From an uncultured Eisenbergiella sp. (GTDB taxonomy: Bacteria; Bacillota; Clostridia; Lachnospirales; Lachnospiraceae): DNA of 58,310 bases. The stretch spans positions 1 through 58,310 of the forward strand of contig CANRGX010000010.1 in the NCBI GenBank assembly GCA_947630215.1, given 5' to 3'. Below, piece after piece: positions 1 to 58,310 of this stretch. Both the position numbers and the translations under genes were made by a program. The notes under the pieces are model-generated. The model had not been told where the DNA came from and did no database searches. It was given only the letters and a program-made list of their open reading frames with translations. Position 1 is the first letter of the stretch. Each line of letters opens with the position of its first letter.

Positions 1-705
<705 letters not shown>

Positions 706-709
<4 letters not shown>

Positions 710-3700
710 GTACATTCAATATGGTTGCATCTATGAATGAAAGTACGGTGGTGTCGGAGTATACACCGGAGAGCAGGCGTTCCGACAGTTATCAGAGTGA
801 GGCAGAACTTGAAAAAGAACTGATCCGTATGCTGACAGAGCAGGGGTATGAATATCTGCAAATTCATTCAGAAGCCGAATTAATAGAAAATCTTAGGAAC
901 AAATTAGAGCAGTTGAATGGCTATGATTTCACAGACAGCGAGTGGGAGAAATTTTTTCGGGAGCATATTGCCAATGCCAATGAGGGTATTGTGGAAAAGA
1001 CACGAACCATTCAGGAGGATTACACGAAAGTTTTAAAGTGCGATGATGGAAGTACGAAGAATATCAGGTTACTTGATAAGGGAAATATACATAACAACCG
1101 ATTGCAGGTAATCAACCAGTATGAAGTGCAGGGAAAAGTAGGAAATGCCGCAAAAGACAGTACTAACCCTGCGAATTATGATAACCGTTATGATGTGACG
1201 ATTCTTGTGAATGGTCTGCCTCTTGTGCATATAGAATTAAAAAGGCGGGGAGTGGCAATCAGGGAGGCCTTTAATCAGATTAACCGTTATCAGCGTGACA
1301 GTTTTTGGAGTGGATGTGGATTATACGAGTATGTACAGATATTCATTATCTCGAATGGCACGAATACGAAATATTATTCCAACACCACAAGGTTTTCCCA
1401 TTTAAAGGAACAGGAGAATAAAACCGGTAAAGGGAAAAAGACAAGCAACAGTTTTGAATTTACCTCATTTTGGGCGGACGCAAATAATAAAGTGATACCT
1501 GATCTTTTGGATTTTACAAAAACCTTTTTGTCCAAACATACGATCCTAAACATTTTGACAAAGTATTGCATATTTACCTCAGAAGAAATGCTCCTTGTTA
1601 TGCGCCCCTATCAGATAGCAGCTACGGAGAAGATATTAAACCGCATAGAAATAGCTACAAATTATAAGAAATTAGGAACACTGGATGCAGGAGGCTATGT
1701 CTGGCATACAACAGGAAGCGGAAAGACATTGACTTCTTTTAAGACAGCGCAGCTCGCGAGCCAACTCGATTTTGTTGACAAAGTGCTGTTTGTGGTGGAT
1801 AGAAAAGACCTTGATTATCAGACAATGAAAGAATATGACCGCTTCCAGAAGGGAGCGGCAAACAGCAACACATCAACCGCAATTTTGCAGCGGCAATTGG
1901 AAAACAAGGACAAGAACAGGAATTACCATGAGTACAAGATAATCATAACCACTATTCAGAAATTAGACGGATTTATCCGCAAAAACAAAGGACATGAAAT
2001 ATTTAACAAGCATGTTGTCCTGATATTTGATGAGTGCCACAGGTCGCAGTTTGGGGATATGCATACGGCGATTATCAAGAACTTTAAGAAATATCATATC
2101 TTTGGGTTTACAGGGACACCGATATTTTCGGTCAATGCGGCAGGAAGTGGCAAGCATGTTGATCTGCGGACGACACCGCAGGCTTTCGGGGAAAAGCTAC
2201 ATACCTATACCATTGTTGATGCAATCAATGACGGAAATGTACTTCCGTTTCGCATCGACTATATTACCACGATTAAGGATAGCGATAGGACGAAGGACAA
2301 GCAGATATCGGCAATAGACACAGAGAAGGCGCTCTTAAATCAGTCACGCATTAGAGAAATTGTTTCTTATATATTAGGACATTTTGATCAAAAGACAAAG
2401 CGTAATGGGGGAGAGAGTTTCACATTCTCTGTACTTGCAAATGTAGAAGAAGTAGCTACGGCAGCAAGTAGCCGGGCAAAGGACAGAAACAAGATAGAGG
2501 AAAAGAAGAATGAAATCCGTATGAGAGGTTTTAACTCCATATTTGCAGTAAGCTCTATAGAGGCGGCTAAATTATATTATACAGAGTTTAAATGCCAGAT
2601 GAAGGATCTGCCAGAGGCAAAAAAACTTCGAGTTGCCACGATATTCAGTTATGGTGTCAATGAGGCGGAAAATGATGATTTTGTAGTTGATGAAAATTCC
2701 GAAAATACAGACGGATTGGATCAAAGTTCGCGGGATTTTCTAGAAAGCGCTATTGATGATTATAATAAGATGTTTTCCACTGCCTACGATACATCAAGCG
2801 AAAAGTTTCAAAACTATTATAAAGATGTATCCCTTAGAATGAAAAACAGAGAGATAGACATTCTGATTGTTGTGAATATGTTTCTTACCGGATTTGATGC
2901 AACAACATTGAATACTCTCTGGGTGGACAAAAATTTGAAATACCACGGACTTTTGCAGGCGTTCTCTCGTACCAATCGTATTCTCAATTCTGTCAAGACA
3001 TTCGGGAACATTGTCTGCTTCCGTAATCTGGAACAGGAGACGAATGATGCAATCGCACTCTTTGGGAATAAAGAAGCGGGCGGCATCGTCCTATTAAAAA
3101 ATTATGCAAGTTATTATAATGGGTATGATGAAAACGGAAAGCACCATGAGGGATATACAGAACTGATTGAAAGGTTGCAGACAATGTTCCCGCTTGAGAA
3201 TTTCTCAGAACTTGGGGAGCAGGACAAGAAGAAATTTATTTCTTTGTATGGTGCGATCTTGAAAATGAGGAATATCTTATCTGCCTTTGATGACTTTGCT
3301 GGGCAGGAGATACTTTCACCGCGAGATTTTCAGGATTATCAGAGTGAGTATATAGATCTTTATCATGAGTTTAAACCGAAAAAGGGAGAAAAAGAAAATA
3401 TCAACGACGATATAGTTTTTGAAATCGAACTTGTCAAGCAGATTGAGGTCAATATTGATTATATTTTGATGCTTGTGAAGAAATACCAGAAGGACGGGAA
3501 TAAAGATAAAGAAATTGTAGTCACGATTGAAAAGGCAGTTAATTCAAGCTTCAACCTGCGGAGTAAAATAGAACTTATCAGAGAATTTCTGTCCAAAGTC
3601 AATGCTGATACCGAGGTTGACAGGGAATGGCTGAGATATGTTGACGAACAGCGGGAACATGACCTTGATGCAATCATAAAAGATGAGAAGCTAAAGGAAA

Positions 3701-3900
3701 AGGAAACACATTTATTTATCGAAAACTCTTTTCGTGACGGAGTATTAAAAACGACAGGTACGGATATTGATGCGATCATGCCGGCAGTATCAAGGTTTGG
3801 TGGCGGCAGTACCGGAAATCGAACTGAAGCTAAGAAAAGGATGATTAATAGATTGATGGTATATTTTGAGAAGTATTTAGATTTGGTGGCAATAAAATAG
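706..3900 (+). CDS. hsdR: Type I restriction enzyme R subunit (nuclease and translocase)
   Basis: ATP-driven DNA translocase and endonuclease of a type I restriction system, 1,064 residues, the usual HsdR size. The N-terminal PD-(D/E)xK nuclease is visible at about 161-182, with Asp163 in RYDVTILVNG and Glu177/Lys179 in HIELKRRG. The superfamily 2 helicase motor follows: Walker A HTTGSGKT (334-341), VVDRKDLD (363-370), DECH box FDECHRSQFG (441-450), then FGFTGTP. The C-terminal third is helical and charged, as expected for the part that docks on the methyltransferase core. The start overlaps the hsdS stop by four bases (ATGA), indicating translational coupling. All motifs look intact, so when hsdS is in frame the system should be active. 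Confidence 0.96.
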
Positions 3901-4030
3901 CATAACAATTAACCAAGCAGATGATGAACGTGCTGAAAAAACTCAAAAGGAACTGAAAGAAAACAGGAAATCTCTGGATAATGTAGGTAGATAAATTGAT
4001 AACAAAAATATTATTAAAAGGATGTTGTAT

Positions 4031-7000
4031 ATGATAGAAGCTATACTTGGAGAGTTAGTTGCTGCAGGTGGAACAGAAATTGTCATTGCAGCAGGAGAAC
4101 ATCTGGCGAAGAAAATAAAACATTGTAAAGATATAAAGAAACTCTTTGCAGATACTGGTGAGTTCTTTATAGATTTCGAACCACAAGCGGAGCAGTTATT
4201 CCAGGATATGTCATTGGTTCTATCAAAAGAGAATATGATTATAATTGCGAATGAATTGAAGACGGATTCTGGTTATACATTTAAGGAACGATTGCTTAAT
4301 TCACTTATTCTTCTGATGGATAAATATGAAATCCCGAGAGAATATGCAATATTTTATGCTAATAGCATTTTATATACCATTCTGAATCAATTACCTGAAG
4401 TTGCACCACAAAAATATGATAGATATTTTCAAAGTGAATGGCGTAAAGAACAGGAAAAAACTTTATCAGAAATAAAGCAAAAAATAGAAAAGGTTAATTG
4501 TGAAATAGCACTTTATAATAGCAAATCAATTTCTATAGAATCGGCAGACCAATTAGATATTAGGATAAGAAAACAAACTAATAATCCTCGTATTGGAATA
4601 GAATTTTTTGATATTGATGATGATAACTTCAAAGAACTATTTGAGGACCAAAAAGTAAATGAGATTGTGCGTGTGCGTGCAAAATGTAGGGAGGAAGCCG
4701 TATACTGCATCATTAACGAATTGTGGAGGAGCAATGAAAAAAGAGCTATTTTTGTAGTGAAAAGCTTAGAAGATTGGGATAAATTGTCTCAGTCTGATTC
4801 TACTGATAATATATATATTCCGTGGTTTTGGGCGGAAGAAATCTGTGCAATAGAGAATAATACAAACATTTTTATATACACAGAAGGAGTTCCGTCCTTT
4901 TCTCATGATGAAATAATACTGAGGCCTAGAACCTTTCGAACTATTAGCAATGCATTAGTTAAAGCGGGTATGGGGATAGAAGAAGCTAACAACCTTGTAA
5001 GCGAAACACATGGACTATATATTCCCATGAAAAGGAAAATCTTTAATGGACAGTACTTGAAAAAGCCAGAATGGGTTGACAGATTATCATGTAACATTAA
5101 GAAGACAGCCTTACTAATAGGACAGTGGACTGACTTGGATGGGGATAAGATTGTTGTTTCCTGCTTGAGTGGTATGGCCTATGATGATTTTGTTGATGCC
5201 ATCATGCCTTTTTCACAAGGCGATGATCCATTTGTTCATGTTGTCAAGAGCAATGGTAATAGAGCATTCTATTTGGCGAGCGTTGAAAATTCGTGGGAAT
5301 ATTTAGATATTGAAAATGAAGATATAATCTGGAAAAAATTTAAAGAATTATTTATTGAAGTATTAAATGAATCTGAAAAATTATTTGTTTATACTACTCA
5401 AGAGCGTATGCTGGCTCAGTTTAAGGGCGAGCATCTGTTTTGGTCTTCAATACTACGAAATGGTATGATACGTAGTTTGATAATGAAGGCTTTTTATAGA
5501 AATGACAGTAAATTTCAAGCATCGCTTGACGCTTTAATGTATCAGTTGTTAGAAAACATACAGACTGAAGAACAGTGGAAGTACATATCAAATTTCTTTG
5601 TGGATTTATGTGAGGTTTCACCTAAAGCGGTAATGGATAGGTTGTTTTTAGAGCTTGAGAAGCCAACAGGATTAATGAGTTTATTTGATTCGCAAACTTC
5701 GGATTTTATTCTGGGTAAGAATTACTATATTAATATTTTATTTGGTGTAGACGAATTCCTTGTTCAAGATGAGTATGCGAGCCGTGGGTTTGAATGGTTA
5801 TTAAAACTTGATGATAAATCATACGATTATAAGAGCAATTCACCTAAAGACTCTATTAGTAAAGTTTTATGTTCTTGGTATAATTTTTCTGCGTTCAAAG
5901 CGGTTGATGAAAAAGTTACGGCAGCTATGAAGGCTTTAGAATTAGATAGGAATGCTTGGGATTATGTGTTTGAAGCACTTCCGACAAATAATAGAAGTGT
6001 ATTTGGTGAGATTCATAAGCCTAAGTATCGTCAACATGTTGATACAGGAGTAGTTGCGGTTCAGGAAATGCTTCAAGTTGTAGAGCAATATGTACTATTA
6101 CTAGTCGAAAAAACTGATTTTATTCCAGATAGATGCGCAAAGCTACTGGGAATAGCGGATAAACTGTCAGAGAAGATATTGAATAAGATTTTTGATACCG
6201 TATTGTACCAAGTTGCTCAAATGTCTGCGTTTGAACAGGCTAATTTAAAAAAGCAAATCAGGCAAATAATCTATAAGCATAGATATTATGCTTCGGCTTC
6301 TTGGGCAATGGGGGAGGAAAAGGTAAAGAAATATGAAGGCCTTTTGAACGAGATTTCTATTTCTGTTCCCGAGTACGAGTATGTGTACCTATTTGAGTCT
6401 GATAGAAATGATATACTGCTTACCCCAATTCCTTATGATCAAGACGGAAGATTTGACGCAAACGACGAAAAAACCCAAGAAATTATAAAGGCAAAGATTG
6501 CAGAGTTTAAAGAAAAAGGATTGGACTTATCAATACTTGCAGAGGCTTGCGCTTCATGCAAGACATCTAATTTGGGCAGATTTCTAGCACTATATGATAA
6601 TGAGGAGATCTTCAATCAGAATACATTTGAAATTCTATATAATGCGCAAGAATGCAAGTCTTTAGCATTAGATTATTGCAAAAGAATGTATGTAAAAGAC
6701 AAAGCTGTCTTTGAAAAAGTAATGGAAAAAAAGGAAGAAATGAAATATGAAGATGGCTTTATTGTTGAAATGTATCGTATACAAGCTTTAGTCGCGGAAG
6801 ATATACCGCTGGTTGACTCTGCTACAGAAAGTATAAAGGCACTTTTTTGGAAAAACGAAATATACTTGAATAAAAACTATGAGTGGGCTTTGAACGAATG
6901 TAAAAAATACGGAACAATTTCTGTGTATGTAGGACTGTTATTCCGGGCTAATATGAAAAATAAGTTTAGCAATGACATTCTGTTTGATTATGTAGTTGAC

Positions 7001-7747
7001 ATTTATAAGATGCCGCATGACGAACAGGTAGGAAATATAGGATATTATATCTCAGAACTGATAGAACCTCTTCAAAAGGAATATGTGCTGATTCCTGAAA
7101 AGGCGCAAAAATTGGTTGAACTTGAGATACATTTCTTTGGCTTGCTTGATTGGAAACAAATGAAGTGTTTTCGGAATGAGATTAGTAGGACACCTGAAGT
7201 ATTTGCAGAAATTGTATCGATAATTTTTAAAAGGGATGATATAGAAAAAAAAGAAGAAAAAACAGATGAACAGAAACAGCTAGTAAGTTTGCTTTATCGT
7301 TTGTATCATATGGCACATTTTTGCCCTGCTGAAAAGAACGGAACAGTTAATTCAAGCGATTTAGACAATTGGCTAAGCGGACTTAAAAACCTTTTAAAAA
7401 AGAATCATCAAGAAAGCTTATTTGGTTTTTTAGTTGGCCGATTATTTGCCTTTTCGCCACAAGGGAAAGACGGTTATCATCCTTGCGAAGCGGTACGCGA
7501 GGCAATTGAGAAATATGCAGATAATAGTATGGCAACAGAATACAGAGTCACTTTATTTAATGAAAGAGGTGTATTTAGTCCAACAGAAGGCAGAGCAGAA
7601 AAGGCTATAGCAGAAAAGCATAAATCGACAGCAGACTATTTCAAGATTAAATATCCCAAGACCGCAGAAATATACTATGAAATGTACCGGCAATATATGG
7701 CTGAGGCTGAGGAAGAAAGGAATAGAGCTGAAAATGGGCATTTCTAG
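4031..7747 (+). CDS. Very large protein with degenerate STAND-like core and helical-repeat C-terminus, partner of the kinase
   Basis: I do not recognise a named family for this 1,238-residue protein. ATG 4031 is preferred over ATG 4022 because AAAAGG lies immediately before 4022, giving proper spacing only to 4031. Residues 1-135 are helical with a Gly/Ala-rich start. About 140-165 is a charged coiled-coil. About 190-450 alternates predicted strands and helices (RAIFVVKS, NIFIYTEGVPSF, LRPRTFRTISNALVKAG, ANNLVSETHGLYIP), recalling the ATPase and winged-helix region of STAND proteins, but no intact Walker A motif is seen where one would be expected. From 450 to the end it is almost all amphipathic helix, TPR- or HEAT-like. 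It follows hsdR by 130 bp and overlaps the kinase gene by 14 bp, suggesting one operon. A role as sensor or scaffold in defence is inference. Confidence 0.6.
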   Translation: MIEAILGELVAAGGTEIVIAAGEHLAKKIKHCKDIKKLFADTGEFFIDFEPQAEQLFQDMSLVLSKENMIIIANELKTDSGYTFKERLLNSLILLMDKYEIPREYAIFYANSILYTILNQLPEVAPQKYDRYFQSEWRKEQEKTLSEIKQKIEKVNCEIALYNSKSISIESADQLDIRIRKQTNNPRIGIEFFDIDDDNFKELFEDQKVNEIVRVRAKCREEAVYCIINELWRSNEKRAIFVVKSLEDWDKLSQSDSTDNIYIPWFWAEEICAIENNTNIFIYTEGVPSFSHDEIILRPRTFRTISNALVKAGMGIEEANNLVSETHGLYIPMKRKIFNGQYLKKPEWVDRLSCNIKKTALLIGQWTDLDGDKIVVSCLSGMAYDDFVDAIMPFSQGDDPFVHVVKSNGNRAFYLASVENSWEYLDIENEDIIWKKFKELFIEVLNESEKLFVYTTQERMLAQFKGEHLFWSSILRNGMIRSLIMKAFYRNDSKFQASLDALMYQLLENIQTEEQWKYISNFFVDLCEVSPKAVMDRLFLELEKPTGLMSLFDSQTSDFILGKNYYINILFGVDEFLVQDEYASRGFEWLLKLDDKSYDYKSNSPKDSISKVLCSWYNFSAFKAVDEKVTAAMKALELDRNAWDYVFEALPTNNRSVFGEIHKPKYRQHVDTGVVAVQEMLQVVEQYVLLLVEKTDFIPDRCAKLLGIADKLSEKILNKIFDTVLYQVAQMSAFEQANLKKQIRQIIYKHRYYASASWAMGEEKVKKYEGLLNEISISVPEYEYVYLFESDRNDILLTPIPYDQDGRFDANDEKTQEIIKAKIAEFKEKGLDLSILAEACASCKTSNLGRFLALYDNEEIFNQNTFEILYNAQECKSLALDYCKRMYVKDKAVFEKVMEKKEEMKYEDGFIVEMYRIQALVAEDIPLVDSATESIKALFWKNEIYLNKNYEWALNECKKYGTISVYVGLLFRANMKNKFSNDILFDYVVDIYKMPHDEQVGNIGYYISELIEPLQKEYVLIPEKAQKLVELEIHFFGLLDWKQMKCFRNEISRTPEVFAEIVSIIFKRDDIEKKEEKTDEQKQLVSLLYRLYHMAHFCPAEKNGTVNSSDLDNWLSGLKNLLKKNHQESLFGFLVGRLFAFSPQGKDGYHPCEAVREAIEKYADNSMATEYRVTLFNERGVFSPTEGRAEKAIAEKHKSTADYFKIKYPKTAEIYYEMYRQYMAEAEEERNRAENGHF

Positions 7748-9166
7748 CGATGTTATGCCCCAAATGGGCAGTAGAATTGAAGGAAAACATGGCATATACG
7801 AGCTTGGCGGTGAGCTTGGACATGGAGGAAATGGTATTGTATTTGATGTTCATATTGTGGACAGGAAAGATGATTTTCTGCGTGAAGGACAAGAAGTAGT
7901 TATCAAGATATTAAAGATTTCACATATTAAGAATATTGAGGAAAGAGAAAAAGACGAGAACGCTTTCAACGAGAAGTCAAAGCTGTTCGAAAAGTTATAG
8001 CTTCTGATCTGGATGTTTTACCTATAATTGATTCTTATATGGATGCTGATGATTACTCATGTGAGTGGTATGTGATGCCTAAAGCAAAAGAGTATAAGTA
8101 CAACAGAAGTGGGGCAGAGCTGGAAAAACTTAAGCAAATGCGTCGGGTGGGAGTTATACTATCAAAATTGCATAAAATTGGAGTGTTTCATCGCGATATA
8201 AAACCTGCAAACATATTGTATTTTAAAAATCGGTGTTTTATCACGGATTTTGGCCTAGTTTGGAATGTCGAAGAAGAACGTCATATTACAGGAGAAAATG
8301 AGGCTTTAGGCCCTATTGGAATACGCCCACCAGAAATGGAAAGCCATGTAGAAAAATTGAACATAGAAATTGATTATCAAAAGGTTGACGTATATTTGTT
8401 TGTAAAAACTATATGGATTATTTTGACAGGAAATCATAATGGTTTTAGAGGAGAATACAACAGATCTGAGCGAATGATTTATTTGGATAAGGATAGGCTT
8501 AACTTGGGTAAATCCATAGAACCATTACATAAAATGATGGAAGCGGCAACTCGATATGACAATATTGAAAGGATAACGATAGATGAGTGCTTGGCTTATA
8601 TTGATCAGCAGATTGCGATAGCGGAAAACGCTATGTCGGATACCATTTTATCTTCACTAATATATGATGAAAGTGCTTCTGAGGTCAAGCATCATATTTC
8701 CTCAGATGTTACACTATTTAAGATGCCAGAAAAGATAACCGTAGCACTATCAAAAATGGTTAATATTGTTGAAGTTGTTGGAGAAGAGTATGGAGCGACT
8801 ATTTCGCTTGGATTATTGAATAGGATAGAGCGTGTAGGTGCAGATTTGTTTAAAATTAGTCTTAAAAATTATGCTCCCTTGGATGGTAGAAAGATTAGAA
8901 GAATTTGCGTTCGAATAACAGAGTTGTCTATCAGCAGTGATAATATAACCGAGATTTTGACAGGAACGATAATAAATAATGATGTCGTAAACCCTGTTGT
9001 GTCTAACCTGGGCGATTACATTATGAGCAAGGACATAGATGTAACGTTGAGTGGCAATTATAGATTTACGCTGAAAAATGCGATTTGCTATAGGGAAATT
9101 GTGTTTATGCCCAATTCAGCATCTTCGGCAACATGGCCTTATCATCAATGTAATAATCGCATGTAA
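7734..9166 (+). pseudogene. Hanks-type Ser/Thr protein kinase, interrupted by a one-base frameshift
   Basis: The ATG at 7734 follows an AGGAAGAAAGG-type ribosome binding site and overlaps the upstream gene by 14 bp. Frame 1 carries the glycine loop (GELGHGGNGIVF) and the VIK lysine segment, then stops at 7998-8000. The rest lies in the -1 frame: EWYVMPKAKEY hinge, catalytic loop HRDIKPANIL, ITDFGL metal motif and an RPPE segment in place of APE. Adding one A to the A5 run at 7948-7952 joins the frames into a natural sequence (EKRRERFQREVKAV, then DLDVLPIIDSY), giving about 477 residues. The last 170 residues form a beta-rich domain of unknown function. All catalytic motifs are intact, so the break is recent, a sequencing error, or a frameshift switch at the homopolymer. 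Confidence 0.8.
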
Positions 9167-9221
9167 TCTTCCTGGAATTGTTGCCATTGACCGCATCAAA
9201 CGGCTGGCTCTGTTCCCGACA

Positions 9222-9377
9222 CTAGGAGACCGCTTTTTCTAGGGTTTCGCCAGCTCGGTAGGTCCAGAGGATGAGTTTGTTGCCGGACTTTTGTTGAGCA
9301 CACAGGTATTCAATTAATGGTCTGTTTGGTTCACCGAGTTCAGGATATTTGCTGAAGCAAATGGTATATAGTTCGCC
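9222..9377 (-). pseudogene. Fragment of a small HAD-like hydrolase common on mobile elements
   Basis: On the minus strand about 50 codons read YPELGEPNRPLIEYLC and GNKLILWTYRAGETLEKAV, then stop. They resemble the central part of the small HAD-like proteins with a conserved (Y)P.(L/I)GEPN and KLILWTCR pattern that phages and conjugative elements often carry. The N-terminal DxD region is absent and the C-terminus is cut off straight after the LEKAV helix. It is a remnant, lying antisense behind the kinase gene. Confidence 0.55.
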
Positions 9378-9502
9378 CTGTGATAACACCATAATAACAA
9401 AAAATCCAAAAACCTCAGATACAAGGCGCATATCCAAGAAAAAAGTGGTGAAAATACTCTTAAAATCACCTGAAAACATAATGATTTCCGGCGCAAAAGT
9501 CC

Positions 9503-9555
9503 GTGAGGGCGGAAGAACGGTTGGATCCGGCAGGGTTGCGACTATCATTGAGTAA
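9503..9555 (+). pseudogene. Remnant of the 3' end of a tuf (elongation factor Tu) gene
   Basis: The codons before the TAA at 9553-9555 read VREGGRTVGSGRVATIIE, the conserved C-terminus of EF-Tu (domain 3). Upstream residues (LLKSPENIMISGAK) only loosely resemble the preceding EF-Tu strand and then the similarity is lost. Only about the last 18 codons are preserved, directly followed by a good terminator. This looks like the 3' end of tuf carried by, or left behind by, an integrating element, not a functional gene. Confidence 0.6.
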
Positions 9556-9589
9556 TCTTTGATAGTGTCTCTAAAAAGCTAGATTTATA

Positions 9590-9620
9590 GGGCTTTCCTA
9601 GGAATAGGGAAGCCCTTTTT
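9590..9620 (+). terminator. Rho-independent terminator behind the tuf remnant
   Basis: GGGCTTTCC (9590-9598) pairs with GGGAAGCCC (9607-9615) with one G-T wobble, followed by five T. It sits 34 bp after the tuf-like stop codon and probably came with that fragment. Confidence 0.85.
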
Positions 9621-9625
9621 GCGTC

Positions 9626-9859
9626 TTGAAAAAAGTGGAAAGAATAGCGAAAAATAAAGTTAGCGGTGCCAAAACGGTGCTAAAAACAAAAACTCCAGCG
9701 AATTTAGAGTGCGTTAGAGAAAATTCTTTGACATATAAGATACATCGTGTTAGTGGTGTGCCGGAAGGTACACACTATGAGATTGGCAAGTATGGACGAA
9801 TGCGGTGGGAGTATTTGAAAAAACACCAAAGAGGGGAATTATCAAGTTGGCTGTATTAA
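9626..9859 (+). pseudogene. TnpV-like transposon protein fragment
   Basis: A 77-codon frame with a TTG first codon. Its second half (EIGKYGRMRWEYLKKHQRG) matches the pattern of TnpV proteins of Tn4451/Tn916-type elements (IG.yGr.r..YLkehr). The usual C-terminal half of about 50 residues is missing because a stop follows SSWLY, and the N-terminal 40 residues look unrelated. It is best read as a truncated relic, with no good ribosome binding site visible. Confidence 0.4.
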
Positions 9860-9890
9860 AGAAATAGCAAATAAATAACAGACAGTTCAC

Positions 9891-9911
9891 AATTCAACTG
9901 GGAGTTGAATT
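9891..9911. promoter_or_regulatory. Perfect 9-bp inverted repeat upstream of the HTH-methyltransferase gene
   Basis: AATTCAACT (9891-9899) and AGTTGAATT (9903-9911) flank GGG. Outer bases TCACA and TTGTGA extend the pairing imperfectly. No T-run follows, so an operator or leader hairpin is more likely than a terminator. It is about 90 bp before the start of a gene encoding an XRE-type repressor domain, so autoregulation is plausible. Confidence 0.45.
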
Positions 9912-9999
9912 GATTTGTGATTTTCACTGGGGAGGTTATTGATTTATAGGGAAACCAATTTTATGATAATAATAGGAAGTGATAGAAGGAGATGGCACA

Positions 10000-10827
10000 A
10001 TGAATCATAATATTGGAGCTTTTATTGCAGCAAAGAGAAAAGAGTTGGGAATCACTCAGCAAAAATTGGCAGAGCAACTGAATGTTTCCTTTCAAGCTGT
10101 TTCAAAGTGGGAAAACGGAACGACAGTACCTGACACACTATTGTTATCACAATTGGCATCTGTGCTTAGAACATCAGTGGATACAATTCTTGGGTATAAA
10201 GCCGCACCAATCACAGAATATGAAAAAAAGTATGAAGGTGAGGATTATTATTGGGGGATTACACCGAATCGCCTATGCTATGAAATCATGAAACTTAAGC
10301 CTCCTGTAAAGCCATACAAGGTATTGGATATCGGTTGTGGAGAAGGAAAAGATGCCGTATTTTTAGCAAAAAATGGGTATATTGTTTCTGCGTTCGATGC
10401 GGCAAAAAAAGGGTTGGATAAAGCAAAGGAATTAGCGCAATTGCATCATGTAGATGTTAATTTTTTTCAAGCCGACATTAATGAATATGAGTTAAGTGAG
10501 GAGTATGATATCATTTTTTCAAGTGGAGTATTTCATTACCTTACACCCAATCGAAGGGAAGATTTTATCCGGAATCTGAAAGAGCATACTGCCATAAATG
10601 GAATACATGCAATCAATGTATTTGTTAAAAAACCATTTATTGAAGTTGCACCCGACAGTGAAGAAACGGAATTAAGAAACGAACCTTGGTATTCCGGAGA
10701 ACTTATGCGATACTACCATGATTGGATGTTCCATAAATACGAAGAAGTGATTTTTGATTGTAACAGTGGCGGAATCCCTCACAAGCATTGCATGAACGGA
10801 ATGGTTGCAGAGAATTTTCACGGATAG
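10000..10827 (+). CDS. XRE helix-turn-helix fused to class I SAM methyltransferase
   Basis: A 275-residue fusion. Residues 4-65 are a Cro/CI-type HTH (GITQQKLAEQLNVSFQAVSKWENGTTVPD, quoted in parts: ITQQKLAEQL and QAVSKWENG). From about 95 a Rossmann methyltransferase starts with motif I VLDIGCGEGKDAVFLAKNG, the TehB/tellurite-resistance style, then ADINEYEL and IIFSSGVFHYL. ATG 10000 is chosen because AGAAGGAG lies 7 bp upstream; an in-frame ATG at 9979 lacks one. The HTH should bind DNA and the enzyme domain should methylate a small molecule or protein; the substrate is unknown. Fusions of this kind are recurrent in Firmicutes and often regulate their own promoter. No partner gene adjoins it. 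Confidence 0.8.
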   Translation: MNHNIGAFIAAKRKELGITQQKLAEQLNVSFQAVSKWENGTTVPDTLLLSQLASVLRTSVDTILGYKAAPITEYEKKYEGEDYYWGITPNRLCYEIMKLKPPVKPYKVLDIGCGEGKDAVFLAKNGYIVSAFDAAKKGLDKAKELAQLHHVDVNFFQADINEYELSEEYDIIFSSGVFHYLTPNRREDFIRNLKEHTAINGIHAINVFVKKPFIEVAPDSEETELRNEPWYSGELMRYYHDWMFHKYEEVIFDCNSGGIPHKHCMNGMVAENFHG

Positions 10828-11223
10828 GAGAAGATGCTATATTATTGTCTGATTATCATGTACGTACACTATATTCTCCCGATTCAAAGATGGAACAGGC
10901 GGAAGCAATTTGTGCCGCAATAGCATCAGGGGTTATAAATGGTTGCTTTACTGAACATATCAATCCGGGAGCCTTTTTGTGCGGCTGACAGCTTTTTAGA
11001 CTGCCTGAGCTTTTATTTTGATTAAAAAATGTTTGACGCAATCGCAAACAATTAAAGTTCTCGAAACCGCAACCATTATGTGTTATACTACAAATTGGAT
11101 AGGTGAGTGTATATGGAAGATGGAAAGGGGTATCCCCTGTGATTATAAATATTCAGGATGACATTCTGAAAATAAAGGCGTTGGGTTTGTTTCAGAAAAT
11201 ATAATGAGATAGAAAGTGAGACA
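10828..11223. other. Intergenic stretch with a promoter and no convincing gene
   Basis: This gap of about 400 bp is AT-rich. A short frame around 10890-10988 (MEQAEAICAAIASGVINGCF) looks coding-like but is too short to assign, and may be gene debris. An extended -10 element TGTTATACT sits at 11081-11089 and probably drives the AlbA_2 gene downstream; no good -35 box is visible. Nothing else stands out. Confidence 0.4.
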
Positions 11224-12714
11224 ATGAAATTGGGAAAAGATTTTGATCTTTCACAATTTAATGAATACAGAGAAGATAATCGCAGAGAAGTAAAAAAAGC
11301 AAGCGCTGGTCTGCCGATTTCTCTTTGGGATACTTATTCTGCCTTTGCTAACTGCTACGGTGGGGTTATTATTCTTGGTGTCAAGGAAGAAAAGGACGGA
11401 AATTGGACAACTACCGGACTGCGGAATGCGTCAAAGCTTCGCAAAGATTTTTGGGACACGATCAACAATCCCAAGAAAGTAAGCATAAACCTGTTATCGG
11501 AAGATGATGTGCAGATATATGAAGTGGGCGATAAGAAAGATGTTATCATGGTAATCTATGTGCCGATGGCAAAGCGGGAGCAAAAGCCCGTATATATCAA
11601 TAATGATATTTTTAATGGTACGTTTCGCCGAAACTATGAAGGTGACTATCATTGTACCAGACTGCAGGTAAAATCAATGCTTCGGGATCAGACGGAGCGC
11701 ACTGTGGACATGGAAGTGCTGGATAAGGTGTCCATGGACGATTTGAACTATGATACGATCCATGGTTATAGAAACAGCCATCGCTCGTTGAAAGAGGGAC
11801 ATCCGTTTGAACGCCTGAGCGATCACGAATATCTGAGAAGTATCGGTGCGGCTGCAATTTCCGAGGAAGACGGGCAACTGCATCCCACAGCGGCAGGCAT
11901 GCTGATGTTTGGAGACGAGTATAATATTGTGCGCCATTTTCCAGAGTATTTTCTGGATTATAGGGAGGAATTAGATCCTACCACTCGCTGGAGCGACAGA
12001 TTGCAGTCCAGTTCCGGTGAGTGGTCTGGAAATGTGTGCGATTTTTATTTCAGAGTCTATAACAAAATTATTAAAGATGTCAAAGTGCCGTTCAAAATGT
12101 CCGGCGGAGAGCGTATTGACGATACTCCGGTACACAAGGCTCTCCGAGAAGCTTTGGCAAACTGTTTGATCCATGCAGATTATCATGGATTGCGCGGTAT
12201 TGTGATCAGAAAAGAAGCAGACAGGCTGATTTTTGCAAATCCCGGCTATATCAGAACCGGCAAAAAGCAGATGCGTCTTGGCGGAGAGTCTGATCCGAGA
12301 AACAAGGCGCTTATGAAGATGTTTAACCTTATCAATATTGGGGAACGGGCCGGAAGTGGTGTGCCGAATATCTTTCATGTGTGGGCGGATGAAGGCTGGG
12401 AGGAGCCGGTCATTGAGGAAAGGTTTGATCCGGATAGGACGGTACTGACGCTTTCTTTTGTGAAAAAACAAGCGATAAAAACAAGCGATAAAAAGCAAGC
12501 GAAAAAAACAAGCGATAAAAAACAAGCGATAAAAACACTGGAGAATATAAAAAAAGTAAGAGATTTTCTTGAACAAAATGGGGAATCAAAGGCAAGCGAT
12601 ATAGCCGAATGTATCGGATTAAGTGTTGTGCGGACAAGAGCGTTACTTAGTGATATGCCAGAAGTTGAGCCAATCGGTGCGAATAGAAACAGGGTATATA
12701 GAATACGTAGGTAG
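11224..12714 (+). CDS. AlbA_2 (Schlafen-type) DNA-binding and HATPase_c_4 domain protein
   Basis: A putative transcriptional regulator, 496 residues. Residues 10-150 form the AlbA_2 domain (EVKKASAGLPISLWDTYSA, NCYGGVIILGVKE). A middle region leads to the GHKL-like HATPase_c_4 fold: REALANCLIHADYHG (about 305-320) and the glycine box NIGERAGSGVPNIF (about 375-388). A Lys-rich repeated linker (about 415-440) then joins a C-terminal winged helix (KASDIAECIGLSVVRTRALL). Family members are annotated as ATP-binding proteins or RecG-like regulators and are frequent beside mobile elements and defence genes. It appears intact and monocistronic. The target is unknown. Confidence 0.8.
   Translation: MKLGKDFDLSQFNEYREDNRREVKKASAGLPISLWDTYSAFANCYGGVIILGVKEEKDGNWTTTGLRNASKLRKDFWDTINNPKKVSINLLSEDDVQIYEVGDKKDVIMVIYVPMAKREQKPVYINNDIFNGTFRRNYEGDYHCTRLQVKSMLRDQTERTVDMEVLDKVSMDDLNYDTIHGYRNSHRSLKEGHPFERLSDHEYLRSIGAAAISEEDGQLHPTAAGMLMFGDEYNIVRHFPEYFLDYREELDPTTRWSDRLQSSSGEWSGNVCDFYFRVYNKIIKDVKVPFKMSGGERIDDTPVHKALREALANCLIHADYHGLRGIVIRKEADRLIFANPGYIRTGKKQMRLGGESDPRNKALMKMFNLINIGERAGSGVPNIFHVWADEGWEEPVIEERFDPDRTVLTLSFVKKQAIKTSDKKQAKKTSDKKQAIKTLENIKKVRDFLEQNGESKASDIAECIGLSVVRTRALLSDMPEVEPIGANRNRVYRIRR
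12466..12536 (+). repeat. Imperfect tandem repeat (AAACAAGCGATAAAA-type) in the linker of the AlbA_2 protein
   Basis: Five copies of a 12-15 bp unit around CAAGCGATAAAA lie head to tail and encode KKQAIKTSD/KKQAKKTSD/KKQAIKT. Copies differ by an A or two in the A-runs, while the reading frame remains open throughout. Such a tract is prone to slippage and could vary linker length or frame. Confidence 0.75.
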
Positions 12715-13085
12715 CCGCTTGGTGGCAAGGTGGTATTATGATAAGGATTGATAGTTGCATATTTTAAGGATAAATTCGACGAGAGATATATGGCGTTTGC
12801 AAGAAAATTTAACTTAGAGCCCAGAGAACTTTTAAGTCATGTTTTGGAAACAGTATTGTTGTATAAGCCAGTGTAAGGCAACATGAAGGATTTGAGGTTG
12901 AAAACCAAAACTTCGCTCAAAAAAATGAGCGAAGTTTTATCAAAAAAGATTATCAAAAGGTCAAGGTAATTATTGATTTTATTGATGAAAATGGGGAAAT
13001 CAGCCTCAAAGAAGCTGACTCAAATTTACACCCACCAGCCCATAAAATGGTTTTATCCAGCAACATATGTTGGGGAGGGACAATT
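12715..13085. other. Intergenic stretch with gene debris and a hairpin
   Basis: At about 12762-12876 a plus-strand frame without a clear start reads KDKFDERYMAFARKFNLEPR and then LLSHVLETVLLYKPV before a stop, coding-like but unassigned. At about 12957-13020 another frame (VIIDFIDENGEISLKEAD) resembles the winged-helix start seen at the C-terminus of the preceding AlbA_2 protein. Both look like remnants. Between them is the hairpin listed separately. Confidence 0.35.
12907..12938. terminator. Bidirectional terminator-like hairpin
   Basis: AAAACTTCGCTC (12907-12918) and GAGCGAAGTTTT (12927-12938) are perfect 12-bp arms around an A-rich loop. The TTTT in the arm gives a short U-tract on both strands. 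It would end transcription of the AlbA_2 gene. Confidence 0.7.
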
Positions 13086-13796
13086 TTGAAGCGTAAGAAA
13101 AAGATGACCATTGCGATCATCATGATCGGAATACTACTTTGCTTTGGCGGAATCTATGTTTTCCTGTTAAGATTCTTTTTTTATAACAAACATAATCTTT
13201 ATGCACAGAGAGCCATGCTGGACAGCCTGAATAAAAAATATAATCAGGAGTTTGAACTGCTGTCCACAGAGTTTGAAACAAAGGAAAAGCTGACAGCGTC
13301 CGCAGGATATGTTCATATCTGGACCTTTTTGCTTCAGGACAGGCAAGGAAGGCAGTTTCATGCGTATGTACGTTTATATGGTCTGGTTGAAAAAGGCGAT
13401 GGGAACTTTCATGAACCGGATTATTCCAGCTATATAGATGATACCTATGGGCAGCTTTGCATAGAGGAGCGGTTAGACAGTCAATTTGACTTGTATCAAT
13501 ACAGGCAGGAAAAGGGAAACAGACCGGAAGACGCAAGGTGGGAGGACTACATATTTATTTGCTCAGAAAATAATGCAGCTGAAATAGCGGAGCTGTTGAC
13601 CAAAATCTATTTTACGGAACCGGAGTTTGGCAATGGCGGCTGTTTGAAATGTCTGGTAAAGAAAGAAGGGGGAGAACCGCTGTTTTCCTATTATTGGTGG
13701 GATATTACGAGAGCGCTGCAAAAACAGGAAAAAGAAATAACAGAACAAACGGTATATGCGTACCTTTTGCAGGAATTGGGAAAGTCCCCTTTCTGA
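13086..13796 (+). CDS. Membrane-anchored protein of unknown function
   Basis: I do not recognise this 236-residue protein. TTG 13086 is proposed as start because GGGGAGGGA lies 4-11 bp before it; ATG 13104 would be the alternative and loses only the basic lead. A Lys/Arg-rich lead precedes one hydrophobic helix (IAIIMIGILLCFGGIYVFLL) that either anchors the protein or acts as a signal peptide. The remainder is soluble and probably extracytoplasmic, rich in aromatic residues, with two nearby Cys (GGCLKC). It stands alone between the AlbA_2 and Nudix genes. Its codon use matches the AT-rich island. Confidence 0.65.
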   Translation: MKRKKKMTIAIIMIGILLCFGGIYVFLLRFFFYNKHNLYAQRAMLDSLNKKYNQEFELLSTEFETKEKLTASAGYVHIWTFLLQDRQGRQFHAYVRLYGLVEKGDGNFHEPDYSSYIDDTYGQLCIEERLDSQFDLYQYRQEKGNRPEDARWEDYIFICSENNAAEIAELLTKIYFTEPEFGNGGCLKCLVKKEGGEPLFSYYWWDITRALQKQEKEITEQTVYAYLLQELGKSPF

Positions 13797-13863
13797 ATTG
13801 TGGGTCTGGTCGAAGCCATGCCCGATTTGATATGCGTCCTGATAGGTATGGTTGATTTTTTAA

Positions 13864-14517
13864 TTTTCCGAAAAGGGATGGTGGAACAAATTTAAATTTG
13901 ATTTACTGGAGGTCATGATGAGCAATACAGAATGGGTCATGCCAACTCATATCATTGCGGCAGCGGGTATCGTGATGAATGATAATGATGATATCCTGCT
14001 GGTAAAAACATATCGCGGAGGGTGGGAATTTCCAGGAGGGCAGGTCGAAGTCGGGGAAAACGTGATCGACGCTGTTAAAAGAGAAGTTATGGAAGAAACA
14101 GGCATTGATATTGAGGTTGGAGAAGTGTTTTGCATATCATCGAACACTTGTAAATATCCCGGGTATAACGGGGTCAAAGAAGTGCCCACCAAGATTATGC
14201 TCGATTTTATTTGCAGGGCGAAAGATGGCATACCGCGTCCTTCAAATGAAAACTCTGAGTCAGCTTTCTTTTCAATAGACAAGGCTCAAGAGTTAATCAC
14301 TACTCCTGCCATCGTTGAAAGATTCAAGGCATATCTGGAATATGCAGGCAGACCGACTTACTTGGAATATGTTACAAAACCAAATTTTCAGCTGAAGCTG
14401 AAAAGAACCATTTGAATTCCCGTTTGTCGAACGAACAGTATTTATCATCACAACTAAATGGCAACACAGGTTTCTTTTCAGAATGGCAGCTAGTAGAGAC
14501 ACTTTTCCGAAAAGGGA
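13864..14517 (+). repeat. 15-bp direct repeat flanking the Nudix gene
   Basis: TTTTCCGAAAAGGGA occurs exactly at 13864-13878 and again at 14503-14517, bracketing the Nudix gene with almost nothing else between. The unit contains a short palindrome (CTTTTCCGAAAAG at the right copy). It might mark the ends of a small inserted cassette or be a pair of regulatory sites. Confidence 0.6.
13915..14415 (+). CDS. Nudix hydrolase
   Basis: Hydrolyses a nucleoside diphosphate linked to another group; the exact substrate cannot be read from sequence. The Nudix box is complete: GGQVEVGENVIDAVKREVMEETGI, given in parts as GGQVEVGE, then REVMEETGI, which fits G-x5-E-x7-REUxEExGU at about residues 42-64. The total length of about 166 residues is normal. 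GGAGG precedes ATG 13915, and a second ATG at 13918 is equally possible. A C-terminal extension of about 25 residues follows the fold. It is monocistronic. Confidence 0.88.
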   Translation: MMSNTEWVMPTHIIAAAGIVMNDNDDILLVKTYRGGWEFPGGQVEVGENVIDAVKREVMEETGIDIEVGEVFCISSNTCKYPGYNGVKEVPTKIMLDFICRAKDGIPRPSNENSESAFFSIDKAQELITTPAIVERFKAYLEYAGRPTYLEYVTKPNFQLKLKRTI

Positions 14518-14594
14518 CTTGGGAAAATGCGTCTGTATAAAATAGGCGTGCGTGAAGCGAATTTTATAAATACGGATCCTTTAGGAAAACTGTC

Positions 14595-14632
14595 AAGGCC
14601 GGGAGTTGAAAAAGCTCCCGGCCTTGGCTTTC
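14595..14632 (+). terminator. Rho-independent terminator at the island boundary
   Basis: AAGGCCGGGAG (14595-14605) pairs perfectly with CTCCCGGCCTT (14615-14625), loop TTGAAAAAG, followed by a T-rich stretch. The remaining gap between the Nudix stop and 14777 (about 360 bp) shows only this hairpin and the right copy of the 15-bp repeat. Base composition becomes GC-rich from here on. Confidence 0.8.
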
Positions 14633-14776
14633 TATCCTGCAGGCGTCTTTTTCCTTTCTTCGGGATTGCTAAAATGGAAGAAATATTGTACCATATTTCT
14701 GTAGGCAATTTTGCGAATTGCTTTAGAAGAAGTGAGGAAAGGGTACGGTTTCGATACCGGAGAAAAAGGGGATAGA

Positions 14777-16702
14777 ATGAATAGAAAGAAGCTGCTTTGT
14801 CTGGCGCTGGCCTGTCTTTGTATGTGCGGCTGCGCTTCCCGGAAAACGGAACCGGCGGACGGGGATCAAATCGTCGTTACCATGTTGTATCCCAGCGATC
14901 TGCCCAGCCTGGAAAATCTGGTGGAAACCACTTATCCCGATATCGATCTGCAGATCGAAAAAAACGCGGCCGGGACAATCGACGGTGAAATGGAGCGCCG
15001 TCTGCGCAACGGGCACGGCAGCGATATTGTCACGTCCACCCTCGCGGCGGGCGATGTGCTCAACTATCTTGCGGACTTGAGTGCGGACGAGTATATTGCG
15101 GCATACCAGTCCGGCATGATGCGCAAGATCGCCAAAGACGGGAAAAATCTTTTTATTCCTCTGCCGGCGCAGTATTACGGGTATATCTATAACGTTACGC
15201 TTGCACAGGAAAACGGCCTTTTAGTGCCCACAACCCAGGACGAGCTGATGGAAATGCTTGAAAAGGCGAAAAAGGCGCGGATCGGGACGGATGAAAAAGG
15301 GTCTGTTTTTGTCGTAAACGGCACGCCCGCTACCACGGCCACCTTTGTCATCGCCACGCAGATCCCGGATTTCTTCGGGCTTTCCGAGGGCATCCGATGG
15401 CTGGACGATCTGAAAAACGGGAAGGCCGCTTTCGCCGGCGCCCTGGACTCCTGTCTGGATCTGCCCCTGGAAATGATAGAAAAGGAATATCTGGATCCGT
15501 TTCCTTTTACCTCCGTTTCCAATTCGGCTCCCATTCTCCAAAAAATGAGCAGCGGGGAAATGCTGGTGGCGTTTGATAACGTTACCATGCTGGATCGGAT
15601 CCGGAAGAACAGCGAGTATGAATTTGATATGCTGCCGATGCTCAGCAAAGAAGGAAATCCTGCATGGACGGTTTCCGCGCCTACGGCTTTTCTGGGGATC
15701 AACAAAGCGCTGACCGGAGAGGGCGAGGAAGCCCGGCTGGATGCCTGCCGGAGAATCCTGGGTCTTTTGTCCACGCCCGAGGGCCAGGACGCCTTTATGA
15801 TGGATAACGGGGCGGCCTATTCGTATCTGGTGGACTATACGCCTGATTCGGACATTGTGCCCGGCGGAATCAAGGCCTGTATGGAAGAAGGTTTTAACTA
15901 TAACATTTCGATTTCCAACGATTTCATGCGCTATTTCGGCAACCGCTGCAATGCCGTGCTCTGCGGGCAGAAGGATATCGCGTCCGCGCTTGCGGAGGTG
16001 GATGGATATATGCAGGGCGGCGACAGTCAGACCGCCACGCTGATCGGGACGATCAACCAGGACATGCTGGTAGAGAAGTATAATGTGCGTCTGGGTGAAA
16101 CGGAGATTGGAAATCTGATTTCGGACGCGGTCAGGGAGATAACCGGCGCGGATATTGCCGTGGTAAACGGAGGCTCTATCCGGGGAAGTCTCTATAAGGG
16201 CGATCTTTACAGCTACGATCTGGACTATGTCTGTCCCTATCAGGATACGATCATCATTCTCGAGGTGAATGCGGACGTCATTAGGCAGATGCTTTCCAAC
16301 AGCCTGTCAACCATGCTGCGCGATGTCGAGATACCGGGAGGAAGGTTCCTCAATGTTTCGGGGCTGAAGTATTCCTTCACCCTACCCACCCAGGACGCTC
16401 CGGCGCAGCTTGTTGACGTGACGCTCCCGGACGGATCGCCGCTGGAGGAAAACGCCGTCTATACGCTTGCTGTAACGGATTACATGGCGGGCGCCAGCGG
16501 GTACTTCGACAATAACGGCGACGGCTTTACCATGCTCAATGTTTACAGCAGCGATGTGCCCAAGGCCGAAAACGTGAAGCTCGTCCGGGAAACGGAAGAT
16601 ACGTTCCAAAGCATTTTGAAAGAATACATTATCAAGCATAATACGGAAGAAATCGCATCGCAGATTGAGGGAAGGATCACATCGGTGGAGAAAGATGAGT
16701 GA
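14777..16702 (+). CDS. Lipoprotein fusing an ABC-type solute-binding fold to a 5'-nucleotidase C-terminal domain
   Basis: An extracytoplasmic lipoprotein of 641 residues. The signal peptide ends in a lipobox, with Cys19 in CMCGCAS. Residues about 25-410 look like a family 1 solute-binding protein (IVVTMLYPSDLPSLENLV, FIPLPAQYYGYIYNVTLA, AFLGINKALTGEGEEA). From about 417 the sequence switches to a 5'-nucleotidase C-terminal domain (IGTINQDMLVEKYNVRLGET, GNLISDAVREITGADIAVVN, NGGSIRGSL, YTLAVTDYMAGASGY). The metallophosphatase catalytic domain that normally precedes it is absent, so nucleotidase activity is unlikely; nucleoside binding is possible. ATG 14777 has a G-rich leader (AAAAAGGGGATAG). 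The stop overlaps the hybrid kinase by 8 bp, which suggests it is the sensory partner of that kinase. Confidence 0.8.
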   Translation: MNRKKLLCLALACLCMCGCASRKTEPADGDQIVVTMLYPSDLPSLENLVETTYPDIDLQIEKNAAGTIDGEMERRLRNGHGSDIVTSTLAAGDVLNYLADLSADEYIAAYQSGMMRKIAKDGKNLFIPLPAQYYGYIYNVTLAQENGLLVPTTQDELMEMLEKAKKARIGTDEKGSVFVVNGTPATTATFVIATQIPDFFGLSEGIRWLDDLKNGKAAFAGALDSCLDLPLEMIEKEYLDPFPFTSVSNSAPILQKMSSGEMLVAFDNVTMLDRIRKNSEYEFDMLPMLSKEGNPAWTVSAPTAFLGINKALTGEGEEARLDACRRILGLLSTPEGQDAFMMDNGAAYSYLVDYTPDSDIVPGGIKACMEEGFNYNISISNDFMRYFGNRCNAVLCGQKDIASALAEVDGYMQGGDSQTATLIGTINQDMLVEKYNVRLGETEIGNLISDAVREITGADIAVVNGGSIRGSLYKGDLYSYDLDYVCPYQDTIIILEVNADVIRQMLSNSLSTMLRDVEIPGGRFLNVSGLKYSFTLPTQDAPAQLVDVTLPDGSPLEENAVYTLAVTDYMAGASGYFDNNGDGFTMLNVYSSDVPKAENVKLVRETEDTFQSILKEYIIKHNTEEIASQIEGRITSVEKDE

Positions 16703-18908
16703 GGATCGGGGGAAAAGGGTTTCCCACAGGCGGTTTTATATCGTGCTGGTTCTGGCAATCGCGCTGGTATGCCTGCTGGTAACCTGGCTGATTTATGCCG
16801 CGGCGGGGATCACATCCGGGTTTACGAAGGATATGAATGCCATGTATCTGCGCGAGATGACGAACCTGACGCAGGCCAATTTCAAATCGGGTCTTTCCAT
16901 GCGCTATAGCGGGCTGAAGGCTGTGGCGGAGAGCGTCAATGACGAGGATATGGAAAGCCTGGAAGCAATGGAACGGTTCATAACCCACGCCGAAAAAAAC
17001 AATGACTTTGAGTTTATGGCGTTTGTGGACGAGGACGGTTTCTATTACAGCAGGGACGGGAAGCGTCCCGCGGCTTCCAAGCTCAGCTTTCTCGCCGAAT
17101 TGCTCAACGGGGAGGACGAACTGGTTTCCTATAATGAAACCTTTGTGGAAAACAATATGATAGTCCTGGGCACGCAGATAGCCCCGATTTCCTTTGACGG
17201 GGCAGATCTGATCGGCATCATTGCGGGATTTACGGCGGATTCCATTGGACAGCACCTGTTTTTGCGCAGCGAGGATGGACAGACCAATGCCAGTATCGTG
17301 ACCGGCGACGGCAGCTTTATCGTTTACAATACTTTTTTCTCCGATCTTCCCAAAGGCACCAATATCCTTTCCAAATTCAGGGAATACGCGGAATTTGACG
17401 AAGGCTTTTCCGTGGAACAGATAGAAAACGATTTCAAAGCCGGCAATGCCGGGATGGTGATATTCAAGGCGGCCGGAACCCATATGTGTATGTATTATGC
17501 GCCGATAGAGGGCACGGAATGGTACATGCTCATGGAGGTGCCTTATGAGGTCGTCGATGAAATGACCGAGGATCTGAGCGCCCGGCTCAATCGGAATGCC
17601 ATCGCCATGATGGCGTCTGTGATGCTGCTGATTCTGATCATTTTCTCCTTCTATCTCATGAATTTGAAGGCCCATTCAAAACAGCTTGAGGCCGCCCGCG
17701 AATCGGCTGAAAAGGCACAGAAGGCCGCCGAACAGGCAAGCCTTGCCAAAAGCGAGTTTTTAAGCCGCATGAGCCATGAAATCCGCACGCCCATGAATGG
17801 CATCATCGGCATGACGGAAATTGCCCGCCAGAACAAGGACGATCCCAAAAAGGTGGAAGACTGTCTGAAGAAGGTATCCCTCTCGTCGAAGCATCTGATG
17901 TCGCTGATCAACGATGTGCTGGATATGTCAAAGATCGAAAGCGGAAAGATACAGCTCAAAAACGAGCTGTTCAATCTGCGGCTCTTTTTGGAAAATATCG
18001 AAAATATCTACGGCATACAGGCGGAGGAAAAGGGGATCGACTTCCGGATTTCCCTGTTTGGCAGAATTGACGAATTTATCGGGGGAGATTCCCTGCGTCT
18101 CAATCAGATCCTGACCAATCTTCTTTCCAACGCGTTCAAGTTCACGCAAAAAGGCGGCAGGGTCGTTTTAAGTGTCAGCGAACTGAAACACGAGGACGTT
18201 CTCGTTTTGCTGCATTTTGCGGTCAGGGATACGGGCACAGGCATAAAAGAGGAGAACCTTGAAAAGATATTTGAGGCGTTTGAACAGGAAGATGCCGAAA
18301 TCACCCACAAATTCGGCGGAACCGGACTCGGGCTGTCGATTGTCCGCAGATTTTCCGAGCTGATGGGCGGCTCTGTTACGGTTCACAGCGAGTACGGAAA
18401 AGGCTCGGAATTTGCGGTGGATCTGCCCTTTGCGGTCACCGAAAATTCGCATATGATTGACTGGAAAGGCGACAGATCTCCGGAAGAAAAAACTGTCGAA
18501 AACAAAACCTACGATTTTGCGGGGAAACATATTCTGCTTGCCGAGGATAACGAACTGAACCGGGAGATTGCCGTTGCCCTGCTGGGAACGGGTACGGGCG
18601 CCAGCATCGACGAGGCGGAGGACGGGCAGAAGGCGGTTGCGCTTTTTGCGCAGAGCGAAACAAATTATTACGATCTGATCCTTATGGATATTCAAATGCC
18701 GCAGATGGACGGGTTTGAAGCGACCAGAAGGATACGCGCGATGGATCGGCCCGATGCGGCTTCCGTTCCCATTTTCGCCATGACTGCCAACGCGTTTGCC
18801 GAGGACGAGGAGAAAAGCCTGCGGGCAGGCATGAACGCGCATCTTTCCAAGCCCCTGGAGATTTCCGCGGTGCTGGCGGCCATGAACGAAATCTTAAACC
18901 GCGACTGA
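16695..18908 (+). CDS. Hybrid histidine kinase with extracellular dCache-like sensor and receiver
   Basis: A membrane sensor kinase of 737 residues. One helix (FYIVLVLAIALVCLLVTWLI, about 14-33), an extracellular segment of about 270 residues with a Cache-like pattern (FMAFVDEDGFYYSRDG, MYYAPIEGTEWYMLMEVP), and a second helix at about 310-330 precede a short coiled coil. HisKA follows with the phospho-acceptor His361 in SHEIRTPMNG, then a HATPase with DTGTGI and GGTGLGLSI, and a C-terminal receiver with phospho-acceptor Asp665 in LILMDIQMPQMDG. No output domain is present, so signal must pass to another protein. It overlaps the lipoprotein gene by 8 bp, so the two are translationally coupled. 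Confidence 0.9.
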   Translation: MSEDRGKRVSHRRFYIVLVLAIALVCLLVTWLIYAAAGITSGFTKDMNAMYLREMTNLTQANFKSGLSMRYSGLKAVAESVNDEDMESLEAMERFITHAEKNNDFEFMAFVDEDGFYYSRDGKRPAASKLSFLAELLNGEDELVSYNETFVENNMIVLGTQIAPISFDGADLIGIIAGFTADSIGQHLFLRSEDGQTNASIVTGDGSFIVYNTFFSDLPKGTNILSKFREYAEFDEGFSVEQIENDFKAGNAGMVIFKAAGTHMCMYYAPIEGTEWYMLMEVPYEVVDEMTEDLSARLNRNAIAMMASVMLLILIIFSFYLMNLKAHSKQLEAARESAEKAQKAAEQASLAKSEFLSRMSHEIRTPMNGIIGMTEIARQNKDDPKKVEDCLKKVSLSSKHLMSLINDVLDMSKIESGKIQLKNELFNLRLFLENIENIYGIQAEEKGIDFRISLFGRIDEFIGGDSLRLNQILTNLLSNAFKFTQKGGRVVLSVSELKHEDVLVLLHFAVRDTGTGIKEENLEKIFEAFEQEDAEITHKFGGTGLGLSIVRRFSELMGGSVTVHSEYGKGSEFAVDLPFAVTENSHMIDWKGDRSPEEKTVENKTYDFAGKHILLAEDNELNREIAVALLGTGTGASIDEAEDGQKAVALFAQSETNYYDLILMDIQMPQMDGFEATRRIRAMDRPDAASVPIFAMTANAFAEDEEKSLRAGMNAHLSKPLEISAVLAAMNEILNRD

Positions 18909-19033
18909 AGCGGATACCGCGGGGAGGAGCCTGCAGGGCCGGAAAAAGTGAAATTGCCACTTGCGCAATGCGTTTAGGTATGATAAAATTATCAACGCTG
19001 GAGCACTTGAACTGGTTTTCAGCGGTTCTATCA

Positions 19034-19105
19034 GGCTCCGTGGTCAAGCGGTTAAGACATCGCCCTTTCACGGCGGTAACACGGGTTCGATTCCCGTCGG
19101 AGTCA
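19034..19105 (+). tRNA. tRNA-Glu (UUC)
   Basis: A cloverleaf is visible: acceptor GGCTCCG (19034-19040) pairs with CGGAGTC (19098-19104), discriminator A. The anticodon loop is CTTTCAC with anticodon TTC, and the T loop is GGTTCGATTCC. CCA is not encoded. It is first of a four-tRNA cluster. Confidence 0.95.
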
Positions 19106-19159
19106 TCAGGCGATATTCCTGTCCGCAGATACTGCACAGCAGGCACCCGCAAGGGTTAC

Positions 19160-19233
19160 GGACCTTTAGCTCAGTTGGTTAGAGCAACCGGCTCATAACC
19201 GGTCGGTCCTGGGTTCGAGTCCCCGAAGGTCCA
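19160..19233 (+). tRNA. tRNA-Met (CAU)
   Basis: Acceptor GGACCTT (19160-19166) pairs with AAGGTCC (19226-19232), discriminator A. The anticodon stem CCGG flanks CTCATAA with anticodon CAT, and the T arm contains GGTTCGAGTCC. The acceptor starts G-C, so it is not an initiator. A CAU tRNA could also be the lysidine-modified Ile2 type, but elongator Met is more likely. Confidence 0.9.
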
Positions 19234-19245
19234 TTTTTAAGTCCT

Positions 19246-19319
19246 GGCCCAGTGGCTCAGTTGGTTAGAGCGCCGCCCTGTCACGGCGGAGGTCACGGGT
19301 TCGAGTCCCGTCTGGGTCG
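19246..19319 (+). tRNA. tRNA-Asp (GUC)
   Basis: Acceptor GGCCCAG (19246-19252) pairs with CTGGGTC (19312-19318), discriminator G, as is usual for Asp. The anticodon loop is CTGTCAC with anticodon GTC between CCGCC and GGCGG arms. It lies 12 bp after tRNA-Met, so they are surely co-transcribed. Confidence 0.95.
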
Positions 19320-19378
19320 TTTCTATCGGCGAGACGCTGTACGCGCCCGCTTTTGGAAATTGTATATCTTTTGAATGT

Positions 19379-19462
19379 GCTGGTGTGGCGGAATAGGCAG
19401 ACGCAAGGGACTTAAAATCCCTCGGTGGCAACACCGTGCCGGTTCAAGTCCGGCCACCAGCA
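19379..19462 (+). tRNA. tRNA-Leu (UAA)
   Basis: A class II tRNA of 84 nt. Acceptor GCTGGTG (19379-19385) pairs with CACCAGC (19455-19461), discriminator A. The anticodon loop is CTTAAAA with anticodon TAA. A long variable arm (CGGTGGCAACACCG) is present. It is last of the cluster. Confidence 0.95.
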
Positions 19463-19645
19463 GTCCGTATTTCGCCCGGGATCGCAGGAAAGTTCCTGCC
19501 CGGCGCAGCGGTTGAGAAAAAGGAGAACAAAGGAAGGCCGGCCCGCGCAGCGTGTCGGCCCTCGTTGACCCGGGGACGTCTCGCACAGCGCGGCGTCCGT
19601 TGTTTTTTGAAACTCTGTGGGAAATTTTGGGAGCACAAAAGGCCA

Positions 19646-21337
19646 GTGACGCAGAAGGAAGCCTGTAAAATCCTGGGGATCGAACCGGGTGAAAAGAAGA
19701 CGGAAATCAAAAAGAAATATCATCGGCTCATGCTGCAGGTGCATCCGGATGTAGAGGAGCCGGTGCGCATGGAGTATGCCTACAGCGCGCAGGAAATCAA
19801 TCTGGCCTACGAATTTCTGATGAAGGCAAGGAAGGCGGGCGCAGGCAAAAAGACGGCCGCGTCGGGGGCGGATGGAACCCGCAGGAGAGAAAAGGAAACG
19901 GCGTGGGACGCGCCGGTCAATCCCCACGCGTATGCGTCCCGGGAAATCCTGCATACCGTAGAGGATGCAGACGGCGTTGTTCTGGGGAATTTCCGTGTGG
20001 CGAAGGGAAAGTATCTGTGGACGCCGGAGGAGGATTTTCCCCTGTTTCTGCTCAGTCTGTACCGGTGCGGGAAGGAGCTTTTAGACGGCGTGGACGATGA
20101 TGCGCGCCGGGGCCGGTCGCCGGACGGACGGGAGCGGTTCCAGTCGGAGCTGACTTATCTGCTGGCCCAGCAGTTCATCGACGGCGGCAGGCTGTTGGGA
20201 ATCCTGGCGAAAAAAACGCAGGACCGGGACGGGAATCTTATCTTTTATCTGCCTGCCATGCTGGAACTGACGGAGCAAAAGACGCTGTTACAGGAAGGGG
20301 AAGAACTTCTGCCTGCCGGCGTCCGGCGGCACCGGCTTTATGTGAAGGACAGGCGGGAAAAGGAGTTGGGCTATCTTTCCTTCCGGGATGACCGTCTCTA
20401 TTATGTGGTCATTCCGCTTTTTGAGCAGAGACGGCTGCAGGTGCGGATGCGGACGGCGGCGCCCTATCCGAAAGGGAAAAAGAAGCGGACCGGATATCAG
20501 GATCTGCGCCTGTGGGTCCGGCTGTGCCAGGGGGAGACGGACAGTCTTTCGGAAAATCTGAATCTGCGGATTGAAGCGTTGTTAAAGGAGTATAGCATGA
20601 AGGAAACAGACTGCGCAAAGGTGACCACCGTCCTGTTCGATCTGGACGGCACGCTTTTGCCCATGGATCAGGATGTTTTTATAGGCGCTTATTTCAAGCA
20701 TCTGGCGGCCGGACTGGCGCCGGCCGGTTACGAACCAAAGAAGCTGGCGGACAGCGTGTGGGCCGGTACGGGCGCGATGATCGGCAACGACGGCAGACGC
20801 ACCAACGAGGAAGTATTCTGGGAACGGTTTGAGCATGTGTACGGGAAATCCGCCCGATCCGATCTGCCGCTGTTTGAGGAATTTTACCGTACCCGATTCA
20901 ACCGGGTGGCGGAGGTGTGCGGCAAAAATCCCATGGCCGCAGAACTGATCGGGCTGCTGAAGCAGAACCGGATCCGGCTTGTGTTGGCGACCAATCCGGT
21001 GTTTCCGGCGGTGGCCACCCGAAACCGGATCCGTTGGGCGGGGCTGGAACCGGAGGATTTCTCGTTTTATACGACCTATGAAAATACGGGCTTTTGTAAG
21101 CCCAATCCGGAATATTACCGCGATATTCTCCAACGGATCGGCTGCGATCCGGCGGAGTGTCTGATGGTGGGCAACGATGTGACGGAAGATATGGTGGCGC
21201 AGACGCTGGGAATGCGGGTGTTTTTGCTCACAGACTGCCTGATCAACCGGGAGGGAACGGACATTTCGGTCTACCCCAACGGCGGGTTTCCCCAGTTGTT
21301 TTCCTATATCCGGACGGTGTGCGACATCGAAGGGTAA
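19646..21337 (+). CDS. J-domain protein fused in frame to a HAD-superfamily hydrolase
   Basis: The long frame starts inside tRNA-Leu, so GTG 19646 (MTQKEACKILGIEPGEKK) is the likely start. Residues 1-55 are a J domain with the HPD motif (LMLQVHPDV), which stimulates Hsp70. The middle, to about 315, is a domain found in J-domain proteins of Lachnospiraceae, ending in LRLWVRLCQGETD. From about 320 a HAD phosphatase begins: FDLDGTLLPMD, LVLATNPVF, CKPNPEYY and MVGNDVTEDMVAQTLG. There is no stop between the two parts. At the junction AAAGGAG lies 7 bp before ATG 20597, so the HAD part could also be made alone by internal initiation. Either the stop was lost or the two are expressed as both a fusion and a separate enzyme. 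Confidence 0.75.
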   Translation: MTQKEACKILGIEPGEKKTEIKKKYHRLMLQVHPDVEEPVRMEYAYSAQEINLAYEFLMKARKAGAGKKTAASGADGTRRREKETAWDAPVNPHAYASREILHTVEDADGVVLGNFRVAKGKYLWTPEEDFPLFLLSLYRCGKELLDGVDDDARRGRSPDGRERFQSELTYLLAQQFIDGGRLLGILAKKTQDRDGNLIFYLPAMLELTEQKTLLQEGEELLPAGVRRHRLYVKDRREKELGYLSFRDDRLYYVVIPLFEQRRLQVRMRTAAPYPKGKKKRTGYQDLRLWVRLCQGETDSLSENLNLRIEALLKEYSMKETDCAKVTTVLFDLDGTLLPMDQDVFIGAYFKHLAAGLAPAGYEPKKLADSVWAGTGAMIGNDGRRTNEEVFWERFEHVYGKSARSDLPLFEEFYRTRFNRVAEVCGKNPMAAELIGLLKQNRIRLVLATNPVFPAVATRNRIRWAGLEPEDFSFYTTYENTGFCKPNPEYYRDILQRIGCDPAECLMVGNDVTEDMVAQTLGMRVFLLTDCLINREGTDISVYPNGGFPQLFSYIRTVCDIEG

Positions 21338-21400
21338 ACGGGGTTTTTGGAGAGAAAAAGACGTTTTTGCGGGCGCAGAAACTCGAAAAAACAAAGTTTT

Positions 21401-21431
21401 TTTACACGGGACAGACGAGTTGTGCTATAAT
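21401..21431 (+). promoter_or_regulatory. Promoter of plsY
   Basis: TATAAT at 21426-21431 is preceded by TGC, giving an extended -10. TTTACA at 21401-21406 is a possible -35 box at a long 19-bp spacing. It lies about 70 bp before the plsY start. Confidence 0.6.
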
Positions 21432-21499
21432 AAAGGGCGTCGAAGGATTGCGGCGGCGCGTCGGGGATACGATGCGAAAGCAGGAAAAGAGGAGACCGG

Positions 21500-22192
21500 A
21501 TGGAAATTTTGGGAAGTGCGTTACTGGGATATTTTCTGGGAGGGATCAATCCCTCTTACTATTTTGGCAAGCTGAAGGGAATGGATATCCGTCACGTGGG
21601 CTCCGGCAACGCGGGGGCGTCCAACGCGATCATTATGCTGGGCAAGGCGATGGGCGTATGCTGTATGATATTCGATATTGTGAAAGCCTATTTTGCCTAC
21701 CGTGCGGCCGCCTGGCTTTTTCCTTCCTATGAACTGGCGGGCATCACCGCCGGTACGTTCTGCATCATTGGGCACGTGTTTCCGCTGTTTCTGGATTTTC
21801 AGGGCGGGAAAGGACTGGCCTGTCTGGCCGGCGTGGCATTGGCCTACGATCCGAAGGTCTTTCTGATTTTGCTTTTGCTGGAAGCCGTGGTGGTGCTGAC
21901 GGTCAACTATCTTTGTTTTGTGCCTATTACGGGCTCAATTCTGTTTAATATCGTGTACGGCGTGAGAACCAGAAGTCTGGCGGGCGCTCTGATTCTTGCC
22001 TGCGCCACGGGCGTTATTTTATACCGGCATATGGAGAATCTGAAACGGATCCGGCAGGGCACGGAGGTACATCTGAGCTTTTTGTGGGATCAGGAAAACG
22101 AACTGCAGAGGGTCATGGAAAATTATGACGGTTCTCTGGGGGACAGAGGTGTGGCGGCTTCCACCCGGGCAAAGGACAGGACGGTGAGATAA
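21500..22192 (+). CDS. plsY: Acyl-phosphate:glycerol-3-phosphate acyltransferase PlsY
   Basis: Integral membrane enzyme that transfers acyl groups from acyl-phosphate to glycerol-3-phosphate, the first step of phospholipid synthesis. It is 230 residues with about five to seven hydrophobic helices. PlsY motifs are visible: GSGNAGASN (about 35-43, family form GSGNxGxTN), GHVFPLFLDFQGGKG (about 92-106), and a third conserved loop near LYRHMENLKRIRQGTE. The tail after about 200 is hydrophilic and longer than in typical PlsY. AAAAGAGGAG precedes ATG 21500. It is monocistronic behind its own promoter. Confidence 0.9.
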   Translation: MEILGSALLGYFLGGINPSYYFGKLKGMDIRHVGSGNAGASNAIIMLGKAMGVCCMIFDIVKAYFAYRAAAWLFPSYELAGITAGTFCIIGHVFPLFLDFQGGKGLACLAGVALAYDPKVFLILLLLEAVVVLTVNYLCFVPITGSILFNIVYGVRTRSLAGALILACATGVILYRHMENLKRIRQGTEVHLSFLWDQENELQRVMENYDGSLGDRGVAASTRAKDRTVR

Positions 22193-22337
22193 AATTTTGC
22201 GTTATCCGGCGGAAAAGTCCGACCGGCGCATAAACGGCGGCCGGATGGGCATATTGTGAACAGGGACAGTTGAGATGGCGCTCCCTTGGATTCCCGGCGG
22301 ATTCACAGAATTTTCACAGGTTTTTTGGCTGTTTTAG

Positions 22338-22366
22338 TTGACAACGTATAACATAAGCGTTATATT
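22338..22366 (+). promoter_or_regulatory. Consensus promoter of hsp20 with an internal palindrome
   Basis: TTGACA (22338-22343), an exact 17-bp spacer and TATATT (22361-22366). Inside, TATAAC (22347-22352) and GTTATA (22359-22364) form a perfect inverted repeat with a 6-bp centre that overlaps the spacer and -10 box, as expected for a repressor operator. No CIRCE element or CtsR heptad was seen. Confidence 0.8.
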
Positions 22367-22420
22367 ACAACTAGAACAAGTAAAACAAAAGCTCACCGAG
22401 CATAAAAGGAGGAATGACCT

Positions 22421-22858
22421 ATGTTGGCACCCAGCATTTTTGGCAGAGATATGTTTGACGACGTTTTCCGGTTCCCGTTTTTTGACGACAGCGCGTTCAA
22501 AAAGACGGAGAAGAATCTCATGAGGACCGACGTCCGGGAAACGGACAACGCGTATGAACTGGAGATGGAACTGCCCGGTTTCCGGAAGGAAGACGTGCAG
22601 GTTTCTCTGGAGGACGGGTATCTGACCGTTCAGGCGGCACAGGAGAGAACCGAGGAGAAGAAGGAGGAAAAGACCGGCGCCTATATCCGCAGGGAGCGTT
22701 ACGCCGGCTCCTATCAGAGAACCTTCTACGTGGGCAAGGATGTGACCCAGGAGGAGATTAAGGGCGAGTTCCGGCAGGGGATTCTGCATCTGACCGTGCC
22801 GAAGAAGGAGGAACAGCCTGAAGTGGAGAAAAAGAAATATATCGCCATCGAGGGGTAA
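22421..22858 (+). CDS. Hsp20/alpha-crystallin family small heat-shock protein
   Basis: An ATP-independent holdase chaperone of 145 residues. The N-terminus is Phe-rich (FGRDMFDDVFRFPFF). The alpha-crystallin domain runs from about 36 to 135: RTDVRETDNAYELEMELPGF, then the signature FRQGILHLTVPKK. A charged tail contains KYIAIEG in place of the usual IxI motif. AAAGGAGG lies before ATG 22421. It is monocistronic between a consensus promoter and a strong terminator. Confidence 0.93.
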   Translation: MLAPSIFGRDMFDDVFRFPFFDDSAFKKTEKNLMRTDVRETDNAYELEMELPGFRKEDVQVSLEDGYLTVQAAQERTEEKKEEKTGAYIRRERYAGSYQRTFYVGKDVTQEEIKGEFRQGILHLTVPKKEEQPEVEKKKYIAIEG

Positions 22859-22874
22859 TAAGACAGACCGGCCG

Positions 22875-22915
22875 CCGGGCCGCAGGCAGAAAATGCCGCG
22901 GCCCGGCATTTTTTT
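22875..22915 (+). terminator. Rho-independent terminator of hsp20
   Basis: CCGGGCCGC-A-GGCA (22875-22888) pairs with TGCCGCGGCCCGG (22894-22906) around GAAAA with one bulged base, followed by CATTTTTTT. Confidence 0.88.
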
Positions 22916-22954
22916 GTGTCAAAACTTCCATTCGGCCCCGAGGGGAAAAAGATA

Positions 22955-22983
22955 TTGTGTATCCCGGCGCGGTCGGCTATAAT
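22955..22983 (+). promoter_or_regulatory. Promoter of the GH88-DUF2264 operon
   Basis: TTGTGT (22955-22960), a 17-bp spacer and a perfect TATAAT (22978-22983), 67 bp before the GH88 start. Confidence 0.65.
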
Positions 22984-23049
22984 GAAAGGGACCATTCAGA
23001 ACCGGCGCCCCCGGGGAAACCGGCGCGTCAGAGACGGGAGGAAAAGCGG

Positions 23050-24171
23050 ATGGACGAACGGGCCTGGGCAGATGGAGTTTCGGAAAAAATCAAAAGAAAA
23101 GTCCGGATCGTGGCGGAACGCAGCAGGGATAAAATTCCCTATACTACGGTGGACGGCCGGTTTGACGACAGGCGAAAGAAGAATATCTGCTGGTGGACAA
23201 ACGGGTTCTGGGCCGGTATGCTGTGGCAGCTCTATCATGCCACGGGGGATATGCTCTATCGTCAGATCGCGCAGGAGAACGAGACGTGGCTGGATGAAAA
23301 CCTGATGATCGCACAGGGCCTGGATCATGACAACGGCTTTAAATGGCTTCTGACAGCGGTGGCCGATTACCGGGCGACAGGCAGTCTGGCTTCCCAAAAC
23401 AGAGGACTTCTGGCGGCGGGCCATCTGGCGGGACGATTCAATCCTGTGGGCCGGTTTTTGCGCGCCTGGAACGACGGCGGCGACGGCGGCAAGGCGGGCT
23501 GGGCCATTATTGACAGCATGATGAATCTGCCGCTTTTATACTGGGCCTGGGAGGAGACGAACGATCCCCGGTTTTATCATATTGCAACGATGCACGCAGA
23601 TACGGTGGAGACATATTTCCTGCGTCCCGACGGATCGGCGAAGCATATTGTGGAGTTTCATGCGGGGACAGGCGAATACGTCCAGTCCTTCGGCGGACAG
23701 GGCGTTGCGACAGGTTCCGCCTGGACGCGGGGACAGGCCTGGGCGCTGTACGGCTTTACCCTGAGTTATCTGCATACAAAGGAAAAACGGTATTTGGACG
23801 ACGCGAAGCGGATAGCCCATTATTTTGTTGCCAATCTCCCGGAAAGCGGCCTGGTGCCTGTGGATTTCAGACAGCCGAAGGACTGCGCCTGGGAAGATTC
23901 CACGGCGGCGGCCATCGCGGCCTGCGGCCTTCTGGAGATAGACAGGTGCGTTCCGGAGCAGGAAAAAGGGTTGTATGCCAGAGCTGCCCTGCGGCTGCTG
24001 CATGCGCTGGAGGAAAAGCGCTGCCGCTGGGATACGGACTGCGACAATATCCTGGAGAAGTGTACGGCGGCCTATCATGATAAGGAACATGAGGTTTCTC
24101 TGATTTACGGGGACTATTTTCTGACGGAAGCGATATGGAAGCTGACGGGGCAGGAGTTGTTTCTCTGGTGA
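23050..24171 (+). CDS. Glycoside hydrolase family 88 (unsaturated glucuronyl/rhamnogalacturonyl hydrolase)
   Basis: Removes a 4,5-unsaturated uronic acid from oligosaccharides released by polysaccharide lyases (pectin- or glycosaminoglycan-type). It is 373 residues, an (alpha/alpha)6 barrel. Visible GH88 features are the aromatic entry WWTNGFWAGMLWQLY (about 50-65), LDHDNGFKW (about 93-101) with a candidate catalytic Asp, GKAGWAIIDSMMNLPLLYWA, and GSAWTRGQAWALYGF. No signal peptide is present, so it works in the cytoplasm on imported oligosaccharides. ATG 23050 follows GGGAGGAAAAG. It is first in an operon with the DUF2264 gene 63 bp downstream. Confidence 0.88.
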   Translation: MDERAWADGVSEKIKRKVRIVAERSRDKIPYTTVDGRFDDRRKKNICWWTNGFWAGMLWQLYHATGDMLYRQIAQENETWLDENLMIAQGLDHDNGFKWLLTAVADYRATGSLASQNRGLLAAGHLAGRFNPVGRFLRAWNDGGDGGKAGWAIIDSMMNLPLLYWAWEETNDPRFYHIATMHADTVETYFLRPDGSAKHIVEFHAGTGEYVQSFGGQGVATGSAWTRGQAWALYGFTLSYLHTKEKRYLDDAKRIAHYFVANLPESGLVPVDFRQPKDCAWEDSTAAAIAACGLLEIDRCVPEQEKGLYARAALRLLHALEEKRCRWDTDCDNILEKCTAAYHDKEHEVSLIYGDYFLTEAIWKLTGQELFLW

Positions 24172-24234
24172 CCGGCGGACGTGCCGGGCTGTGCCGGGGC
24201 GCGGAGAACGGCCGGTGCACGGAGGGAGGATCGG

Positions 24235-26271
24235 ATGGTATTTGAACCGAAATCGCTGGATTTTGAACGCAGTCCCTATACGGGGCTGACGTATGAGAGC
24301 TGGCTTGAGGCCGGCAGGTATCTGCTGGAGGGGATTTTTAGGCACATCCGCTCTTTTTCGGATCCGGTGGTGGTGCCCCGGCGGGAAACGCAGGTTTCCT
24401 ATCCCCATTCTTCCGACGCGGTGTGGGAGCAGAAGGCGGAATATTTTGAGGGACTGGCCCGTTCTTTCTTTGTGGCGGCCCCGCTGATTCGTGCGATTCC
24501 GGATCTTGAGGTCTGCGGCTACCGGCTCCGGGAGTATTATAAGGCCCAAGTGCTGCGCGCCTGCACGGAGGGCGATCCGGTTTCGGTGGGAAGCTACGAA
24601 AAAATGCAGGAAATTTCCGGAGATCGGGAACGGACGTTCCAGCAGACGGTGGAGACCTGTGCGCTGGTGATCTGTCTGTGGGTCTGCAAGGCCCAGATCT
24701 GGGATACCTATACCAGGGCGGAAAAGGACGTGATTGCAGGGTTTCTTACCGGGTATGCCAACGGCAATACGGTGCCCCAGAACTGGCGGCTTTTCAATAT
24801 GCTGGATATGGCCTTTCTGCACATGGAGGGCTATCCTGTCGATACGGAAATCATGGCGGAGCACGCCCAGGCCATTGTGAACTATTATGCCGGGGACGGC
24901 TGGTACCGGGACGGTCATTCCTTCGATTATTATTCCTGCTGGGCTTTCAATCTGTACGCGCCCCTCTGGAACCTGTGGTACGGTTATGCGCATATGCCCT
25001 ATCTGGCCGCAAAGTTTGAGGAATATTCCAACCGGCTCATGGAGACGTATCCGGACTTTTTTGACAGGGACGGATTTCTCAATATGTGGGGCCGGAGCAA
25101 CATCTACCGCTGCGCGGCCGCCAGCGCTTTTGCCGGGAACTTCTTTTTGAAGCATCCTGCGGCGGATCCGGGGCTGGCGCGGCGCATCTGTTCCGGGTCG
25201 CTTCTGCAGTTTTTGTCCCGGGAGGATTTTTTGGATCAGGGCGTGCCCACGCTGGGCTTTTACGGTCCGTTCACACCGCTGGTACAGGGCTATTCCTGTG
25301 CGGAATCCCCGTTCTGGCTGGGCAAGGCGTTTCTGTGCCTGTATCTGCCCCCGGAACACCCCTTCTGGACGGCGAAGGAAAACAACGGCAGCTGGGAGCG
25401 ACTGGGCGACAGGGAAGTCAAGGAGACGGCGCTGGACGGGCCCGCGCTTTGTTTTACCAATCATCAGGCCAACGGCAGTACGATTCTGCGCACCGGGAAG
25501 GTGACGAAACAGAAGGACGATCTGCACGGCATGTGGAATTATGCCAAGCTGGCCTACCATTCCAAATATCCCTGGGAGGCGTCGCCTGCGCAGGGGGTGG
25601 AGGCGCAGCAGTATGTGCTGCTGGATCAGACGGCCGGCCGGTACGAACGCTGCAACGTCACGTTCTGGTGCGGGAAAAAGGATGGCGTGCTGTACCGGCG
25701 GCAGTATTTCGGGTATTGTCTGGAGCAGGAAACCCACTGGAACCATGCCGTCAGTCTGGCGGATTTCCCGGTTCCCTGGGGGATTTTCAGGGCGGATCGG
25801 CTCCGGCTGTACCGGCGGCCCGTATCGCTGACGCTGGGTGCCTTCGGCTTTCCGGACAACGGTACGGAGGTAAGCGTGCGGGAATGCGGGGACGCAAAGG
25901 CGATCCTGTTAAAGGGACACGATGTTACAGGCAGGGAAAAACAGCTTGCCATGACCATCTTCGGCGGCTGGCAGTCGATTTCCCTGGTGCACAGCCGGGG
26001 CACCAATCCGGATTCGAAGCGTTCCATCGTGCTTTACGCCAAGGGCAGTTGGGAAAAGCGCTACAGCTGCGCGCCGGGCCTTCTGCTTTCCCAGGTGATC
26101 ACCCGGGAAAGTCTGGAGGATTTTTTACCGGAGGAAATTTTCCCTCTCAAATCCGTTTCCTGTACCGATCCGGACGGCCTCGGGATTTATGGGCCGGTGG
26201 AGCTGGTGTTTCATGACGGCACGAAACGGCGGATTGACTTTGAGGGAATGGAAGGCAGGCTGATGCTTTGA
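24235..26271 (+). CDS. DUF2264 family protein, probable exo-acting uronide glycosidase
   Basis: A 678-residue cytoplasmic protein with the DUF2264 layout: an alpha-helical toroid to about 350 (FEGLARSFFVAAPLIRAIP, NWRLFNMLDMAFLHMEG, GWYRDGHSFDYYSCWAFN, MWGRSNIYRCAAASAF) followed by a beta-rich C-terminal half. From memory, DUF2264 members have been classified as GH154 with beta-glucuronidase activity. The tight pairing with GH88 supports a role in cleaving uronic-acid oligosaccharides. The site GGAGGGAGG precedes ATG 24235. An upstream in-frame ATG at 24181 was rejected for lack of one. The high GC content produces long antisense frames here, which were ignored. Confidence 0.82.
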   Translation: MVFEPKSLDFERSPYTGLTYESWLEAGRYLLEGIFRHIRSFSDPVVVPRRETQVSYPHSSDAVWEQKAEYFEGLARSFFVAAPLIRAIPDLEVCGYRLREYYKAQVLRACTEGDPVSVGSYEKMQEISGDRERTFQQTVETCALVICLWVCKAQIWDTYTRAEKDVIAGFLTGYANGNTVPQNWRLFNMLDMAFLHMEGYPVDTEIMAEHAQAIVNYYAGDGWYRDGHSFDYYSCWAFNLYAPLWNLWYGYAHMPYLAAKFEEYSNRLMETYPDFFDRDGFLNMWGRSNIYRCAAASAFAGNFFLKHPAADPGLARRICSGSLLQFLSREDFLDQGVPTLGFYGPFTPLVQGYSCAESPFWLGKAFLCLYLPPEHPFWTAKENNGSWERLGDREVKETALDGPALCFTNHQANGSTILRTGKVTKQKDDLHGMWNYAKLAYHSKYPWEASPAQGVEAQQYVLLDQTAGRYERCNVTFWCGKKDGVLYRRQYFGYCLEQETHWNHAVSLADFPVPWGIFRADRLRLYRRPVSLTLGAFGFPDNGTEVSVRECGDAKAILLKGHDVTGREKQLAMTIFGGWQSISLVHSRGTNPDSKRSIVLYAKGSWEKRYSCAPGLLLSQVITRESLEDFLPEEIFPLKSVSCTDPDGLGIYGPVELVFHDGTKRRIDFEGMEGRLML

Positions 26272-26296
26272 GCGCCTCGAAGGCACGGAGGAAGGA

Positions 26297-27028
26297 ATGA
26301 GACGGATTCTGGTGGTGGAGGACGATCCGGCGATTGGAAATATGCTGGAGGAAATACTGGAAAAAGCGGGATATGGAGTGTGGCACGCCTGGTCGGGCAC
26401 AGAGGCGATGCTGCTTTGTTCCCGGCGGCGGCCGGATCTGATCCTTCTGGATCTGATGCTGCCCGGTCTGTCCGGGGAGGAAGTGCTGCGGCGCATTAAG
26501 GGCATTCCCGTTATTGTACTCAGCGCAAAGGCGGAAGTGGATCATAAGGTGTCCCTGCTGTTGGATGGGGCGTCGGATTATATGACCAAGCCCTTTGAAC
26601 CAAGAGAACTGCTGGCCCGGATTCAGGTGGCTTTTCGCAGCTTCCCGGAGGGGGAGAAGCCGATTTTGTCTGTCGGGGATTTGCGGCTGGATCCGGAACG
26701 CTGCACGATCAGCCGGATAGAAAAAGAAGGCTCCCTGGATGGGGACAGTCCGCCGCAGGCACATCTTACCCGGACGGAATGCGCCGTTTTAAAGCTGCTT
26801 ATGCAGAATCCCTCACAGGTGATTCCCCGCACCCGGCTGCTTGACCGAATGAGTCAAGACACGCCGGACGGCACGGAAGCCTCCCTGAAAATACATATCA
26901 GCAATATCCGCAGGAAATTGCGGGGGATCGGATGTAAGGCCCAGATAGAAGCGGTCTGGGGAATCGGATTTTTATTTCATGGAAATCCTGCAGAAAATCA
27001 GGAAAGAAACGGAGGAAATGCAAAATGA
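26297..27028 (+). CDS. OmpR-family response regulator
   Basis: A two-component regulator of 243 residues. The receiver (1-115) has the acidic pocket EDD and phospho-acceptor Asp52 in LILLDLMLPG, plus the conserved Lys in MTKPFEPREL. The winged-helix domain (about 130-232) has the recognition region EASLKIHISNIRRKLR and the wing AVWGIGFLF. Its cognate kinase is probably the one at 30195, on the far side of the xylanase and ABC genes in the same operon. Its stop overlaps the GH10 start (ATGA). Confidence 0.92.
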   Translation: MRRILVVEDDPAIGNMLEEILEKAGYGVWHAWSGTEAMLLCSRRRPDLILLDLMLPGLSGEEVLRRIKGIPVIVLSAKAEVDHKVSLLLDGASDYMTKPFEPRELLARIQVAFRSFPEGEKPILSVGDLRLDPERCTISRIEKEGSLDGDSPPQAHLTRTECAVLKLLMQNPSQVIPRTRLLDRMSQDTPDGTEASLKIHISNIRRKLRGIGCKAQIEAVWGIGFLFHGNPAENQERNGGNAK

Positions 27029-28290
27029 AGCGAAACAGGAAATACGGATGGCTGGCGGCGCTGGCCCTTCTGGGGACGCTGGCCCTCGCCGGCTGTCAGA
27101 AAGCGGGAGGAGAGAGCGCGTCCGGAGCCGATACAAAACCCGAAACAGTGGCGACGGAAGCGGCCGGGCAGACGGGAGCAGAGGAGACGGCGCTTTTGGA
27201 AGAAACCGCTACGCCGGCCGAAACGGAACCGGCACAGCCGGATCCGCTGGAGGGGCTTTCCTTAAAGGAGCTTTTTGCACAGCACGGCATGAAGGTGGGC
27301 ACCTGTCTTTCCACCTATGAGATCAACCGCAATTCCGTCAATCAGGTGATTTTGGATCAATTCAACAGCATCACCATGGGAAACGACATGAAGCCCGACT
27401 ATATCCTGGATCAGAAGGCCAGCCAGGAGGAGGGGCAGCTGGTGGTGAATTTTAACCAGGACGCCATGATGATGTTGTATTGGGCCAAACAGAACGGCTT
27501 TTCTCTGCGCGGGCATACGCTGGTCTGGTACAGCCAGACGCCCGAGTGGCTTTTCCATGAGGATTTTGACGAACAAAAAGGGTATGTGGACCGGGAGGAG
27601 ATGCTTTCGCGGATGGAGAGCATGATCCGCCAGGTGTTTGAAAAGCTGGAGGAAATGGGGTATCTGGATCTTTTTTACGCCTATGACGTGGTAAACGAGG
27701 CCTGGATGGAAGACGGCACGCTGCGGCAGAACCACTGGTCGGAAATCATCGGGGACGATTATCTCTGGTATGCCTTTTCCTATGCGGATCAGTATGCGCC
27801 CGAAACCATAGATCTGTATTATAACGATTATAATGAGCAGTTCAAGGCCCAGACCATAAGCGATTTTGTACGTACCCTGGTGGACGAGGACGGACGCAGT
27901 CTGATCGATGGCATCGGCCTGCAGGCCCATCTGTATACCTCGGATGATCTGGACGCATACTTTGAAGCGGTGGATACCTTGGGAGAGACCGGCTTGAAGC
28001 TGCAGCTGACCGAACTGGACGTCTGTCTGGGCCAGTATCAGGTTCCGGGGGCCCCTACTGACCAAAATCTGCGCAAACAGGGGCAGTTTTACTATGATCT
28101 GATCCACGGGCTGCTGGAACGGGTGGACGCCGGGCAGATCCGGATGGACGCGCTGACCTTCTGGGGACTTTCCGACGCACAGTCCTGGAGAAGGGAATAC
28201 AGCCCGATGCTGTTCGATTTTGCCATGAAGCCCAAGTACGCTTATTACGGCGCCATGCAGGTCAAAGAACAGGCGGGGTTTGAACAGTAG
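27025..28290 (+). CDS. GH10 endo-beta-1,4-xylanase lipoprotein
   Basis: A surface-anchored enzyme predicted to cut the xylan backbone, 421 residues. The lipobox LALAGC puts the lipidated Cys at 24. An acidic Thr/Glu/Ala-rich linker follows (about 28-72). The GH10 TIM barrel (about 75-415) shows FNSITMGNDMKP, GHTLVWYSQTPEW, acid/base Glu225 in DVVNEAW and nucleophile Glu330 in LQLTELDV, then ALTFWGLSDAQSW. No carbohydrate-binding module is present. Its start overlaps the response regulator stop by four bases, so it is translated together with a two-component/ABC operon, an unusual setting for a xylanase. Confidence 0.94.
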   Translation: MKRNRKYGWLAALALLGTLALAGCQKAGGESASGADTKPETVATEAAGQTGAEETALLEETATPAETEPAQPDPLEGLSLKELFAQHGMKVGTCLSTYEINRNSVNQVILDQFNSITMGNDMKPDYILDQKASQEEGQLVVNFNQDAMMMLYWAKQNGFSLRGHTLVWYSQTPEWLFHEDFDEQKGYVDREEMLSRMESMIRQVFEKLEEMGYLDLFYAYDVVNEAWMEDGTLRQNHWSEIIGDDYLWYAFSYADQYAPETIDLYYNDYNEQFKAQTISDFVRTLVDEDGRSLIDGIGLQAHLYTSDDLDAYFEAVDTLGETGLKLQLTELDVCLGQYQVPGAPTDQNLRKQGQFYYDLIHGLLERVDAGQIRMDALTFWGLSDAQSWRREYSPMLFDFAMKPKYAYYGAMQVKEQAGFEQ

Positions 28291-28421
28291 GACGCAGGAT
28301 ACGCTGCTTTGACAGGCATCTTTACGAAATCTTTCTGTTTTTCTTTACCGGTTTCTAAACCTTCTCCTTTTATACTGTCAGCAGAAACGGCGCGATGCGC
28401 GCAGGAAATGAGGGCAAAAAA

Positions 28422-29351
28422 ATGGAGTATGTATTTACGGCGAAGGAATTGTGTAAAAGCTATGGGCACACCAGGGTACTGGACGGGCTTTCCATGCACG
28501 TACCCAGAGGGGCGATCTATGGGCTGGTGGGGAAAAACGGGGCCGGGAAAACCACGCTGATCCGGCTGATCTGCGGTCTCCAGAAACCCACCTGCGGCAG
28601 CTACACCCTGTATGGGGCGGATAGCGGCAAAAAGGGGATGGAAAAGGCGCGCAGGCGGATAGGGGCCGTAGTGGAGACGCCATCTTTGTATCCGTTCCTT
28701 TCCGCGGGGGAAAACCTCAGGCAGCAGTACCGTCTCCTGGGGCAGCCTTCTTTTGACGGGATTTCGGAACTGCTGGAGCTGGTGGGGCTGAAGGATACCG
28801 GAAACAAAAAGGTCAGGCATTTTTCCCTGGGGATGAAGCAGAGACTGGGCATTGCGGTTGCCTTGGCGGGCAATCCCGACTTTCTGGTGCTGGACGAGCC
28901 CGTCAACGGTCTGGATCCCCAGGGCATTATCGAGATACGGGAGCTGCTTTTGAAGCTGAACCGGGAGTATCAGATCACGGTGCTGATTTCCAGTCATATC
29001 CTGGACGAACTGTCGAAGCTGGCCACCCACTACGGATTTATAGACGGCGGGCGCATGGTGAAGGAGATCAGCGCGGAAGCGCTGGAAATGTCCTGCCGCC
29101 GCTGTATGCGGGTGGAAGTGTCGGATACGGGCGCGCTGGCCCGGGTCATGGAGGAACGCAAAACAGAATATCAGATCCTTTCCGAAAGCACGGCGGACAT
29201 CTACGCGGATCTCAATCTGACGGAACTGGTGACGGCCCTTTTAAAGGAGGGCTGTGAGCTTTTCTCCGTCAGGGAACGGGAGGAAAGCCTGGAAAGCTAC
29301 TATGTCAATCTGCTGGGAGGCGCCGAAAAAACGGGAGGGATGCGGTCATGA
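28422..29351 (+). CDS. ABC transporter ATPase (ABC-2 exporter or bacitracin-type)
   Basis: Cytoplasmic ATPase of an exporter, 309 residues. Walker A GKNGAGKTT (about 40), Q-loop region PSLYPFLSAGEN, signature FSLGMKQRLGIA, Walker B FLVLDEPVNGLDP and switch His in ISSHILDEL are all intact. The C-terminal third is the accessory domain seen in lantibiotic or bacitracin-type transporters. ATG 28422 (MEYVFTAKELCKSYG) is preferred to an in-frame ATG at 28395. It overlaps the permease gene by four bases and lies 131 bp after GH10; a short palindrome GGTTTCTAAACC in that gap could be a regulator site. Confidence 0.9.
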   Translation: MEYVFTAKELCKSYGHTRVLDGLSMHVPRGAIYGLVGKNGAGKTTLIRLICGLQKPTCGSYTLYGADSGKKGMEKARRRIGAVVETPSLYPFLSAGENLRQQYRLLGQPSFDGISELLELVGLKDTGNKKVRHFSLGMKQRLGIAVALAGNPDFLVLDEPVNGLDPQGIIEIRELLLKLNREYQITVLISSHILDELSKLATHYGFIDGGRMVKEISAEALEMSCRRCMRVEVSDTGALARVMEERKTEYQILSESTADIYADLNLTELVTALLKEGCELFSVREREESLESYYVNLLGGAEKTGGMRS

Positions 29352-30181
29352 GAAATCTTTTTTTTGCAAATTTCGCACGTCTGAGGAGGGATAGGGGGTT
29401 TTGGCTTCTGGTGGGGATCCTGTTTTTCCTGGGGCTTGCAAACAGCGCGTTTGGAAGAAGCTCCGCGGCGGAAATGGCCGCTATGGGGCTTATCCGCAAT
29501 ACGGAGTACTTTTATTTTTCCCAGACCCCTTATCTGGGACTGTTTTACGCGGTGTTTCTCGGGTTGTTCCTGGGAGCGGACTATGCGGACGGCCCGCTGC
29601 GCAACCGGCTGATCGCAGGCTATAAAAGATGGGAAATCTATCTGGCGGACTGGCTGAACGGGTATGCGGCCTGCCTGGTTCTGTTTTTGGCCTGGTATGC
29701 CGGCAGCCTGCCTGCTTTATGGTGGATCGGCCCCTTTGAAAGCGGGGCGTATGGCCATTTGGCCTATCTGTTGATCGGAGCAGGATTCACCGGCGGATTT
29801 TGCGCCCTGTTTGTTTTCGTATGCAGTCTGACCGACCACAGGGCTCTGATGGTAGTTTTTCCGCTGACCGTCTGGGTTTGCGTGGTTCTGCTGGGCAGCG
29901 GGCTCTATGATCGGCTGAACGAGCCGGAGCTTTTGGGGGGAATGGCCTATATCGACGGGACCTTCCGGCAGATAGCAGAATCGCCTAATCCCCTGTATCT
30001 TAGCGGTGTAAACCGGCAGATCTGTCAAGGGCTGCTGCTGTTTCTGCCCTCCGGCCAATCCCTTCTGATGGGGGAGGTCGATCTCAAATTTGCGGCGTCC
30101 ATGCTGGCGTTATCCGGCGTCTTTATCGCATTGCTGCTGGCCGTGGGGCTGACGGTTTTTCAGAAAAGGAATTTCAAGTGA
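29348..30181 (+). CDS. ABC-2 type permease
   Basis: Membrane partner of the preceding ATPase, 277 residues with about six hydrophobic helices (for example GFWLLVGILFFLGLANSAFG and ACLVLFLAWYAGSLPALWWI). After the first helix the YADGPLRNRLIAGYKR segment is the typical coupling region of ABC-2 permeases. It overlaps the ATPase gene by ATGA and is followed by the histidine kinase after 13 bp. The substrate is unknown; the operon layout fits export of, or resistance to, a peptide-type compound. Confidence 0.85.
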   Translation: MRNLFFANFARLRRDRGFWLLVGILFFLGLANSAFGRSSAAEMAAMGLIRNTEYFYFSQTPYLGLFYAVFLGLFLGADYADGPLRNRLIAGYKRWEIYLADWLNGYAACLVLFLAWYAGSLPALWWIGPFESGAYGHLAYLLIGAGFTGGFCALFVFVCSLTDHRALMVVFPLTVWVCVVLLGSGLYDRLNEPELLGGMAYIDGTFRQIAESPNPLYLSGVNRQICQGLLLFLPSGQSLLMGEVDLKFAASMLALSGVFIALLLAVGLTVFQKRNFK

Positions 30182-30194
30182 GGGGGAAAAGGGA

Positions 30195-31109
30195 ATGCTG
30201 GCCTGGATAGGATGCGTCCTGCCGTCCGGGATCGCTCTGCTTTTGGGGATCAAACTCTGGCTGATGAAAAAAGATTTGGATCGGCTGGGCAGGGACTGGG
30301 AGGAGCACTGTGCAGGGGAAAGCAATACGCTGCTGTCCACGGCGTCCCGGGACAGAACCGTGCGGCTTTTGGCGGTGCGGCTCAACGGACAGCTGGCAGG
30401 GCTGCGTAGGCAGAGAAGACGGTATCAGAACGGGGATCGGGAGCTGAAAGAAGCGATCACGAACGCTTCCCACGATCTGCACACGCCGCTGACCGCCATC
30501 TGCGGCTATCTGGCCCTGCTGGAGGGAGAGGAAATGTCCGCCGGCGCCAGGCGGTATTTCTCCTGCGTGGAAAAACAGGCAAAGAGCATGAAGCGGCTGA
30601 CGCAGGAGCTGTTTTCGTACTCCACCGTCCTTTCGGATACGGCAAAGCCAAATCTGGAACCGGTGGAGTTAAAACGCGCCCTGGAAGAAAGTCTTGCCGT
30701 GGTTTATCCTGCCTTTACCCGGCGGGGGCTGACGCCGGATATCCGGATGCCGGAGGGGCCGGTCTGGTGCATGGCAAACCCGGAAGGTCTTTCCCGGGTA
30801 CTGGACAACCTGATGAGCAACGCGCAAAAATACAGCGACGGCGATTTACAAATCTGTCTGGAGGACGACGGCAGGATTGTCTTTTCCAACGCTTCGTCCC
30901 GGTTGGATGAGGTGCAGGCGGGACGGCTGTTCGACCGGTTCTATACCGTGGAAAATGCCCGGGAGTCCACCGGGCTGGGGCTGTCCATTGCAAAAGAACT
31001 GACGGAACGGATGGGCGGCTCTATTGCGGCCCGCTATGCGGATGGGCGGCTGTATGTGACGCTTTTGTTCCCCAGGATCAGCCCGCCTCTTACAGCGGCA
31101 GAAGACTGA
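30195..31109 (+). CDS. Sensor histidine kinase of the ABC operon
   Basis: A 304-residue kinase with one short N-terminal hydrophobic helix and almost no extracellular part, the intramembrane-sensing style common beside peptide-export ABC transporters. Phospho-acceptor His93 lies in NASHDLHTPLTA. The ATPase domain has the N box DNLMSNAQKYS and a G box in STGLGLSIAKEL. It presumably phosphorylates the response regulator at 26297. The start has GGGGGAAAAGGG upstream. UvrA2 follows after 28 bp. Confidence 0.9.
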   Translation: MLAWIGCVLPSGIALLLGIKLWLMKKDLDRLGRDWEEHCAGESNTLLSTASRDRTVRLLAVRLNGQLAGLRRQRRRYQNGDRELKEAITNASHDLHTPLTAICGYLALLEGEEMSAGARRYFSCVEKQAKSMKRLTQELFSYSTVLSDTAKPNLEPVELKRALEESLAVVYPAFTRRGLTPDIRMPEGPVWCMANPEGLSRVLDNLMSNAQKYSDGDLQICLEDDGRIVFSNASSRLDEVQAGRLFDRFYTVENARESTGLGLSIAKELTERMGGSIAARYADGRLYVTLLFPRISPPLTAAED

Positions 31110-31137
31110 CGGCAGGAAAAGCGGAAGGGAGAGCAGA

Positions 31138-33663
31138 ATGGGAGAAGAAAAAAAGGTGCCCTCGCACATTCGGATACGGGGAGCGAGGGTACATAATCTG
31201 AAAAATATCGACGTGGATATCCCGCTGCATGGCATCGTGGGGATCGCGGGCGTTTCCGGGTCGGGAAAATCTTCCCTGGCGTTGGGCACGCTGTACGCGG
31301 AAGGATCCCGCCGGTATCTGGAATCGCTGTCCACCTATACCAGAAGGCGGATGACGCAGGCCCAGAAGGCGCAGGTCGATGAAATCCTGTATGTCCCGGC
31401 GGCGCTGGCTCTGCGGCAGCGTCCCGGCGTACCCGGCATCCGCAGTACCTTCGGGACGGGCACGGAGCTTTTAAACAGTCTTCGGCTGATGTTTTCCCGT
31501 CTGGCGTCCCACCGCTGTCCCAACGGGCATTTTGTACCTCCGTCCCTGCGCGTGGCCGCCGGGCGGGATCTGGTCTGCCCGGAATGCGGCGTGCGGTTTT
31601 TCGCGCCGGGCGCGGAGGATCTGGCGTTTAATTCCACCGGGGCCTGCCGCCGCTGTGAGGGGACGGGCACCGTGCGGGAGGTGGACGAAACCACGCTGGT
31701 TCCGGACGAGTCCCTCACTATCGACGAAGGGGCGGTGGCGCCCTGGCAGACGCTGATGTGGTCGCTGATGAAGGATATTGCCAGGGAGCATCTGGGCGTG
31801 CGCACCGATGTGCCCTTCCGGGAACTGACTGGGGAGGAAAGGGAAAAGGTCTTTCACGGCGAGGCCAAAAAATATCATCTGCTCTATCACAATGAAAAAA
31901 CCAATACCGCCGGGGAAATGGATTTCACCTACTATAACGCCGTCTATACGGTGGAAAACGCGCTTGCCCGTGTCAAGGACGAAAAAGGCATGAAGCGTGT
32001 GGAGAAATTTTTAAAAACCACCCCTTGCCCGGCGTGCGGCGGCAGCAGGCTGTCAGAGGCCGCGCGGGCGCCCAGGCTGTCCGGTCTTTCCCTGGATCAG
32101 GCCTGCCGCATGACGCTTGCGGATCTGGTCGTATGGGTGGAGGGCGTACCCGGTTCCCTGCCAAAGGAAATGCGCCCCATGGCGGAAAGCATCTGCGAGT
32201 CCTTTTTACACGCCGCGAAACGGCTGATGGATCTGGGCCTTTCCTATCTGACGCTGGATCGGGAGGCGTCTACGCTGTCCACGGGAGAGCGGCAGCGAAT
32301 GCAGCTGGCCCGCGCCGTCAGAAACCGCACCACGGGCGTTTTGTATGTGTTGGACGAGCCGTCCATCGGCCTGCATCCCGCCAATCTGGAAGGGGTGACC
32401 GGCGTAATGGACGATCTGATTGCGGACGGAAATTCCGTGATTCTGGTGGATCACGATACCCGGCTCCTTTCCCATGCAGACTGGCTGATCGAGCTGGGGC
32501 CGGGGGCCGGCGCGGACGGCGGGACGGTGATCGCCCAGGGACGGGTTTGCGAGCTGGAGAAAAATTCCGTTTCCCGGATCGGGGAATTTCTGGCCGGGAA
32601 ACCGGCGGCCGATCCGCCGCGTTATATGGGGGCGGAGGAACTGTTTGAAAAGGGGAGGATCCATTTGTCCACCGGCGGGATCCACACGGTACAGCCGCTG
32701 GAGGTGGATTTTCCCAAAGGCAGACTGATTGCGGTGACCGGCGTATCGGGTTCGGGCAAGACCACGCTGATTCTGGAAAGCCTTGTCCCGGCTCTGGAGG
32801 CGGCGATAGAAGGCAGAAAGCTGCCGGATCATGTGAAGGGAATCCGGGCGGAGAACATCCGTCATGTGAAGCTGATCGACGCCACTCCCATCGGGCTCAA
32901 CGTGCGTTCCACGGTGGCGACCTACGCGGATGTGCACGACGAGCTGCGCAAGGTGTACGCCGGTACCGCGGATGCAAAGCATATGGGATATAAGGCGGGC
33001 GATTTTTCTTACAATACCGGGAAGCTGCGCTGTCCGGTCTGCGACGGGACGGGCACCGTCAGCCTGGACGTGCAGTTTTTGCCCGACGTGGAAATTCCCT
33101 GTCCGGACTGTCGGGGCGTCCGCTACGCCAGGGAGGCGGAGCAGATCCGGCGAACCTGTCCGGGAGACAAAACGGTTTCCCTGCCGGAGCTGATGGGAAA
33201 AAGCGTGGAAGAAGCGTTGGATCTCTGTGGCGATCTGCCCGGTGTGCGCCGGAAGCTGAACGTGCTGCAGGAGCTGGGACTGGGCTATCTGACGCTGGGA
33301 GAGCAGACGCCGGGGCTGTCCGGCGGCGAGGCCCAGCGGCTGAAGCTGGCGGGCGAGATGGGGCGCAGTCAGGACGACACCGTGTTTGTGTTCGACGAAC
33401 CGACCATCGGTCTGCATCCTTTGGATGTGCGCACCCTGTTCTTTGTGCTCCGCCGCCTGTCTGACAGCGGCGCAACCGTAATTGTGATTGAACACGATCC
33501 GGACGTGATCCGGAACGCCGATTACTGCATTGATATGGGGCCCGGCGGCGGCAGTCTGGGCGGGCGTGTGGTGGCCTGCGGGACGCCGGAGGAGATCATG
33601 AAAAACACCGGCAGCGTCACGGGAAAATATCTGGCGATCCGACCCGATGTGTCCCTATTTTAA
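31138..33663 (+). CDS. UvrA class II (UvrA2) ABC ATPase, putative drug-resistance or DNA-repair factor
   Basis: A duplicated ABC ATPase of 841 residues, shorter than UvrA (about 940). N-terminal Walker A VSGSGKSSLALGTLYAEGSR, zinc module CPNGH..CPEC and CRRCEGTG, signature LSTGERQRMQLARAV and LDEPSIGLHP. The second half repeats this: VSGSGKTTLILESL, CPVCDGTG, CPDCRGV, LSGGEAQRLKLAGEM, FDEPTIGLHP. The shortened segment between the first Walker A and the zinc module is consistent with loss of the UvrB-binding domain. UvrA2/DrrC-like proteins are linked to resistance to DNA-binding antibiotics. Its place right after an ABC exporter and kinase supports such a role, by inference. Confidence 0.88.
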   Translation: MGEEKKVPSHIRIRGARVHNLKNIDVDIPLHGIVGIAGVSGSGKSSLALGTLYAEGSRRYLESLSTYTRRRMTQAQKAQVDEILYVPAALALRQRPGVPGIRSTFGTGTELLNSLRLMFSRLASHRCPNGHFVPPSLRVAAGRDLVCPECGVRFFAPGAEDLAFNSTGACRRCEGTGTVREVDETTLVPDESLTIDEGAVAPWQTLMWSLMKDIAREHLGVRTDVPFRELTGEEREKVFHGEAKKYHLLYHNEKTNTAGEMDFTYYNAVYTVENALARVKDEKGMKRVEKFLKTTPCPACGGSRLSEAARAPRLSGLSLDQACRMTLADLVVWVEGVPGSLPKEMRPMAESICESFLHAAKRLMDLGLSYLTLDREASTLSTGERQRMQLARAVRNRTTGVLYVLDEPSIGLHPANLEGVTGVMDDLIADGNSVILVDHDTRLLSHADWLIELGPGAGADGGTVIAQGRVCELEKNSVSRIGEFLAGKPAADPPRYMGAEELFEKGRIHLSTGGIHTVQPLEVDFPKGRLIAVTGVSGSGKTTLILESLVPALEAAIEGRKLPDHVKGIRAENIRHVKLIDATPIGLNVRSTVATYADVHDELRKVYAGTADAKHMGYKAGDFSYNTGKLRCPVCDGTGTVSLDVQFLPDVEIPCPDCRGVRYAREAEQIRRTCPGDKTVSLPELMGKSVEEALDLCGDLPGVRRKLNVLQELGLGYLTLGEQTPGLSGGEAQRLKLAGEMGRSQDDTVFVFDEPTIGLHPLDVRTLFFVLRRLSDSGATVIVIEHDPDVIRNADYCIDMGPGGGSLGGRVVACGTPEEIMKNTGSVTGKYLAIRPDVSLF

Positions 33664-33680
33664 TCCCAACTGTCCCTATT
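33650..33680 (+). repeat. Two TGTCCCTATT direct repeats upstream of the aldo/keto reductase promoter
   Basis: TGTCCCTATT occurs at 33650-33659 (overlapping the last codons of uvrA2) and 33671-33680. The 21-bp spacing is two helical turns, and the second copy ends 5 bp before the -35 box. The arrangement suits an activator site, but the first copy is coding and coincidence is possible. Confidence 0.45.
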
Positions 33681-33685
33681 CTCAG

Positions 33686-33714
33686 TTGTCAGTCCTGTCC
33701 GGAACGTGTATAAT
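33686..33714 (+). promoter_or_regulatory. Promoter of the aldo/keto reductase gene
   Basis: TTGTCA (33686-33691), a 17-bp spacer and perfect TATAAT (33709-33714), 44 bp upstream of the start codon. Confidence 0.75.
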
Positions 33715-33757
33715 GAAATCGGAATCATACGGTTTCCACAGGAAATGGGAGGTTGCC

Positions 33758-34894
33758 ATGGAAAAGAGAAAATGGGAAAAACTGGGGATTGAGACGTCGC
33801 TTCTGGGATTTGGTTGTATGCGCTTTCCGGTTACGCCGGATGGGAAAATCGATGAAAAGCGGGCGGAAGCGATGTTGGATAGGGCCATCGCCGCGGGGGT
33901 CAACTACATAGATACGGCCTACCCGTATCACGGCGGAGAGAGCGAGACCTTTGTGGGGAAGGTACTGCAGAAATATGACAGGGATTCCTTCTATCTGGCC
34001 ACCAAAATGCCGCTTTGGGCGGTGGCTTCCCTGGAGGACGCGCAGCGGATTTTTGAGGAGCAGCTGCATAAGCTGCGCACGGATCACATCGACTTTTATC
34101 TGCTGCACGCCGTGGGCAGGGAACGCTGGGAAAAGGTGAAGGAAATCGGGCTGGTGGAATTTTGCGAAGGGCTTAAGGCCCAGGGAAAGATCCGGCATTT
34201 GGGCTTTTCCTTCCACGACGATTACGCGGCGTTTGAGGAGATTGTGAGCGCCTATGCCTGGGATTTCTGCCAGATCCAGTATAATTATATGGATCGCTTT
34301 GAGCAGGCGGGCGACAGAGGGTATGCGCTGGCGGAGAAGCTGGGCGTTCCGCTGGTGGTCATGGAGCCCGTCAAGGGCGGCAGCCTGGCGAATTTCTCCG
34401 AGGATATCAACGCACGGTTCTTACAGATGGATCCGCAGGCCAGCGTCGCTTCCTGGGCCCTGCGCTGGGTGGGGAGTCATCCCAACGTGAAGGTGGTTTT
34501 AAGCGGGATGTCCACGGAGGCGCAGGTGGAGGATAACCTAAAGACCTTTGAGAACTTCCGGCCGCTGGATGAAAAGGAAGATGCGATGCTGGAGCAGATC
34601 GTGGGCGTGCTGCAGGGACGCGTGCAGAACGGCTGTACCGGCTGCCGCTACTGTATGCCGTGTCCCATGGGCGTGGACATTCCTCACAATTTCGCCATCT
34701 GGAACCGCTATCATATGTACGGGACGTATGACCATGTGAAGCGCGGCTGGGAAGTGGAACTGAAAGAGAAGGCAAAGGCCAAAAACTGCGTGGAGTGCGG
34801 CAGATGTGAAGCACAGTGCCCGCAGAAGCTGTCCATCCGCAAAGATCTGAAGAAGGTGCAGGCGGATCTGGACGCGGCCATGTGCGGCAGATAA
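33758..34894 (+). CDS. Aldo/keto reductase with C-terminal ferredoxin-type cluster motifs
   Basis: A 378-residue cytoplasmic oxidoreductase. The (beta/alpha)8 reductase domain (1-285) has GFGCMRFP, the catalytic-tetrad region YIDTAYPYHGGES with Asp/Tyr, LATKMPLW with Lys, and FYLLHAV with His. The C-terminal 90 residues carry CTGCRYCMPCP and CVECGRCEAQCP, suiting two iron-sulfur clusters. Enzymes of this type occur widely in anaerobes; electron donor and substrate are unknown. ATG 33758 follows GGGAGG. It has its own promoter. Confidence 0.9.
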   Translation: MEKRKWEKLGIETSLLGFGCMRFPVTPDGKIDEKRAEAMLDRAIAAGVNYIDTAYPYHGGESETFVGKVLQKYDRDSFYLATKMPLWAVASLEDAQRIFEEQLHKLRTDHIDFYLLHAVGRERWEKVKEIGLVEFCEGLKAQGKIRHLGFSFHDDYAAFEEIVSAYAWDFCQIQYNYMDRFEQAGDRGYALAEKLGVPLVVMEPVKGGSLANFSEDINARFLQMDPQASVASWALRWVGSHPNVKVVLSGMSTEAQVEDNLKTFENFRPLDEKEDAMLEQIVGVLQGRVQNGCTGCRYCMPCPMGVDIPHNFAIWNRYHMYGTYDHVKRGWEVELKEKAKAKNCVECGRCEAQCPQKLSIRKDLKKVQADLDAAMCGR

Positions 34895-34904
34895 GAGAGA
34901 ACGG

Positions 34905-35397
34905 CATCTGTGCTTGTACGGGCGCGTTTTGCGGGGGATGGGCAATTGACATGTTTTTAGGATATGAAAGCCGGATACATGGCGATATTGACGTTTGCGC
35001 CTATTGGAATGAACGTGATAGGATTATTCGGTTCATGCAGTCGCAAGGATTTTATGTTTATGAAATGCTCGGTGGCGGCAGGGCACATCGAGTCGTCGAC
35101 CTATCCAATCAGATGAGGACAAAGCGCAATATTTTCTGCTTCAAAAAAGGATGTCCATTGGTTAAGCTTTATCCTCACGATGAAAATGACTGCTGCTGGA
35201 TTGAGTTTTTTCACACTGGGCAAACCGAGTTTGACTTTATTGAATTTCTTTTCAATGACAGGTCGGAAACTCAGTTTGAATATGCCCGCGACAGGGAAAT
35301 AAAGCGTGATTTTGACAAAGCGGTTCTTACTGTGGATGGGATACCCCGTCTCGCCCCTGAGATTTGTCTTCTGTATAAGTCAACCGAAGTTGGATAG
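34905..35397 (+). pseudogene. Remnant of an aminoglycoside-type nucleotidyltransferase
   Basis: The frame, with no valid start, reads FCGGWAIDMFLGYESRIHGD then IDVCAYWNERDRIIRFM, the nucleotidyltransferase core (GGWAID...G..R.HGDID) with both metal-binding acids. It ends prematurely at LLYKSTEVG, where intact relatives continue for about 40 residues. Both ends are therefore lost: the N-terminus merges into the reductase 3' flank, and the C-terminus stops early. The AT-rich composition differs from the reductase gene before it. It marks the left edge of a decayed accessory patch. Confidence 0.7.
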
Positions 35398-35607
35398 TGC
35401 GGAGGGGTGACAAACAAATACAAATCAAAAAGGGACTTCCTCAATCCTTAAAAGGCTATGACAGAAACGGTTATAGTCTTTTTTCATACGGTTATTACCG
35501 TAGAAAATGAAAACGTATTCCCCAGAGCAGAGGAATACCCACCCACAACATTCATATCAATCAATATTTATACATCTAACTTTGGATGTAGCACAGGGAG
35601 GGAAAAG

Positions 35608-36306
35608 ATGATTAAGGCAATTCTGACAATTGACGATATTGCGTCAAAAAATACTTCTGCGATAGTGGATTATCTGCAGGAGAAAGGAATACAGGCGATA
35701 ATGTTTGCCGTCGGGCAGAATTTGGAAAAATATCCCCAACAGGCGGTTTACGCATTAAAGCACGGTATGATAATAGGAAATCACAGCTATTCCCACCCCG
35801 CGTTTTCGTCACTTTCAATGGATGAGTGCGTAAAAGAAATCGAAAAGTGCGAGGAGCTGCTTGACAGGCTGTATCAGTCCGCGGGCGTGAAGCGAAGGTT
35901 CAGACCTTTCCGTTTTCCGTATGGAGATAAGGGCGGTGAAAATAAAGCGGCGCTTCAAAAATATTTGACTGAAAACGGCTTTGATAAGGTAAAGGACACC
36001 CAAATCCCCTACAAGTGGTGGAAAGATAACGGATTTAATAAGGATATTGATACATTCTGGACATTTGATTTTGAGGAATACAATATCCGCCCCGACAGCG
36101 GTTTTACCAAAGATGATGTATGGCGGAAAATCCACGACCTGAACCCAAGCACAGGAGCCGCTTTGCTTGCCGATGGCGGAAGGCACATTATCCTTTTACA
36201 TGCGCATGACGAAACGGAGGAAATGCTGCCCGAATACTATAAGCTGTTTATTGACCATTTGACAGAAAACGGCGTGGAGTTTGAAAAGCCTGAATTTTTG
36301 GGGTGA
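35608..36306 (+). CDS. Polysaccharide deacetylase (NodB-like, CE4)
   Basis: A 232-residue enzyme predicted to remove N- or O-acetyl groups from a sugar polymer. Motif 1 is TIDD (catalytic base and metal Asp), motif 2 is GNHSYSHPAF with the two metal His, and motif 3 is FRPFRFPYGDKGGE. The C-terminal IILLHAHDETEEML supplies the late His motif. No signal peptide is visible from ATG 35608, chosen because GGGAGGGAAAAG precedes it; a frame extension to 35458 is unsupported. It could act on an intracellular or released substrate. The gap before it (35398-35607) shows nothing clear. Confidence 0.85.
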   Translation: MIKAILTIDDIASKNTSAIVDYLQEKGIQAIMFAVGQNLEKYPQQAVYALKHGMIIGNHSYSHPAFSSLSMDECVKEIEKCEELLDRLYQSAGVKRRFRPFRFPYGDKGGENKAALQKYLTENGFDKVKDTQIPYKWWKDNGFNKDIDTFWTFDFEEYNIRPDSGFTKDDVWRKIHDLNPSTGAALLADGGRHIILLHAHDETEEMLPEYYKLFIDHLTENGVEFEKPEFLG

Positions 36307-36370
36307 GAATTTCACGAAAATCCGGTTTTTAAAAGAGAATGTACGATGTATAATAAAAGGGAGAAAACAG

Positions 36371-36898
36371 GTGGTATTTTTGAATACAGCGGAGCAGATG
36401 CATCTGTTGGATTTGGAGCGTTTGAAGGCGCTTCGATATATGGACGACGATTTTTTTACAGTCTGTCTGGCAGACAATGTTGAAGCGGTGGAGCTGATAC
36501 TTCGGATTGTGCTGGGAAAAGAGGTCAGGATCAAGTCGATCCGCACGCAGGAGGCATTGAAAAATCTGCAGGGGCGTTCAGCCATATTGGACATACATGC
36601 AGTTTTCGCAGACGATAAAGAGGCAGACATAGAAATTCAACGTTCCGATGCGGGAGCGGGTGCAAAAAGGGCAAGGCACAACAGCAGCCTGTTGGACGCA
36701 CATATTTTAAAGCCGGGGGAAGATACGGAAAATATTCCCGACAGCTATGTCATTTTTGTTACGGAAAATGATGTGATGAAAGGTGGAAAGCCAATTTATC
36801 CGGTAGAAAGATATGTTGCAGTCGGAGAGGAAAAAGTATTATTTGACGATGGCTCGCATATAATATATGTCAAGGAAATCACTTCCTGTTTATCTTAG
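36371..36898 (+). pseudogene. Truncated Rpn/PD-(D/E)XK nuclease family transposase-like protein
   Basis: Starts at GTG 36371 behind GGGAG; a TTTTTA-17-TATAAT promoter candidate lies at 36325-36353. The N-terminal part (LLDLERLKALRYMDDDFFTVCL) and the nuclease core (RSAILDIHAVFADDKEADIE, then IQRSDAGAGAKRARHNSSLL) match the Rpn-like family annotated as PD-(D/E)XK nuclease family transposases. Full members run to about 300 residues, but this one is replaced after HIIYV by KEITSCLS and a stop. It retains the catalytic acids (Asp and the ExQ pair), so a residual short nuclease cannot be excluded. Confidence 0.65.
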
Positions 36899-36910
36899 TT
36901 ACCCTCTGAT

Positions 36911-36958
36911 TTTCCCTTGTTTTTGCCCTTACGGGCCAAAAACAGGGGAAAGTTTTTT
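36911..36958 (+). terminator. Strong Rho-independent terminator
   Basis: TTTCCCTTGTTTTTGCCC (36911-36928) pairs with GGGCCAAAAACAGGGGAAA (36933-36951), with one bulged C and one G-T wobble, followed by GTTTTTT. It isolates the Rpn remnant from the next operon. Confidence 0.88.
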
Positions 36959-37055
36959 AGTGGATAAAAGCGCCCGGTATTTGAGAGTATTTGAGAGCGA
37001 AATACACCCTTCGCACAAAGCGGTATGTTTGTGTACTGACCAAAAGAAAAATATA

Positions 37056-37108
37056 TTGACAAGAAAACTTGGCAGCGTTATAATGAGGATACGCCAAGAA
37101 AACTTGGC
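37056..37108 (+). promoter_or_regulatory. Consensus promoter with two palindromic operators
   Basis: TTGACA (37056-37061), 17-bp spacer, TATAAT (37079-37084): a fully consensus promoter. CAAGAAAACTTG (37060-37071) overlaps the -35 and spacer. GCCAAGAAAACTTGGC (37093-37108), a perfect palindrome, lies just past the start site. Their centres are 35 bp apart. The second gene of the operon encodes an XRE repressor, the obvious candidate to bind both. Confidence 0.85.
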
Positions 37109-37131
37109 AATAAAAGTTGGAGGTTTTCATT

Positions 37132-37467
37132 ATGAACAAGGAAGAAATTTTAGCAAAAAGCAGAGCCGAGAACAAAAACAAAGATATCTATGAAATCGAG
37201 GTGTTAAAACAGGCAAATTCGTGTGGGATCATCGTGATGGCAGTTCTTGCCGTATTCTTTTTTTCCGTACAAATCTTTGTGGGCGGCGGTCAGAATTGGG
37301 GGATGTGGGCACTTGTTTTCAGCCCAAGTATGGCCACATTCTGGGTGAAGTATATCAAGCTGGGACGTAAGCATGAGCTTCTGATGGCGATTGCATATAC
37401 AGTAATTGTTGCAGTAGGCGCCGGATATCATATTTATAATCTAATCGCATCATCTACAATCCTGTAA
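37132..37467 (+). CDS. DUF6442-type small membrane protein
   Basis: A 111-residue protein: a charged N-terminus (NKEEILAKSRAENKNKDIYE) followed by three hydrophobic helices (SCGIIVMAVLAVFFFSVQIF, GMWALVFSPSMATFWVKYI, ELLMAIAYTVIVAVGAGYHI). I recognise the DUF6442 pattern, which regularly precedes a small XRE regulator in Clostridia. The function is unknown. GGAGG lies 8 bp before ATG 37132. It is first in a two-gene operon under the double-operator promoter. Confidence 0.82.
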   Translation: MNKEEILAKSRAENKNKDIYEIEVLKQANSCGIIVMAVLAVFFFSVQIFVGGGQNWGMWALVFSPSMATFWVKYIKLGRKHELLMAIAYTVIVAVGAGYHIYNLIASSTIL

Positions 37468-37480
37468 GGCGGTGGAAGAT

Positions 37481-37687
37481 ATGGATGATAAACTTATATT
37501 AAAAAACCGTCTGAAAGAAGCACGGACAGAACTGAAAATATCACAGAGCCAACTGGCCGAAATGGTTGGTGTGTCCCGGAATACAATCAGTTCTATCGAA
37601 ACAGGGCAGTTTAATCCTACTGCCAAACTTGCTCTCATTTTATGTATTGCTTTGGATAAAAAATTTGAAGACTTATTTTTCTTTTGA
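37481..37687 (+). CDS. Small XRE-family repressor
   Basis: A 68-residue, single-domain helix-turn-helix protein: SQSQLAEMVGVSRNTISSIE is the HTH, followed by the conserved TAKLALILCIALDKKFEDLF dimerisation helix. ATG 37481 is used; GTG 37472 is an in-frame alternative. It follows the DUF6442 gene by 13 bp. By analogy with such pairs it should repress the operon promoter through the two CAAGAAAACTTG palindromes. Confidence 0.87.
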   Translation: MDDKLILKNRLKEARTELKISQSQLAEMVGVSRNTISSIETGQFNPTAKLALILCIALDKKFEDLFFF

Positions 37688-37803
37688 TTTGTAAACACAC
37701 ACCCATACTAGCGGTATAAATATTTTGCTCCAAATTATACGGATGGTGCGTACAAAGGCCCGGATCGATGTGTTATATTTATATCAGACGAAAACGGGGA
37801 GGG

Positions 37804-38883
37804 ATGAATGTGAATATAAATCTTTCGGAAAATATTCGCGCACATCGCCGGGCGCGCTCACTGACACAGCAGCAGTTGGCGGATGCGTTGGGTGTTACCG
37901 TTGGGGCAGTCTACAAATGGGAGGCGAACTTATCCGCGCCTGATTTGACGCTGCTCGTTGAACTTGCCGACTTGTTTGATACATCGGTGGATGTCCTGCT
38001 CGGCTATCATGTGAAAAGCAACAAGCAGGCCGACATGGCCGCCCGGCTCAGGGAGTGTTTACAAAACAGGGATACGGACGGACTTGCCGAGGCGGAAAAA
38101 GCGCTGCTGCGCTATCCAAACTGCTTTGACATCGTGTATCAAAGTGCGAAGCTCTACTACCTTTTGGGGCTGATGGGCAGCGAAAAGCCGCTGCTTCGGC
38201 GTTCCATCGAACTGATGGAGCGTGCGATCCTTTTGCTGGGGCAGAATACCGACCCGAAAATCAGCGAATTTTCCATCACATACGACATGGCCGGTGCGTA
38301 TTCCGCGCTTGGCGAGGAGGAAAAGGCCCTGGAGCTGCTGAAAAGCAACAACCCGCGCGGCATCAACGACGATGTGATCGGGCAGTCTCTCGTGGTCTTC
38401 TGCAACCGTCCCGGGGAGGCGGTGGAGTATCTTTCCACGGCGCTTGTTTCCGTATCGGCAATGCTGATACGGATCGCCAACGGCTTTTTGAACGTGTACT
38501 TCAAGCGGGACGACTATGCCTCCGGCGCTTCGATTCTCAAGCTGGCACTGGACTTTTTCGCGGGTCTGAAATCGGACAGAAAAAGCAATATGTTTGACAA
38601 GCCCTGTGTGAGTTTCCTTATTTGTCTTGCCCATGCGCAGCTGAAGCTGGGAAAACCGGGCGATGCTCGCGCTTCCCTATTGGCGGCGAAAAAGCTGGCG
38701 GAGGAATTTGACCTGGATCCCGACTATTCCGCAGGCGGCCTCCGCTTCATAAGCGCGGTCAAACAGCAGGTGGCCTTCGACACTTTAGGCAGCACCGCTG
38801 CGGAAACAGCCGCCAAAACGTTACAATCTCTGGAAAACGAATCTCTCAGCCGGATGTGGGAGGAAATCACAAATGAAGAATAA
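37804..38883 (+). CDS. XRE helix-turn-helix protein with TPR-like C-terminal domain
   Basis: A 359-residue regulator. Residues 5-65 are an XRE HTH (SLTQQQLADALGVTVGAVYK, then WEANLSAPDLTLLVELADLF). The rest, from about 75, is a series of helix pairs with TPR character (EAEKALLRYPNCFDIVYQSA, EISEF-like breaks, AGAYSALGEEEKALELLKSN, AHAQLKLGKPGDARASLLAA). It resembles tetratricopeptide regulators that sense a peptide or partner protein. GGGAGGG precedes ATG 37804. The start of an ABC transporter gene overlaps its stop codon, implying that it controlled that transporter before it decayed. Confidence 0.85.
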   Translation: MNVNINLSENIRAHRRARSLTQQQLADALGVTVGAVYKWEANLSAPDLTLLVELADLFDTSVDVLLGYHVKSNKQADMAARLRECLQNRDTDGLAEAEKALLRYPNCFDIVYQSAKLYYLLGLMGSEKPLLRRSIELMERAILLLGQNTDPKISEFSITYDMAGAYSALGEEEKALELLKSNNPRGINDDVIGQSLVVFCNRPGEAVEYLSTALVSVSAMLIRIANGFLNVYFKRDDYASGASILKLALDFFAGLKSDRKSNMFDKPCVSFLICLAHAQLKLGKPGDARASLLAAKKLAEEFDLDPDYSAGGLRFISAVKQQVAFDTLGSTAAETAAKTLQSLENESLSRMWEEITNEE

Positions 38884-39243
38884 GACATTGCGCAGAGAAT
38901 ATCTTTCCACGTTTTTCAGAGGGAACATGTCGACAATGTGTCCGGCGGCGAGAAGCAGCGCATCGCCATTGCCCGGAGCCTCTTGCAAAAATCATCGGTT
39001 TTGCTTGCCGATGAAGTGACTGCGGCACTTGATGCACAGACAGCATATCAAGTGACTGGCGATATATTGAAATTAGATGGCATCACTCGCATCGTCGTAA
39101 CCCACTCATTAGCAGAATCGCTTCTCAAGCAGTATGACGGCATCATTGTTCTGAAAGACGGCCATATCGTCGAATCCGGAATGTTTGATGATTTGATGGA
39201 CAAGAAAGGCTATTTCTATGCGCTTTATACAGTGGCGCAATAA
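38873..39243 (+). pseudogene. Internally deleted ABC transporter (ATPase/permease) remnant
   Basis: ATG 38873 overlaps the XRE-TPR stop and reads MKNKTLRREYLSTFFRGNMS, a natural N-terminus. Within 22 codons the sequence jumps, in another frame, to the C-terminal part of an ABC ATPase: VSGGEKQRIAIARSLL (signature), SVLLADEVTAALD (Walker B with D-E), VVTHSLAE (switch His) and the usual tail to 39243. Membrane domain, Walker A and Q-loop are missing, so roughly 400 residues have been lost. The junction is close to 38930. Confidence 0.8.
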
Positions 39244-39334
39244 AAGAAATTTACCACAATATCCCGCCTGTTCATAAAAGTGGAGGGTATCTTTACTTTT
39301 TGAGCCGGTCAGCAACATCATCTTGTAGCAATTT

Positions 39335-40873
39335 TCACGCCGGGCAATTTCTTTTGCAAAATTCAAACAAGCTGTCGCATTTTTTCACCCTCAATGCCAT
39401 ATACTCCCGTCCCGGCAGGTCGACGCGGAATCTTCCCGCAAACTCCCCTATTTTTGTGATCGTCATGTTCCAAGTGTCAATAACTTCGACGCTGTATCGG
39501 TTCTCATCGTCAATGTGATACCACCTGAACGCAGGGCGATGGATACCATAATAAAAGAGGTGGTAGCCGCTTTCTTTTTCGGCAGTTTCGTCCTCCGGCA
39601 CCACGCAGATCTCGTCCCACTCCATCGCCTTGGGCTTAAGACCGCCTGCCGGAGCTGCCTCCAAAATCTGCCGCATAAACGCGATACGCGCAGGACTTTC
39701 CCCCTTCAGTTCCCCGCCGTGTGCCCACCAGAGATTTTCGCCGACGTAGGTCTCGCCATGACCGCCGTAGCCGCCCCGACACAGCGCCTCCCAGTGGCGT
39801 CTGACGAGCTCCTGCGCCGAAATATTGCCCCACGCAAACGGAATGTTGCCCTCGTACTGCATCTCGTCGAGGACAATCGGCTTGCCGTATTGCCCGCGCC
39901 AGTCGGTCGTGCCCTCGGGCGAGCGCTGGATGCTGCAATGCGTTATCCACGGTCGGGAGTGGTCGTAAAACTTAACGCCGTTATGAATTGAGCGGAGATG
40001 ATGATACGGATCGCTTTCGCAGATTATCTCGGCAAAGCGTTCCCAATCCGCCTCGGTCTTGCTCCCGATAAAGTCGTACTCGTTCGCAAATGACCACCAG
40101 ATATTGCGGTATGCGGAAAATCTCGAAGCAACATATTGCAGATAAAGCTCATTTTGTTCCTTATTCATCGTCGAAAAGCCCCACCTGTCGTAGGGGTGGA
40201 AGAGGATGATATCAGCCTCAGTTCCGAGTTGCTGAAGCTCTAAAATGCACTTCTCAATGTGCCGGAAATATTCGGGGTTGAAACGCGAAAAGTCCCAATT
40301 ATTGCCCTCGGAGCCGGGCCCGAAATCCCAGACGTTATCTTCGTTGACGGATTTTCCGTCGACGGGCGTGCCCTCATAGGGGTATGACCTCGGCTCGCGC
40401 GAGTTGTAGCAGTAGCTCTTCGGGAACACGCAAAAGCGGATTTTGTTGAACGGAGATCGTTTTAGTGTGTGCAGCGTTTGGCTGATCAGCTCGTCTGATT
40501 GCAGCTCCCAGACATAGCAGGTCGTACCGAACGGGTAGTAGGGCGTGCCGTCGGCGTAGGCAAAGTGAAAAGTTCTGCAAACCCCGACGGGACCATGGTT
40601 TCCGGGCGCGGGCGGCGTCACCGTAAACTCTCCGCAATAGCTCTCGCCCGAGAAATTTCCGGTTACGTTAAAGTGATAAATTCCCTCATGCGACGGCATA
40701 AACCGAACCTTATAGACCCCGTCGCCGTCATAAAATCCCGCGACGGTCTTGCGCTCATGCCCGCTCTCAAATGTGGCGGTGATGTGATGATCCGTGAAAG
40801 GATTCCCCGAAGAACTGCCTTCGCAGCTTAACTCGAAAACGCCCCATTTTTCAACGGATTTCGTATATTTCAT
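39335..40873 (-). CDS. DUF5060/DUF5605-type glycoside hydrolase
   Basis: A 512-residue cytoplasmic enzyme with no signal peptide. Residues 1-90 form a beta-sandwich (DUF5060-like; NPFTDHHITATFESGHE, GFYDGDGVYKVRFMPSHEG). A TIM barrel follows with GTTCYVW, RFCVFPKSY, ILFHPYDRWGFS, candidate acid/base Glu265 in WWSFANEYDF and candidate nucleophile Glu337 in IVLDEMQYEG. The C-terminal 100 residues are a beta domain of the DUF5605 type. The substrate is unknown; relatives act on plant side-chain sugars. The minus-strand ATG at 40873 has GGAGGTGG upstream. The gene is alone and faces the decayed ABC remnant. Confidence 0.82.
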   Translation of the reverse strand: MKYTKSVEKWGVFELSCEGSSSGNPFTDHHITATFESGHERKTVAGFYDGDGVYKVRFMPSHEGIYHFNVTGNFSGESYCGEFTVTPPAPGNHGPVGVCRTFHFAYADGTPYYPFGTTCYVWELQSDELISQTLHTLKRSPFNKIRFCVFPKSYCYNSREPRSYPYEGTPVDGKSVNEDNVWDFGPGSEGNNWDFSRFNPEYFRHIEKCILELQQLGTEADIILFHPYDRWGFSTMNKEQNELYLQYVASRFSAYRNIWWSFANEYDFIGSKTEADWERFAEIICESDPYHHLRSIHNGVKFYDHSRPWITHCSIQRSPEGTTDWRGQYGKPIVLDEMQYEGNIPFAWGNISAQELVRRHWEALCRGGYGGHGETYVGENLWWAHGGELKGESPARIAFMRQILEAAPAGGLKPKAMEWDEICVVPEDETAEKESGYHLFYYGIHRPAFRWYHIDDENRYSVEVIDTWNMTITKIGEFAGRFRVDLPGREYMALRVKKCDSLFEFCKRNCPA

Positions 40874-40898
40874 GGCACCACCTCCAAAGTTATTTCTT

Positions 40899-40926
40899 AT
40901 CATACCAAAAAACCAGCCGGATTCAA
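40899..40926 (-). promoter_or_regulatory. Promoter of the DUF5060-type hydrolase gene
   Basis: On the minus strand TTGAAT (40926-40921), a 16-bp spacer and TATGAT (40904-40899) preceded by TGG (extended -10), about 26 bp before the start codon. Confidence 0.55.
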
Positions 40927-41048
40927 GCAAAAATGAAGTGAAATTCCGCGATAATTGGGTTTAGTTTTGCCCAATCCATATCATGAAAGCCTTTGAACGA
41001 CGGTATACTGTCCATTTGCGCTTCAATGCTATCACTCGTCCCGAGCAT
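40923..41048 (-). other. Coding-like 41-codon fragment downstream of degV
   Basis: Directly after the degV stop, and in the same frame, the minus strand stays open for 45 codons and reads KMLGTSDSIEAQMDSIPSFK then GFHDMDWAKLNPIIAEFHFI before TGA. Composition looks coding, but no ribosome binding site precedes its ATG and I recognise no family. It is probably the 3' remnant of a lost gene. Confidence 0.3.
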
Positions 41049-41060
41049 TTTTACAGGCGT

Positions 41061-41897
41061 TTATTTTTCCACATAAATCAGCCCGAAGGCCTCCGGCCCG
41101 ATGTGGGTGCCGATGGTGGCGCCGATCTGCAGCCTTTCGGTGATCGGGATATGTTCTGCGGCCAGCTTTTCCTCGAACTTTTCACAGTTTTCCGTACCGT
41201 AGGAAAAAATGGAGTAGACGGGGAACGCCGTGTCCACGGTCAGCGCTTCCATATGCCTGGCGATAAAGCCGATGGCCTTGTTTTTGCCGATGCACTTTCC
41301 CAAAATGCCAATTTTTCCTTCTTCCGTCACGGTAATGACGGGCTTGATGTTGGCCAGTTCGCCGATGGAGGCCGCCGCTTTGCTGAGGCGTCCGCCCCTT
41401 TGCAGATATTCCAGCGTGTTGAGGGCGGCAATCACCTTGACCCGGCTCTTTAGGGCTTCCAGCTTCTCCACAATCGAAGGAGCGTCCAGGCCCTGCGCAA
41501 TCAGGGCAGCTGCGTAATCGGCCAGGATCTTGATGGTATAGGTGGCGGAGCGGGAGTCCACGATGTAGACGCCGTCATAGTCCGCCATATTTTTGGCCAG
41601 GATCGCGCTCTGGCAGGTGCCGGACAGTTCGGAGGACAGAAGAATGCAGATCACCTGATCTTTATCCCGTTTGGCCTGTAAAAAAGATTCCAGAAAGGCC
41701 TGGGGAGAGGGCTGGGCCGTCTTGGGAAAGTCGTCCCGGGTTGTCAGCAGTTCAAAGAAGGCGTTCCGCTCCAGGTCCACGCCGTCCGTGTAAGTCTTTT
41801 CTCCGATGGTGATGGTGACGGGGACAAACAGATACCCCTTTTGCCGGATTTCTTCCACGGAAAAATCCGAGGAGGAATCCACCAGTATTTTGATCAT
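41061..41897 (-). CDS. DegV-family fatty-acid-binding protein
   Basis: A 278-residue cytosolic protein that binds a fatty acid; in Gram-positives the FakB members of this family present it to the kinase FakA. Two-domain EDD fold: ILVDSSSDFSVEEIRQKGY and FVPVTITIGEKTYTDGVDL at the start, then PKTAQPSPQAFLE, ICILLSSELSGTCQSA, VYIVDSRSATYT and LEYLQRGGRLSKAAA, followed by IGTHIGPEAFGLIYVEK at the end. The start overlaps the MarR stop by four bases (ATGA). No FakA-like kinase is in the window. Confidence 0.92.
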   Translation of the reverse strand: MIKILVDSSSDFSVEEIRQKGYLFVPVTITIGEKTYTDGVDLERNAFFELLTTRDDFPKTAQPSPQAFLESFLQAKRDKDQVICILLSSELSGTCQSAILAKNMADYDGVYIVDSRSATYTIKILADYAAALIAQGLDAPSIVEKLEALKSRVKVIAALNTLEYLQRGGRLSKAAASIGELANIKPVITVTEEGKIGILGKCIGKNKAIGFIARHMEALTVDTAFPVYSIFSYGTENCEKFEEKLAAEHIPITERLQIGATIGTHIGPEAFGLIYVEK

Positions 41898-42343
41898 GTG
41901 TTTTTTTCCTTTCTGTTGCCGCACACTTCTTCCGCCGTGTCCGCGATCTCGTTGAGCAGACGCAGAATATCGTTCCCCTTTTCCCTTCCCACGCGCTCCA
42001 GCATCCGGCTGATCAGGGCCAGATTTTTTTGGTGCTGCTGCTCGTAGACCTCGATCTGGGACATATCCAGGGTGATGAGGATCCGCCGTCTGTCCTGGGC
42101 GGAACGCTCCCGCAGAATCAGATGCTTTTGCTCCATTTCGTTTAGCGTCCGGTTCATTTGGGATTTGAGCATATGGGTTTTGGCGCACAGATCCGTGGCG
42201 GTCAGGGCCCCGGCGCCCAGCTTGTGGCTGCGGTAGAGCAGGTTGCAGATGACGGCCTCGTTATAGGTGGTGCCGGAGACAAAGTCATCCATGTTGAGCG
42301 CGCCGGTCACGCGCAGCCAGGCGTTGAGCAGTTCTTCTTCCAT
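41894..42343 (-). CDS. MarR-family transcriptional regulator
   Basis: A 149-residue winged-helix dimer. The recognition region is LTATDLCAKTHMLKSQMNRT and the wing is RSAQDRRRILITL, the classic DxRxxx MarR wing. The minus-strand ATG at 42343 is preferred because GGGGGA lies just before it; ATG 42358 lacks a site. It is cotranscribed with degV, and the palindrome next to its promoter is probably its own operator. By analogy with FabT it might respond to acyl groups, but this is inference. Confidence 0.88.
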   Translation of the reverse strand: MEEELLNAWLRVTGALNMDDFVSGTTYNEAVICNLLYRSHKLGAGALTATDLCAKTHMLKSQMNRTLNEMEQKHLILRERSAQDRRRILITLDMSQIEVYEQQHQKNLALISRMLERVGREKGNDILRLLNEIADTAEEVCGNRKEKNT

Positions 42344-42388
42344 TCGTCCGTCCCCCATGGCGCACGGCAAAATGACGCGGCCAAAAAA

Positions 42389-42444
42389 GTTTACTTTGTG
42401 AACAATCCACAGGGCATCTTAACACCTTTCCCGGAGTCTGTCAA
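42389..42444 (-). promoter_or_regulatory. Promoter and probable operator of the marR-degV operon
   Basis: On the minus strand TTGACA (42444-42439), 17-bp spacer, TAAGAT (42421-42416). Downstream lies GTTCAC-AAA-GTAAAC (42403-42389), a nearly perfect palindrome at about +7 to +20, well placed for repression by the encoded MarR protein. Confidence 0.75.
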
Positions 42445-42505
42445 GAAAAAACTCCCGCTTTTGATCACAGGCCGCGTTTATGGCAGCCGTTTTCAAAGGC
42501 GGGAG
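42445..42505 (-). terminator. Terminator of the heterodimeric ABC exporter operon
   Basis: Minus-strand arms CTCCCGCCTTTGA (42505-42493) and TCAAAAGCGGGAG (42464-42452) pair with one bulge around a 28-nt loop, followed by TTTTTTC. It directly abuts the -35 box of the next promoter. Confidence 0.75.
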
Positions 42506-42540
42506 ACAGTTTTTTCCCAAAAGACGAAAAAAAGCGGGTT

Positions 42541-44322
42541 TTAGAGGAACGCGTACTGCGACATATACAGGTAGTAATATTCGCCCTTCTGGGCCAGCAG
42601 TTCCTCATGGGTGCCCCGTTCCACAATGCCGCCGTGATCCACATACATGATGCAGTCCGCGTTGCGGATGGTGGAGAGCCGGTGGGCAATAATAAAGGAG
42701 GTGCGGCCCTTTAAAAGCTCCGCCAGTCCCTTTTGCAGCACAATTTCCGTCTCCGTATCGATGCTGGAGGTGGCTTCGTCCAAAATCAGGATGGCCGGAT
42801 TGGCCAGCAGCGCCCGGGCAAAGGAGATGAGCTGGCGCTGGCCCTGGGAAAGGCGGCTGCCCCGTTCATTGACCTGGGTATAGTAGCCGTTTTCCATCTC
42901 CATGATAAAATCGTGGGCGCAGACCGTTTTGGCGGCCCGGATGACCTCCTCGTCGGTGGCGGTGAAATTGCCGTAGCGGATGTTGTCCATGATGGTGCCG
43001 GCGAAAATAAAGCTGTCCTGCATCATGACGCCCATCTGACGCCGCAGGGAATGGATGGTCACGCTCTGAATGTCGATGCCGTCCACCAGGATCTTGCCGG
43101 AATCCACGTTATAAAAGCGGCTCAGCAGATTGACCAGCGTGGTCTTGCCCGCGCCGGTAGGGCCCACCACTGCAAAGGTCTGACCCTGTCTGGCGGAAAA
43201 GCTCACGTCTTTAAGTACCGGCAGATTGGTTTCATAGCCAAAGGACACGTGTTCAAAGGCCACGTCCCCCCGGATGGGAGGCATTTCGGAAGCGCCGGGC
43301 GCGTCCTTTACCAGCACCGGCTCGTCAATGGTCTCGAAAATACGCTCCAGATAGGAGATGGCGGTCAGCAGGCTGTTGTAAAAGCCGGCCAGCGTATTGA
43401 TGGGGGCCCAGAACCGGCTGATGTAGGCGGTAAAGGCAATCAGCGTGCCCACGGTCAGCGCAGCGTCGGGTGCCAGCATCCAGCGGATGCCCAGGATATA
43501 GACGGCGGCCGTGGTGATGGCGGAAATGATGTCCACGCTGGGCGCCATGGTGAAGTTGAACATGACGGCCCGCATCCAGGCTTTCCGGTAGCTTTGGCTC
43601 AGTTCATTGAAGATGTTGCTGTTTTTTTCTTCCCGCACAAAGGACTGGGTGACGCGGATGCCGTTGATGCTCTCCGCGATATAGGCGTTTAAGTTGGACT
43701 GCTTGTTGCTCTGGATCTGCCAGGCCCGGCGCTGTCTTCTCTTGATAAAGACCACCACCGCCGCCAGCACCGGCAGGCCGCACAGGCAGACCAGGGTGAG
43801 CTTCACATCGATTAGCAGCATGAACAGCAGGATAAAGATCAGGTTGCACAGGTCGGTAATGGTGTTTAAGATACCGTTGGAAAGCAGATCGCTCAAACTG
43901 TTGACGTAATTGACCACGCGGACCTGGATTTTGCCGTGGGGCCTGTCGTCGTAATAGGAGAACGGAAGCTCCTGCAGATGAACAAAGATGTCGCTGCGCA
44001 GATCGTGGATGATCTGCTGGCCGATGAGGTTGGTATGCCGGATTTTATAGCGCAGGCTGACGGCGGAATAAAAGGCCGCCAGAAACGTCAGACCGCTGTA
44101 AAACAGGATGCCCTTCATATCCCCGGCCGGGATACAGGTATCCATGATCTCCTTGAAAAAGATCGGAATGAGCATGATGCCGGCGGAGGCGGTGAGCATC
44201 AGGAAGGCCACGCTCAGAAAGCGCTTTTTGTACGGCTTTAAATAGGACAGAAGCCTTTTAAACTGGTTGTAGTCAAATTTTTCTTCCAGGATTTCGTCCA
44301 CGTCATATTTGTTTCTTGCCAT
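42541..44322 (-). CDS. ABC exporter half-transporter with intact ATP site
   Basis: A 593-residue half-transporter: six membrane helices (about 35-320) then an ATPase. Walker A is GPTGAGKT, Walker B is AILILDEATSSIDTETE with catalytic Glu, and the switch His is present in IIAHRLSTI. The signature is LSQGQRQLISFARALL rather than LSGGQ. With the adjoining gene 7 bp upstream it forms a heterodimeric multidrug-type exporter. This subunit supplies the catalytically competent Walker B and the altered signature of the degenerate site. Confidence 0.92.
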   Translation of the reverse strand: MARNKYDVDEILEEKFDYNQFKRLLSYLKPYKKRFLSVAFLMLTASAGIMLIPIFFKEIMDTCIPAGDMKGILFYSGLTFLAAFYSAVSLRYKIRHTNLIGQQIIHDLRSDIFVHLQELPFSYYDDRPHGKIQVRVVNYVNSLSDLLSNGILNTITDLCNLIFILLFMLLIDVKLTLVCLCGLPVLAAVVVFIKRRQRRAWQIQSNKQSNLNAYIAESINGIRVTQSFVREEKNSNIFNELSQSYRKAWMRAVMFNFTMAPSVDIISAITTAAVYILGIRWMLAPDAALTVGTLIAFTAYISRFWAPINTLAGFYNSLLTAISYLERIFETIDEPVLVKDAPGASEMPPIRGDVAFEHVSFGYETNLPVLKDVSFSARQGQTFAVVGPTGAGKTTLVNLLSRFYNVDSGKILVDGIDIQSVTIHSLRRQMGVMMQDSFIFAGTIMDNIRYGNFTATDEEVIRAAKTVCAHDFIMEMENGYYTQVNERGSRLSQGQRQLISFARALLANPAILILDEATSSIDTETEIVLQKGLAELLKGRTSFIIAHRLSTIRNADCIMYVDHGGIVERGTHEELLAQKGEYYYLYMSQYAFL

Positions 44323-44329
44323 GACAGTC

Positions 44330-46102
44330 TCACTCCTTTCCGGACACGGCGGCCTGATAGGTACCGTTCTGAATGTCTTTGGGGATTTCTCCGTACTGGT
44401 GGTAAAAGGCGCTGGCGTAATAACCGCCCTTTTCCATCAGCTCCTGGTGCGTGCCCCGCTCGATGATCCGCCCGTTGTCCATGACCAGGATCAGATCCGC
44501 GTCCTTGATGGAGGAAATGCGGTAGGCGATGACAAAGGTGGTACAGCGGCCGCCCAGCTTTTTGAGCTGTTCCTGTATGTAGCTTTCCGTTTCCATATCG
44601 ACTGCGGAGGTGGTATCGTCCAAAATCAGGATGGAGGGTTTTTTCAAAAGGGCCCGGGCCAGAGAGATGCGCTGTTTTTGTCCGCCGGACAGTCCCACGC
44701 CCCGCTCGCCCACGATGGTATCGTAGCCGTCCGGCAGTTTCTGGATGAAATGGTTGGCGTCCGCCATAATCGCCGCCTGCTTGATCTCCTCAAACGGACA
44801 GTCGGGGCGGCCGTAGGAGATGTTGCCTTCGATGGTGTCGGAAAACAGGAAAATATCCTGCATGGCCATGCCGATGTTGTCCCGCAGCTCGTAGAGATTC
44901 AGGTCCTTTACGTTGACGCCGTCCACCAGCACTTCGCCGTCCGTAGCGTCCACGAAACGGCACAGCAGATTCATCACCGTGGACTTGCCCGCGCCGGTAG
45001 AGCCCAGAATGCCCACGGTCTGTCCCTTCTTGGCGGTGAAGCTGATATTTTTTACAATGACCTCATCGTCCGCGGTATAGGAGACGTTTCTAAATTCCAC
45101 GTTCCCCTCGAAGTATTTGCGATCCACCGGGGCGGAGGGCATTTTGATGTGGGGCTCCTCCGTGTAGGTGGCGTAGATCTTTTCCACCGAGGTGGTAAAG
45201 CGGTGGATGTCGTTGATCCACCATCCCACCATACGCAGCGGCGTGTTGAGCATCCACAGATAGCCGTTGACCGTTACCAGATTGCCCAGCGTGATGTCGC
45301 CCTGAATGACCATCCAGCCGCCGTAGAGCATCAGAATGACGTTGAGCATATGGGAAAACAGTTCAAAGACAGGCAGATGCTTCATCCAGACGCGGGAGGA
45401 GGACAGCTGCGCTTCCATGTAGGCGTCGTTTTCCCGGTTGAATTTTTCGATTTCAAAGTCCTCCTTGGCGAAGGCCTTTACCACCCGGTTGCCGCTGATG
45501 TTTTCCTGTACGAAAGCGTTGAGAGAAGAAAAGCGCTCCCGGATCACCTGAAAGGTGGGACGCACTTCCTTCGACTGCAGGATCGTGTTGAGCGCGGTAA
45601 AGGGCAGTACCAGCAGCATACACAGCGCCAGTCTCACATCCACGGTGAAAATCATAAACAGGGCGAAGCCAAACTGCAGGGTATTTTCATAGACCGTGTA
45701 GATGATCAGCGCCACAAAATGCCGGATGGCGTCCATATCGCCGGTCTGGCGGCTCATCAGATCGCCGGTTTTCTTCTTATTATAGAAGGCGAAATCCTCC
45801 AGCAGCAGTTTCTGATAGACCGCGTTGCGCATGTCGTACAGGACGCCCTGGGAGCAGGTCTCAAAAATGAGCTGGTAAAAATAACGGGAAATGCCGCGCA
45901 CCGCCGTGACAATGAGAAGGGTGGCAATCAGCGCCGGCAGCAGGGAAAGGTTCCCGCCCCGGATTACGTCGTCCACAATGCGGCCCGAAATATAGGGGTT
46001 GATAATGGACATGGCGGAGATAAAAGTGGTCAGGATCAATCCGCCGAGAATTGCGAAACGGTATTTTCGTAAAAAACTCCAGAACCATCGCATGGGCGTC
46101 AT
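44330..46102 (-). CDS. ABC exporter half-transporter with degenerate ATP site
   Basis: A 590-residue half-transporter: six membrane helices then an ATPase with Walker A GSTGAGKST and signature LSGGQKQRISLARALL. The catalytic residues are altered: Walker B is ILILDDTTSAVD (Asp in place of Glu) and the switch loop is VIAYRISSI (Tyr in place of His). This matches the degenerate subunit of heterodimeric exporters such as TM287/288 or BmrCD. ATG 46102 (MTPMRWFW) follows AAAGGGGA; an open extension to 46177 lacks a start with a binding site. It is first gene of the operon and divergent from the AraC regulator. Confidence 0.9.
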   Translation of the reverse strand: MTPMRWFWSFLRKYRFAILGGLILTTFISAMSIINPYISGRIVDDVIRGGNLSLLPALIATLLIVTAVRGISRYFYQLIFETCSQGVLYDMRNAVYQKLLLEDFAFYNKKKTGDLMSRQTGDMDAIRHFVALIIYTVYENTLQFGFALFMIFTVDVRLALCMLLVLPFTALNTILQSKEVRPTFQVIRERFSSLNAFVQENISGNRVVKAFAKEDFEIEKFNRENDAYMEAQLSSSRVWMKHLPVFELFSHMLNVILMLYGGWMVIQGDITLGNLVTVNGYLWMLNTPLRMVGWWINDIHRFTTSVEKIYATYTEEPHIKMPSAPVDRKYFEGNVEFRNVSYTADDEVIVKNISFTAKKGQTVGILGSTGAGKSTVMNLLCRFVDATDGEVLVDGVNVKDLNLYELRDNIGMAMQDIFLFSDTIEGNISYGRPDCPFEEIKQAAIMADANHFIQKLPDGYDTIVGERGVGLSGGQKQRISLARALLKKPSILILDDTTSAVDMETESYIQEQLKKLGGRCTTFVIAYRISSIKDADLILVMDNGRIIERGTHQELMEKGGYYASAFYHQYGEIPKDIQNGTYQAAVSGKE

Positions 46103-46179
46103 AAGAGAATCCCCTTTCTTCTTGAAAACACACAATTCCTTCCCGGCAGGACACAACCCTTCGGGGAAGGGCAACACGA

Positions 46180-46199
46180 ATTATTTTAGCGAAAATAAT
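46180..46199. promoter_or_regulatory. Perfect inverted repeat between the divergent ABC and AraC genes
   Basis: ATTATTTT (46180-46187) and AAAATAAT (46192-46199) flank AGCG. It sits about 80 bp from each start codon. On the minus strand TAAAAT within it could act as a -10 box. It may be a regulator site for the exporter operon. Confidence 0.45.
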
Positions 46200-46271
46200 A
46201 TAAAAAGGAATGTACTTTCTTGTTTGTTTCATGTAAGATATTGTCATGAAGACAGAGTGCGGAGGTGCAGG

Positions 46272-47120
46272 GTGAAACAGGAGGATACGTTGCTGCAGCA
46301 GGGGTTCGATCCCACTTTTTTGTTCACCTGGAAAGGGATCCGGACGGTGGACGAGAAAAAATACCACGCCCACGAGTATCTGGAGCTGTGCTATGTCCAG
46401 TCGGGACGGGGAACCTATCGGATCGACGGGGAGATCTATGCCATTTCCGAAGGGGATCTGTTGATTTTAAACGCGGGGAGCTATCACCAGGCGCTGGTGA
46501 AAAATCCGAAGGAAACCAGGATGGAATTTTTCGTGGGACTGACGGATCTGCATTTAAACGGCTTTCTGCCCAACTGCCTGCCGGTGCCAGAGGACGGACC
46601 GGTGGTACATACTTCCGGGGATCTGCGGCTGAAGCTGAGCAAGCTGTGCGTCTCCATGGAGGCCGAAAAGTCCCAGAGCCGCTGCGGGCGCTATTACATG
46701 ATGAAAAGCTATGCCATGCAGATGCTGCTTTTGCTGCTGCGGGAACGGGAGCAGCCCCAGAAGCAGACCCCGTCCGGCCAGTATACCTTTGACTCGGTGA
46801 GCCGCAAGGAGATAGTGGAGAAGATCGTGGACTATTTCGAGGATCACTTTGCCGAACGGATTTCCCTGGATCAGATTGCGGGGAATATGTATCTGAGTCC
46901 CTTTTACATTTCCCGGATTTTTAAAAAGGAGACGGGAGACACGCCGATTCACTATCTGATCGATATTCGGATGGAGAAGGCCATGGAGCTGCTCAGAAGC
47001 GAGCCGGGCGTCAGCATTCAGGAGGTCGCCCAGCGCGTGGGATATGACGACGCCTATCATTTCAGCAAGCTGTTCAAAAAGAAATTCGGCGTTTCGCCGT
47101 CTGCCGCCAGACGGCAGTAA
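46272..47120 (+). CDS. AraC-family transcriptional regulator with cupin sensor
   Basis: A 282-residue regulator. The N-terminal half is an AraC-type cupin (HAHEYLELCYVQSGRGTYRI and EGDLLILNAGSYHQAL) that binds a small ligand, often a sugar. The C-terminal 100 residues hold two HTH motifs: ISLDQIAGNMYLSPFYISRI and SIQEVAQRVGYDDAYHFSKL, then FKKKFGVSPSAARR. Start GTG 46272 follows GGAGGTG. It is divergent from the ABC exporter and upstream of the sugar-type permeases, so it may regulate either. Confidence 0.9.
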   Translation: MKQEDTLLQQGFDPTFLFTWKGIRTVDEKKYHAHEYLELCYVQSGRGTYRIDGEIYAISEGDLLILNAGSYHQALVKNPKETRMEFFVGLTDLHLNGFLPNCLPVPEDGPVVHTSGDLRLKLSKLCVSMEAEKSQSRCGRYYMMKSYAMQMLLLLLREREQPQKQTPSGQYTFDSVSRKEIVEKIVDYFEDHFAERISLDQIAGNMYLSPFYISRIFKKETGDTPIHYLIDIRMEKAMELLRSEPGVSIQEVAQRVGYDDAYHFSKLFKKKFGVSPSAARRQ

Positions 47121-47137
47121 GACTGTTTTTCTGCATG

Positions 47138-47167
47138 GGGCAGGCCCTGTCCGGACAGGGCCTGCCC
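47138..47167 (+). terminator. Terminator of the AraC gene
   Basis: GGGCAGGCCCTGTCC (47138-47152) is followed immediately by its exact complement GGACAGGGCCTGCCC (47153-47167) and then TATTTGT. It is a 30-bp perfect palindrome; the hairpin must open a few central pairs. Confidence 0.8.
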
Positions 47168-47266
47168 TATTTGTCTGTCCTGCTTTCCCACAAACCGTGG
47201 TTTTCTTTGTTTAGAGACTGCTTAGAGGCGGCCCTGTTAAGATGGATCCCAACAGGAGAAGAACGA

Positions 47267-48103
47267 ATGAAACGAAAAAAAGAGCGGCTGCACTTTGCCT
47301 TCTTTCTTCTGCCGGGTTTTCTGGGGATCTGCGTCTTTACCCTCCTTCCCTTTCTGGATGTGGTCAGACGTTCCTTTACCACGGCGGTCACGGGAGAGTT
47401 TGTGGGCCTGAACAATTACAGGAGAATATTTGCGAACCGGGCTTTTTTGCTGGCGGTAAAAAATACGGCCCGCTTTACGGGCGTCTGCCTGCCCCTCCTG
47501 CTGGGACTGGGCCTTTTTGCGGCCATCCTGCTGTCCCGGCTGCCCGGGGCGCAGTTCTGGAAATCCGTGTTCCTTCTGCCCATGGCGATGCCCTCCGTCA
47601 CGGTGGTTTTGATATGGAAGATGGTATTTTTGGAGGGCGGATTTTTGAACCGGGCGCTTGGCACGCGGATCGATTTTATGGGGACAGGACTTTCATTCTG
47701 GGTGCTGGTGTTCAGCTATGTGTGGAAAAACCTGGGGTATACGGTGGTGCTCTGGCTGGCGGGGATCAATGGCGTGCCTTCCGATACGGTAGAAGCCGCG
47801 CGGGTGGACGGCGCAGGTCAGATCCGGATATGGCGGTCCGTCATACTGCCCCAGTTAAAAGGGCCGTTTTACACCATTACGGTGCTGTCCTTTCTGAATA
47901 CCTTCAAATCCTTCCGGGAAGCCTATCTGGTGGGCGGCGCCTATCCCCAGGAAAGAATGTATCTGCTGTCCCATCTGTTCAACAACTGGTTCGCGGCGCT
48001 GGATCTGGACAAGATGGCCGCCGGGGCGGTCTGCATGGCGGCAGTACTGCTGGGCTTTATCCTGCTGTTTTCTGCGCTGCTTTTACGGGGGGAGAAGGAA
48101 TGA
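47267..48103 (+). CDS. Carbohydrate-type ABC permease (MalF-like)
   Basis: A 278-residue membrane permease with about six helices. The N-terminal helix contains PGFLGICVFTLLPFLDVV. The EAA coupling loop is visible as AARVDGAGQIRIWRSVILPQ, which contacts an ATPase. Family 1 sugar permeases normally come with a solute-binding protein; none is adjacent. The start follows AGGAGAAGAACG. It overlaps the second permease gene by four bases (ATGA). Confidence 0.88.
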   Translation: MKRKKERLHFAFFLLPGFLGICVFTLLPFLDVVRRSFTTAVTGEFVGLNNYRRIFANRAFLLAVKNTARFTGVCLPLLLGLGLFAAILLSRLPGAQFWKSVFLLPMAMPSVTVVLIWKMVFLEGGFLNRALGTRIDFMGTGLSFWVLVFSYVWKNLGYTVVLWLAGINGVPSDTVEAARVDGAGQIRIWRSVILPQLKGPFYTITVLSFLNTFKSFREAYLVGGAYPQERMYLLSHLFNNWFAALDLDKMAAGAVCMAAVLLGFILLFSALLLRGEKE

Positions 48104-48987
48104 GAAGGGATCGACGCAAAAGGCGTCTGTTTTGCCGGATCAGGAAAATCCTGACGGACGCATATGTTTCCTGCCTGCTGGCGCTTCCGGGCATTCTGAT
48201 GGTGATGCCCGTGATCCTTCTTTTGTCCGGATCGCTTATGAGCGCCCAGGAGCTGAAGGAAGCCTTTGGCCCGCTCTGGGAGGGGGACGGCTGGCTGACC
48301 TGGAGGTTTCTGCCGCACTATCCCACGCTGTCCCATTACATAAAGCTGCTCTTTTTTACACCGCAGTTTCTGAACGCGTTCTGGAATTCCGTTTTTCTGG
48401 TGACGGTCATTTTGTTTTTCCAGCTTTTGTTGGCCGTACCGGCGGCCTGGGCCTTTGCCGTTTACCGCTTCCGGTTCAGCCGGTTTCTGTTCACGGTATA
48501 TATTGTGCTGATGCTGATGCCGTTCCAGGTAACAATGCTGTCACAATATATTATTTTAAATGACATAAATGTCATGAATACCCATCTGGCGCTTCTGATT
48601 CCGGCGGCCTTTTCCACCTTTCCGGTATTTTTGATCTATCGGGGCTTTTGCGATATTCCAAGGGATTTGCTGGAGGCGGGCCGGATCGACGGCGCGGGGG
48701 AGCTGGGGCTTTTTTTGCGCATGGGTCTGCCCCTTTCCTCCGGCAGTATTCTGGCGGCCGGTGTCCTGGGGTTTTTGGAGTACTGGAATATGATAGAGCA
48801 GCCGCTGGCTTTTTTGCAGGATCAGTCGCTGTGGCCGCTGTCTCTGTATCTGCCGGCGGACGCGGCCGGGCAGGAGGGGGAAGCCTTCGCGGCTTCCGTG
48901 CTCCTTTTGCTTCCCGCTGTGTTTGTTTTTTTGCTGGGGCGGGAGTATCTGGAAAAAGGGATTGTGGCGTCTGCGCTGAAAGAATGA
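48100..48987 (+). CDS. Carbohydrate-type ABC permease (MalG-like)
   Basis: A 295-residue permease with about six helices. The first helix region is CLLALPGILMVMPVILLLSG, and the coupling loop EAGRIDGAGELGLFLRMGLP has the EAA pattern. The periplasmic loop after the first helix is typical of MalG-type partners. It is the second gene in an operon with the MalF-like permease, with the HlyD-like adaptor 10 bp downstream. The ATPase and binding protein must be encoded elsewhere. Confidence 0.88.
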   Translation: MRRDRRKRRLFCRIRKILTDAYVSCLLALPGILMVMPVILLLSGSLMSAQELKEAFGPLWEGDGWLTWRFLPHYPTLSHYIKLLFFTPQFLNAFWNSVFLVTVILFFQLLLAVPAAWAFAVYRFRFSRFLFTVYIVLMLMPFQVTMLSQYIILNDINVMNTHLALLIPAAFSTFPVFLIYRGFCDIPRDLLEAGRIDGAGELGLFLRMGLPLSSGSILAAGVLGFLEYWNMIEQPLAFLQDQSLWPLSLYLPADAAGQEGEAFAASVLLLLPAVFVFLLGREYLEKGIVASALKE

Positions 48988-48997
48988 GGAGGGAAGT

Positions 48998-50359
48998 ATG
49001 AAGCCGAAAAAAGTGTTGGCAGGTCTGGGGATTTTTTTGCTGGGAATGGTTCTGTGTACGCTTCTTTCCCGCGGGATTTACGCCTCCGCGCTGCCGCAGG
49101 TCACGCTGGAGAGCGCAAAGCGCAACGCCCTCATCCATCAGGTGAGGGCAAACGGCAACGTGAGACAGGGGCGGGAACTGGCGCTTTCCATAGAACCGGG
49201 GATCCGCGTGTCGGAGATTCTGGTGATGGAGGGGGACAGCGTGACGGCGGGACAACCTCTGTTCTCGCTGGATTTGGATCATGTCAGAGAACTGATGGCC
49301 CAGAATGAACAGGAGATCAACAGACAGCGGCTTTCCCTGGCCACCCTGCAGCATAACACGGAACTGGCCGCAGAGCAGAAAAATGAGGAGATGCTGCGGG
49401 CGGGGCAGGATTTTCTGTGGGATCGGCAGCAGGCGGCCATCCTTTTGGAACGGGCACAGGAGGATAAAGAACAGGCGGAGCGGGAACTGGCCGAAATCGA
49501 GGCCGAAAGGCCGGAAAACGGCGAGGACGATCCCGGTTACGAACTGTGGGAGAACGAGTGGAAGGCGCAGCTGGACGCGGTAAAGGCGGCCCGGCGGGCA
49601 TTGGAGGACGCCCAGAATACAGTTTTGGAAACAGAGACAAAAAGCGAGCGGGCGCTGGCGGACGCCCTGTCCCAGGAGATGACGGACGCTGCCATGGGCA
49701 CCGGCAGGATGGAGCTGGACGCGCTGTATGACAGACAGGCCCTGCTGCAGGAAATCCTGGACAGCGACGGACTGGTCTGGGCGGACCGGGACGGCACGGT
49801 GATTGAGATGATGGTTTCGCCGGGAGAACCCACGCCGTCCGGCTGTGCGGTGCTGTTTGCGGACGCAAAGTCTCCGTTTTATTTTTCGGTCCTGCTGGAC
49901 GCAGAGCAGAAAAAATATGTGGAGCCGGGCATGGAGGTGAAGGTCACGCTGGGAGGCAGCGGGGCGGATCAGACGCTTTCTTTGACCATGGACTATCTGA
50001 CGGAGCTGGACAGCGCGCCCGGGACCTTTTCCGGACTGGTAAAGCTGCCCGAGGGCACGGGACGGATCGGCCAGACCGGGACGCTGGAGGTTTCCGTACA
50101 GTCGGAAATCTTCCCCTGCTGTGTGCCGCTGGAAGCGCTGCATCAGGACGCCAATCAGAACTGGTTCGTCTACGTCATGGAGGAGCGGCCCACCATGCTG
50201 GGCACGGAGCCGGTGGCGGCAAAACGGGTGGTAAAGCTATTGGATCAAAACGAACGGCTGGCCGCGATAGAGCAGGGCGCGATAGACGGGACGGAGCAGG
50301 TCATCGTGGGCACGACAAAGGAATTTGCGGACGGGGACGTGGTGCGAAAAAAAGAATGA
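48998..50359 (+). CDS. HlyD/MacA-like membrane-fusion adaptor protein
   Basis: A 453-residue protein with one N-terminal anchor helix (VLAGLGIFLLGMVLCTLL) and an extracytoplasmic body. A biotinyl-lipoyl-like hybrid motif is split around a long coiled coil: first half GIRVSEILVMEGDSVTAGQP (about 65-85), helical hairpin (about 95-240), second half DGTVIEMMVSPGEPT. A beta-barrel and membrane-proximal domain follow (FPCCVPLEALHQDANQNWFV, YVMEERP). Such adaptors normally serve exporters of the MacB or RND type, so coupling to sugar-type import permeases is odd. GGAGGGAAG precedes ATG 48998. Confidence 0.85.
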   Translation: MKPKKVLAGLGIFLLGMVLCTLLSRGIYASALPQVTLESAKRNALIHQVRANGNVRQGRELALSIEPGIRVSEILVMEGDSVTAGQPLFSLDLDHVRELMAQNEQEINRQRLSLATLQHNTELAAEQKNEEMLRAGQDFLWDRQQAAILLERAQEDKEQAERELAEIEAERPENGEDDPGYELWENEWKAQLDAVKAARRALEDAQNTVLETETKSERALADALSQEMTDAAMGTGRMELDALYDRQALLQEILDSDGLVWADRDGTVIEMMVSPGEPTPSGCAVLFADAKSPFYFSVLLDAEQKKYVEPGMEVKVTLGGSGADQTLSLTMDYLTELDSAPGTFSGLVKLPEGTGRIGQTGTLEVSVQSEIFPCCVPLEALHQDANQNWFVYVMEERPTMLGTEPVAAKRVVKLLDQNERLAAIEQGAIDGTEQVIVGTTKEFADGDVVRKKE

Positions 50360-50493
50360 ACAGAGAAAAAAATTTCCAAAACAGAAAAAAATGAGGAAAT
50401 CCCATAGTGCTGCCGGGAAAAAGATGATATACTGGAAGAAAATACGGCGGGGGTCGGACAACGGCACCCTGCGCCACAAAGGAGGCAGCGGGA

Positions 50494-51819
50494 ATGGGAA
50501 TTTTAAAAGTCGGGATCGACGCGGCCAGAAGCGTGCTTTCGGATCAGTGGAGGGAGTATTTCTATTGCTCCGCCCTGGATGCGGACGTTTTGGTCAAAAA
50601 AGGGGAGTGCCGCAGGAAAAAGGGCCTGTTTTCCAAGGAAAGCGATAACCTGATCAGCAACGGATCCATCATTGCCGTCAACGAGGGACAGTGTATGATG
50701 ATCGTGGATCAGGGCACCGTAGTGGATATCTGCGCCCAGGCGGGAGAATTTGTGTACGATACCTCCACCGAGCCCAGCGTTTTTTACGGGGATCTGAAGG
50801 AGAGCGTAAAGGAGAGCTTCCGGCAGTTTGGCCGCCGCGTTTCCATGGGGGGAGACACGGGCAAGGATCAGCGCGTTTATTTCTTCAATACCAAGGAGAT
50901 TACAGGGAACAAATACGGGACGGTAAACACCGTTCCTTTCCGGGTTGTGGACGCCAATATCGGTCTGGATATCGACATTGCCATCCGCTGCCACGGCGAG
51001 TATGCCTACCGGATAGAGGATCCCGTTCTTTTCTATAAGAATATCTGCGGCAATGTGGAAGGGGAGTTTCACAGAAGCCGGATCGATTCCCAGCTTAAGA
51101 GCGAACTTCTGACGGCTCTGCAGCCGGCGTTTGCCAAAATTTCGGAAATGGGAATCCGCTACAGCGCCCTGCCGGGTCATGCGGACGATTTGTCCCGCGC
51201 GCTCAACGAAGTGCTTTCCGAACAGTGGGGGCAGCGTTACGGGATTGCCATTACCGCCTTCGGCGTCAACTCCGTGACCGCGTCGGAGGAAGACGAGAAG
51301 ATGATCAAGGAGCTGCAGCGCAACGCGGCGTTTCGGAATCCCGGAATGGCGGCGGCCCAGCTGGTAGGCGCCCAGGCGGCGGCCATGCAGCAGGCGGCTT
51401 CCAATCAGAGTGCCGGGCCGATGATGGCCTTTGCCGGCATGAATATGGCGGCGCAGGCGGGCGGTATGAACGCCATGGATCTGTTCGCCCTGGATCGACA
51501 GGCGCAAAGCCAGGCGGCACAGTCGGCCCGGGGACAGAGTACACCGGAGGCGCAGGGGTGGACCTGCAGCTGCGGCGCGACGGGCAATACCGGGAAATTC
51601 TGCAGCGAATGCGGAAAACCCAGGCCCGCCGGGGAGGACACCTGGACCTGCAGCTGCGGCGCCGTCAACACCGGAAAGTTCTGCAGCGAGTGCGGAAAGC
51701 CCAGGCCGACAGCGGCGTTTCGGTGCAGCAAATGCGGCTGGGAGCCGGAGGATCCGGCCCACCTGCCCAAGTTTTGCCCGGAATGCGGCGACCCGTTTGA
51801 TGAAAACGACAGGAAATAA
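50494..51819 (+). CDS. SPFH/band 7 domain protein with C-terminal zinc ribbons
   Basis: A 441-residue protein of the SPFH 'virion core-like' family. The SPFH domain (about 20-285) has LISNGSIIAVNEGQCMMIVD and the conserved core through GIAITAFGVNSVTASEEDEK. A Met/Ala/Gln-rich linker (about 290-350) joins three zinc ribbons: CSCGATGNTGKFCSECGKP, CSCGAVNTGKFCSECGKP and CSKCGWEP...FCPECGDP. No membrane helix is seen; relatives are thought to associate with membranes or stress responses. The start has AAAGGAGG upstream. It is paired with the zinc-ribbon membrane gene 31 bp downstream. A weak TATACT lies at 50430-50435. Confidence 0.85.
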   Translation: MGILKVGIDAARSVLSDQWREYFYCSALDADVLVKKGECRRKKGLFSKESDNLISNGSIIAVNEGQCMMIVDQGTVVDICAQAGEFVYDTSTEPSVFYGDLKESVKESFRQFGRRVSMGGDTGKDQRVYFFNTKEITGNKYGTVNTVPFRVVDANIGLDIDIAIRCHGEYAYRIEDPVLFYKNICGNVEGEFHRSRIDSQLKSELLTALQPAFAKISEMGIRYSALPGHADDLSRALNEVLSEQWGQRYGIAITAFGVNSVTASEEDEKMIKELQRNAAFRNPGMAAAQLVGAQAAAMQQAASNQSAGPMMAFAGMNMAAQAGGMNAMDLFALDRQAQSQAAQSARGQSTPEAQGWTCSCGATGNTGKFCSECGKPRPAGEDTWTCSCGAVNTGKFCSECGKPRPTAAFRCSKCGWEPEDPAHLPKFCPECGDPFDENDRK

Positions 51820-51850
51820 TTTCCTGCCGCCGGAATAAAGGAGTGCCGAT

Positions 51851-53029
51851 ATGTCGGAGAAAATATGGACGGATACCGGAGAGGCTCTGGATTTGGAAAA
51901 AACCAGAGAGGAAACGGATCGGAAATGCCCGCAGTGCGGCGGCGTGATGGATTTTGATCCCCAGACCGGCGGGATGCACTGTCCCTACTGCGATTATACG
52001 GAGGCCATTCCCGCCGCTGACGGAACGGAGAGGGAAGCGGCGGAGGAACTGGATTTTGAAAGCGCCCTGCACAAGGAAAACTGTGACTGGGGCGTAAAGA
52101 AAAAGGTAATTATCTGCAAGGCCTGCGGTGCGCAGTCGGTTTACGATGCGCTGCAGATCGCCGAGAAATGCCCCTACTGCGGTTCCAATCAGGTCATGGA
52201 GGAAACGGACAGCGAAACCATGGCGCCGGGCGGCGTGGTGCCCTTTGCGGTGACGGTAAAGGAGGCAGCGGCAAAATTTACGGCCTGGATCCGGCGCAGG
52301 CTTTTCTGCCCCAGGGCAGCCAAGATAAGCGCCAGACCCGATGCCTTCCGGGGCGTGTACCTGCCCTATTGGACCTTCGATGCCCATACGGTCAGCGATT
52401 ACAGCGGGCAATATGGGATCGACCGGCGCGTGCAGGATCGGAACGGACAGACGCGCGTGGTCACGGACTGGTACCCTTGTGGAGGGCGCTACCGGGAAGA
52501 TATTGATGACGAACTGATTCTGGGGTCCACCCGCTACGACGCATCCCTGATGCGGGAGGTGGAGCCGTTCCACACCCAGGACAACAAAGCCTATCAGCCG
52601 GAGTATGTGGCGGGATTTGCCGCGGAGCGCTACTCCCTGGGCTTAAAAGAGGCATGGGAGAAGGCGAAGGCCCTGATCGGCCGCAAAATCCGGGCGAATA
52701 TCGAGGCGCAGATCCGCGGGCAGTACCGGGCGGATCACACGCGCATCAACAGCGTCCGAACCGCGTATTCCGCCGTCACCTACAAGTATTTGCTCCTGCC
52801 CGTCTGGCTCTCCTCTTACCGGTACAAGGGGAAGCTCTATCATTTTATGGTCAACGGGCAGTCCGGCAAGGCGGGAGGGCAGACGCCCGTTTCCGCCATG
52901 CGCGTCGCGGTGGCCGTATTGGCCGTACTGGCGATCTTTTTGCTGGTTTCCGATTACGCGGCCTACGGCGGGATTGCGCTTTTTGTGGCGGCAGCGCTGG
53001 CCCTGGGCTGTTACGTGCTCAAACAGTGA
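51851..53029 (+). CDS. Zinc-ribbon protein with C-terminal membrane helices
   Basis: A 392-residue protein. Zinc ribbon 1 (about 26-50) is CPQCGGVMDFDPQTGGMHC and CPYC. Zinc ribbon 2 (about 92-117) is CKACGAQ...CPYCGSNQ. A middle domain (about 130-330) has LPYWTFDAHTVSDYSGQYG and LLPVWLSSYRYKGKLYHFMV. Two hydrophobic helices lie at the C-terminus (VAVAVLAVLAIFLLVSDYAA, ALFVAAALALGCYVL). This layout is annotated as a TFIIB-type zinc-ribbon protein in Firmicutes, and it commonly sits beside the SPFH gene as here. The function is unknown. GGAG precedes ATG 51851. Confidence 0.8.
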   Translation: MSEKIWTDTGEALDLEKTREETDRKCPQCGGVMDFDPQTGGMHCPYCDYTEAIPAADGTEREAAEELDFESALHKENCDWGVKKKVIICKACGAQSVYDALQIAEKCPYCGSNQVMEETDSETMAPGGVVPFAVTVKEAAAKFTAWIRRRLFCPRAAKISARPDAFRGVYLPYWTFDAHTVSDYSGQYGIDRRVQDRNGQTRVVTDWYPCGGRYREDIDDELILGSTRYDASLMREVEPFHTQDNKAYQPEYVAGFAAERYSLGLKEAWEKAKALIGRKIRANIEAQIRGQYRADHTRINSVRTAYSAVTYKYLLLPVWLSSYRYKGKLYHFMVNGQSGKAGGQTPVSAMRVAVAVLAVLAIFLLVSDYAAYGGIALFVAAALALGCYVLKQ

Positions 53030-53076
53030 TTGTTTTGCCTTACGGAACAGGATAGGATATAAAAAAGAAAGGAGCT

Positions 53077-54474
53077 ATGGCACACATGGCACAGAACAAG
53101 GAAATTCCCTACAAAATCTACCTGAAGGAGGATCAGATCCCCAAGCAGTGGTACAATGTCCGGGCGGATATGAAGAACAAGCCCGCGCCTTTGATCAATC
53201 CCGGCACCCATCAGCCGATGAGCGCTGCGGATCTGGCTCCGGTCTTCTGCGACGAACTGGTGGCGCAGGAGTTGGACAACGACACCGCCTATATCGACAT
53301 TCCGCAGGAAATTCAGGATTTTTACAAAATGTACCGTCCCTCTCCTCTCGTCCGGGCCTACTGCCTGGAAAAGAAGCTGGATACGCCGGCCAAGATTTAT
53401 TACAAGTTTGAGGGAAACAATACCAGCGGCAGCCACAAATTAAATTCTGCCATTGCGCAGGCCTACTACGCAAAAAAGCAGGGCTTAAAGGGCGTGACCA
53501 CCGAGACCGGCGCCGGTCAGTGGGGCACGGCGCTTTCCATGGCATGCGCCTATCTGGGGCTGGACTGCAAGGTTTATATGGTGAAATGCTCCTATGAGCA
53601 AAAGCCCTTCCGCCGGGAAGTGATGCGCACCTACGGTGCGCAGGTGACGCCATCCCCGTCTGATACCACGCAGGTCGGGCGCAGGATTCTGGCGGAGAAC
53701 CCCGACACCACGGGCAGCCTTGGCTGCGCCATTTCCGAGGCTGTGGAAGTGGCGGTGGGAACGGAGGGTTACCGTTACGTGCTGGGCAGCGTACTCAATC
53801 AGGTGCTGCTGCATCAGTCCGTTATCGGCCTGGAAACAAAGGCGGCGATGGATCAGTACGGGATCGTGCCCGATCTGATCATCGGCTGTGCCGGCGGCGG
53901 TTCCAATCTGGGCGGCCTGATTTCTCCCTTCATGGGAGAAAAGCTGCGCGGCGAACGGGATTACCGCATTGTTGCCGTAGAGCCCGCCAGCTGTCCCAGC
54001 TTTACCAGAGGAAAGTTTGTCTATGATTTCTGCGATACCGGCATGGTGACGCCGCTGGCGAAAATGTATACTCTGGGGAGCGGCTTCATTCCGTCCGCCA
54101 ACCATGCGGGGGGCCTGCGCTATCACGGCATGAGCCCGATCCTTTCCCAGCTTTACCATGACGGCCTGATGGAGGCGGTCAGCGTGGAGCAGACCGCGGT
54201 GTTTGAAGCGGCCGAGATGTTTGCCAGGGTGGAGGGCATCCTGCCTGCGCCCGAGAGCAGCCATGCAATCCGGGTCGCCATCGACGAAGCGTTAAAATGT
54301 AAGGAGACTGGGGAAGAAAAGACCATTTTGTTCGGCCTGACCGGCACCGGCTATTTCGATCTGGTGGCCTATGAGAAATATAACAACGGCGAGATGAACG
54401 ACCACATTCCCACCGACGAGGAACTGGCGGTGGGCTTTGCCGGGATTCCCCGGTTTACGGGCAATGAATTTTAA
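53077..54474 (+). CDS. trpB: TrpB2-type tryptophan synthase beta chain
   Basis: A PLP enzyme making tryptophan from indole and serine, 465 residues. It belongs to the longer TrpB2 class by its N-terminal extension (LKEDQIPKQWYNVRADMKNK) and C-terminal tail. The PLP Lys is Lys121 in SGSHKLNSA, the serine-binding loop is TETGAGQWG, and the phosphate loop is GCAGGGSNLGG. No trpA or other trp gene adjoins, as is common for TrpB2, which may salvage free indole. GAAAGGAGC lies just before ATG 53077. The terminal TAA overlaps the end of the converging gene. Confidence 0.9.
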   Translation: MAHMAQNKEIPYKIYLKEDQIPKQWYNVRADMKNKPAPLINPGTHQPMSAADLAPVFCDELVAQELDNDTAYIDIPQEIQDFYKMYRPSPLVRAYCLEKKLDTPAKIYYKFEGNNTSGSHKLNSAIAQAYYAKKQGLKGVTTETGAGQWGTALSMACAYLGLDCKVYMVKCSYEQKPFRREVMRTYGAQVTPSPSDTTQVGRRILAENPDTTGSLGCAISEAVEVAVGTEGYRYVLGSVLNQVLLHQSVIGLETKAAMDQYGIVPDLIIGCAGGGSNLGGLISPFMGEKLRGERDYRIVAVEPASCPSFTRGKFVYDFCDTGMVTPLAKMYTLGSGFIPSANHAGGLRYHGMSPILSQLYHDGLMEAVSVEQTAVFEAAEMFARVEGILPAPESSHAIRVAIDEALKCKETGEEKTILFGLTGTGYFDLVAYEKYNNGEMNDHIPTDEELAVGFAGIPRFTGNEF

Positions 54475-55484
54475 GTGGGAAACAGCGTAACGATATGTTC
54501 CAGCTCATTTTCCCGGACGTCGAACTGCCAGATCCCATGCCCGGGGATCCGGTGCTCCGTCAGATAGAAATGCCCGTCGAAGCCGCCTATATAATAGGGC
54601 GTGCCGCCGCCGAGGAAGGAAGCGTAAATGTCCTCCCATTCCCCGTCCGCCAGACGGGACAGATCCGGCGTCCGGATCAGGGTGGCATAGTCCTGACTGC
54701 CGTAGAGGTCGGTTGACACGGTGATATAAAAATAATCCTGAATGTGCGCCAGCTGTATCATGCCGGCGATTTCGGGCGGGACGGGAAACCGCTCCAGAAC
54801 GGTCAGATCTTTTTTGGAAGTGCGCAGAATGTTGGAATTGCCGGACACAAAGTAGATGTCGTCCCCCTCTATCGTAAAAGAACGGACGTAGATCTGATTT
54901 AACTCGGGCACCGACAGAATCTTTTCCAGCGCCACCGCGGATCCGCGACCGGGCCGGGAAAAGACATACAGCTCGCCGGTCATGGAGCTGAGGGCATAAA
55001 ACCGCCTGTCCGCTTCGTCGTAGAGGACAAAGTGCGGACGGACGCCGATATCATCAAAGGACTGGGTCAGAAAAAAGGCCCCGTCCTTTTTTTCAAAGAT
55101 TAGGATCCGGTTGTTTTCCGTGTCATCCGCCAGATACACGGTTCCGTCCCCGGCGATGGTGTGCCCGTAGTGGATCTGATCCGTCATGACGAGCCACTCC
55201 GTCAGGGGACTGTCCAGCTGACGGCTGGTGAGAATCTGATTGTGATAACAGTCCACGATAAAATAGTCCTCTCCGATTTTGGTGATTTGGGTGGGGACGT
55301 TCAACACCGTCTGGACGTTGGAAAGGACGCCGCCCTTTATCGGCGTCTCCAGGGCGTCGGAGAAGCGCAGCACCTTTGGTTTGCGCAAAAAAAGAAGGAG
55401 CGCGCAGACCGCACATGCGGCCAAAAGGACGCCCAGCAGAATGATCAGAAGTTTGCGGTTGGAAAAAAAGGATTTGCGTACCAT
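54471..55484 (-). CDS. Membrane-anchored propeller-like protein of unknown function
   Basis: A 337-residue protein with a basic N-terminus (VRKSFFSNRKL), one membrane helix (LLIILLGVLLAACAVCALLL) and an extracytoplasmic body of repeated beta segments. These have recurring patterns such as YFIVDCYHNQILTSRQL, TVYLADDTENNRILIFEKK and RRFYALSSMTGELYVFS, suggesting a six- or seven-bladed propeller of the NHL/SMP-30 style. No catalytic motif was recognised. ATG 55484 is used; a GTG at 55523 is an alternative. It overlaps the trpB 3' end by four bases in convergent orientation. Confidence 0.72.
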   Translation of the reverse strand: MVRKSFFSNRKLLIILLGVLLAACAVCALLLFLRKPKVLRFSDALETPIKGGVLSNVQTVLNVPTQITKIGEDYFIVDCYHNQILTSRQLDSPLTEWLVMTDQIHYGHTIAGDGTVYLADDTENNRILIFEKKDGAFFLTQSFDDIGVRPHFVLYDEADRRFYALSSMTGELYVFSRPGRGSAVALEKILSVPELNQIYVRSFTIEGDDIYFVSGNSNILRTSKKDLTVLERFPVPPEIAGMIQLAHIQDYFYITVSTDLYGSQDYATLIRTPDLSRLADGEWEDIYASFLGGGTPYYIGGFDGHFYLTEHRIPGHGIWQFDVRENELEHIVTLFPT

Positions 55485-55655
55485 GAGCCTGTCCCGTTTT
55501 TCTGGAGAAAAATGCCGCGCCACACCGGGTGCGCGGTTATTTTGATCATAGCATCGGTTTCCGGTAGCGTCAATCCGTTTTTTGTGTTATAGTAGAGGAA
55601 AGGCGGCCCGAAGGCGGCGCCCGAAAAGCAAAACTGGAGTAAAGGAGAATGTAAC

Positions 55656-56072
55656 ATGAAAAAACTGCTGAATGAGTTCAAGGAGTTCGCGCTGCGCGGC
55701 AACGTGATGGATCTGGCAGTCGGCGTTATCATCGGCGCGGCTTTCCAGGCGATCATCAATTCTCTGGTGAACGACGTCATTTCCCCGCTGATCGGCCTGT
55801 TTGCCAATACGGATCTGAGCTATCTGGCTGTCAAGGTCGGGGAAGTGGAGATCCGTTACGGCGCGTTTCTCACCGCCATTCTCAACTTCATCCTGATGGC
55901 CGTCATCATTTTCTTCCTGGTCAAGGGCATGAACGCGCTGGCGAATGTGGGAAGCAAAAAGAAGGAGGAAGCGCCTGCAGCGCCCACCACAAAGATCTGC
56001 CCCTACTGCAAGAGCGAGATCGCGCTGGACGCCACCCGGTGTCCGCACTGCACCTCTACGCTGGAAGGGTAA
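55656..56072 (+). CDS. mscL: Large-conductance mechanosensitive channel MscL with zinc-ribbon tail
   Basis: A pentameric membrane valve that opens under hypo-osmotic tension, 138 residues. The N-terminal amphipathic helix and first membrane helix are FKEFALRGNVMDLAVGVIIG and AAFQAIINSLVNDVISPLIG; the second helix is AFLTAILNFILMAVIIFFLV. The usual C-terminal bundle is replaced or extended by CPYCKSEIALDATRCPHC, a zinc ribbon. This tail is recurrent in Clostridia. AAAGGAG precedes ATG 55656, with an extended -10-like TGTTATAGT about 70 bp upstream. The last 17 bp overlap the converging kinase gene. Confidence 0.93.
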   Translation: MKKLLNEFKEFALRGNVMDLAVGVIIGAAFQAIINSLVNDVISPLIGLFANTDLSYLAVKVGEVEIRYGAFLTAILNFILMAVIIFFLVKGMNALANVGSKKKEEAPAAPTTKICPYCKSEIALDATRCPHCTSTLEG

Positions 56073-57378
56073 GCGTGAAAGTCGCGCCGCCGCCGGGCGT
56101 GTCGGAAACCGTGATCCGGCCCCGGTGGGCGCGTGCAATTTCCATGGCGATGGAAAGCCCCAGCCCGAAATGGCCGCTCTGGCCGCGGGCCTCGTCCCTT
56201 TGGTAAAAGCGCTCGAAAATGCGCGTCTTGTCTGCGTCGGGGATACCGGGGCCGTCGTCGGAGACAAGAAAGCTCACGCATCCGGGAGCTTCCTCCAGGG
56301 AAAGCGTGATATGACTGCCTGTAGGCGTATGGCAAAACGCGTTCTGCAGCAAAATGGACAGCACCTGACGGATGCGATCCGTATCGCATTCCAGCGGCGC
56401 TGTTTTTTTGTCCGGACAGTCCGGCTGATCGGGCAGGCGGACGGACAGATGGTATCCCTTTTGGACGGCCAGCGCCTCATAGGCTTCGTAGGTGTCCAGC
56501 AGAAGCGTATCCGGTTCGCAGACCGTTTTGGAGAGCCGCAGATTCCGGCTGTCCGCTCCGGCCAGGGTCAGCAGATCCGAAATCAGGCGCGCCATCCGCC
56601 CGCCTTCTTCTTCGATGAGGGAAAGGAACCGGCGGCATTCCGCTGTTTTCTCCGGATCGTCCCCCTGCAGCATCTGTGTGCAGGCGTGGGCGGTGGAAAG
56701 AATGGCGGAAAGGGGCGTGCGCAGTTCGTGGGAGGCCGCCGCTACAAAACGGATCTGGCTCAGACGGCTTTCTTCGATGGGCCGCAGCAGTTTCCCGGTG
56801 AAATACCAGAAAAAAAGAAACAGCGCTGCCACGGCTGCCAGGACAGGCAGCAGGTATTCCATGCGCTGTCGGCGGATCTGCCGGTTTAATTCTTCGATGG
56901 GCCGGACGGCCAGAAGGGTCAGTGTGCCGTGCTGTTTTTTTAAGGACATCAGGCAGGCGTAGCAGTCCGGCGTTTTCTTCTGAGAGACAGAATAAGAAAA
57001 CAACAGGAAGGAAAAGCCGGGGGCGTCCCCGGATACAGCCGCCGGGAAACGGTCACTACAGTGGGAAAGGGCGGTTTCGATGAGAGCGCGCCGCTGCGGA
57101 TCCGTCTGCTGAGAGCCCCAGAGAAGGGCGGAACCGTTATCCCACAGCTGGAGCCGGGTCCCGTTTTGCTCCGCCGCAGAAAGCCATTTGTGGGTGACGA
57201 CCGTCTGGGCGTCCAAATCCAGCCGCAGGGCTTCCATATCCTTTTCAAAGACGGAAAAGTCGTGCTGCCGCAGGTTTTTTTCCGAAAGAAAGAGATAGAG
57301 CATGGACACTGCCAGTAAAATCGCGGCGGCAATGCCGGCGCTCAGCAGCGTCAGTCGAACGTGGGTTTTCTGAAACAT
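56056..57378 (-). CDS. Sensor histidine kinase
   Basis: A 440-residue membrane kinase. Helix 1 (LLSAGIAAAILLAVSMLYLF) and helix 2 (LLPVLAAVAALFLFFWYFTG, about 176-195) enclose an extracellular domain of about 140 residues with a Cys pair (CYAC). Phospho-acceptor His217 lies in AAASHELRTPLSAIL. The ATPase domain shows VLSILLQNAFCHT (N box), SDDGPGIPDADK and FGLGLSIAMEI. It is separated by 3 bp from the response regulator upstream. Its 3' end overlaps mscL convergently. Confidence 0.92.
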   Translation of the reverse strand: MFQKTHVRLTLLSAGIAAAILLAVSMLYLFLSEKNLRQHDFSVFEKDMEALRLDLDAQTVVTHKWLSAAEQNGTRLQLWDNGSALLWGSQQTDPQRRALIETALSHCSDRFPAAVSGDAPGFSFLLFSYSVSQKKTPDCYACLMSLKKQHGTLTLLAVRPIEELNRQIRRQRMEYLLPVLAAVAALFLFFWYFTGKLLRPIEESRLSQIRFVAAASHELRTPLSAILSTAHACTQMLQGDDPEKTAECRRFLSLIEEEGGRMARLISDLLTLAGADSRNLRLSKTVCEPDTLLLDTYEAYEALAVQKGYHLSVRLPDQPDCPDKKTAPLECDTDRIRQVLSILLQNAFCHTPTGSHITLSLEEAPGCVSFLVSDDGPGIPDADKTRIFERFYQRDEARGQSGHFGLGLSIAMEIARAHRGRITVSDTPGGGATFTLTLPA

Positions 57379-57381
57379 GAT

Positions 57382-58053
57382 TCATTCCTCCAGCCGGTAA
57401 CCAAAGCCGCGCACGGTCAGGATTTTCCCTGCGCTGCCCACCTCCTTTAGCCTGCGTCGCAGAAAGTAGACATAGTTGTCCAGATTTCCGTCCTCCACCT
57501 CGCTGTCCGGCCCCCAGACGTGGGTGAGCAGGCGGGCCCGGGGCAGAGCAGTGCCCGGAGAGCGGAGAAAGGTTTCCAAAAGCGCACCCTCCCGTCGGGA
57601 GAGGGTACAGGATCCGCCGGGGCCGGTCAAAGTCAGCGTGTCCGGACAAAAGATGAGATCCGAAAACGACAGTTTTTGCAGCGTAAGCAGCTGGGCCGGC
57701 CGCCGCAGGATGCTTCGGATGCGCGCGCACAGCTCCTTAAAGTCAAAGGGCTTGACCAGATAATCGTCCGCCCCGCAGTCCAGCCCGGTGATTTTATCGT
57801 CCACCTCCCCCAGAGCGGTCAGCAGGATCACGGGCGTTTGCCGGTTTTGCCGCCGCATTTCCCGCAGGACGGAAAGGCCGTCGCAAACCGGGAGCATCCG
57901 ATCCAGCAAAACCAGATCATACGGCGTTTCTTCGATATAATAAAGCGCTTCCTCTCCGTCGAAGCAGGTATCCACGTCAAAGTTTTCCTGTCTCAGGCTG
58001 TAAGCCAGCGTCCGGTTCAGGTTTTTGTCATCTTCCACCAGTAAAATGCGCAT
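57382..58053 (-). CDS. OmpR-family response regulator
   Basis: A 223-residue regulator. The receiver has EDD and phospho-acceptor Asp51 in LVLLDRMLPVCDG, plus the conserved Lys in LVKPFDFKEL. The winged helix has LSRREGALLETFL, DGNLDNYVYFLRRRLKEVG and the wing TVRGFGYRLEE. It is first gene of an operon with the kinase. The divergent intergenic region carries paired TTAGAGG repeats that it may recognise. Confidence 0.93.
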   Translation of the reverse strand: MRILLVEDDKNLNRTLAYSLRQENFDVDTCFDGEEALYYIEETPYDLVLLDRMLPVCDGLSVLREMRRQNRQTPVILLTALGEVDDKITGLDCGADDYLVKPFDFKELCARIRSILRRPAQLLTLQKLSFSDLIFCPDTLTLTGPGGSCTLSRREGALLETFLRSPGTALPRARLLTHVWGPDSEVEDGNLDNYVYFLRRRLKEVGSAGKILTVRGFGYRLEE

Positions 58054-58170
58054 GGGATTCCTTCCTTTTTGCGAAAACGGCGCCGGGGCGCGGCACTGTA
58101 AAGTATAAAACAGTATACCACAGGATTCTCCAATTTACATCTAAAACGATACGGCAGCGCAGGATGGCCC

Positions 58171-58265
58171 TTAGAGGAGATTTAGAGGCACAGATGGTAA
58201 GATGCTGTCTGAAGGATCCAAAGGGGCGCTGTACGGTTGACAGCGGCATGCCCGGCGGGTACGAT
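58171..58265 (+). promoter_or_regulatory. Promoter with two phased TTAGAGG repeats before the last gene
   Basis: TTAGAGG at 58171-58177 and 58182-58188 are 11 bp apart, the spacing of OmpR-family tandem sites. Further on, TTGACA (58237-58242), a 17-bp spacer and TACGAT (58260-58265) form a promoter 18 bp before the start codon. The divergent regulator gene makes direct control likely. Confidence 0.5.
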
Positions 58266-58283
58266 GAAAAAGGAGGAAAGAGA

Positions 58284-58310
58284 ATGAAGACAGAACGCGG
58301 CAAACGCAAA
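58284..58310 (+). CDS. Start of a gene cut off by the window end
   Basis: AAAGGAGGAAAGAG precedes ATG 58284, and the first codons read MKTERGKRK before the window ends. The basic start would fit a signal peptide or membrane anchor, but nothing more can be said. It diverges from the response regulator gene. Confidence 0.6.

Follow-up and report, generated by a model that had tools for sequence, protein, structure and literature searches.

A gene pair behind a type I restriction locus

Directly behind a type I restriction gene of an uncultured Eisenbergiella sp. lie a very large gene and, overlapping its end, a protein kinase gene, which raises the question of whether the two form a unit and what that unit does. 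The stretch of DNA analyzed, referred to below as the window, comprises 58,310 nt (assembly GCA_947630215.1, contig CANRGX010000010.1, positions 1 to 58,310, forward strand), and all of the features described lie on its + strand. The contig opens with 19.2 copies of (ACAG) at positions 1 to 77; the hsdS gene, identified by Pfam and represented by its 3′ part (1 to 709), begins within this repeat, at the contig end. It is followed by hsdR (706 to 3900), whose 1064-aa product is a type I restriction subunit according to Pfam, PADLOC, and NCBIfam. The gap between hsdR and the large-protein gene is 130 bp, and the GC content is 0.33–0.37 at 4–9 kb compared to 0.50–0.62 past 15 kb (except for 0.42–0.44 at 35–38 kb), in agreement with a previous sequence-only reading that had placed the pair immediately behind hsdR in an AT-rich island.

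The large gene lies in an uninterrupted ORF of 1241 aa (4022 to 7747). Its ATG at 4031, which is conserved in the homologous locus L003 and has AAGGA 8 bases upstream, yields an intact protein of 1,238 aa (4031 to 7747), the length originally proposed. L003, from Lachnospiraceae NK4A144, carries an intact copy of the pair, with a large protein 85% identical to that of the window. The kinase gene starts at 7734, and the resulting 14-bp overlap with the large ORF, noted before, was found in both copies. Similarity by blastn extended in total from 4018 to 9078 in the window and from 5537 to 10601 in L003, that is, over the two genes with hardly any flanking sequence, indicating that they are transferred together as a cassette. 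The dN/dS ratio between the copies was 0.10 for the large protein and 0.20–0.23 for the kinase pieces, each piece being scored separately; combined with the 85% protein identity, these values indicate that both genes were under purifying selection. Across the family, phylum, and plasmid searches, the pair was present in these two genomes only.

The kinase gene is frameshifted in the window

The kinase gene (7734 to 9166) is split between two reading frames. The glycine-rich loop and the VIK motif are carried by the frame at 7734 to 8000, and HRDIKPAN, DFG, and the remaining motifs by that at 7943 to 9166; frame comparison places the change within positions 7934 to 8000, in the region of helix alphaC. 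The kinase with all catalytic motifs described by the sequence-only reading is thus present as to its motifs but not as a single ORF, and an intact kinase in the window is ruled out. Because the match at the DNA level with the intact kinase gene of L003 stops at 9078, the final residues of the window kinase are unrelated read-through. The frameshift may be a mutation or an assembly error; unless it is the latter, the pair in this Eisenbergiella genome is probably inactive or half-active.

The intact kinase (P0003) matched the PADLOC models for PD-T4-6 (7.6e-18; best score 62.5 bits, residues 23–401), MAD6 (8.6e-17; 59.2 bits), MkoA (3.9e-13), and Stk2 (3.1e-12). These defense kinases share a Ser/Thr kinase domain with it, and the matches cover mostly this domain, although one of the PD-T4-6 models extends to residue 401. 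The second kinase piece of the window scored 27.7 bits against the NCBIfam MAD6 model (cut-off, 460). When the last 153 residues were searched alone, no PADLOC family was matched at E 0.01 and no plasmid sequence at E 1. Unlike PD-T4-6, Stk2, MAD6, and MkoA, the window kinase is tied to a large partner gene. AlphaFold modeling of the intact L003 kinase (mean pLDDT, 29.4) was of no use for its fold. Two plasmid-borne relatives of the kinase have neighbors of other kinds: an HNH endonuclease gene lies just before one (L030), and a 936-bp hypothetical gene overlaps another (L034).

The large protein belongs to a family with a constant C-terminus

To characterize the large protein, we aligned 15 rows, namely the window and the relatives whose surroundings were read. 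From the family search, two fragments (G261:C26 and G429) and a 74-residue match (G309) were left out, as were, from the phylum search, a fragment at a contig end (G628) and G543 (L043), which has a Walker A motif and served as the outgroup; four of the 16 plasmid records (H1, H5, H7, H9) were taken in and 12 left out. The distribution was patchy, with matches in 8 of the 397 genomes searched at family level and in 7 of the 398 searched at phylum level, and scans of viral contigs with the window protein, the kinase, and the L046 and L021 proteins revealed no relative.

The alignment assigns the large protein to a family without a name, which is defined by a C-terminal module of about 880 residues (5102 to 7744 in the window) present in all 15 rows and predicted to be mostly helical. 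This is the long C-terminus pointed out earlier, and it could be a sensor. Preceding it, at residues about 190–360 (4592 to 5101), the family profile identifies a STAND-like region. Such a center was found in 10 rows, and in each of these 10 the P-loop position is devoid of a Walker A motif, which is also absent from the rest of the window protein; the Walker-less STAND-like middle that had been suggested is supported, the missing P-loop being family-wide. Sequence searches of the PDB gave best E values of 0.76 for the large protein and 0.13 for the family profile, and an AlphaFold model of residues 1–481 (mean pLDDT, 38.5) was of no use for the fold.

The N-termini, by contrast with the constant C-terminus, are exchanged between relatives. 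Eight of the 15 rows begin with a domain containing GxDG...WExG...K, three with AlbA_2 (L021, the one of the three scanned with Pfam, at E 1e-10; the remaining pair were assigned from the alignment and by reading), and the window and L003 with a helical domain. On the C-terminal tree, the four N-terminus labels required 4 changes, compared to a mean of 6.6 after shuffling, and a number as low was obtained in 1 of 200 shuffles. The GxDG...WExG...K domain, whose D, E, and K are invariant, had no Pfam match and a best E value of 0.81 in the PDB sequence search; since Pfam gave no match, its label as a putative nuclease is based on these residues together with a motif that we take to be nuclease-like.

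Relation to known defense systems

The family has known kin, a remote relative being the defense protein PD-Lambda-4_A. A nine-row profile aligned by hhalign with PD-Lambda-4_A (L049) and L043 over 717 columns (probability 97.6, E 2.9e-12), whereas the window and L003 alone gave E 0.098 and a probability of 0.6. The PADLOC PD-Lambda-4_A model matched L040 (1.2e-4), L039 (0.0087), and, in the genome search, the L042 protein (2.5e-6); five of the seven relatives scanned were not matched, nor was the window protein by PDLC03991 (PD-Lambda-4 component A) up to E 10. PD-Lambda-4_B was not among the kinase matches listed (best 25 of 33 and best 25 of 32). Both families have a colinear arrangement of N-terminal domain, STAND, and long C-terminal region, but PD-Lambda-4_A has a different N-terminus and retains Walker A (GLSGVGKT in L049), and no kinase was found in the stretch read around L049, unlike in the window.

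A STAND-like domain without Walker motifs, proposed to be a sensor, is described as iSTAND in reports on MoxR–vWA ternary systems and on BrxB/PglW of BREX (PMC7159879, PMC8195603, PMC12839542). These iSTAND proteins resemble the large protein in architecture and differ in having MoxR and vWA or BREX genes alongside. Four window neighbors were scanned with Pfam (hsdS, hsdR, an HTH-methyltransferase, and an AlbA_2 protein), none of which is a MoxR, vWA, or BREX gene, or specifically PglW, PglZ, BrxC, or PglX; the second kinase piece gave E 0.01 and 13.5 bits against PglW (cut-off, 990). Avs proteins follow an effector–STAND–repeat sensor plan. The window protein is alike in plan but lacks Walker A, and it had no PADLOC match to Avs. 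The possibility raised earlier that the pair is part of BREX, PGL, or Avs is thus not favored, because scans of the Pfam, PADLOC, and NCBIfam libraries did not support it. The pair was not recognized in the literature searched, subscription journals and preprints being outside the search.

Type I restriction–modification genes were found in the stretch read of 6 of the 15 rows, which may be in line with the restriction-gene setting previously described. In addition, L039 is surrounded by a DNA methylase and a helicase, and L012 and L015 by annotated AbiE and Abi/superinfection-exclusion genes. These neighbors, the patchy distribution, and the profile link to PD-Lambda-4_A all argue against a regulatory or housekeeping sensor–kinase pair that drifted into the island, an explanation that we consider improbable even though L013, L014, and L017 showed no recognized defense gene in the stretch read. 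A putative defense role of the pair is likely.

Does the large protein act with the kinase?

A kinase of the window type adjoins the large-protein gene in two of the 15 rows only, the window and L003. At L019, a kinase of another kind, AbiJ_NTD3-kinase, is encoded at a distance of 0.7 kb, and in the other 12 rows tblastn detected no kinase in the stretch read; nor was one detected there for G429 and G261:C26, the nearest other relatives (39–40% identical, fragmented). Pairing as a family trait is therefore ruled out. The sequence-only reading had regarded relatives scattered without the kinase as evidence against its proposal: most are indeed without it, but the window and L003 do share the cassette. 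It is accordingly conceivable, though unlikely, that two independent defense genes are neighbors on one mobile piece, the kinase acting alone like Stk2 or PD-T4-6, which it resembles, and the large protein working by itself, as would its relatives that lack a kinase. Consistent with this, no large partner adjoins the relatives of the kinase in the four annotated plasmid contexts that were read (L030, L032, L033, L034). Against it stand the overlap kept in both copies and the confinement of similarity to the two genes; the unmatched last 153 residues of the kinase would also be compatible with a segment tailored to a single partner, yet one PD-T4-6 model reaches as far as residue 401.

We favor, at somewhat below an even chance, a mobile two-gene anti-phage cassette in which a modular sensor, its effector end exchanged for another, is coupled to the kinase. 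The C-terminal module and the STAND-like core without P-loop would be the constant sensor part, preceded in relatives by either a putative nuclease domain or AlbA_2/Schlafen; in the window branch, a helical domain of roughly 160 residues would couple it to the separately encoded Ser/Thr kinase. The large protein would recognize a phage product and, given that Walker A is missing, change conformation without NTP hydrolysis, whereupon the helical domain would bring together or release the kinase, and phosphorylation would lead to cell arrest or a phage block. The sequence-only reading had also proposed that the large protein may be a substrate of the kinase and that the tail of the kinase may bind it. 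If true, this adds a phage-sensor family that kept the STAND architecture while losing the NTP switch, and shows that effector ends, one of them possibly acting together with a kinase, are swapped between unrelated sensors. It also raises the question of whether a STAND-type sensor can respond in the absence of ATP and whether it passes its signal on to a kinase.

The helical domain (4031 to 4522) is known here from three sequences, those of the window, L003, and L058, its helices being taken from a low-confidence model. In L058, it fronts a body resembling DSR2, a SIR2-type tail-tube sensor, in the place of SIR2. The L058 body is unrelated to that of the window protein by BLASTP (best E 0.20), and the window protein did not match PADLOC Dsr2 up to E 10. 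Since no kinase was detected in the 14 kb around L058, the domain may function without one. It could thus be that the helical domain does the killing, perhaps as a membrane-active helical bundle, with the kinase as a switch that releases it by phosphorylation, as RIPK3 acts on MLKL in animals. This explanation has a fairly low chance of being right. In its favor, the domain occupies the effector place on two unrelated sensor bodies, that of the nuclease-like or AlbA_2 domain in this family and that of SIR2 in L058, and its N-terminal 30 residues are rich in Gly and Ala (10, 10, and 9 of 30) and of moderate hydrophobicity (highest Kyte–Doolittle mean over 19 residues, 1.2–1.5). However, a stretch at residue 677 of the window protein is equally hydrophobic (1.55), and none of the three sequences was homologous to any known pore former. 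A broader and doubtful proposal is that the domain is a portable cell-death or adaptor module that replaces catalytic effectors on both bodies and is gated here by the kinase, in logic a bacterial counterpart of kinase-triggered helical-bundle death proteins.

Searches of plasmids and phages with the helical domain yielded no match; the G991 hit proved on reading to be DNA polymerase I. Six weak matches (G067, G163, G267, G243, G035, and G210; E 3e-4 to 0.009) were left out, the surroundings of G067 and G210 being read. The least certain to be due to chance is G067, which scored 19.6 bits compared to 14.7 for a control with the L058 domain shuffled and aligns with 56 residues of a 336-aa protein that looks unrelated.

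The two-gene cassette

The window, 58,310 bases long, is one entire contig (G000:C10); the genome, of 2.57 Mb, is assembled in 79 contigs. Its left edge carries the 3′ part of hsdS, which starts inside 19.2 copies of ACAG and is followed by hsdR (706–3900), the large ORF (4022–7747) and a frameshifted kinase gene (7734–9166); hsdM and the remainder of hsdS are absent from the window. The (ACAG)19 repeat, at 1–77 in hsdS, lies exactly at the contig end and is the reason why hsdS may be phase-variable. GC content is 0.33–0.37 across 4–9 kb versus 0.50–0.62 past 15 kb, except for a second AT-rich dip at 35001–38000 (0.42–0.44, with surroundings otherwise above 0.50). On the 3′ side of the cassette, 9079–9978 holds just a small ORF and gives the impression of mobile-element remnants; it is followed by an HTH_3 domain fused to a TehB-like methyltransferase (9979–10827) and by an AlbA_2/Schlafen plus HATPase_c_4 protein (11224–12714) with a 13–14-bp tandem repeat (12463–12537) inside a KKQA-rich stretch.

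The large protein (P0001) has its closest homologue in a record under the title Lachnospiraceae bacterium NK4A144 (locus L003). When the whole window was compared with the 18-kb L003 locus (blastn, E 1e-5), a single match was obtained, 83.6% identical, between window 4018–9078 and L003 5537–10601. It begins 13 bases upstream of the conserved start of the large protein and extends to the final kinase codons. Because DNA similarity ends at 9078, the last residues of the window kinase are unlike those of L003. The cassette flanks also differ, with hsdR upstream in the window versus an AlbA_2-like gene in L003; a transposase-like ORF lies downstream of the L003 cassette (both L003 assignments by reading). 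Compared between the two loci with a Nei–Gojobori script, the large protein had a dN/dS of 0.102, and the two pieces of the kinase had values of 0.203 and 0.233. We conclude that the gene pair is real, under selection and mobile.

The large-protein family and its exchangeable N-termini

P0001 had no significant match in Pfam, NCBIfam, PADLOC or PDB. Relatives were present in 8 of 397 genomes of the bacterial family and 7 of 398 of the phylum (own genome counted in both). Of 72,556 plasmid records, 16 held a relative, as did 1 of 50,697 phage records. Among the 15 members studied, window included, all share a C-terminal module of 812–902 residues, about 20% identical to that of the window. Eight (L012, L013, L017, L039, L040, L041, L042 and L046) carry an N-terminal domain in which GxDG, WExG and K are invariant; an HTH precedes this domain in three of them (L012 and L013 by Pfam, L042 by reading). 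This GxDG-type domain looks like a putative PD-(D/E)xK nuclease by appearance; library searches gave no support for a nuclease. L019, L020 and L021 have an AlbA_2/Schlafen N-terminus (Pfam, run on L021 only, 1e-10), the N-terminal domains of L014 and L015 were assigned to no type, and a helical N-terminal domain is found in the window and L003. In the C-terminal tree, the AlbA_2 members have a single origin (100/100) and the window and L003 occupy a separate long branch; support for the deeper forks is weak, and long branches connect L017 and L046 to the tree.

Alignment revealed a STAND-like region in 10 of the 15 members, in which the P-loop position reads like AxxxxDEA, not GxxGxGKT. The Walker A pattern had no match in 14 members; its sole match, at residue 80 of L017, falls inside the GxDG-type domain. 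Nine of the ten STAND-like members (L003 left out) were combined into a profile, which hhalign aligned with L049, a PD-Lambda-4_A protein by PADLOC (E 0, in G631), plus the Walker A-bearing outgroup L043 (probability 97.6, E 2.9e-12, 717 columns), the L049 P-loop facing the AxxxxDEA stretch of the relatives. The loss of Walker A is thus a trait of the family and not decay in the window genome. The link to PD-Lambda-4_A appears only with the family: the window and L003 alone reached E 0.098 against L049 plus L043 (hhalign). Among seven relatives scanned, the PADLOC model matched L040 (1.2e-4) and L039 (0.0087) and had no match in the other five; the L042 protein matched at 2.5e-6 in a genome search. 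PD-Lambda-4, whose discovery paper is PMC9519451, is placed under P-loop NTPase in a table of one review (PMC10952713).

Residues 1–193 of the window protein matched a 1,174-residue protein of another genome, G261 (locus L058), at E 3.4e-6 (residues 41–149). The reverse search with the L058 domain recovered the window protein at 28 bits and L003 at 32–33 bits. Of 200 shuffles of this domain, none scored above 14.7 bits on any of 2,126 ORFs or above 7.3 bits on the window protein. The remainder of the L058 protein matches PADLOC Dsr2 (model positions 306–1220 of 1222, E 6.9e-82), so that the helical domain occupies the SIR2 place of DSR2 on this DSR2-like body (L058 1834–5157, G261:C37). A short ORF before it resembles an hsdS end by reading. 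The helical domain was not found in the plasmid or phage searches; matches at E 0.01 occurred in 8 of 299 family genomes (the own genome and G261, which were used, and six weak ones), 241 genomes of the order yielded only the own genome and one chance match, and a second copy in the L058 and L003 genomes was not detected beyond a match at E 0.28.

The kinase and the proposed role of the pair

The window kinase is split over frames, with the glycine-rich loop and VIK lysine in one (7734–8000) and the catalytic loop HRDIKPAN, DFG and the tail in another. Its intact homologue in L003, P0003 (453 aa), matched the Pfam protein kinase at 1.3e-17 and the PADLOC defence kinases PD-T4-6 (7.6e-18), MAD6 (8.6e-17), MkoA (3.9e-13) and Stk2 (3.1e-12), the PADLOC matches falling mostly within the kinase domain. 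The last 153 residues alone had no PADLOC match at E 0.01 and no plasmid match at E 1. Kinase relatives occurred in 10 plasmid records (E 1e-8), six of which were opened. L031 is without annotation, and in L029, where a CBASS cyclase gene is close by, the record edge cuts off the surroundings. In L030, L032, L033 and L034, no large gene adjoins the kinase; an HNH endonuclease gene directly precedes it in L030, a dsDNA-nuclease-domain gene lies on its other side in L032, and in L034 the kinase gene shares an overlap with a hypothetical gene of 936 bp. Kinase matches at 1e-12 were present in 3 of 397 family genomes, own included, the other two being longer kinases with different C-termini; G261 has one weaker match elsewhere in its genome (E 3.8e-5). 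In further genomes of the family, two kinases, at L044 (7069–9396, 775 aa) and L045 (3229–5418, 729 aa), have a long C-terminal part in common by reading.

In 20 neighbourhoods searched by tblastn with three kinase queries, L003's own kinase and one other were found, the latter an AbiJ_NTD3–kinase fusion 0.7 kb downstream at L019, with an insertion-sequence-like ORF in between. The sequence-only reading had proposed a defence module of a STAND-like protein and a kinase; such a module stays plausible, but the kinase is broken in the window and is not a family-wide partner. The pair is probably a variant form of effector–STAND–repeat defence proteins in which the P-loop is lost, the N-terminal domain is different and a kinase is added. 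Both structure predictions were of low confidence, so the helical content and STAND fold are predicted from sequence. Inactive STAND domains have been proposed as possible invader sensors in other systems (PMC7159879, PMC8195603 and PMC12839542). The large protein could likewise be a sensor with an exchangeable N-terminal end, which in the window cassette would be the helical domain paired with the kinase. For this pair we infer that binding and activation take place, that there are targets and that phages are warded off.

Genomic surroundings of the family

Type I RM genes occurred in the stretches read for 6 of the 15 members (window, L019, L021, L040, L046 and L042), a raw count over unequal lengths (6.6–19 kb, window excepted). 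The large gene lies 28 bp after hsdR at L019 and 20 bp after hsdS at L021; L046 has an hsdM fragment and L042 an hsdM about 7.7 kb off (tblastn only). No type I match was present in the stretches read near L003, L012, L013, L014, L015, L017, L020 and L041. As annotated, L012 adjoins AbiE genes and L015 adjoins Abi and superinfection-exclusion genes. L039 has an SNF2 helicase on one side, a DNA methylase on the other and a 121-residue hsdM-like match; its GxDG-type relative sits in a cluster (3946–16569) of these two genes and a large unassigned ORF. At L019 (3885–6362), the AbiJ_NTD3–Ser/Thr kinase fusion precedes an AbiJ_NTD4 protein and lies 3′ of the type I RM genes and the AlbA_2-type relative of the large protein.
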